24,927 nt of DNA from a virus. Made by a program: the position numbers and the translations under genes. Within the stretch, counting starts at the first letter, position 1. The number at the start of each line of letters is the position of its first letter. This document shows, piece after piece, positions 1 to 24,927 of this stretch. Location of the stretch: the IMG/VR virus record IMGVR_UViG_3300037108_000025, positions 1-24,927 of that record; one strand, written 5' to 3'. The notes beneath the pieces were generated by a model that was not told the origin of the DNA, did no database searches, and saw only the letters and a program-made list of their open reading frames with translations.

Positions 1-1962
1 CTAGCGCACTCCCTTCTTGGTTGCCAATGCGTATGCCTCCAGGGCGACGCGCTTCGCCTCGTTCGCGCGTTCTAGCGCTCCTTTGCCCACCATGAGCCCG
101 AGGGGTCCGTATTCGACCTCCTTGAGCCCGTCGGGGCGCTGGTGCGTGAGTAGCTTCCCGAGCGCGCCCGTGCGCTCCAGTCCTTGGGCCACGGTGCCGA
201 CGTGGTATTGAGCTCCGCCGTCAGTATCCGGGGCACCCGGCTTGTAGCGAAACGACGCCGTGGGCACCGACTCGGCCCAATTCGCCAGGTCGCCCTTGCC
301 AAGCCGGTTGACTTCCTCCTTGGCGAATATATCCGAGAGCATGTCTCCGAGCCCCCCTCCTTCCCCGCCCCCTCCGCCTCCGAGCATGCCCATCAAACCG
401 CCCCCACCGCTTTGAGACGACGAGCTTGGCTGCGAATTGTCTGGCAAGATGCCGAACTGTGAAGGCGCGAGGAAATTGGTCTGCGGGTTTGGCGCTGCGG
501 TCAGATACGGATCCGAGAACTTCTCAGGATTCGACGACGTCCCATAGGCGCTGCCGAGCATTTGGCTGTACTGATCCGAGTAGCCCCCGCCGATGGCGGG
601 CGATCCAATGGGTTCGATTTCAGCCTTGGTTTTTTCGTCAGACATCCCGACGGCCGAAAGGACTCCGCCGCCTGAATTCATCAGCTGGCTCGTGCCGCCC
701 TGGATGCTCGCTTGCTTGGTCTTATCCCAGTTGGCCTGATATTGCGCCACGGTGTTGTTAGCCTGGTTGCCCGCTCCGGTGGACTGATTCGCGGTGCCAA
801 GAAAATTGTTGGTCGCGCCCATCTGTGCCGTGTAGGCATTGATGGAGGCCCCCTGGTTGGCTTGCTGAGCCGTCAGAAGCGCCTGATTGTTGAGATTCCC
901 TGCCTGGATGCCCGCACTCTGGTTGGCCTCCTGAGCCGTCAGCCCGGCTTGCAAGTTGGCCTGCTGCGCGGTCAGGCCTGCCTGTTGGTTAGCCTGCTGG
1001 GCCTGCATGCCCGCTTGGGCAGTCGAGACGTCGCCGGCGCGCACACCCGCAAGGGCGCCCGTGTAGGCCTGCTGCTTCGCCGCTTGCTCCTGTGCCGCGA
1101 GCGCCGCCGTGGTGCTAGCGGCGCCCTGTTCCTGCGTCCCGGTTGCCAGCATGGCGGCCCGGCGGGCCCCGGCACGGTCAACTCCGCGGGCTTGCGCCGC
1201 CTGTCCTGCTTGCTGGTTTTCGATCTGCCCCTCTGCCGCGCGCATCTGAGCAGCCGCGCTGCTAGGGCTATTGGCGGCTGTCTGTGCCTGCGCCAATTGC
1301 TGGGCTCTCAAATCCGTGGCATTTGTGCCGGTGATATTCTGTCCGGCATCGACGGTGGTTGTCGGTGCTACCGTGGGCAGGTTTCCTACCTGCTGGGGGG
1401 TGATCGTTTGTAGCCCCGTCCCGACGGTGTTGTATTTCGGACCAGCCGCCGCTGCGGTGGCGCCCGTCATGGCGGCGCCGTAAGTTTCCTCGGATTGTGA
1501 GATCTGCGGGTTGACGTTCGATGGATTCCAACTCTGATTTTGAGGCGCAAGACCAAGCCCCTGGAAAATGCTGCCCCCCGGAAGGCTCGCTAGCGTATTT
1601 TCTCCCTGACCGATAACACCGTTTGCGTTTCCAGCATACTGGCCACCGGGACCGGATTGCGTGGTCCCGCCTGTCGCTCCGCTAAGCATCGAGCCAAATA
1701 TGTTGGTTCCGTCGCCCTGAGCCTGGACTATTGGAGTCTGTCCGGTTGGAGTCTGTCCGGTTGCGGTCTGCGTTCCTTGCACGTTAAGGGGTGCACTCCC
1801 CGGGGTCGCCGTTGGGGTGGCATATGGGTTCGCTCCCTGCCCAGCGGGATTAAATGCAGTAGGCGCAGTTGAACTGGACCCACCCGACGCCGCCGCCGCC
1901 AACGGATCTGGTCCGTAGATGGGAACACCGTTGGGATCGTATCCTATGATTGGTCCTGGCAT
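1..1962 (-). CDS. Ala/Gln/Gly-rich virion protein with split S74-type chaperone domain
   Basis: 653 aa, complete: the TAG stop is the first three bases of the window. Residues 1-300 are low-complexity and rich in Ala, Gln, Gly and Thr. Residues 317-382 hold six 11-residue repeats of the type AGLTAQQANLQ, as in a hendecad coiled coil. At 441-446 there is SDEKTK, matching the Ser-Lys dyad spacing (S441, K446) of peptidase S74 intramolecular chaperones. The rest of that domain resumes only at about 568-640 (SFRYKPG, HVGTVAQGLERTG, VEYGPLGLMV). A Gly/Ser-rich stretch of about 120 residues with polyglycine lies between them. The ATG overlaps the nozzle stop as TAATG. Its place after the nozzle gene, with Ala/Gln-rich helices, fits an internal ejection protein. 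S74 domains are best known from tail fibres and spikes, so a fibre role is the alternative. Function is inferred; the gene itself is certain. Confidence 0.8.
   Translation of the reverse strand: MPGPIIGYDPNGVPIYGPDPLAAAASGGSSSTAPTAFNPAGQGANPYATPTATPGSAPLNVQGTQTATGQTPTGQTPIVQAQGDGTNIFGSMLSGATGGTTQSGPGGQYAGNANGVIGQGENTLASLPGGSIFQGLGLAPQNQSWNPSNVNPQISQSEETYGAAMTGATAAAAGPKYNTVGTGLQTITPQQVGNLPTVAPTTTVDAGQNITGTNATDLRAQQLAQAQTAANSPSSAAAQMRAAEGQIENQQAGQAAQARGVDRAGARRAAMLATGTQEQGAASTTAALAAQEQAAKQQAYTGALAGVRAGDVSTAQAGMQAQQANQQAGLTAQQANLQAGLTAQEANQSAGIQAGNLNNQALLTAQQANQGASINAYTAQMGATNNFLGTANQSTGAGNQANNTVAQYQANWDKTKQASIQGGTSQLMNSGGGVLSAVGMSDEKTKAEIEPIGSPAIGGGYSDQYSQMLGSAYGTSSNPEKFSDPYLTAAPNPQTNFLAPSQFGILPDNSQPSSSSQSGGGGLMGMLGGGGGGEGGGLGDMLSDIFAKEEVNRLGKGDLANWAESVPTASFRYKPGAPDTDGGAQYHVGTVAQGLERTGALGKLLTHQRPDGLKEVEYGPLGLMVGKGALERANEAKRVALEAYALATKKGVR
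817..1014 (-). repeat. Six in-frame 33-bp repeats (hendecads)
   Basis: Residues 317-382 of the 653-aa protein are six consecutive 11-residue units beginning AGMQ, AGLT, AGLT, AGIQ, ALLT and ASIN. Most share a T/Q-A-Q-Q-A-N core. The DNA units are similar but diverged, which suggests old tandem duplication under coding selection. Eleven-residue periodicity is typical of slightly right-handed coiled coils. Confidence 0.8.
1733..1762 (-). repeat. 15-bp tandem duplication in coding sequence
   Basis: On the plus strand GGAGTCTGTCCGGTT occurs twice in direct succession, followed by a diverged partial third copy. It encodes the TGQTP repeats near residues 68-77 of the 653-aa protein. This is recent small-scale slippage in the low-complexity N-terminal part. 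Confidence 0.8.
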
Positions 1963-4900
1963 TAGATGACCCTCCCAACGCTAAGGCTTGCGATCTTTCC
2001 GCAATCCTGTACTTCAAGCGCAAAGCCAATGAACTTGAAACCTCGGCCATAGATGGATGCATAAACTCCCTCGTCCACCTGAAAGCGAATCGACTGAATT
2101 CGCATAGCATTCGGCGGTCTCGTGACGAATTGAGCCGGCCCCGTGGTCAAGTTAACTGGGCCGCTCGTGCTGCCAAAGCCCGAAAAGTCCGGATAAGTCG
2201 TCAGCGTGATCGTGCTCTGGTCTTGGAACTCGCCAAGGAACTGAATCCTCGAAAGGTTGAATTGGCGTTGCAACCCAAGCGGATTGATGTCTGACGTCTG
2301 CATCGACTGCAAGATCGCATGCTCCACGGAACTCACCGTCTGGTCATAGCATTGCGCCGCTGTCTGCTCAGCAACGCTTCCGTCCGTAAAGATCAAAGTC
2401 GGAATGTTGTGAACGATGGCCGCTCCACACGGAGCTCCCAACGCGGACACGTCCCAGGTGTAGACGCTTCCAGCGGGGCAAGACTCTCCTCGGTGCTTGT
2501 AGTCCAACACGATGATCGTGCTCGCGTCTCCGCCGACATAGAACCACATCTGACGCTTTTGTTCCACGTGCAACGCGCACGTGATTGGGTTCACTGTATA
2601 CGGGTCCGTTCCCGCCGTGATGTCGAATGCGCCCGGAGCCGCTTCCGCAACTTGCAGCGAGGCATTGAGTAGCATAAGGCGCCCCGTCTGCGAGTCCTGG
2701 AAATAGCACCCATCGGCCCCGTTGATGAGGCTCTTCGGGTTCGAGCATCCCGCCTTGGTGCTCAAGGTCTGCACGCTGTAATTGCCCGATCCCATGCCGT
2801 CGGGGCCCGGCCCGGAAATGACTGCGATGGCGTCCCTTTTGAAGAATGCGAGATAATTCCAGTCTGTGTGGCAGATGCCAAGGATGTCGCCGGTCCCCTC
2901 GCCCCATTCGATGGACGTGATGTCATTCCACTGAATTCCGATGCCGTCGGCGAATTCCTGCGAAACCCAGATCCGGTTTCCATCAGCGCAAAATGCGCGG
3001 TCTTTCCAGATGTAGACCGCGCGAGCGTTCGGCGGGGGAGCATTTTCGAGTGCTCCCCCGGTGGTGTAGAGGAGTTCACCGGGCCCGGCCGCCGTGACAG
3101 CGGCGCTAATCGTGGGATAAGATGCGGTCGGACCGGCTAGAATCTGATCTATCCAGTCCACGGTCGAATCATTCACAATGACCGTGACCAACTGTAAATC
3201 AACTTGGCCTATGTATATTTCAATTTCCGCTGCTGTGCCCTCCATCAGGTGGCGGAGCGTCGGGACTCGAAGTCGCGAGATTGCCATGGACTCCCAAACA
3301 AGACTATTCGGAAGAATATAGGGAGATGAGCGCCAAATTGTTCCATCCGAACTTGTGAGGCGATATACGACAGCTACCGATGTGTCTCCCGTTGGCGCCA
3401 CATAGCCAGACGTCACTGGAGAAAAGAGCGGCTGGGTGACATCAATAGTGCCCACTCCAACCGTCTCCTGAAAATATGTCCCGATGTTTGACCCGCCAGG
3501 CCCAACGACATGAAACGTGATCCCGAACAGAAGTTCCGAAGTATTTGCATTTACGGATCGCTGAATTACGGCCTGAGTAGAGATACTACCCGCGTTCACT
3601 ACAGTATAAATTCCATCAGTTGGGTATCCATCCGGGATGGCAAACTGATCCATCGTATTCATTGGCAGTGTCGGGTTCATTGGACCGTCAGACGGGCGAT
3701 ATCCGAAAAAGGCTCCATTCGCATTGCGCTGATATACGTCTATCCCGGATAGCTTGGTCCACATGGATATATCGTATACGCCCGCAGTGTCGAATGTCCC
3801 AAAGCAACGGACATCATTCGTTATATACGCTTCCGGCATCGACGGGTACACCAGTGGCCCAGCTTCTCGCACTTTCTGGAATCCATTGCAGATCGTCGGG
3901 ATTGGCCCCGGCGCCAGCGAGTACCCTTGCCACGCGACGGGGTTCTGCCACAGTGGCGGCGCATTCGTCCGCTGATCCCAGATTTGAAGCTGCACAGTGG
4001 CGATATCGACGCACGCGTTCTGATTTGCGCTTTGCAATCCAACGTAGATATTGAGCGGAGCGCCTTCAGCCGTGTAGAGGACACCGCTAACCATAGGCTG
4101 GTGAAGGTCGCTGCAATAGCTCTGCACTTGCAAGTCTCGCGTCGCCGTCCCGCCGATGTGTGCCGCCTGCCCGTAGGCGAGCTGGGCTAGGATCGCCCCT
4201 GTGTCCCACTCGCGCACATGAAAGGAGGGCTGCAAGGCCGTCTTGTCCTCCCATTGGGTGATCAGGTAGTCGTTCCCGCTCTCCAGCGCGTGCGCCCCAG
4301 TGTTCGAGTAGTCGCGCAGGCGGATCCATCCTTGCGCAACGCTTGCCCCGAGTGCTATCCATTTCCGCGACCAGCTGGCGAGCGTGGGTGCGATGGTGTA
4401 CGCAAAGCATTGCGTCGCCAGATAATCAGGATTCCACGTGCGAAACGTTCCATTGGTTGTCACGTAGTACGGAATGGACGTCACCGCGATCTCTATCCCG
4501 GTTGTCGTTTCCTTGGCCGCCAAGGCCCCATTGTAGAACCAACCGTAGCGCGCGAACAGCGTCGCATCGAAGTCAGTCGGGCGCCCGTACTCGTCGGGAG
4601 CAACAGCCGGGAATGAATTCACATAGGTCGTCACTTCCAGGGTGGCGGCATCTACGCATTGGAGGATGATGGCCCAATCCCCGGTGTTGCTGGCACCAAC
4701 AAAGGCATAGTACCAAGTCCCGCTCGACGTCTGGAATCCTCCCGCCACGCTCGCGATGGTGCAGCATGCGGCCACGGCTTTGCCTTGCGTTCCGAGATAG
4801 GACACCGGACTCGATGCCGGACCTCCCGAAGGGGCAAGGTAGAAGTGCGACGAAATGGACTTGGCGTAATTGCTCGCACCACACGACTCTCCGCTGGCCG

Positions 4901-5756
4901 CACGAAATCCCGTAGCTGCCGATCCGGCTTGGCCCGGTGCCACGAATGCCGCCGAGGTGTCGTACTGGACGCCGCACGCCGCAATGGCGAGATTGTTTGC
5001 ATCCACCATACCCATGGTCACGCTCGTGAACGCGTTGTAGAGAGTTCCGGAATTGACAAGCTGAAACATCACATGAAAGGAGCCGGAGGATAGATTGGAG
5101 TGCGGAACGCTGTACGTGAAGATCTGATTTGACCAATCCACCCAGCAAAACCACAAATTATAGGCATCGAAGACAGGCGCATCAATGATCGCGAAGCTCT
5201 TGATCTGCAAGCTGACATTGCCAGAGATGGCTGCCACGGAGATAGGCGCGGTTTGTTGAATGATGGTCTCCCAGTCGCCAGTCGGAGAGAAGGCATCCGC
5301 GGCCGTATCCGGATTGACCTGCGCGATGACGAAGTGTCCCGCGTCTATAAGCCACGCGACATAATTGCCCGACTGCTTGGCCATGGGGGATTCTTGCTGA
5401 CCACTTCCAAGGGCAGGAAAGCGCGTATTGACTTGAGTTACGAATCTTGTCGCGTGACCCTGATACTGATTGGACGTGTTGCTCGTTCCGCGCACATAGG
5501 TCGCGTCGGTGACTGCGTCTCTCGTAATGACTTGCGTTCCATCGGGGGAAAGAATCGAATCCGGGGTGATAGGCCCGCTCTGATAATCATATCCCTGCCC
5601 GATGGCGGTAAAGCCGTCGCGCTTCGAGAACTCTCCGCCCTTCACTTGCTGGCAGTTCTTAGCGACGATCAGATCTCCGAGCTTCACGCTCTTGCGCCCG
5701 GTGTCCTGATCGGTGTCACCGTAGAACAGGGTAATGGGCTGCTTCGCAAGAGCCAT
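1962..5756 (-). CDS. Tail nozzle / stabilization protein (T7 gp12-like or P22 gp10-like), very large
   Basis: 1264 aa. The N-terminus (LFYGDTDQDTGRKSVKLGDLIVAKN, then FSKRDGFTAIG) matches the usual opening of podovirus tail nozzle proteins, where a line on parameters or coordinates leads into a KRxGF motif. Residues about 900-1060 carry RAVYIWKDRAFCADGNRIWVSQ, LAFFKRDAIAVISGPG and CYFQDSQTGRLMLLN, which resemble the beta-propeller blades of T7 gp12. The protein would form the distal tail tube below the adaptor ring. It is much longer than T7 gp12 (about 790 aa) or P22 gp10 (about 470 aa), so the middle (roughly 150-850) probably holds added beta-rich domains. Start and stop overlap both neighbours as TAATG, which indicates translational coupling. 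The family assignment comes from motif memory and gene order, not from a search. Confidence 0.75.
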   Translation of the reverse strand: MALAKQPITLFYGDTDQDTGRKSVKLGDLIVAKNCQQVKGGEFSKRDGFTAIGQGYDYQSGPITPDSILSPDGTQVITRDAVTDATYVRGTSNTSNQYQGHATRFVTQVNTRFPALGSGQQESPMAKQSGNYVAWLIDAGHFVIAQVNPDTAADAFSPTGDWETIIQQTAPISVAAISGNVSLQIKSFAIIDAPVFDAYNLWFCWVDWSNQIFTYSVPHSNLSSGSFHVMFQLVNSGTLYNAFTSVTMGMVDANNLAIAACGVQYDTSAAFVAPGQAGSAATGFRAASGESCGASNYAKSISSHFYLAPSGGPASSPVSYLGTQGKAVAACCTIASVAGGFQTSSGTWYYAFVGASNTGDWAIILQCVDAATLEVTTYVNSFPAVAPDEYGRPTDFDATLFARYGWFYNGALAAKETTTGIEIAVTSIPYYVTTNGTFRTWNPDYLATQCFAYTIAPTLASWSRKWIALGASVAQGWIRLRDYSNTGAHALESGNDYLITQWEDKTALQPSFHVREWDTGAILAQLAYGQAAHIGGTATRDLQVQSYCSDLHQPMVSGVLYTAEGAPLNIYVGLQSANQNACVDIATVQLQIWDQRTNAPPLWQNPVAWQGYSLAPGPIPTICNGFQKVREAGPLVYPSMPEAYITNDVRCFGTFDTAGVYDISMWTKLSGIDVYQRNANGAFFGYRPSDGPMNPTLPMNTMDQFAIPDGYPTDGIYTVVNAGSISTQAVIQRSVNANTSELLFGITFHVVGPGGSNIGTYFQETVGVGTIDVTQPLFSPVTSGYVAPTGDTSVAVVYRLTSSDGTIWRSSPYILPNSLVWESMAISRLRVPTLRHLMEGTAAEIEIYIGQVDLQLVTVIVNDSTVDWIDQILAGPTASYPTISAAVTAAGPGELLYTTGGALENAPPPNARAVYIWKDRAFCADGNRIWVSQEFADGIGIQWNDITSIEWGEGTGDILGICHTDWNYLAFFKRDAIAVISGPGPDGMGSGNYSVQTLSTKAGCSNPKSLINGADGCYFQDSQTGRLMLLNASLQVAEAAPGAFDITAGTDPYTVNPITCALHVEQKRQMWFYVGGDASTIIVLDYKHRGESCPAGSVYTWDVSALGAPCGAAIVHNIPTLIFTDGSVAEQTAAQCYDQTVSSVEHAILQSMQTSDINPLGLQRQFNLSRIQFLGEFQDQSTITLTTYPDFSGFGSTSGPVNLTTGPAQFVTRPPNAMRIQSIRFQVDEGVYASIYGRGFKFIGFALEVQDCGKIASLSVGRVI

Positions 5757-6388
5757 TAGAAGATCACAAAGTTGCTGCCTGATTCATAGAACGACGTTTC
5801 GGGCCCCCAGAATGGGGACAACTGCAAGCCCGTGCGCTGATGGGCACCGTAGCGCATGCGCAAGTCGGCAATTGCCGTTTCCTTGATGTCCGCGTAGCGC
5901 TGCATGTGGAACGAAGGATCTTCGTCATGACGAGCGCGCAGCCACGCGGCAACCGGGAGCGTAAGCAAATCCTCGCATCCTTCGGGCACGTTGAAGGAGT
6001 CGTATCCGTCGACCGGCCTCGCCACGTAGGTCAGCCTGTACTGGCCAGATACGTCGATGGCTATGCCGGTCTTCTGGTTCTTGATCGACCTCATGGCCAT
6101 CGGATACCAGGAGTTCATAGGGAACTGGCGCTCGAATCGGATCACACGTTCGTAGTCGTCCGGCTTCGCGATGGTGGCCCCGCCCTTGGCACCAACCAGG
6201 GGAGGAGGCAGATACTCCACGGCGTAGAATTCGGGCATGAACGTGGAAATCCACCGCCGAACGCGCCGGTATTCCCGGTCAAGCTCGGCGGTGATTTGAA
6301 CGTCCGTCACCTGTTGATCATTGTCGTGCGCCGTGGCCGACCGCACGGCGGCCACGGCATCTTCGATTGACATTTCGGCGACGGGCAC
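5756..6388 (-). CDS. Head-tail adaptor (P22 gp4 / T7 gp11-like)
   Basis: 210 aa. The helical N-terminus (residues 22-50, DNDQQVTDVQITAELDREYRR then VRRWIS) and the later VPEGCEDLLTLPVAAWLRARHDED are typical of podovirus adaptor proteins that form a ring under the portal. I chose the GTG start at 6388 because AAGG lies seven bases upstream; the internal ATG at 6373 has no such site. It is followed without a gap by the nozzle gene (TAATG), the usual order of adaptor then nozzle. Confidence 0.75.
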   Translation of the reverse strand: MPVAEMSIEDAVAAVRSATAHDNDQQVTDVQITAELDREYRRVRRWISTFMPEFYAVEYLPPPLVGAKGGATIAKPDDYERVIRFERQFPMNSWYPMAMRSIKNQKTGIAIDVSGQYRLTYVARPVDGYDSFNVPEGCEDLLTLPVAAWLRARHDEDPSFHMQRYADIKETAIADLRMRYGAHQRTGLQLSPFWGPETSFYESGSNFVIF

Positions 6389-6397
6389 GGCTGCGCC

Positions 6398-7042
6398 TTA
6401 CGCCGTCTTGTATCCGTGAACGATGACGGTGCATCCGGCGTCGGCCGCAGAAGACTTCGTGCGAATCACACGCAGGACCGCGGCAGAGCTGACGATGGCG
6501 TTGGCGGATAGAATCGTCGCGGACGAGACGACGGTGTTTGCCGCGACATTCACGCTGACCGCCTCGGTGATCGGAGTTACTACCGTGCCGTTTGCGATCT
6601 GGATGGTGTCCGAGGCTCCTCCGGCGTTTGCGTTCTTGAGAATGCGAATGCTTGTTACGGTGAATTTTCCCACCGTGGCGTCAACGGTCGTGTCGATATT
6701 TCCCGTGGCCCCGTCGGGCACCGAGATGATGTACTCAACGGGGACCGCCGGGATGGTATTCCCGGCAGCAGCGACGGCGATCTTGCCGCCCGTGAGCGTG
6801 TTGTTGGCGACTAGGCTGTTGACGATGGCCAGCGCCGCGAAAGCGTCGAGCGCCTTGGCGGCGTTGAAATAGCCGGTCGCCATGACGGCGCGCCCAGGAG
6901 CGTCCGCAGAAAGGGCCCCTCCTGCGAGCGATCCCGCGTTCGCTGCCGTGGTGACGGCATCCACCCATGCCTTGATGGCCGTCGCGTTGTAGACGTCTGC
7001 CGGGTATTCGAGTTGGTCTCGCGTGACTGCTGTGACGGTCAT
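6398..7042 (-). CDS. Putative capsid-associated virion protein
   Basis: 214 aa, rich in Ala, Val, Thr and Asn with almost no Cys or Trp, as in structural proteins. The first 100 residues look partly helical. The rest is beta-rich: TSIRILKNANAGGASDTIQIANG, then EAVSVNVAANTVVSSATI, then VLRVIRTKSSAADAGCTVIVHGY. I recall this C-terminal pattern from short proteins encoded just after major capsid genes in podoviruses, where a head-decoration or minor capsid role is usually suspected. A purine-rich AAGGAAGGGAA precedes the ATG. The product is not firmly identified. Confidence 0.6.
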   Translation of the reverse strand: MTVTAVTRDQLEYPADVYNATAIKAWVDAVTTAANAGSLAGGALSADAPGRAVMATGYFNAAKALDAFAALAIVNSLVANNTLTGGKIAVAAAGNTIPAVPVEYIISVPDGATGNIDTTVDATVGKFTVTSIRILKNANAGGASDTIQIANGTVVTPITEAVSVNVAANTVVSSATILSANAIVSSAAVLRVIRTKSSAADAGCTVIVHGYKTA

Positions 7043-7045
7043 TGG

Positions 7046-7387
7046 TTAGTTCCCTTCCTTGTCGTATTCGCCGCCCTTGTCTTCCTCTTCGCCTTCCTCG
7101 TTCTCACTGTGGGGCATGTCCTCGAACGCCTGAAACACGCTGTGCAGGCATTCCTGCAAGCGCTTCGCGTCCACCCTCCCAGCGCTGATCATCTTCGCGA
7201 GGATTTCACAACCCTCTTTTGCGCGCGTCTCCGCGTCGGTCTCGTCGCCGCCATCTTCTTCCCCATCGAGCGGGGCATCTGGTTTGAACGCCGACCGCGT
7301 TTTCTTCGGACTCACGCCGATGGCGATTGCAAGGTGCGGCTTGTCGCCTTCCTCATCGTCCAGCGGCCTGTCGGGTTGAAATGCCAT
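7046..7387 (-). CDS. Small acidic protein downstream of the major capsid gene
   Basis: 113 aa, unrecognised. The N-terminal half repeats a short theme (FQPDRPLDDEEG at 3-14, FKPDAPLDGEEDG at about 34-46). The C-terminus is strongly acidic (NEEGEEEDKGGEYDKEG). A helical middle (TRAKEGCEILAKMISAGRVDAKRLQECLHSVFQAFEDM) could be a dimerisation segment. The ATG has an AAAGG ribosome site five bases upstream, and that site lies in one arm of a hairpin (see 7393-7407). Acidic proteins of this size are common next to capsid genes, but no function can be given. Confidence 0.65.
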   Translation of the reverse strand: MAFQPDRPLDDEEGDKPHLAIAIGVSPKKTRSAFKPDAPLDGEEDGGDETDAETRAKEGCEILAKMISAGRVDAKRLQECLHSVFQAFEDMPHSENEEGEEEDKGGEYDKEGN

Positions 7388-7392
7388 GCTTG

Positions 7393-7407
7393 CCTTTCGT
7401 CGAAAGG
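7393..7407 (-). promoter_or_regulatory. Hairpin over the ribosome site of the acidic-protein gene
   Basis: CCTTTCG and CGAAAGG form a perfect 15-base interrupted palindrome. The 3' arm in the mRNA is the AAAGG Shine-Dalgarno of the gene starting at 7387. The arm also touches the preceding GC stem (7406-7427) at 7406-7407, so the two hairpins compete at their edges. Confidence 0.4.
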
Positions 7408-7427
7408 GGCCGAGCTATCCCGGCCCC
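7406..7427 (-). terminator. Hairpin after the major capsid gene (weak terminator)
   Basis: GGGGCCG (7406-7412) pairs with CGGCCCC (7421-7427) around an 8-base loop, and the minus-strand transcript then reads TTTCG. A strong GC stem with only three U residues suggests a leaky terminator, or an mRNA 3'-end stabiliser, between the abundant capsid transcript and the genes downstream. Confidence 0.45.
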
Positions 7428-7440
7428 GTCCGACTGTTGA

Positions 7441-8787
7441 CTAGGTGGTGGGCAGGTTCGAGATGGCGAGGAACTTGCCGGGGCCCGGGACGACCATGGC
7501 GCCACGGAAGAACAGCCTCTGCTGGAATGCCGTCGACGTGGGCATGCGCAGGTATTCGTTGCCGTCGGCGTTGTCGGTGTTGACCAACTCGCCGTTGTGC
7601 TTGAGCATGGGGCCGAACTCCGCCGAGTTGAACGGGCCGCCCCAGCAGATGCCTTGGCTGATGTACTTGGACGGGGTGACGCGAACCTTGCCCTTGCCTC
7701 CGAGCACTTCGACGCCATCGAATCCCACGCTGTACGGGCCGATGTTGAGGCTCACCAGCTTGACCCGTTCCTTGTCGCGGATCAAGGTGGCGTAGTCATA
7801 GACAGACACCATCCAGGTGTCGATCTCGGTGTCGTACTGCTCGGCCAGCATGTTGCCCTCGATGAGGGCGTCGGCGATGGAGAGCGACCCGGCGGAGGCG
7901 TCCATGGTGATCCCGGAGAGCTGCCAGATGTTTCGGCGGTCGAGACCCATGAAGGACGTCTCACCTGAGGACACGCCGGACGGATCCACCCAGCCCCGCA
8001 TACCGATGGGGCACTGTGCGGTGGGGCTCGCGGTGTTCTGTCGGAAGCCCTGAATGAAGACCGTGTCGGCGTTGCGGACCGCGTCCGTGTCGTAAGGACT
8101 GGTGGCACTGTCGGCGGAGCGAGTTTCGAGCACGACCTTGCCCGTCTGCGGAACGGTGCCGGACACGGTCCAGGCGTTGCCCCACCCGGACTGATCGCCA
8201 GTTCCGTCGGCTCCGCGCAGAGTCCCAGTGGCCTCGGTGGCACCGAACACGACCCGCATGCCGATGCGGAAGCGGCTCACCTCGGACAGCGGCACCGTGA
8301 AGTAGTTTTGCCCGGAGGCGATTACGGAGATCGTTGAAATTCGTCCCCAACCACGCTCGGCCGCCATGATGGACAGCAGGTGGCGAACATAGGCGATCTT
8401 CGCCTTGCGCTCGCGGGTGACGATGTCGACAACTTCGCCAGGACCGTCGCCGACTGCGGCCATCATCGAATCGCGATCCCACATCGCAATGGCTTCGATC
8501 TTGGCTGCGTTGGTCGACCAGCGGCCTCGGAGAGCGGCGGCCCCGAGGTCGGTAGACGTGGCGATATCGTTCGCCAGGGTGTACTGCGCGTTCGCGCTGA
8601 CACCCGTGTCGTATTCAACGCGGGTGATGAAGGCTCGGCCCAAACCATCGTTGCTCGATTGAGCCTCGAAAGCGGCCAGAAGAGGGTCGATTGCCTGGGT
8701 CCAGATGTCGACGATGTCGCGATTCTGGTGCTCCATGACCTGGGAGAAAACTCCCCCGAGGTCTCCAACTGTGAAAGTAGCGCCCAT
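7441..8787 (-). CDS. Major capsid protein
   Basis: 448 aa. It follows the scaffold gene and precedes the head-completion genes, the standard place of the coat protein. The sequence fits an HK97-fold coat: an N-terminal helix (FSQVMEHQNRDIVDIWTQAIDP), a long-helix region (RKAKIAYVRHLLSIMAAERGWGRI, about 128-151), a beta-rich middle, and a C-terminal stretch of DYATLIRDKERVKLV, then GVEVLGGKGKVRVTPSKYISQG, then RLFFRGAMVVPGP. The start is ATG with AGGTGA upstream. That ribosome site can pair with a copy of its complement 69 bases earlier in the leader. The call rests on gene order and composition; a structure prediction would confirm it. Confidence 0.8.
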   Translation of the reverse strand: MGATFTVGDLGGVFSQVMEHQNRDIVDIWTQAIDPLLAAFEAQSSNDGLGRAFITRVEYDTGVSANAQYTLANDIATSTDLGAAALRGRWSTNAAKIEAIAMWDRDSMMAAVGDGPGEVVDIVTRERKAKIAYVRHLLSIMAAERGWGRISTISVIASGQNYFTVPLSEVSRFRIGMRVVFGATEATGTLRGADGTGDQSGWGNAWTVSGTVPQTGKVVLETRSADSATSPYDTDAVRNADTVFIQGFRQNTASPTAQCPIGMRGWVDPSGVSSGETSFMGLDRRNIWQLSGITMDASAGSLSIADALIEGNMLAEQYDTEIDTWMVSVYDYATLIRDKERVKLVSLNIGPYSVGFDGVEVLGGKGKVRVTPSKYISQGICWGGPFNSAEFGPMLKHNGELVNTDNADGNEYLRMPTSTAFQQRLFFRGAMVVPGPGKFLAISNLPTT

Positions 8788-8790
8788 GAT

Positions 8791-8877
8791 GTCACCTGAT
8801 GCAAGGGCAGCGCTCGCGCGCTGGCCCGGTGGTTTGTCCGAGCATCACTTGTGCTGCGGACCTCTTATTCAGGTGAC
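8791..8877 (-). promoter_or_regulatory. Long-range stem that could hide the capsid gene ribosome site
   Basis: In the minus-strand mRNA, GTCACCTGA (8877-8869) is perfectly complementary to TCAGGTGAC (8799-8791). The second copy contains the AGGTGA Shine-Dalgarno four bases before the ATG of the major capsid gene. The 69-base loop holds its own hairpin, CAGCGC/GCGCTG with loop GCGA in the mRNA (8808-8823), and a shorter one at 8908-8923 lies upstream. Pairing would block initiation until it was opened. Confidence 0.4.
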
Positions 8878-8931
8878 CCCAAAATCGCAGGATCTATGGA
8901 TTTCGCGCCGACATGGGCGTCGGTTGCCTTT

Positions 8932-8960
8932 AGTAGTTCACAGAATCGTTAGGACGTCAA
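8932..8960 (-). promoter_or_regulatory. Weak promoter candidate before the major capsid gene
   Basis: Minus strand: TTGACG (8960-8955), a 17-base spacer, then ACTACT (8937-8932). The -35 is good and the -10 is poor (three of six). It lies directly after the scaffold stop, in the only sizeable non-coding gap (174 bp) of the structural run, where an extra promoter for capsid protein would make sense. Confidence 0.3.
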
Positions 8961-8961
8961 C

Positions 8962-10119
8962 CTATTTCGCGGACCTGGCTTGAAATTGAGCTTCTACCGT
9001 TGCCCGGAGTCGCTTCTCCTTGTCGCGCAGGCTTTCGCGCTTGGCAGGTTCGATCTTGATGGCGTCACCGGCATCGGAGGTCACGGAGGGCGTGATGGTG
9101 CGAACCGCTGCCGCGGGTGGTGTTGGCTTCTTGTCGTCCTTGGGGTTGATCAGCTCTTCGAGCTTTTCAATGCGCTCCTTCTGGGCCTTGAGGGTTGCGC
9201 GGATGGAGCCTTCCGCCTTGTCGAGTAGCTCCTTGGCCGTGAGAATCTGGCCGGGCTTGTCCCTCAAGTGCTGCTGGTAGAAAGCGTCGAGCTGGCCTTG
9301 CGTAACCTTGTCCGACTTCAGGGCGGGATAGTCGCCGGCTTTGTATTCGATACGGACAGCACCATAGAACTCTTCCTTGGCCACAAGATTGTCGGCCTCC
9401 TGACGCTGCCTCGCGATTTCCTCGGCGGCCTTGCGTTCGTCCTCGGCGGCCTTCAAGCGTTCGGCGATCTTCTTTTCGACGTCGGCTTCCGTGAGGGTTG
9501 GCGGGGCGGTTCGCTTCGACATCTCATCGAGCAGGTCGACCACGAAGCCGGATTTTTCTAGTTCATCTGGCGTGTAGCCGGCTGCCTCAAGGATGGCGAG
9601 CTTGCTTCCCTTGGTCCGCGCCGCCTCCAACTTTCTCGCCAGCTCGATCTCTTTCGCGTGCGCTGTCTCGGCGGCCTTTGACTTGGCATCGGCGGCTAGC
9701 TCACGCTCCCGGAGTTTTCGGCGCTGAGCAGCCTCCGAACTCGCGGCGGAAAGTCGTGCTAGCCGCGCGGCGATCTCGTCTTGCTCTGATGTTTTCTTCT
9801 CGGTCTCGACGGGCTTGGCAAGTTCGACAGGCTTCGGCTCGACCTTTGCCAGTGCATCCCCAAGTGCGGTGGACGGTGCAGGGAGCGGAGCCGGTGCAGT
9901 GGGCGGAGTGGGTTTGGGAGATTGCACGGTTGTCGCGGGAGTCGCGCGGTTGACCTTGTGCTTTTCATTGTAGCGCTGCTCGACGAATGCCTTGAGATCG
10001 ATCTTTCCTGGCGCTTCTGGATGCGCCGGCAGGGCCGTGCCTGGGACGGTAGCGGCCTCAGTTGTCGGGGCGGAAACGACGGGAGTGGGAACGGCTGCGG
10101 CGGTTACTTGGTCTGACAT
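8962..10119 (-). CDS. Scaffolding protein
   Basis: 385 aa. The N-terminal 100 residues are Pro/Ala/Thr-rich and probably disordered. Residues about 105-190 and 215-320 are highly charged, Ala-rich predicted helix or coiled coil (KTSEQDEIAARLARLSAASSEAAQRRKLRERELAAD and similar). The C-terminus is a short basic helix (RESLRDKEKRLRATVEAQFQARSAK), the kind of tail with which scaffolds bind coat protein. It sits between portal and coat genes, which is diagnostic for scaffolds. It would guide procapsid assembly and then leave. A GAGGAA ribosome site precedes the ATG, and the gene overlaps the 56-aa gene upstream by 16 bp. Confidence 0.8.
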   Translation of the reverse strand: MSDQVTAAAVPTPVVSAPTTEAATVPGTALPAHPEAPGKIDLKAFVEQRYNEKHKVNRATPATTVQSPKPTPPTAPAPLPAPSTALGDALAKVEPKPVELAKPVETEKKTSEQDEIAARLARLSAASSEAAQRRKLRERELAADAKSKAAETAHAKEIELARKLEAARTKGSKLAILEAAGYTPDELEKSGFVVDLLDEMSKRTAPPTLTEADVEKKIAERLKAAEDERKAAEEIARQRQEADNLVAKEEFYGAVRIEYKAGDYPALKSDKVTQGQLDAFYQQHLRDKPGQILTAKELLDKAEGSIRATLKAQKERIEKLEELINPKDDKKPTPPAAAVRTITPSVTSDAGDAIKIEPAKRESLRDKEKRLRATVEAQFQARSAK

Positions 10120-10274
10120 GTTTCCTCACGTGTGCGGGTTTGCTTTCGCGATTCTTTGAGCATGCGCAGCGACGCCGCGCGGATGGTTTTGCTATTGGGA
10201 TAGCTGACGACTTCTCCTCGAAGTGCCGCGCGGATTACCCGCTCGCACACCTTCTTGGAGATTCTTCGCTTCAC
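10104..10274 (-). CDS. Small basic protein between portal and scaffold
   Basis: 56 aa, starting MKRRISKKVCERVIRAALRG from a GTG that overlaps the portal TGA as GTGA. It ends inside the first codons of the scaffold gene. It is Arg/Lys-rich and helical with no recognised domain. Tiny genes in this slot are common in podoviruses, and one or more overlaps on each side argue for translation. The longer reading frame that runs upstream through the portal gene is only its shadow. Function unknown. Confidence 0.6.
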   Translation of the reverse strand: MKRRISKKVCERVIRAALRGEVVSYPNSKTIRAASLRMLKESRKQTRTREETCQTK

Positions 10275-12130
10275 GATGGCGGGCCCTGCATGCCGGGGGC
10301 TTGAATGGAGCCTGGGTTGAGACCTGGCGCGCTTTGCACGGGCTGGATGGGCGGCAACGGCGGGGCCTCTTTCCTCTGCGCCGCCTTCATGAGCTTGCGC
10401 AAGCATTCGAGTTGCTCCGGTGTGTGGTTCTTGTTGACGAGCGCCCGGCAGTACATCTGCGCGCCGATCTGCTTGATGTAGTTCAGGCAGTCCGGACCCA
10501 TCAATCCCGTCGGCGGGGTATAGTCTCCATTGAGTGCGTCTTCCACCATGCGCGTGGCAAGGTCGAGCGGTGCCGTCAGTCGGTCGAACAGTGCCGCGCA
10601 ATCGGGGAGGTCGTCGGCGAGGCCTTTGGCCAACGTCATCGCATCGGCCAAGCCGATCCCTTGGAGGTCGACGAGCTGCTGGATCTTCGCGGAGACTGTT
10701 CCAGTCAGTCCGCTGGTGATCGTGAATTCGATCTTGTATTTGTTCTTCCGCATATCGACATCAGACCACTTGATTTCCTCCAAGAAGTCCTTGCCGGGCG
10801 CTCGCATCAGGACGGAATTCCCAGCGAACGCGTCCGCGCTGATTCCCACCATGGCTCGGGCCACGTCGACCCACGCGGACTTCCAGCGTTCGGATGGGTC
10901 TTGCAGTCGGTCGTCGGCGAATCCGGCATAGTCGCGGATGGCTTGGCCGCTCGTGATTCCCTGGGGCATCTGAGCTGCGGACATGGAGCGAGATACGCCC
11001 ATCTCATTGAACGCGCCGTCTTCGATTTCGTGGAACATGTCGAAAACCTGCGACGGAACAGGATTTGGAACCTCCAGCGTAGGAGGCTGCGTTCCCGACC
11101 ACTTGACATCCTGCCAAGGAATGTCTCCGTTGTCCTCGCATATGGTGTCCACACGCATGAGTCTGCGGGGCAGAGCCCCAAGTAATGAGTCGTGCATAGT
11201 GCGCAGGAGTTGATTCCTCCAGCGGTGATAGGGCGCCAGAATTCGCCCTGCCGCCACACCACCCGCCCCGGTGAACTCGGGGAAGAATCGAATCAGCACC
11301 ACTTGATGAAATGGGTGTGTGTACTTCTCGTTTTCCAGCACGACCTTGTCCGCGGCCATCGTGTAATGACCCGGAATGCTTTCACCTTGTTGGATCTTCC
11401 AACCCTCATCGACGCGCACGGTGTCGCAGGTGTTGTTGGTCGTCGGCTCGATTCCCGCGATGGCCGGACGCCGCCACTTTGGCAGCCTGCCGATTGCGTC
11501 CGCCTTTTTGGGGTAAAGGTCTTGGATCTTCTCGCGCGGGACCGCCGAGCGCACGAACATGTGAACGGGGCGCTCTCCTTCCTCGAATGGGAAGAACACT
11601 CCAAGCGGGTCCAAGCGGTCAAACCTAATCGAATCGTTCAGCGTATCGAACGCCACCTTCCCCGCCCCGAACCCGCGCATGGAACATGCGTCCACGGCCA
11701 TTCGTTGAAGCACATCGCGCGTGTTCAGCTCTTTGTTCAGGCTGTCCACGTACCGAGTAAGTTTCGTGGCCTGGTTCTGTAGCTTGTTGTCTCCGCCGAC
11801 AGTGATGATCTTCGCGGCGAGTTGTCGACATACCCGTGCTGTCATGGCGTCGATCACTTCGCGGGTGACGTTGAACCCGAACTCAGATAGCACCCTGTTC
11901 GTGGTTCTCTGGAGCGCGCGGGTGTCGGTGTAGTTTGTATCCGGTACAATCTCGGCGGCGAGAGGCCGATTCCAATACTGCCGCCCCAGACAGCGAGCAA
12001 GCACCAGCTCGGTCGCGTGCGTCTGCTGGACCTGGTCGACCACCTGATGGAGTCGCTCCGGTTCTTTCGTCCACGAAATAGAGCCCGTGAAGTCGTTCTT
12101 TTCTCCTCGTTGCCTGCTGAGCTTGCCCAT
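10271..12130 (-). CDS. Portal protein
   Basis: 619 aa. The order TerL, small gene, portal, small gene, scaffold, coat, together with size and character, identifies it. It opens with long helices (LHQVVDQVQQTHATELVLARCLGRQYWN) and has the wing and stem-like helical middle (VTREVIDAMTARVCRQLAAKI). It contains aromatic beta segments such as RFDRLDPLGVFFPFEEGERPVHMFVRSAVPREKIQDLYP, usual in podovirus portals. The C-terminus is helical, then Pro/Gly-rich (PPIQPVQSAPGLNPGSIQAPG). It forms the dodecameric ring at the capsid vertex through which DNA enters and leaves. The length lies between T7 gp8 (536 aa) and P22 gp1 (725 aa). Confidence 0.85.
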   Translation of the reverse strand: MGKLSRQRGEKNDFTGSISWTKEPERLHQVVDQVQQTHATELVLARCLGRQYWNRPLAAEIVPDTNYTDTRALQRTTNRVLSEFGFNVTREVIDAMTARVCRQLAAKIITVGGDNKLQNQATKLTRYVDSLNKELNTRDVLQRMAVDACSMRGFGAGKVAFDTLNDSIRFDRLDPLGVFFPFEEGERPVHMFVRSAVPREKIQDLYPKKADAIGRLPKWRRPAIAGIEPTTNNTCDTVRVDEGWKIQQGESIPGHYTMAADKVVLENEKYTHPFHQVVLIRFFPEFTGAGGVAAGRILAPYHRWRNQLLRTMHDSLLGALPRRLMRVDTICEDNGDIPWQDVKWSGTQPPTLEVPNPVPSQVFDMFHEIEDGAFNEMGVSRSMSAAQMPQGITSGQAIRDYAGFADDRLQDPSERWKSAWVDVARAMVGISADAFAGNSVLMRAPGKDFLEEIKWSDVDMRKNKYKIEFTITSGLTGTVSAKIQQLVDLQGIGLADAMTLAKGLADDLPDCAALFDRLTAPLDLATRMVEDALNGDYTPPTGLMGPDCLNYIKQIGAQMYCRALVNKNHTPEQLECLRKLMKAAQRKEAPPLPPIQPVQSAPGLNPGSIQAPGMQGPPS

Positions 12131-12133
12131 CGC

Positions 12134-12346
12134 TTATACCTTTCCTAGGTCCACGTCGACGCGGTCACCTGTCTGGTTGTCCTTGGTCTTAACCGCGTCG
12201 CGCTTCGTGAGATGCATCTCAAGCATGCCGTCTTTGTAGTAGGTCGCTCCGTGCTGCGTGAGCAAGGCTATGCGCGCCTTCAGGTCCGCAAGGGGAGTGA
12301 TCCGCCCCGTTTCACTTTCTCTCTCTATCTTAGTTCGATTTGCCAT
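12134..12346 (-). CDS. Small hypothetical protein between terminase and portal
   Basis: 70 aa, charged, with no recognised domain: ADLKARIALLTQHGATYYKDGMLEMHLTKRDAV suggests one helix followed by two strands. Its ATG lies inside the last codons of TerL (22-bp overlap) and its TAA is three bases before the portal ATG. The tight packing supports a real gene co-translated with TerL and portal. Confidence 0.6.
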   Translation of the reverse strand: MANRTKIERESETGRITPLADLKARIALLTQHGATYYKDGMLEMHLTKRDAVKTKDNQTGDRVDVDLGKV

Positions 12347-13809
12347 GGTCGTCTCGCGTCCTTCTCTTGTTGGAGGAAGCGCGCAATACGTAGGCGCTCC
12401 AGTTCTGCGTCGATGCTCTTCGGTTTCGGTTTCTCTTTAGAAAGCCAGTTGTAAGCACCGTGAAAAGCGTATCGAGTAGCCGGCATGACGTCCGAGTGGT
12501 ATGTCTCGGGATTGGTGCAAATCTTCGCATCCCTGGCGATGAGTCCAAGCGGATTTACCCTAAGCCTTCCGCTGCGGAATTCATCGTTAAGCATGCGTTC
12601 GCTCACCTCTACGCTTGTGGGCTTTGGGGTGAAATCCAGACCCATGAGTCGCGGCTTGAGCCATTCGAGCATCTTGACCGCGCCTGCTCCGCCTGTGTCC
12701 GCACAAATGGCCTGCATGGGTTGCCAGCGTTTGAACGTCTCCAGCACACGCCGACAAAATGCTTCCGAGTCTTGGCGATCTTCCCAGCTCTCGCGCTCCC
12801 AGATGGCGTGAGTTCCATCGTCAATGCGCCATCCGAGCACCACGCAAGCGTCCTTGTCGTTCCCTTCGCGTGCTCCGCCGATGTCGATTCCCATGGCAAA
12901 GCGCCACGTGGTAAGCGGAATCCCCCGCGCGTCGGTGAGGAATGGAACGCCTGTCACCGGCCAATCGTTGCGCCCCTTGGCGTATGCGTATAGGAGCTTG
13001 CTCGGGTCGGTGACTTGGCGGCCGAAGATTTCCCTTTGAATCAGATAATCATTGCGTTCCGGCTTCGCGAAGTCGATCTCGTATCCGCGAATTTTCATTG
13101 TGTTGACGATCTCGTCTCGGTCGATGAACGGATTGTCCAGCAACGTCCACGCAGGCAAACCGGGAGCGGCCCCGAGTCGATCCCATTGGTCGCCCATGAC
13201 AGCCTCGTACCAGAGGCCCGCCTCTACGTCAGCTGGAGTTCCTTCCAGGGTGAGCGAGCCTCCACGGTCGATCAGTGTCGGGAGAATCGTCTTGTCAACG
13301 AGTCGGCGAAGCATCTCGTCGTCGAATTCTTGGCACTCGATCAGCACGATGTCGTTCCACAGGAATCCTAGCTTCTTGCCCACCTCGTTTTTGTCGTCGC
13401 AGCCAACGACTTGGACGAAACTGCCGTTTCCGAAGGTGATGTTTAGTTCTGTTGAGTCGTGGTGCGCCTCTGGGATGTGGTGCGACTCCATGATCTCCCG
13501 GATGCCGGGATTCCTCGGATCGCCAGTTTCGTAGACCTGTTGTTTTCCTAGAATGCGGGTGTGGTGGATGATGAGCGTGCGCCATCCGGGCCGCTCCGAA
13601 CTGCGCTTGACGGTGCGGAGCCTGACCCCGTATGTCTTGGCGGCACGGCGACTGCACATGAGGCAGATGGCGCGCGATTCGGCTTGGATGAATTGCCACT
13701 GCGCCGGAAACGAGTCGGCTTCGGTAATCGGTATCCACGTGGCGCCTGTCTGCCTCGCTGCGACCGCTGCGAGCTGCTCAAGGGCGAAGCTGGAGGCGCG
13801 ATTGCTCAT
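12325..13809 (-). CDS. terL: Terminase large subunit (packaging ATPase-nuclease)
   Basis: 494 aa. The N-terminal ATPase has a P-loop-like CSRRAAKTYG (52-61), a Walker B-like IVLIECQEF (154-162), and the coupling motif GTPADVEAGLWYEA (190-203). The C-terminal RNase H-fold nuclease shows three acidic sites: MGIDIGG (D309), ICADTGG (D371) and HSDVMPATRYA (D440). It docks on the portal, pumps DNA into procapsids and cuts the concatemer. The start is ATG in an ATGA overlap with the 80-aa gene. Odd points: the P-loop has Ala where Gly usually precedes Lys-Thr, and the usual Asp before the catalytic Glu in Walker B is Ile157. The length is normal. Confidence 0.92.
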   Translation of the reverse strand: MSNRASSFALEQLAAVAARQTGATWIPITEADSFPAQWQFIQAESRAICLMCSRRAAKTYGVRLRTVKRSSERPGWRTLIIHHTRILGKQQVYETGDPRNPGIREIMESHHIPEAHHDSTELNITFGNGSFVQVVGCDDKNEVGKKLGFLWNDIVLIECQEFDDEMLRRLVDKTILPTLIDRGGSLTLEGTPADVEAGLWYEAVMGDQWDRLGAAPGLPAWTLLDNPFIDRDEIVNTMKIRGYEIDFAKPERNDYLIQREIFGRQVTDPSKLLYAYAKGRNDWPVTGVPFLTDARGIPLTTWRFAMGIDIGGAREGNDKDACVVLGWRIDDGTHAIWERESWEDRQDSEAFCRRVLETFKRWQPMQAICADTGGAGAVKMLEWLKPRLMGLDFTPKPTSVEVSERMLNDEFRSGRLRVNPLGLIARDAKICTNPETYHSDVMPATRYAFHGAYNWLSKEKPKPKSIDAELERLRIARFLQQEKDARRPWQIELR

Positions 13810-14048
13810 GACGGCGCGCCTTCTCTGTCCTTGCTGCCAAGTGCTACGCGCGGATTAAACAACGCCGTTTCGAGCACTTTCCGCACCCGCACAAACCACA
13901 AGCCAGGCGATTCGCCGGGAAGCAATGGCACGCGCCCACTGCCAAGCATAATCGAAAGTCGTTCGCGCTCCCCGTGGCTCAAGGGGGAGCCATTGGACCA
14001 CTGGCAACCCCTCCAGGTTTTGACCGGGATGCGAAGGCGCGGCTTCAC
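13806..14048 (-). CDS. Small hypothetical protein before TerL
   Basis: 80 aa from a GTG start that overlaps the preceding TGA (GTGA) and ends in an ATGA overlap with terL. It is basic: [34 protein letters not shown], then LPGESPGLWFVRVRKVLETALFNP. No domain is recognised. Coupling on both sides supports expression with TerL and a packaging-related role is possible, but nothing in the sequence shows it. Confidence 0.6.
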   Translation of the reverse strand: MKPRLRIPVKTWRGCQWSNGSPLSHGERERLSIMLGSGRVPLLPGESPGLWFVRVRKVLETALFNPRVALGSKDREGAPS

Positions 14049-14206
14049 TGTGGATCCTCTTTACACCGCTTGCACCACGTCGCTTCTGCCGGCTCTCGCT
14101 TCATGCTCCCACCACATCCGCGGCACTTGCGCCCAAACGCGGCCTCGTGGCCTGCCTTGTACAACTTCGTGACGGGCTTCGAGCGTATCGTGTTGCTCGT
14201 ACTCAT
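14045..14206 (-). CDS. Small zinc-ribbon protein
   Basis: 53 aa, starting [10 protein letters not shown]. It has two CxxC knuckles, C28-R-G-C31 and C45-K-R-C48, thirteen residues apart, which is the pattern of a zinc ribbon. The N-terminus is basic. The ATG overlaps the preceding gene as ATGA and the TGA overlaps the next as GTGA. It may bind DNA or a partner in the packaging complex; small zinc proteins beside terminase genes are known, but the role here is inference. Confidence 0.65.
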
Positions 14207-14334
14207 TTGCTCTTGGCCTTCCGCTGAATGTCGTATGCAATGGCAACGGCCTGCTTGACGGGGCGCCCCGCTTTGACTTCGGTGGCGATGTTCTTGAGCC
14301 TCGCCAGCTTCTTGCTCGACTGGATGAGCGGCAT
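14203..14334 (-). CDS. DUF6496-like small phage protein
   Basis: 43 aa: [16 protein letters not shown], then [27 protein letters not shown]. The pattern of an N-terminal MPL, an E(M/V)KAG(K/R)PxKQAVAIA core and a basic tail is one I recognise from many phage genomes, annotated as DUF6496 or hypothetical. Molecular role unknown. It begins with a TGATG overlap after the 116-aa gene and ends in ATGA with the zinc ribbon, so it is clearly part of this operon even though it is very short. Confidence 0.7.
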
Positions 14335-14684
14335 CACTTCATCTTCTGCTGCCCCTGCTGCTGTGGCGGGTTATCGTCGTCACCCAGGATCATGGCATTT
14401 CCGATGCCAATCGCGCACCAATCTGCCGACGGGTCTTTCCCTCCAGCGCTGCGGTTCCACGACCGACTGGCATCTGTCGGGTTATCCTTGTGTCGCCCTT
14501 TGCGGATGATGATCGCCCCGCTTCGCGGTTCGTATTCGAGCGAGTGCACCACGGCCTGACCATCGACTGGATCTTTCACCACATCGCCGGGAGACAGGCT
14601 CCCGATACGCCCCATACCGGGAAGAACTCGCGGCTGCATGGCCGCCCCGTCAAACTGCATGAATCGAACGAGCTTGATCTTCAT
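14334..14684 (-). CDS. Hypothetical protein, 116 aa
   Basis: Starts [20 protein letters not shown] at 14684. This start has a strong AAGGAG ribosome site eight bases upstream and is preferred over in-frame upstream codons that lie inside the GNAT gene. The N-terminal half looks like a small beta barrel ([36 protein letters not shown]) and the C-terminus is Gln/Asp-rich. No family recognised. Its start overlaps the end of the acetyltransferase gene by 35 bp. Confidence 0.6.
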
Positions 14685-15144
14685 TCTTGGATCTCCTTGG
14701 GGATTTTCGTTGTATGCGTTTGCATGTTTCCCATGCCCACAACAGAGGGTAGGAACACTCGGAGCGAATCCGCTCCGCATGCGAGGTCCAATAGACAAGA
14801 GGCATCGGGACAGATTCTACGAGGGCTGTCGTCAGTTGGCTCCCGATGCCCCAGCGCCGAAATGCCGAGCGTACATAGGTGAAGACGATTTCGCCGTCGC
14901 GTGCTATGGCCCATCCAACGATCCGATCCGCGTCTGTCCCCAGCGTGGCCGACATGCAACTGGCGATACCACTGCGAAGGCATCGAGCAAGCTCCTCTAC
15001 ATGCGGGCGAACGTCCGCGTGATTGAGAGACTCTAGCGCGATCCGGTCCTCCAGGATGTGCCGGCGGAACGAGTCGAGAACGAACGCATGATCGGCCGCC
15101 ACCATCGGGCGCAGGGCGATGGCGTCCCGAATGTTGGCGTTCAT
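14650..15144 (-). CDS. GNAT-family acetyltransferase
   Basis: 164 aa. It opens with the typical IALRPMVAADHAFVLDSFRRH strand-helix pair, then DRIVGWAIARDGEIVFTYVRSAFRRWGIGSQL, where R96-R-W-G-I-G101 is the acetyl-CoA pyrophosphate-binding motif. The ATG at 15144 overlaps the TerS stop as ATGA; an ATG 12 bases earlier is possible. Such GNATs occur in a number of phage packaging modules. Their acceptor is mostly unknown and could be host or virion protein, or a small molecule. The C-terminus is basic ([15 protein letters not shown]). Confidence 0.7.
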   Translation of the reverse strand: MNANIRDAIALRPMVAADHAFVLDSFRRHILEDRIALESLNHADVRPHVEELARCLRSGIASCMSATLGTDADRIVGWAIARDGEIVFTYVRSAFRRWGIGSQLTTALVESVPMPLVYWTSHAERIRSECSYPLLWAWETCKRIQRKSPRRSKNEDQARSIHAV

Positions 15145-15722
15145 GGTTGCGGCCATTCCTGGTCCGGGGCTGTCTCCGGTTCTGGTGTTTCGTCTGCTGG
15201 CTCAGCCGTTGCCTCGATGGCCAGCGCAGACTCCTCGCGCGCTTCGATCTCATCTTTGGCAATCTTGAGATACGACTCCGAGTCTCCGGTGCAGTCGCGA
15301 AAAAACGCGGCCAGTTCTTTGGGAGTCATCGAGTACACCCTTGAGCCGAGCACCTTCAGCGCAAGCTCGGCGGCGTCGTGGGCGACTTTGCGCATGTGCT
15401 CGGCTAGCGCCAACGACCGCACGTCCTCGGATTCGGGTGGTTTCCCCTCCGCATAGGCATAGATCAGCTTGGCCGCCTCCACACTGTCGCGGGCCGAAGC
15501 CACGCGCAAAAGTTCCCCTTCAGAGTCTTTCCCGATCACCCGGACTTCCCATCTCGTGGCCACCTCGATCAGGTGCTCCAAGATTCTTGCGCGCTCATCC
15601 TTGCCGTCTTTCCCGATCTGATCTAGGCGATTTTTCATCCATGCGAGAGAGCGCTTGCCCGACGGATTCCCCGAAACGCCGGGCTTAAATCGCGTCGCTA
15701 TGCTCGGATTTGGATTTCCCAT
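15141..15722 (-). CDS. Terminase small subunit-like protein (DUF5681-type N-terminus)
   Basis: 193 aa. Residues 11-24, RFKPGVSGNPSGKR, match the signature N-terminus of DUF5681 proteins, which in phages lie just before the large terminase and are commonly taken as small subunits. A helical middle (about 25-150) is followed by an acidic Pro/Glu tail (EATAEPADETPEPETAPDQE). It is the first gene of the structural run. I chose ATG 15722 over a TTG at 15782 because the family motif follows directly and the predicted transcript begins downstream of 15782. TerS would recognise the packaging site; that role is inferred from position. Confidence 0.6.
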   Translation of the reverse strand: MGNPNPSIATRFKPGVSGNPSGKRSLAWMKNRLDQIGKDGKDERARILEHLIEVATRWEVRVIGKDSEGELLRVASARDSVEAAKLIYAYAEGKPPESEDVRSLALAEHMRKVAHDAAELALKVLGSRVYSMTPKELAAFFRDCTGDSESYLKIAKDEIEAREESALAIEATAEPADETPEPETAPDQEWPQP

Positions 15723-15750
15723 TTCCTGCTGATTCCTGCTGATTCCTGCT
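15721..15750 (-). repeat. Three tandem 10-bp repeats in the TerS leader
   Basis: On the plus strand ATTTCCTGCT, GATTCCTGCT and GATTCCTGCT follow one another exactly. In the minus transcript each copy gives AGCAGGA, so the leader has three ribosome-site-like AGGA motifs, the last ending two bases before the ATG. They may be a protein-binding (possibly TerS/pac) site or a translation tuning element. Confidence 0.7.
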
Positions 15751-15760
15751 CTCCCCTGCA

Positions 15761-15789
15761 ATAGGATACCAACCCGCTCCAAAAGTCAA
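15761..15789 (-). promoter_or_regulatory. Promoter for the structural gene run
   Basis: Minus strand: TTGACT (15789-15784) is a near-consensus -35. The -10 may be TATCCT (15768-15763, 15-base spacer) or TCCTAT (15766-15761, 17-base spacer). It lies 40-60 bases before the TerS ATG with no gene between, and it is the natural start for transcription of the left arm. Confidence 0.45.
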
Positions 15790-16175
15790 GCCCCGCGCGC
15801 TCTGCCTGCACGTTTCGTGTCAATTGCTCAATACGTGGGCGCGCGACGCGCGCATCCAAAAGGCGAAGGCCACCCGTCCCTCCGGATTCCCGGAATCACC
15901 AAAGCGAATATGACGTCCTTGAGCGTGGTGGGGTCTGGCGTCTGCGTTTGTTACCCGAGGTCCAGTGGCCGATCCTATGTCAGGTGCTGACCTGCCCTAT
16001 GGGCTTGCGTCTTCTCGCGTGCCCATGCTCCTCCCAGCGCGCTCCTTGGAGTGATTTGGGCGTACCATCGGCACGGTCTTTTCCCGTGGTTGGTGCCCGT
16101 GAGTTCATGGCCGATGATGGTACGCGATCTCTCCTCCGTGTTCAACATTCAGCATCGAAGTCGGGCAGGCTCGTC
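15790..16175. other. Divergent control region, non-coding, with several palindromes
   Basis: No credible gene lies on either strand. Palindromes seen: GCGCGCG-A-CGCGCGC (15839-15853); GATTCC-C-GGAATC (15885-15897); CAGGT-GCTG-ACCTG (15981-15994); and a perfect 10-bp inverted pair GCGTACCATC (16060-16069) / GATGGTACGC (16116-16125), with a CACGG/CCGTG hairpin (16072-16088) between its arms. The region separates oppositely transcribed arms, so operators, a replication origin or a packaging site could all be here. Confidence 0.6.
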
Positions 16176-16204
16176 TTGTCGATCAAATGCTTTTGATGTA
16201 CACT
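16176..16204 (+). promoter_or_regulatory. Rightward promoter with palindromic operator in its spacer
   Basis: TTGTCG (16176-16181), a 17-base spacer and TACACT (16199-16204) give a plausible sigma70-type promoter. The spacer is almost filled by the palindrome ATCAAA-TGCT-TTTGAT (16182-16197). A protein bound there would exclude RNA polymerase. The start codon of the next gene is only nine bases after the -10 and there is no ribosome site, so the transcript may be leaderless. Confidence 0.5.
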
Positions 16205-16212
16205 CCTCGATC

Positions 16213-16416
16213 ATGAGCAATCCAACCAAGGGCAAAAGGCGCGCACCGGGGGCCGGGCGCAAGGCTAAACCTGAAGGGCAGAAGGCCAGCCGGCACATCG
16301 GGGCAGGAGTATCCGACAAGGAATGGCCGCTAGTAGAGATGGTAACCGAGCAGCGTGGGGGCAACCGCTCGGCCATCATCAGAGCGGCTTTCGGACTCCC
16401 CCCTGCGATTTCCTAG
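16213..16416 (+). CDS. Small ribbon-helix-helix-like DNA-binding protein
   Basis: 67 aa. A basic N-terminus (KGKRRAPGAGRKAKPEGQKA) is followed by a short strand (SRHIGAGVS), a helix (DKEWPLVEMVTEQ), a Gly turn and a second helix (RSAIIRAAFGL). This is the strand-helix-helix order of Arc/CopG-type dimeric repressors, including the typical Ser-x-x-Ile-Arg-x-A of the last helix. As first gene of the rightward arm, with a palindrome in its own promoter, it is a good candidate for an autorepressor or early regulator. The ATG at 16213 has no Shine-Dalgarno. An upstream extension in the same frame has no family support. Confidence 0.6.
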   Translation: MSNPTKGKRRAPGAGRKAKPEGQKASRHIGAGVSDKEWPLVEMVTEQRGGNRSAIIRAAFGLPPAIS

Positions 16417-16452
16417 CCGCGCGCCGCGTCGGTCGATTTGTGATAAAAACAT

Positions 16453-16481
16453 TTGCAACGTAATTGGATACGATCTACTCT
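16453..16481 (+). promoter_or_regulatory. Second rightward promoter of the same design
   Basis: TTGCAA (16453-16458), 17 bases, then TACTCT (16476-16481), with the ATG six bases later. The stretch from the -10 to the start (TACTCTCC, then GATCATG) repeats that of the first rightward promoter (TACACTCCTC, then GATCATG). Both lack a ribosome-binding site. Confidence 0.4.
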
Positions 16482-16487
16482 CCGATC

Positions 16488-16721
16488 ATGGAAACGCAGA
16501 CGACACCAACCACCACCAACGAAGCCAGGCGCGCTCGCGAAATCTACGCAGACGCCACGGCCTACCCTCGCTCGAAGCTCCCCGGCTATGGAAAGATCGT
16601 CCTAGCCTGGGTTGACGGCCGCTACGTGGCCACCTACGAGGGCGCGCCATATTGGAGCACGGTCGAGATACACGACGGGTTCGCGGTCATGCAGATGGCA
16701 TCCCTGGAGGTGCGCTCGTGA
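16488..16721 (+). CDS. Small hypothetical protein
   Basis: 77 aa. The N-terminus is Thr-rich (METQTTPTTTNEARRAREIYADATAYPRSK). It is followed by a compact beta-rich part, YGKIVLAWVDGRYVATYEGAPYWSTVEIHDGFAVMQM, that looks like a small folded domain. No family recognised. I prefer ATG 16488 over a TTG at 16464, because the latter lies within the predicted promoter. The stop overlaps the next gene as GTGA. Confidence 0.55.
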   Translation: METQTTPTTTNEARRAREIYADATAYPRSKLPGYGKIVLAWVDGRYVATYEGAPYWSTVEIHDGFAVMQMASLEVRS

Positions 16722-17050
16722 CCCGCGACAACACTATCCCCCGCTGCGCCTGCGGCTGCGGCGAGCTGGCCGAGATGGTTGCCGACATCCACGCCGACGG
16801 CTGCCACCTCCAGCGCTCGCCTTGGGCCGACCTGGCGCACGCGATGGGCGCGGTGGACGACAATCACCCGGTCATGATCGACGAGCTGGCGCCGGTCGCG
16901 GTACTACTGGCGGCGCGGACGTGCTGGTGCGGACTGCGCGAGACGACGGTGGTGGACTGGTGCCCACGCTGTGGATACTCGGCGGCACTCGCGCGGACGC
17001 AGCCGCTCCCCGCGATGACCATGGCCGAACTTGTGGAGGATGGACGATGA
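16718..17050 (+). CDS. Cysteine-rich hypothetical protein, probable zinc binder
   Basis: 110 aa from a GTG start with GGAGG seven bases upstream, overlapping the previous TGA. Two Cys clusters stand out: C10-A-C12-G-C14 near the N-terminus, and C69-W-C71 with W81-C82-P-R-C85-G later, the last being a zinc-ribbon knuckle. H30 and H50 could add ligands. Family and function are not recognised. It ends in an ATGA overlap with a 21-codon membrane peptide. Confidence 0.6.
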   Translation: MTRDNTIPRCACGCGELAEMVADIHADGCHLQRSPWADLAHAMGAVDDNHPVMIDELAPVAVLLAARTCWCGLRETTVVDWCPRCGYSAALARTQPLPAMTMAELVEDGR

Positions 17051-17112
17051 CCCGCCTTGATTTTCTCGCCCTGGCATTCGGCGCCGCCTGCCTGATTTGG
17101 GGCTGGTCATGA
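17047..17112 (+). CDS. 21-residue membrane peptide
   Basis: MTRLDFLALAFGAACLIWGWS. It has a charged start, then a hydrophobic run long enough for one membrane span, ending in Trp residues as at a lipid interface. It overlaps both neighbours as ATGA, with GAGGA 10 bases before the ATG, which supports translation. It could be a membrane anchor, a small toxin-like peptide or only a coupling frame. No homolog is known to me. Confidence 0.45.
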   Translation: MTRLDFLALAFGAACLIWGWS

Positions 17113-17432
17113 TCGCCATCCTCGCCCTAGCCGCCGCGCTCAACTGCGCGCCAGGAACGCCGCCCGCGAACCCCTACCGCTGGGCCTTCGTGCTCCCGGC
17201 CCGCGTGGAGTGCGCGCCGCTGGCCCACGCCGACCCTCTGCTCCGCGCGCTCGAATCGGACGCCTACGCGAGCCCATTCGCAGCGCTCGAAGGCGAACTG
17301 CCGAATCCGTTCACTGGCGACGACTTCGCCGACCCATTCGCTCCAGATGAGCGTGAGCCGCCCGAGGTGCTGTCGGCGGAGGCCGCGCTGGGCGGAGTGG
17401 AAGCGACGCTCAAGGGGCTGGTGCGCCCGTAG
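17109..17432 (+). CDS. Hypothetical protein with N-terminal hydrophobic segment
   Basis: 107 aa. MIAILALAAALNCAPG reads like a short signal or anchor segment; C13 could be a lipoprotein cysteine, although Asn just before it is atypical. The rest is Pro/Ala/Glu-rich and acidic, with a spaced motif: ASPFAALEGELPNPF, then DDFADPFAPDE, giving S-P-F, N-P-F and D-P-F about 12 residues apart. ATG 17109 overlaps the membrane peptide stop as ATGA and is preferred to the ATG four codons earlier. Function unknown. Confidence 0.55.
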   Translation: MIAILALAAALNCAPGTPPANPYRWAFVLPARVECAPLAHADPLLRALESDAYASPFAALEGELPNPFTGDDFADPFAPDEREPPEVLSAEAALGGVEATLKGLVRP

Positions 17433-17455
17433 ATTTGAGGGCATTCCGCTCTCGC

Positions 17456-17516
17456 CCGTCGGTGGGGCCGTACCGAGTCGTTGATTCCGCCGACGGTTTT
17501 TCTATCGCCAAACCGT
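17456..17516 (+). terminator. Terminator with an overlapping alternative hairpin
   Basis: CCGTCGG (17456-17462) pairs with CCGACGG (17490-17496), followed at once by TTTTTCT, an intrinsic terminator with a 27-base loop. An alternative stem ACGGTTT (17493-17499) / AAACCGT (17510-17516) uses part of the same arm and the T-run, so the two cannot form together. An AAGGAG follows at 17524-17529 without a close start codon. The 17433-17557 gap holds no gene that I can support. Confidence 0.45.
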
Positions 17517-17557
17517 AACAACAAGGAGACCGCACACAACGGCCCAGGCCGCATACG

Positions 17558-17641
17558 ATGGAGCGGTGGTGGATGAAGACGCTGCCGACGCCGCTCACTT
17601 CCGAGCCAGCCACAGACCGAACTGAAGGGACGACCACATGA
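17558..17641 (+). CDS. Possible 27-residue leader peptide
   Basis: MERWWMKTLPTPLTSEPATD and seven more residues, ending in an ATGA overlap with the nuclease gene. There is no strong ribosome site. Evidence is limited to the overlap and its place after the attenuator-like hairpins, so it may be only a chance frame. The tandem Trp codons are notable for a leader. Confidence 0.25.
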   Translation: MERWWMKTLPTPLTSEPATDRTEGTTT

Positions 17642-18765
17642 TCCGCTGCTCATCACTTCCGCTGCTATTCGCCTGCCCACAGTCGCAAGTCGACGGTGAT
17701 TCGCTCGACGGCGCACTCCCCGGCATGGACCACGACAACCAGGCCGGGCGCGAGGGAACCGCCACGCACGAGATGATCCGCGCGCACTTCCGCGGCGACC
17801 TGACAGGCGACTCGGCGAAGAACATCTGCGCGTTTCACGGAGTCGAGCCCGCCGCATGTTGGCCGCTCGTGAATCGTGCGAAGGCCATGGTCGCCGAACT
17901 CGGGCTCGGGACGCCGTTCGAGATGGAGGCGGAGCTAGACAACGGCGAACTCACCGGCCACCCTGACGCCGAATGGATAGCTGGCGGAGCCTATTGGATC
18001 GGCGACTGGAAGTCCTCGCGACTTGACTGCAACTACTACCACCAACTGATGGGGTACGCGAAACTTCGCCTGGAGAAGATTCGCGCCATGCCCAATGGCT
18101 GTGAATTGTTCGTGGCGTGGCTGCGCGACGGGACGGCGGAGCGATACCACGTCACCGCCGAGGAAATCGAGGCGTGGTCCGAGAAGATGGTGGAAAAGTC
18201 GGAGGCGCGGGACTCTGGCCCATACGTCACTGGCTCACATTGCACCTACTGCGACCGGCGCACGGACTGCCCTGCCCAGCGCGATGACATGCGGCAAGCG
18301 CTCGCGGTTATTGGGGACGGTGAATCGCTGGACGTCTCGAAGCTCGACGGCCCAACCAAGGCGCGGATTCACCGCAAATTGAAGATGTTGGCGAACATCA
18401 AGGCGACATGGGAGCAGGCCATCAAGGTTGACATACGCGAGCATGGGCCGATAGACTGTAAGGACGGTTTTCATCTGGCACTCGTGGAGGAAAACGGGAA
18501 GCGCGAAATCAATACCCTAAAAGCGTGGTCTATTATGGCCGACGCGCTTACCGACGATGAACTAGCACCATGCCTCACCGTCGGGGTAACATCCCTGCTA
18601 GACGCCGTCGCGAAGAAGGCGCCGCCGCGCAAGGGCGCCGAAGCGAAGCGCCAGCTTTGGGCGGCGCTCGAAGAAGCGGGCGCAGTGTCGCACGGCACAG
18701 TCGAGAAGCTCAAGGAGTTGCGAAACCAAAACGTGCCTAACACGAAGGAGATAGAAGACAAATGA
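17638..18765 (+). CDS. Cas4/RecB-like PD-(D/E)XK exonuclease
   Basis: 375 aa. Motifs in order: an N-terminal Cys pair (C4, C13); GREGTATHE with H44; ELTGHPD with D110; IGDWKSS with D123 and K125 (the D-x-K catalytic pair); the Q motif YYHQLMGYAKL with Q136; and C202-TY-C205-DRRTD-C211, the C-terminal cysteines that with one from the N-terminus hold a 4Fe-4S cluster in Cas4 and AddB. It therefore should be a metal-dependent nuclease, probably a 5' or 3' resecting exonuclease. The next gene, coupled by ATGA, is a likely annealing protein, as in lambda exo/beta-type pairs. An AAGGGA ribosome site precedes the ATG. The C-terminal 150 residues are helical, with no assigned role. Confidence 0.8.
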   Translation: MIRCSSLPLLFACPQSQVDGDSLDGALPGMDHDNQAGREGTATHEMIRAHFRGDLTGDSAKNICAFHGVEPAACWPLVNRAKAMVAELGLGTPFEMEAELDNGELTGHPDAEWIAGGAYWIGDWKSSRLDCNYYHQLMGYAKLRLEKIRAMPNGCELFVAWLRDGTAERYHVTAEEIEAWSEKMVEKSEARDSGPYVTGSHCTYCDRRTDCPAQRDDMRQALAVIGDGESLDVSKLDGPTKARIHRKLKMLANIKATWEQAIKVDIREHGPIDCKDGFHLALVEENGKREINTLKAWSIMADALTDDELAPCLTVGVTSLLDAVAKKAPPRKGAEAKRQLWAALEEAGAVSHGTVEKLKELRNQNVPNTKEIEDK

Positions 18766-19676
18766 CAACCGCAGAAGAAAATCAGGCCCTCATGGTCGCA
18801 GAAGACGAGGAAACCGGGATCCAAGTGCAACAGGTGTCCGCCATTGCGGCCATCACGAAGAGCGAGGTCGAAAGCCAACTCGACGCCGCCCACCGTTACC
18901 CCAGAACCATCAAGCGATTCATCGACGATGCTATGGCGATGGTTTGTCGGTCCGTTGACGTCGCATCCTCCTGCTTCTACACGTTGCCACCCAGGCGCGG
19001 CGGTGACGGGAAGTCCATCACCGGTCCATCTGTGCGCCTCGCTGAGATTGCCGCCAGTGCCTACAGGAACCTTCACGTTGGCGCTCGCCCAATCGAAATA
19101 GGGCCACAGGATACGGTCTGCACTGCTCAGGGGGTGGCCTGGGATTTGGAGCGTAACGTGCGAGTGACGGTAGAGAAGACTCGACGAATTACCACCCGCG
19201 AGGGTAGACGATTCAGCGAAGACATGCAAATCGTCACCCAGAACGCGGCGGCCAGCATTGCTTTGCGGGACGCCATCTTTCGGGTCATTCCACGTGCGTA
19301 CATCAACGAACTGGACCAGGCCGCGCGCAAGGTCGCCGTCGGAGACGCCAAGACGCTGGCTGATCGAAGGTCTAAGGCGTTCGCGCATTTCGCACAGATG
19401 GGGGCTACGCGGGAGCGGGTTCTGGCGGCCATTGGAAAGCCGGAAATCGAAGCCGTCACCATGGAGGATATGGAAACTTTGATTGGGTATGCCTCATCAA
19501 TCAAGGACGGCCATACCACCGTCGACGAAGCCTTCCCGGCAATCGTGACGCCAGCAGCGACAACCGCTCCCGAAGACCAGGGCCGCCGTCTCAAGCTCGG
19601 CAACGAGCCAAAGCCGCGCGTGACCGTGGACACCTCGCAGGTCACGGAAGCCAAAGAGCCCGGCTCGGACGGCTAG
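18762..19676 (+). CDS. Probable single-strand annealing recombination protein
   Basis: 304 aa. Core: YPRTIKRFIDDAMAMV (47-61), GPSVRLAEIAASAYRNLHVGAR (88-109), CTAQGVAWDLERNVRVTVEKTRRITTREGRRFSEDMQIVTQNAAASIALRDAIFRVIPRAY (120-180). I have seen this pattern in phage proteins next to Cas4-like nucleases, mostly left as hypothetical or recombinase. It is not a clear RecT, Erf or Redbeta by motif. Coupling with the nuclease (ATGA) supports a role in annealing resected ends. The C-terminus is disordered and could bind partners. Function inferred from context. Confidence 0.55.
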   Translation: MTTAEENQALMVAEDEETGIQVQQVSAIAAITKSEVESQLDAAHRYPRTIKRFIDDAMAMVCRSVDVASSCFYTLPPRRGGDGKSITGPSVRLAEIAASAYRNLHVGARPIEIGPQDTVCTAQGVAWDLERNVRVTVEKTRRITTREGRRFSEDMQIVTQNAAASIALRDAIFRVIPRAYINELDQAARKVAVGDAKTLADRRSKAFAHFAQMGATRERVLAAIGKPEIEAVTMEDMETLIGYASSIKDGHTTVDEAFPAIVTPAATTAPEDQGRRLKLGNEPKPRVTVDTSQVTEAKEPGSDG

Positions 19677-19683
19677 CGTTCAC

Positions 19684-19788
19684 GGGCGGTGACTGCCCAA
19701 GAAGTCGCGAGCCCGGCGCTTGTGTCGCCGGGTTTGGGTGCGGTTGGCCCGCGCGTTCCTTGTTCGCGCGCCCGGCTTCGATGCCGGG
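19684..19788 (+). other. Run of GC hairpins between recombination gene and Lar-like gene
   Basis: Four successive stems: GGGC/GCCC (19684-19698); CCCGGCG/CGCCGGG (19712-19718 and 19726-19732, extendable by G-U and A-U pairs and followed by TTT); CGCGCG/CGCGCG (19750-19755 and 19765-19770); CCCGGC/GCCGGG (19771-19776 and 19783-19788). They fill the 132-bp gap. The second could be a weak terminator; together they may be an RNA element. The next ribosome site GGAGG follows 10 bases after the last stem. Confidence 0.55.
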
Positions 19789-19808
19789 GCATCCACTGGA
19801 GGTTACCA

Positions 19809-20216
19809 ATGCCCACAACACCCGAACCATCCCCAACGCAGAACCGCCACCGAGTGACCTCGTCAATCGAGCCGTGCCGAGTGTGCGGTGCAATGGTGGA
19901 CGCAGTGAAAGACCCCGAGAAGGCGCAGCCGTGGTCGATTCGCTGTCCGAACGCCGACTCGCAATCGCACTGCGGGCAAGAGGGCACCACTTACAGCAAG
20001 ACCAAGCCCGGCGCCATCGGAGCGTGGAACCGGCGCCAGCGCGGCGGAACCGAGAACATGTGCAAGCCCCACGTGACCGAGAAGAACGATGTGGATAGCC
20101 GCGTATTCTGCAAGCGCTGCAAGCTGTCCGAGCCGCATGAGTGCTTGCATGCGGACGGGTGGGCAAGGCGGGGAGAGTCCGACGCCGCTGCCACTGGACT
20201 GCGAGGGAGGGGATAG
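19809..20216 (+). CDS. Lar-like restriction alleviation / zinc-ribbon protein
   Basis: 135 aa. Residues 22-76 follow the Lar pattern: PCRVCG (C23, C26), a second pair (C46, C55), then AIGAWNRR (69-76), the almost invariant end of that domain. A second cluster, C85, C101-KR-C104, H110, C112, suggests another zinc site, longer than typical Lar. Lar of Rac prophage dampens type I restriction in E. coli; most phage Lar-like proteins are untested. The start was chosen at 19809 for its GGAGG eight bases upstream; the frame stays open further up but only through the hairpin region. Confidence 0.65.
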   Translation: MPTTPEPSPTQNRHRVTSSIEPCRVCGAMVDAVKDPEKAQPWSIRCPNADSQSHCGQEGTTYSKTKPGAIGAWNRRQRGGTENMCKPHVTEKNDVDSRVFCKRCKLSEPHECLHADGWARRGESDAAATGLRGRG

Positions 20217-20217
20217 C

Positions 20218-20478
20218 ATGAACGCCAACGAAGCCCAGCGCGCCGACAAGGCGGAAATTCAGAGGCTGCGCCTTGCACTGGCGCAATCAAGCGAGCAACA
20301 GCAGCGCGACGCCCGCCACGCGGAGCAACTGGCGAAACGAATCTGCGAGATGGAGGACGCGATTGCCATGCTGGCGCAGGAGTGGCGCGGGCGCTCTGCC
20401 ATCGTAGCCAGGCTGGACGCACTCACATCGGCGTGGGCCAAGCGGCGCGTCGCCCTTGACGGCGGAGGCGAATCGTGA
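20218..20478 (+). CDS. Small coiled-coil protein
   Basis: 86 aa, nearly all predicted helix: DKAEIQRLRLALAQSSEQQQRDARHAEQLAKRICEMEDAIAML with heptad spacing of Leu, Ile and Ala. The ribosome site GGGAGGGG is strong and the ATG follows the preceding TAG by one base. No family recognised. It could dimerise or act as an adaptor. Confidence 0.6.
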   Translation: MNANEAQRADKAEIQRLRLALAQSSEQQQRDARHAEQLAKRICEMEDAIAMLAQEWRGRSAIVARLDALTSAWAKRRVALDGGGES

Positions 20479-20597
20479 AAGAGTGCGCGGTGCTGATGTT
20501 CGCGAATTTTCGACACCTGAGAGACGTTCCGCACGCCCGGCCCTCGCGGGCATCAGCAACTTTCGTGGGCTTTGTGCCGCGTGCGGGGCGTCTTTGA
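20475..20597 (+). CDS. Possible 40-residue protein
   Basis: MKECAVLMFANFRHLRDVPH then 20 more residues, from a GTG that overlaps the previous TGA (GTGA), with GGAGG seven bases upstream. The start signals are convincing. The protein itself is basic, without recognised features, and could be a coupling frame before the ParB-like gene. Confidence 0.4.
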   Translation: MKECAVLMFANFRHLRDVPHARPSRASATFVGFVPRAGRL

Positions 20598-20611
20598 GGA
20601 GTTGAATTACG

Positions 20612-21661
20612 ATGCGACCACATCCACTGTCAGAGATATTCCCTCCAATGGAGGGAGATGAATTCGACGCGCTAGTCGAAGATATTCGGCGAAACGGGCT
20701 GCGCCAGCCGCTGGTCATGTACCAGGGAAAAATCCTGGACGGGCGCAACCGCTGGCGCGCATGCGAGAAGGCTGGCGTCAAGGCGACCACCACGGACTAC
20801 CGTGGTAACGATCCGCTCGGCTACGTGCTTTCGTTGAACCTGAATCGACGGCATCTAACTCCGACCCAGCGAGCGATAGTAGCCGAGAACATCGTCACGA
20901 CCACACACGGAGGCTTTCGCCATGGTGAGGACAGCAGGACCAAGGGATCACGTGATCCCTTGATAGCCGAGGTCAGCCGCGAGAAAGCCGCGAGAATCAT
21001 GGATACAAGCCCAGGAACCATGAAGCGCGTGCGAAAGGTTCTAGATCACGGGACGGAACCACTCAAGGCGGCGATCAAGGCTGACAAGCTCGACGCAGGG
21101 ACCGCCGCAAAACTTGTCGACGCCTCAGCCAAGACGCAGAAGGCAGCGGCCGAAGGCGGTAAGGAAATCGCGCGCGAGATCGTCAAGAAGATCGAAGCGC
21201 GCGAGGAAGCCAAGGAAGAAGCGAGATCGGGAGATCCACCTGTCAAGACGCTTGGCCTTCCGATCCCACCGGAAATCCTCGTGCGCATCGAGAAGGAGCA
21301 AGGTCTTCTCGACAAGATGTCCCGGATGCTCTCGGAACTGAAGCGCACGTATACCGAGTACGAGCAATGCACCGGCGTTGCCGGAAAACTCGGGCCTGGG
21401 AAACACCATGCGAGCGCCTTACGTTCGGCACTTGATGCCCTGAATACCCTGCGCGACCAGCGGCCCGCCTGCGTCTGCCCACATTGCAAACTGCTTCCCG
21501 ATTTGATCAAGACCTGCAACGTCTGCCGGCGCAGCGGTTACATTGGGGCGAGCGCGCTCAAGCAGATCGAAGCATGTCTACTTGTCGAAGGAGACGAAGC
21601 CGGGGTGTGGGTCGATGGAAAGTGGAGGTCATTGGCCGAATTGCGCGGAGACGACTTCTGA
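20612..21661 (+). CDS. ParB-like DNA-binding protein with C-terminal zinc finger
   Basis: 349 aa. The ParB N-terminal domain is clear: LVEDIRRNGLRQPLVMY (21-37), ILDGRNRWRACEKAG (41-55, equivalent to the GERRxRA nucleotide-binding box) and LNLNRRHLTPTQRA (75-88). A helix-turn-helix-like part follows (AEVSREKAARIMDTSPGTMKRVRKVL, 119-144). The middle (160-245) is charged helix. The C-terminus has C287, C289, C292 and C302-NV-C305, a zinc site not found in classical ParB. No ParA is visible here, so transcriptional or replication control is as likely as partition. A 22-bp palindrome lies within the coding sequence. It ends in a TGATG overlap with the helicase gene. Confidence 0.75.
   Translation: MRPHPLSEIFPPMEGDEFDALVEDIRRNGLRQPLVMYQGKILDGRNRWRACEKAGVKATTTDYRGNDPLGYVLSLNLNRRHLTPTQRAIVAENIVTTTHGGFRHGEDSRTKGSRDPLIAEVSREKAARIMDTSPGTMKRVRKVLDHGTEPLKAAIKADKLDAGTAAKLVDASAKTQKAAAEGGKEIAREIVKKIEAREEAKEEARSGDPPVKTLGLPIPPEILVRIEKEQGLLDKMSRMLSELKRTYTEYEQCTGVAGKLGPGKHHASALRSALDALNTLRDQRPACVCPHCKLLPDLIKTCNVCRRSGYIGASALKQIEACLLVEGDEAGVWVDGKWRSLAELRGDDF
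20941..20962. repeat. 22-bp perfect palindrome inside the parB-like gene
   Basis: The half-site CAAGGGATCAC is followed immediately by its exact reverse complement. The centre TCACGTGA equals the central eight bases of the chromosomal parS site recognised by ParB. It encodes residues 110-117 of the ParB-like protein, in a variable linker between the ParB box and the helix-turn-helix. Confidence 0.8.
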
Positions 21662-23433
21662 TGGCTGCGCAGATGGACATGTTTGCGACGGTCGCGCATC
21701 ATCCGGCGGTGGCTCCTCCGGCTCCGCCCGGAACACCTCCGCCAGTGGGCCACAGTTTGCGCCCATATCAGGAGGATGCCGTTGCGGGTGCACAACGAGA
21801 ACTTGCCGACAACCGCTCAACGCTGATCGTGATGCCGACAGGATCGGGCAAGACCAAGGTCATGACGGAGATTGCAAGAAGGCGCAGCCGAGATCGCATC
21901 CTCGTCCTCGCTCATCGCGACGAGCTTTTGCAGCAGGCCCGCTCTCGGTTCGGCCATGACTGCGGTGAGACGATTGGACTCGACCAGGCTGACTTTTTTG
22001 GCGGTGACGAGCGAATCATTGTTGGAAGCATTCAGACCGTTTCTCAGCCGCATCGCCTGGAGAGGTTCCCCAAAGAGCGCTTCGACCTCGTGATGATCGA
22101 CGAGGCGCATCACAGCCCCGCGACTAGTTACCAGCGAGTGATCGACTACTTCGGGTCGGCCAAGATTCTCGGCGTGACGGCGACCCCAGACCGTGCCGAC
22201 GAAAAAGCCATGGGCCAGATTTTCGACTCGGTTGCCTTTCTCTATGAGATCGAAGATGCGATCCGAGACGGCTACTTGTGCGATGTCACTTGTTCGCGAA
22301 TCACCATTGCGGGGCTCGATCTGTCCACTGTGAAGACCGTGGCTGGCGACCTGAATCAGGGACAACTGGACGCGATCATGAAGGTCGAGGAGAACCTGCT
22401 CGCTGTCGCCGATGCGACCATGCGCGAAGCCGGAGACCGTAAGACGGTCGTCTTCACGACCTCGGTTGACAACGCCAAGCGACTTGCCGAGATCATGAAT
22501 CGCCATCGCCGCGACTGTGCGCGATCGGTGGACGGGAAGACCGAAATCTTTGAGCGCCGCGGGCTGCTTGCCGATTTCGACGATGGCAAGTTCCAATTCC
22601 TGACGAACGTCGGGATCGCCACGGAAGGATGGGACTGTCCCTCCGTGGCTTGCGTGGCGATGGCGAGACCGACGAAATCGCGCGCTCTCTACGCCCAATG
22701 CGTGGGGCGTGGATTGCGTCCCCACCCATCGAAGCCGGACGGGTGCTTGATTCTCGATTTTGTCGGCAACAGCGGGAAGCACAAACTAGCGAGCGCGCTT
22801 GATGTTCTAGGCGGCAAGTACACCGAAGACGAAGAGGAGATCGCGCAAGAGCTGGTGGCCAAGCATCCGGGCATGAAGGCTCGCGATGCGCTCGACCAGG
22901 CGCATGCGCTCGCCGAGCGGCAAAAGCGAGAGGCGGAAGAGGCGGCAAAACGGACCGCCATCAAGGCGCGGGCCATCTACAGCAAGTCGACCATCGACCC
23001 CTTCGGCGTCTTCCACCTAGACGTTCATCGCGAAATGGAGATCGCCGACAGATTCGGAGGGCGCCCGCCGAGCGAGAAGCAGCTTGCATGCCTGGAGAAT
23101 ATGAAGATCCCAGTACCGGCGGGATGCACAGCACAGCTCGCCTCGAAGTTAATCGGGACGAGCATCAAGCGGCGCGAGTTGAATCTAGCGACGTTCGGCC
23201 AATTGAAGATGTTGCAGAAGTACGGCGTGAACGAGGTCAACGTCAGCTTCAAGGGAGCGAGCACAATCATCGACGCTATCGCCAAGAACAACTGGAAGCC
23301 GCTGCCATTCTCGCGACTCGATGCAATTCTCGGGCAAGAGGTGAAGCCCGCGCCAGTTGCCGCGGCGCCGACGCCAAGGCCGCCAAGCCAGACGCTACCC
23401 ACGGATGCGGATTACGATGACGTCGATTTCTAG
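21661..23433 (+). CDS. SF2 DEAD/DEAH-box helicase
   Basis: 590 aa. Motifs: LRPYQEDAV (33-41), Walker A MPTGSGKT (58-65), Walker B DEAH (147-150), TATPDR (173-178), FQFLTNVGIATEGWDCPSV (311-329) and QCVGRGLRP (346-354), with the arginine finger R350 or R353. This is the RecG/UvrB/ComFA-like type I-restriction-style helicase common in phage replication modules. The first 30 residues are Pro-rich and disordered; a conserved-looking C-terminal region (490-560, PSEKQLACLENMKIPVPAG) may bind DNA or primase. ATG 21661 is preferred because it overlaps the ParB-like stop (TGATG). It probably remodels replication or recombination intermediates. Confidence 0.88.
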   Translation: MAAQMDMFATVAHHPAVAPPAPPGTPPPVGHSLRPYQEDAVAGAQRELADNRSTLIVMPTGSGKTKVMTEIARRRSRDRILVLAHRDELLQQARSRFGHDCGETIGLDQADFFGGDERIIVGSIQTVSQPHRLERFPKERFDLVMIDEAHHSPATSYQRVIDYFGSAKILGVTATPDRADEKAMGQIFDSVAFLYEIEDAIRDGYLCDVTCSRITIAGLDLSTVKTVAGDLNQGQLDAIMKVEENLLAVADATMREAGDRKTVVFTTSVDNAKRLAEIMNRHRRDCARSVDGKTEIFERRGLLADFDDGKFQFLTNVGIATEGWDCPSVACVAMARPTKSRALYAQCVGRGLRPHPSKPDGCLILDFVGNSGKHKLASALDVLGGKYTEDEEEIAQELVAKHPGMKARDALDQAHALAERQKREAEEAAKRTAIKARAIYSKSTIDPFGVFHLDVHREMEIADRFGGRPPSEKQLACLENMKIPVPAGCTAQLASKLIGTSIKRRELNLATFGQLKMLQKYGVNEVNVSFKGASTIIDAIAKNNWKPLPFSRLDAILGQEVKPAPVAAAPTPRPPSQTLPTDADYDDVDF

Positions 23434-23710
23434 AAAAGATCGCGTTCTCACGGCCTGGGCCGACGCCTACGATCGAATCGGCGCCGAGGTGGATCTCTTC
23501 TGTGCCAAGCATGGGGCCCCTCCGAATTGCCTGGACATGATCCGCGAATACACTCCAACACGTGCCCAGGAGATCGAAGACGCCGAGAAGGCCGCAGAGG
23601 CGCGCTCGGTCGCCTGGGTTGATGGTGGACCCGGTGGCGTTCAGGTCTTGATCGACCGATGGGTCGAACTTTGGATTGCGGCGCTGCGAGAGGTGGCGCT
23701 TGCCCGCTGA
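23417..23710 (+). CDS. Small hypothetical protein between helicase and primase
   Basis: 97 aa, largely helical: RKDRVLTAWADAYDRIGAEVDLFCAKHGAPPNCLDMI, then RAQEIEDAEKAAEARSV, then VQVLIDRWVELWIAALREVALAR. No family recognised. The start is uncertain between ATG 23417 and ATG 23405, both inside the helicase end. It overlaps the primase start, so all three genes are probably translated together. Confidence 0.55.
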   Translation: MTSISRKDRVLTAWADAYDRIGAEVDLFCAKHGAPPNCLDMIREYTPTRAQEIEDAEKAAEARSVAWVDGGPGGVQVLIDRWVELWIAALREVALAR

Positions 23711-24590
23711 CTTCCGCGCTGCCATGGCCGCCGCCGGCCTGGTGGTTCCGAAAACACTCTTGGCAGACGGGAAGATCCACCGCTGCGATGTGGATGGAAA
23801 GCCCGGGCGCCGTGGTGGCTCCTACCAGCTCTTCCCTGACCTGTTAGGTGGTGGACTGCAAAACTGGTCGACCGGGCCTTGGCAGAAGTGGCAAGCGAAA
23901 CGCGACCAGCTCACGCCAGACGAACGCGCGAAGATGGCGGCCATGATAGAGCAGGGAAGGCGGGAGCGCGAAGCCACGCGCGAGATGGAGGCCAAAGCGG
24001 CGGCGAGGAAGGCGGAGCGCATGTGGGGGATGGCCGTGGAGCGTTCGCATCCGTACCTCGACCGCAAGGGCATTTGTCAGGCTGGGACGCGGGTGCTCGG
24101 AAAGCTCCTACTTGTGCCCGTGCGCGACGCTAAGGGGGGGCTCGTCAGCCTCCAGTGCATCGCCGAGGATGGTACCAAGCGCTTCCTCCGGGGCGGGGTG
24201 ATTGATGGATGCTTCACGTGGTTACGATGTGGGCAGGAGACTGGCCCACGCATCTACATTTGCGAGGGGCTCGCTACGGGCACCACGATTCACGCAGCGA
24301 CGAAGTGCAGGCCGGTTGCCGTGGCGTTTTCTTGCGGAAATATCCTTCGCGTCGCGCGCTTTCTGCGAGGGCAGTTTCCGGCCGGGCGATTCACAATTTG
24401 CGGCGACAACGATCACAAGACCGAAGGCAATCCAGGAGTGCGGTTTGCGACGAAGGCGGCACTTGAAATTCATGCTCGTCTCGCAGTCCCACGGGGGATG
24501 ACCGGAACAGACTTCAATGACCTGATGGAGGAGAGAGGTATTGAGTGGGTTTCTGAACAATTGAAAAATGCAGTGATTCCGCACGAATAG
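23700..24590 (+). CDS. TOPRIM-domain DNA primase
   Basis: 296 aa. The N-terminus (DFRAAMAAAGLVVP, then LADGKIHRCDVDGKPGRRGGSYQLF) resembles the N-terminal part of phage primases. The TOPRIM fold is visible at RIYICEGLATG (E189), then FTICGDND (D236, D238). DFNDL (271-275) near the end is also usual in this group. It would make RNA primers for replication. No replicative helicase domain is fused, unlike T7 gp4. I chose TTG 23700 because GAGAGG lies six bases upstream and the family N-terminus needs these residues; ATG 23724 is the fallback. Confidence 0.75.
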   Translation: MPADFRAAMAAAGLVVPKTLLADGKIHRCDVDGKPGRRGGSYQLFPDLLGGGLQNWSTGPWQKWQAKRDQLTPDERAKMAAMIEQGRREREATREMEAKAAARKAERMWGMAVERSHPYLDRKGICQAGTRVLGKLLLVPVRDAKGGLVSLQCIAEDGTKRFLRGGVIDGCFTWLRCGQETGPRIYICEGLATGTTIHAATKCRPVAVAFSCGNILRVARFLRGQFPAGRFTICGDNDHKTEGNPGVRFATKAALEIHARLAVPRGMTGTDFNDLMEERGIEWVSEQLKNAVIPHE

Positions 24591-24609
24591 AAGAAAGTCC
24601 ATAATGCTA

Positions 24610-24637
24610 TTGACAGAATCGAAAATATCACAAGAAT
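24610..24637 (+). promoter_or_regulatory. Promoter candidate after the primase
   Basis: Perfect -35 TTGACA (24610-24615), a 16-base spacer, then AAGAAT (24632-24637, four of six). It lies in AT-rich DNA just beyond the primase stop. The predicted transcript would begin near 24644, at the hairpin that follows. Confidence 0.45.
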
Positions 24638-24642
24638 GGGCC

Positions 24643-24686
24643 CTGCCCCGCCGAGGGGTAGTAGTAGTACGGATCCGGATCCGTAC
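24643..24686. repeat. Hairpin, (GTA)4 run and 20-bp perfect palindrome
   Basis: CTGCCCC/GGGGTAG (24643-24661) forms a 7-bp stem with one G-U pair and a 5-base loop. (GTA)4 follows at 24658-24669. Then the half-site GTACGGATCC and its exact reverse complement make a perfect 20-bp palindrome at 24667-24686, with two abutting GGATCC. There is no T-run on either strand, so this looks like a protein-binding or structural site rather than a terminator. The remaining non-coding DNA to 24828 has only a GCTCGG/CCGAGC hairpin near 24770-24805. Confidence 0.65.
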
Positions 24687-24828
24687 CCACCGTCCACCTG
24701 GATCCCGCCTCTTTGAGTAGCAATCCTGCCACTAACGCTTGTGGCCGCGAGGTGGCCAAGGCGCGCGGCGGCCAGCTCGGACTCCGCACCTCCAAGCCGA
24801 GCGAGGCGTGCAAGGGGAAAGTAGCCGC

Positions 24829-24856
24829 TTGACACTTTCTGAAAGATGTGGACAAT
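24829..24856 (+). promoter_or_regulatory. Strong promoter for the gene leaving the window
   Basis: Perfect -35 TTGACA (24829-24834), a 16-base spacer and GACAAT (24851-24856, four of six). The spacer contains CTTTC-T-GAAAG, a short palindrome that could be an operator. Transcription would start about 30 bases before the ATG at 24892. Confidence 0.55.
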
Positions 24857-24891
24857 AGGGTCCGTACCAACAACCACGAAGAAAGGGCGCC

Positions 24892-24927
24892 ATGGAAATC
24901 TACGCACTTCAGGGAGATTTGAAAATT
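24892..24927 (+). CDS. Start of a further gene, cut by the window end
   Basis: Twelve codons, MEIYALQGDLKI, open at the window edge. The ATG has AAAGGG five bases upstream and a promoter about 36 bases before it. Too little is present to name a family. Confidence 0.5.
   Translation, partial: MEIYALQGDLKI

Follow-up and report, generated by a model that had tools for sequence, protein, structure and literature searches.

The locus at which the two gene arms of virus record IMGVR_UViG_3300037108_000025 meet raises the question of whether a small protein encoded there represses its own gene. A palindrome lies directly upstream of an ORF of 67 amino acids, inside a candidate promoter, and such an arrangement is expected of an autoregulator. 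The window, that is, the whole 24.9-kb stretch of DNA analyzed, corresponds to the virus record and is probably a fragment.

Arm junction and coding signal of the 67-aa ORF

To the left of 15.8 kb, the minus strand carries packaging and structural genes. This left arm includes a terminase (12325–13809) and a portal gene (10271–12130), both with weak matches in Pfam and PHROGs, and its first gene, which probably begins at ATG 15722, is DUF5681-like. A GNAT acetyltransferase-like ORF with weak Pfam matches (14650–15156, minus strand) separates the first late gene from the terminase gene. Recombination and replication genes occupy the plus strand from 16.2 kb. The order in this right arm is the 67-aa ORF, a 77-aa ORF, an exonuclease-like gene (17638), and a gene of an unnamed PHROG family (18762). 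The arm also contains a helicase gene, a primase-like gene, and a ParB-like gene, whose ParB-N-like product (20612–21661) gives PHROG matches down to 6e-24. Because the opposite arms meet near 16.2 kb, the 67-aa ORF and the palindrome are placed at the junction of divergent arms, as proposed in an earlier reading of the sequence alone (hereafter, the sequence-only reading).

The 67-aa ORF, on the plus strand, begins with ATG 16213, closes with a stop codon whose last base is 16416, and encodes MSNPTKGKRRAPGAGRKAKPEGQKASRHIGAGVSDKEWPLVEMVTEQRGGNRSAIIRAAFGLPPAIS. Its coding signal is marginal: the value of 0.075 bits/codon should be compared with 0.23–0.36 in real genes of the window and with a median of −0.10 in spurious ORFs, 14% of which reach 0.075. 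The frame scores best among the six frames. The in-frame signal falls to −0.218 upstream of 16213, suggesting that ATG 16213 is the natural start. A longer version of 121 aa started by GTG (16051–16416) was rejected, since the codon signal vanishes upstream of 16213. The second gene of the right arm, the 77-aa ORF (16488–16721, plus strand), has no assigned function and a single, remote relative that matches in part (40% over 37 aa), and it is convincing as a gene with a codon signal of 0.324. The 67-aa ORF is very probably a real gene as well.

Predicted promoters and palindrome upstream of the ORF

Three predicted promoters are clustered around the junction. PR1 (TTGTCG-17-TACACT, 16176–16204, plus strand) is rightward and is separated by 8 bp from the ATG of the 67-aa ORF, as in promoters of the leaderless type. 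PR2 (TTGCAA-17-TACTCT, 16453–16481, plus strand) is also rightward, with 6 bp between its end and the ATG of the 77-aa ORF. PL (TTGAAC-17-TACCAT, 16117–16145, minus strand) is leftward and ends 8 bp before ATG 16108. PL and PR1 face away from each other, with 30 bp between their −35 boxes. The −10 boxes of all three begin with TAC, and PR1 and PR2 have similar ACTC..CGATCATG joins.

Judged by the sigma-70 consensus, PR1 appears weak. Its hexamers agree at 8 of 12 positions, equally good sites number 73 on the plus strand against 59.5 in shuffled sequences, and PR1 is not among the promoters listed by a standard promoter scan of the window. The pattern TTG-N20-TANNNT-N5..9-[A/G]TG, on the other hand, occurs four times on both strands of the window against 0.48 expected, three of them inside 16108–16490; the pattern was framed after PR1 and PR2 had been seen, which makes the enrichment post hoc in part, while PL is an independent find. 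Leaderless genes in bacteria are marked by a TANNNT box that begins some 12 bp ahead of the start codon (PMC3160421). The boxes of PR1, PR2, and PL begin 14, 12, and 14 bp ahead of their start codons, respectively, matching this spacing. PR1, PR2, and PL are predicted from sequence to be promoters of the leaderless type, provided that the host makes use of leaderless mRNA. The 42-aa ORF behind PL (15980–16108, minus strand) carries no coding signal and is probably non-coding, and PL may be the start of a leader for the late arm.

The candidate operator is the perfect 6-4-6 palindrome ATCAAA-TGCT-TTTGAT (ATCAAATGCTTTTGAT, 16182–16197). It is flanked by TTGTCG (16176–16181) and, after G 16198, by TACACT (16199–16204), so that it fills 16 of the 17 spacer bases, in exact agreement with the sequence-only reading, and ends 15 bp before the ORF. 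Since the predicted PR1 transcript begins downstream of the palindrome, the latter would act as DNA and not as an RNA hairpin. The bare palindrome is not beyond chance: the window has 86 perfect repeats with 6-bp arms and loops of 0–8, dinucleotide shuffles have 76, and the 60 bp that precede the ATG would contain one with a chance of 9.4%.

The symmetry extends beyond this core, which had gone unremarked in the sequence-only reading. The extended imperfect palindrome TGTcgATCAAAtgctTTTGATgtACA (16177–16202) is 26 bp long, agrees at 9 of 11 positions per arm, and reaches into both promoter hexamers. It overlaps the −35 box, the spacer, and the −10 box of PR1, and thus forms an operator-like symmetric site on the gene's own promoter. 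The local chance of this form in the same 60 bp is 0.7%, and repeats of the extended type number 13 in the whole window against 9.5 expected. The arm centers are 10 bp apart, one helical turn, a spacing that suits two ribbon-helix-helix (RHH) dimers or one helix-turn-helix dimer equally.

The window holds no second full copy of the palindrome. An 11-mer taken from it, CAAATGYTTTT, is present twice in the window against 0.03 expected, the single recurrence being inverted at 16445–16455; the pattern was picked after the match had been seen, and a fair comparison of the PR1 and PR2 promoter regions gives P = 0.023. This recurrence, CAAATGTTTTT on the minus strand, matches CAAATGCTTTT of the palindrome in inverted orientation and lies over the −35 box of PR2 as a possible second, single-arm site. 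The 18-base extended pattern was found at one place only in viral contigs, within a coding region of an unrelated contig. The arms of an FNR box are ordered TTGAT..ATCAA. A reading of the palindrome as an FNR-type box was rejected, because its arms (ATCAAA..TTTGAT) are in the reverse order.

RHH-like sequence of the 67-aa protein

Searches of Pfam, PHROGs, NCBIfam, PDB, phage and plasmid records, and both viral and genome contigs returned no homologue of the 67-aa protein, and no sequence relation to any PDB chain was detected. Weak matches among about 400 whole genomes fall in unrelated or broken frames and were dismissed as chance. Pfam and PHROGs at E ≤ 1 gave no match to an RHH model, NCBIfam gave nothing relevant, and a search of this record alone with Pfam RHH_1 (PF01402) stayed empty at a cutoff as loose as E = 1. 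Tracing the junction through distant relatives of the gene at 18762 in the right arm revealed no RHH-like ORF.

Two direct profile tests point to an RHH-like sequence. With an HMM built from 25 RHH_1 sequences, the 67-aa ORF scores 10.9 bits, a value reached by 1 of 3000 shuffles, and the other small frames of the window score at most 5.6 bits, except for the longer version of the same ORF. The match spans helix B alone (EQRGGNRSAIIRAA). An ungapped 35-column matrix that takes in the strand and both helices, A and B, has its maximum at residue 29 (IGAGVSDKEWPLVEMVTEQRGGNRSAIIRAAFGLP); 6 of 5000 shuffles score as high, and the 67-aa ORF ranks first of 203 small ORFs. The peak is in the register expected for RHH, and the sequence pattern of strand, helix A, and helix B is thus present. 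Both tests are consistent with the Arc/CopG-like order of strand, helix, and helix put forward in the sequence-only reading. The protein would consist of a basic tail (residues 1–28, with nine K/R against one D/E), a strand (about 29–33), helix A (about 35–47), and helix B (about 51–60).

The RHH fold itself is predicted from this pattern. A single-sequence AlphaFold2 model (pLDDT 62, pTM 0.23), in which the helix at 51–59 alone is formed, is unusable. In the RHH (MetJ/Arc/CopG) superfamily, an intertwined dimer inserts a two-stranded sheet into the major groove, so the residues of the putative strand should be noted. In the fitted register, H28, G30, and G32 would face the major groove. Two glycines at groove-facing positions imply few base contacts, an unusual feature which argues for weak or tail-assisted recognition. 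A NikA-like or MobC identity, considered from the wording PEGxK..RHIG, was rejected: a NikA-like HMM gave 0.0 bits, and 184 of 3000 shuffles were as good.

The likeness to known RHH proteins is partial. As with Arc and Mnt of phage P22, a small phage-encoded protein with an RHH-like order is predicted to bind as dimers to an operator inside a promoter. Unlike Arc and Mnt, the 67-aa protein matches no RHH model in Pfam at E ≤ 1 and has H/G/G at its DNA-facing positions, and no paired second regulator or integrase was identified in the window. SvtR, a 6.6-kDa RHH protein from SIRV1, a rod-shaped virus of archaea, represses its own promoter and binds an imperfect inverted repeat there, though its strongest target is a late structural gene (PMC5569661). 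The present locus shares with SvtR a tiny viral RHH-like protein and an inverted repeat of imperfect symmetry in the promoter of the protein's own gene, to which binding is predicted; it differs in that the full site is found at its own promoter alone and in that SvtR belongs to an archaeal virus and acts on an archaeal promoter. Compared with autoregulators of the CopG/RelB type (RHH_1, PF01402), the strand-helix-helix register fits without gaps, and two adjacent half-sites lie on one helix face as in RelB (PMC2812701). However, the 67-aa protein is below any Pfam threshold, and neither a toxin partner nor a plasmid copy-control context was recognized.

Proposed autorepression and alternative explanations

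The positions, the palindrome, the promoter-like architecture, and the RHH-like pattern are read directly from the sequence. Autorepression of the early rightward arm by the RHH-like 67-aa protein is the best reading of them, and we regard it as about evenly balanced between right and wrong. The 67-aa ORF would be a small RHH repressor and the first gene of the rightward early recombination and replication arm, with an mRNA that starts at or beside the ATG and is leaderless. Two RHH dimers would occupy the two arms of the palindrome, whose centers, 10 bp apart, fall on the same side of the helix; a pair of RelB dimers sits in this way on a single face of the RelB operator (PMC2812701). The protein bound to 16177–16202, from the −35 box into the −10 box, would exclude RNA polymerase; promoter occlusion of this kind has been described for viral RHH proteins (PMC5569661). 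A rising level of the 67-aa protein would then turn down its own gene and probably also the operon behind it, and the weaker single arm at PR2 could serve as a secondary site. Dimerization, binding, repression, the leaderless start, and the early timing are all predicted steps. The self-repressing geometry suggested in the sequence-only reading holds in so far as an operator-like palindrome is placed where it could block the gene's own promoter.

Autorepression is favored by an RHH pattern that ranks first among the small ORFs, the basic tail, a palindrome that covers the whole promoter, three clustered promoters of the leaderless type, and the precedents of SvtR and RelB. It is weakened by the lack of any homologue of the protein, so that neither the protein nor the site can be shown to be conserved, and further by the unusable structure model, the marginal coding signal, the chance-level palindrome core, the H/G/G strand, and the absence of a match to Pfam RHH_1.

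Three rival explanations were considered. The 67-aa protein may be a genuine RHH-like DNA binder that acts elsewhere, for instance on the host, on promoters outside the fragment, or in an accessory role in recombination or replication, while the palindrome is bound by another regulator of the phage or host. H, G, and G at the DNA-facing strand positions are poor for specific site reading, and the basic tail could bind DNA non-specifically. A 6-4-6 interrupted palindrome is at least equally typical of helix-turn-helix dimers, which also favors another regulator, and other regulators may lie outside the window, which is a fragment. We nevertheless consider this explanation rather unlikely, since the palindrome is located exactly in the promoter of the 67-aa gene and small viral RHH proteins often regulate themselves (PMC5569661). 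It is likewise unlikely that the palindrome arose by coincidence in an A/T-richer spacer, with a real promoter, perhaps a real gene, and no operator. The number of perfect 6-bp-arm repeats does not exceed chance expectation (86 against 76) and the local chance of the core is 9.4%; moreover, the window contains no second full copy, and the only occurrence of the 18-base pattern in viral contigs is a coding-region site in an unrelated contig. The 26-bp form, with its local chance of 0.7% and its center on the promoter spacer, argues against such a coincidence.

The protein may also not exist. The 67-aa ORF would then be a non-gene open frame, and the transcript from PR1 would serve the 77-aa ORF and later genes. 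The codon signal of 0.075 against 0.23–0.36, equaled by 14% of spurious ORFs, and the lack of a homologue in the databases and contigs searched are compatible with this view. On the other side, the frame is the best of six, the signal drops to −0.218 upstream of the ATG, the RHH-like sequence pattern is present, and the start-proximal −10 box is common to the 67-aa ORF and the 77-aa gene. A non-coding frame is accordingly quite improbable.

The wider roles assigned to the locus in the sequence-only reading fare less well than autorepression. A part in the choice between lysis and lysogeny finds no support: there is one full site, the first gene of the late arm is about 460 bp from the palindrome, and no integrase, CI-like repressor, or second repressor was recognized among the subset of proteins scanned in the incomplete 24.9-kb fragment. 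A part in the early-to-late change survives only as a speculative, indirect possibility through the divergent leftward promoter PL, whose predicted start lies about 80 bp from the center of the palindrome, which is upstream of it. A single 26-bp site and an RHH protein that together shut PR1 and help PL, giving an early-to-late turnover between the arms with leaderless transcripts, is very improbable.

Small autoregulated viral RHH repressors are well known, and the 67-aa protein would be an unrecognized new member. If autorepression is true, the locus offers a compact, testable case of a phage early arm under one tiny repressor, in an uncultivated phage without a close named relative. In that case, promoter context may also help to recognize RHH repressors that have diverged beyond the reach of Pfam and PHROGs. 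Existing knowledge of phage switches is unchanged by the finding. The divergent promoters of the leaderless type at the junction provide a practical handle for transcription mapping in this phage.

The region to the left of the promoters shows further features. A perfect 10-bp inverted repeat, GCGTACCATC/GATGGTACGC (16060–16125), has 46 bp between its arms, and its right arm includes the −10 box of PL. The surrounding region (15990–16140) has no match in Rfam and folds as RNA better than shuffled sequences (z −2.5).

A near-identical contig, IMGVR_UViG_3300037099_000127, is 99.2% identical to positions 1–15852 of the window, where the similarity stops abruptly, leaving a final 586 bp unrelated to the window. 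The break, at position 587 on the side of the relative, is close to the arm junction. Neither the TTG-N20-TANNNT promoter pattern nor a palindrome with 7-bp arms was found in these 586 bp. The break reflects either an exchange of early modules between phages at the arm junction or a chimeric contig. The late arm can be joined to other DNA, and the 67-aa gene is thus not necessarily needed for it. Just upstream of the first late gene, a 10-bp repeat, TTCCTGCTGA, spans 15723–15759 of the window, and the relative has one unit fewer. With one unit lost, the TTG start listed at 15782 would fall out of frame, suggesting that ATG 15722 is the likely true start of this gene.

Follow-up and report, generated by a model that had tools for sequence, protein, structure and literature searches.

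The replication origins of most uncultured phages are, to our knowledge, unknown. That of phage Sfi21 is reportedly situated after the primase, as Foley et al. are said to have found in 1998. The P1 oriR combines AGATCCA heptamers with GATC sites, RepA iterons and an adjoining AT-rich stretch, and the canonical parS is a palindrome with a CACGTG core and a sequence near TGTTTCACGTGAAACA. The Sfi21 origin is described as a 302-bp non-coding segment inside the replication module (PMC6356513), and a table row for the Streptococcus thermophilus phage TP-778 shows that the primase is followed by a gap at 9297-9541 (PMC3952083). For the plasmid pRN1, a stem-loop located immediately 3' of orf904, the replication gene, is described as required, and the same source mentions a similar origin layout proposed for the Bordetella phage BIP-1 (PMC4234260).

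Here we describe a locus at the right-hand end of a viral sequence. The window, that is, the whole stretch analysed, is a complete IMG/VR record of 24,927 bases that is classed as linear and is probably a fragment. On its plus strand it carries a cassette made up of a ParB-like gene, an SF2 helicase gene, a small gene (23357-23710) and a Toprim primase gene, and the primase, with 304 aa, is much shorter than the 802-position phrog_2249 profile. A preliminary description made from the letters alone had reported that a 20-bp perfect palindrome follows these replication genes, with (GTA)4 and a hairpin ahead of it, and that it lies in a non-coding gap between two TTGACA promoters. All of these elements were recovered: the palindrome lies past the primase, and the TTGACA boxes begin at 24610 and 24829 (Table 1).

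Table 1. Positions of the features discussed, in the window unless another contig is named
Feature	Position	Strand	Basis or remark
Structured RNA candidate, ~157 nt, 40 pairs	15906-16060	+	
Structured RNA candidate, second member	L034 5818-5974	+	
Structured RNA candidate, third member	L053 1750-1585	-	
ParB-like gene	20612-21661	+	phrog_21315 and phrog_4715; ParB_N below its cutoff
22-bp perfect palindrome CAAGGGATCACGTGATCCCTTG	20941-20962	none	inside the ParB-like gene; parS-like candidate
SF2 (ResIII/DEAD) helicase gene	21484-23433	+	phrog_16; alignments with relatives start near 21709
Toprim primase gene, 304 aa	23676-24590	+	phrog_2249, E 8e-64; Toprim_3
50-bp GC minimum of the window (30%)	24586-24635	none	candidate unwinding element and promoter
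Promoter-like block P1, TTGACA-16-AAGAAT	24610-24637	+	promoter scan; CTATTKACA and AGAAT also in the L004 lineage
Short GC hairpin, TGCCCC-GCCGA-GGGGTA	24644-24660	+	folding
(GTA)4	24658-24669	+	last unit is the first three bases of the palindrome
20-bp perfect palindrome GTACGGATCCGGATCCGTAC	24667-24686	none	two head-to-head GGATCC boxes; proposed dimer-binding site
Third GGATCC box	24700-24705	none	29 bp from the first box
Promoter-like block P2, TTGACA-17-ACAATA	24829-24857	+	17-bp spacing by direct reading; scan gave TTGACA-16-GACAAT, 24829-24856
DnaA-box-like TTGTCCACA	24847-24855	-	the window's only match to TTRTCCACA
Half-site-like GGGTCCGTAC	24858-24867	+	directly 3' of the P2 -10; 9/10 match to a palindrome half
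Start of next gene (MEIYALQGDLKI...), first 12 codons	24892-24927	+	truncated by the record end
16-bp perfect palindrome TAAGATCCGGATCTTA	L004 6524-6539		directly after the primase

The gap spans 301 bp (24591-24891) and contains no plus-strand ORF of at least 50 aa. On the minus strand, ORFs as long as 145 aa run across it: for the one at 24470-24907, relatives were found only in or near the part opposite the primase gene, and a search for relatives of the one at 24628-24873 returned none. On these grounds the gap is taken as non-coding. Like Sfi21-type origins, it is AT-rich relative to the genome: the lowest-GC 100 bp of the window (35% GC, against 30% over the lowest 50 bp) lie at 24538-24637 and include the end of the primase gene, while the window overall has ~60% GC. 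The palindrome has a CCGG core and no CACGTG, and no further copy of it occurs in the window at up to three mismatches. Together with the third GGATCC box it forms the window's densest RGATCC cluster, with six boxes when strands are counted, each GGATCC scoring twice as its own reverse complement. Unlike the P1 oriR with its heptamers, the gap has no AGATCC boxes, and a search of 24520-24900 from a 10-nt seed gave no repeats of at least 13 nt, only the short RGATCC boxes and the palindrome. The single DnaA-like box is weak evidence for an origin. GGGTA stands at 24656-24660 and TACCC at 24684-24688; as the preliminary description correctly stated, removal of three GTA units joins them into a longer perfect palindrome, of 24 bp, although the gain is only two base pairs and lends weak support to repeat expansion.

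Database searches with this region returned little. The tRNA and Rfam searches gave no matches, a DNA similarity search of phages with a 1.3-kb stretch gave none, and a 368-base query, with an E cutoff of 10, gave short, weak matches only. Within the gap, a scrap on the plus strand at 24743-24790 (GREVAKARGGQLGLR) resembles the C-terminal part of plasmid serine recombinases; over 45 nt it shares 84% identity with a gene on an Aeromonas plasmid. Among the 10 best of 57 records in a plasmid DNA search, five matches fall in recombinase genes (window 24743-24808), and a Pfam search with the 15-29 residues that resemble the resolvase C-terminus gave no match. The scrap is possibly a decayed recombinase remnant.

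In 25 kb the length of the palindrome alone is only mildly surprising: of 300 Markov-2 simulations of the window, 15 contained a perfect palindrome of 20 bp or longer, as did 5 of 20,000 Markov-1 simulations of the 301-bp gap. We judge it to be real because of its place and its conservation in a second lineage. The latter is represented by three contigs (L004, L005 and L006) that are 99.6-100% identical over 8.4-9.9 kb, and its primase is 69% identical to that of the window. The palindromes of the two lineages, GTACGGATCCGGATCCGTAC and TAAGATCCGGATCTTA, are identical in their central 10 bp (core GATCCGGATC), which are flanked on either side by three positions that have changed symmetrically. 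Counted from the primase stop codon, the window and L004 share 39 of 75 ungapped positions, a number reached by none of 20,000 shuffles, and the conserved block holds CTATTGACA or CTATTTACA, respectively, followed by AGAAT at equal spacing. In simulated (Markov) gaps of the L004 lineage, the core occurred anywhere in 28 of 20,000 and inside a perfect palindrome of at least 16 bp in none of 20,000. This lineage also has four AGATCCG boxes (both strands counted); it has no (GTA)4, and its TACCC and GGGTA belong to a separate 12-bp palindrome farther downstream. The palindrome is non-random, and is probably a protein-binding element of a known kind in a new phage lineage.

The site is conserved in two independent lineages only. 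Comparison with related phages, as the preliminary description had advised, found it in the lineage of L004-L006 but not in the close relative L003 (primase 71% identical), where there is neither gap nor palindrome and other reading frames stand directly after the primase. Among 15 more distant genome-contig relatives, no GATCC palindrome was seen within up to 600 bp past the primase-bearing frame (only ~140 bp in L030), and when the viral collection was searched for the promoter pattern combined with the core, only the three known contigs came up. Several candidates were rejected. An identical 18-mer in viral contigs L012 and L013 was put down to chance, as it seems to lie within a coding stretch (no gene called); AGATCC repeats at L003 8046-8325 proved to be codons of a collagen-like tandem repeat rather than boxes; and a structural alignment of the two gaps misaligned the palindromes and was discarded. 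The collagen-like gene itself (L003 8018-8389, at the contig end) is built of tandem nine-base units (GNQGNQG...VGSTG).

The setting of the site is also similar in L034. Its lowest-GC 50 bp (30%) occupy reverse-strand positions 4883-4932, immediately past the primase stop at 4886, and in both the window and L034 the record's lowest-GC 50 bp sit between the primase stop and the palindrome; the lowest-GC 100 bp of L034 (39%) also take in the end of its primase gene, as in the window. The densest RGATCC cluster of L034 (four boxes) is again at the palindrome. This clustering is weak evidence on its own, since 9 of 300 simulated records hold at least five RGATCC boxes and 30 of 300 at least four. 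When the ORFs of the window and of L034, a 14.5-kb fragment, were compared by blastp at E up to 1e-3, matches were confined to ParB-helicase-orf-primase, save one weak 32-aa match near the structured RNA described below. Because the two match only across the cassette, the palindrome site appears tied to the replication cassette. The following gene looks different, the 12 codons in the window being unlike the 291-aa DUF3310 gene of the L034 lineage, although 12 codons are thin evidence. GC skew shows no reversal at the site in L034 or L033, and the window ends ~240 bp past it. Unidirectional or recombination-driven replication would give no skew switch.

What the sequence itself shows is the palindrome with its symmetric conservation, an AT minimum, clustered boxes, promoter-like blocks and a location at the cassette end; protein binding, duplex opening, replication start and transcription control at this site are inferred. 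We tentatively favour a short origin/early-control region at the end of the ParB-helicase-primase cassette, with the palindrome as its central protein-binding site. On this view, a dimeric phage protein that binds DNA would occupy the two head-to-head GGATCC boxes, with the flanking single boxes assisting; the adjoining AT-rich stretch, which is also the place of P1, would be where the duplex opens; and binding would set initiation and control rightward early transcription. The AT-rich gap and the conserved promoter-like block suit a plain operator equally. In that case a phage repressor dimer would sit on the palindrome, ~24-43 bp into the P1 transcript, and replication would start elsewhere. 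As an operator should, the palindrome lies at the P1 block, a predicted promoter conserved upstream of it in both lineages; the half-site directly after the P2 -10 would extend the control to P2 and suits a regulator of both promoters, and both phages encode a small, putatively ribbon-helix-helix-like protein. However, operators usually travel with the genes they control, and here the site follows the primase in both phages, yet the next genes (12 codons versus DUF3310) look unlike. The ribbon-helix-helix label, moreover, finds no support in Pfam or, for the window protein, in PHROGs, and an operator leaves the AT minimum of the record at the site unexplained. It is because of the missing skew reversal and long repeats, the promoter-like block, the P2 half-site and a next gene of 12 codons that we hold the origin/early-control region only tentatively and regard a plain operator as the main, if somewhat doubtful, alternative. 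Of the three functions suggested in the preliminary description, origin and operator are backed by position, AT minimum, promoter-like block and the second phage, whereas nothing supports a terminus signal: the terminator scan gave no intrinsic-terminator-like site (GC hairpin plus T run) at 24640-24690, and in the relative the skew does not change at the site.

It is unlikely that the palindrome instead serves the ParB-like protein of the cassette as a secondary site, with the palindrome in that protein's own gene as the main one. Such a relation would account for the inverted GGATC half-sites that both long palindromes of the window carry; among the 60 loci surveyed below, the other palindromes of at least 20 bp outside the ParB-like regions either lie shortly before a ParB-like frame (L078 and L084) or extend a copy of an in-gene site (L055). 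But the spacing between the GGATC halves differs (4 bp versus 2 bp), the two palindromes of the window do not match each other at up to three mismatches over 14 or 16 bp, and the L034 lineage has the intergenic palindrome and none of at least 12 bp in its ParB-like gene. A common binder for the window's two palindromes is possible but unsupported. Improbable, too, is the bolder proposal that a ParB-like clamp protein with no known ParA loads at the in-gene and origin palindromes and starts or organises phage replication; if true, it would mean a replication-linked use of the ParB fold and an in-gene loading site that evolves with the protein. A role as a hairpin in the P1 leader RNA, affecting stability, processing or attenuation, seems very unlikely. 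The predicted RNA does contain an 8-bp stem, which the symmetric changes keep, but the folded stretches at the hairpin and palindrome do not surpass shuffled sequences (z -0.65 for RNA, -1.20 for DNA), the L004 stretch folds somewhat better than its shuffles (z -1.88) yet its lowest-energy fold does not contain the palindrome hairpin, the scan gave no terminator-like site there, and the four centre bases, the would-be loop, are palindromic in both phages. That the palindrome arose by chance and has no function, as palindromes of this length in the simulated windows might suggest, is hardly credible, given that both its place and its core are conserved in the second lineage. 

The in-gene palindrome CAAGGGATCACGTGATCCCTTG is the window's only other one of at least 16 bp. 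We surveyed 101 loci with a ParB profile; the 80 top-ranking of 573 confirmed helicase relatives supplied many of these loci. The survey gave 62 hits; L025 and the second L081 hit had been dropped beforehand, leaving 60 genes, some of them closely related. Nine of the 60 (window, L007, L059, L061, L064, L072, L077, L087 and L090) have a perfect palindrome of at least 18 bp (18-26 bp) inside the open frame, compared with an average of 0.34 of 60 genes, and a maximum of four, in 200 synonymous-codon shuffles. With 150 bp before and 50 bp after each gene included, the rate is nine in 69 kb versus seven in 533 kb outside, and when one mismatch in 20 bp is allowed, 13 of the 60 regions carry such sites (16 in 72 kb), compared with 32 in the 531 kb that lie outside. 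The majority of the 60 genes lack any such palindrome. In five of the nine (window, L007, L064, L077 and L087) it lies in the variable part that separates the N-terminal domain from the helix-turn-helix, where L003 also has a shorter one (14 bp); the palindromes in this stretch and the residues they encode are largely different from one another. Those of L059, L061, L072 and L090 lie elsewhere in the ParB-like alignment, and L078 and L084 have palindromes 174-180 bp before the ParB-like open frame. The L003 and L007 palindromes had at first been explained simply by the codons for an ANLP motif, a view abandoned after the 60-gene survey. As candidate self sites resembling parS, the in-gene palindromes would provide a list of predicted protein-site pairs for orphan phage ParB proteins. 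In the 52-kb record of L055 (G007), the palindrome GTCCCCAATTGGGGAC occurs in 12 copies (10 exact, two with one mismatch), one of them within the ParB-like profile hit, and looks like a genome-wide site family.

A 2025 survey of the ParB fold links many orphan ParB homologues to mobile elements, and its main text contains neither 'palindrom' nor 'inverted repeat' (PMC12704722). Among the literature matches listed, no title or opening of an abstract refers to such sites in phage ParB-like genes, while a paper on Pseudomonas aeruginosa ParB contains the phrase 'intragenic parS' (PMC5521831). A related idea is found in the anti-BstA element, described as a DNA self-immunity element that overlaps the start of a prophage gene (PMC8585504), although the protein concerned is unrelated to ParB.

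Elsewhere in the window we identified a candidate for a new structured RNA (15906-16060), for which Rfam gave no match. In a somewhat longer alignment of the fold shared by the window and L034, eight of 53 pairs have changed on both sides and none is broken. A covariance model built from these two sequences retrieved a third member, in L053, with 99.6 bits (E 5.5e-25) from 71 sources totalling 795 kb, the next hit scoring 15.7 bits; there the RNA lies between the ParB-like and helicase genes. Whole records matched the model in two of 11 cases, those of L033 and L053. In the three-sequence alignment, which was fitted to the model and is thereby favoured by it, 98.2% of cells pair and the covariation score was reached by none of 500 shuffles, while the number of pair types was reached by 122 of 500. 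As a single sequence the RNA does not fold better than shuffles (z -0.87). Both this RNA and the palindromes in ParB-like genes are side findings, yet they may outweigh the main finding in importance.

Two small proteins, encoded at 16213-16416 (plus strand, 67 aa) of the window and at 8344-8829 (minus strand, C-terminal part) of L034, are weakly alike (30% over 43 aa). By our own reading they are putative ribbon-helix-helix-like regulators; Pfam gave no match for either at E up to 5, nor did PHROGs at E up to 1 for the window protein. Two adjacent small genes of the window have similar leaders (16185-16216 and 16460-16491), which end in CTCCTCGATCATG and CTCTCCGATCATG. Promoter-like boxes, recognised by eye, stand very near the ATG in both, and the messages could be leaderless.

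The position of the AT minimum was also surveyed in other helicase-primase loci. A primase frame was recognised in 15 of 83 loci, 14 of them usable (L109 ends at the stop), and we asked whether the lowest-GC 100 bp begin between 60 bp before and 200 bp after the primase stop. This was so in eight of the 14 loci, versus 0.31 expected, and not in the other six; without the two phages that had prompted the test, the count was six of 12 versus ~0.28 expected. The loci include seven related streptococcal-type primases and form five groups at 60% primase identity, with matches in four, in one of them as a tie only (L107). In Streptococcus phage Javan235 (L121), an annotated gap of 286 bp after the primase contains an exact 28-nt repeat. 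An AT minimum at the primase end of helicase-primase cassettes may thus serve as a testable pointer to origins.

Compared with known systems, the locus shares single traits with several. Its cassette includes a ParB-like gene, and the in-gene palindrome at 20941-20962 has the CACGTG core of parS; on the other hand, the flanks of that palindrome differ from the canonical ones, the palindrome at 24667-24686 has no such core, and no ParA gene was identified. The RGATCC cluster with its GATC sites beside an AT-rich stretch recalls the P1 oriR, the difference being that the window has no long iterons and has two boxes fused into a palindrome. With pRN1 it shares an inverted repeat in a short stretch just past the primase gene, but there the element is a 100-nt stem-loop and the primase is of the archaeal type with an SF3 helicase, whereas the window combines a Toprim primase with a 20-bp palindrome. 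In relation to Sfi21-type origins, the primase of the window is much shorter, and the long direct or inverted repeats (iterons) of these origins were not found in its gap: direct repeats of 13-37 nt occur in the corresponding gaps of L099, L111, L120 and L121, and the window instead has short RGATCC boxes and the palindrome. The helicase, however, is of the same family, and its best-ranked phage matches are streptococcal; like the window, a streptococcal phage with that helicase has a non-coding, AT-rich gap right after the primase. The window has the non-coding segment directly after the primase that marks the Sfi21 type, a layout it shares with L121.
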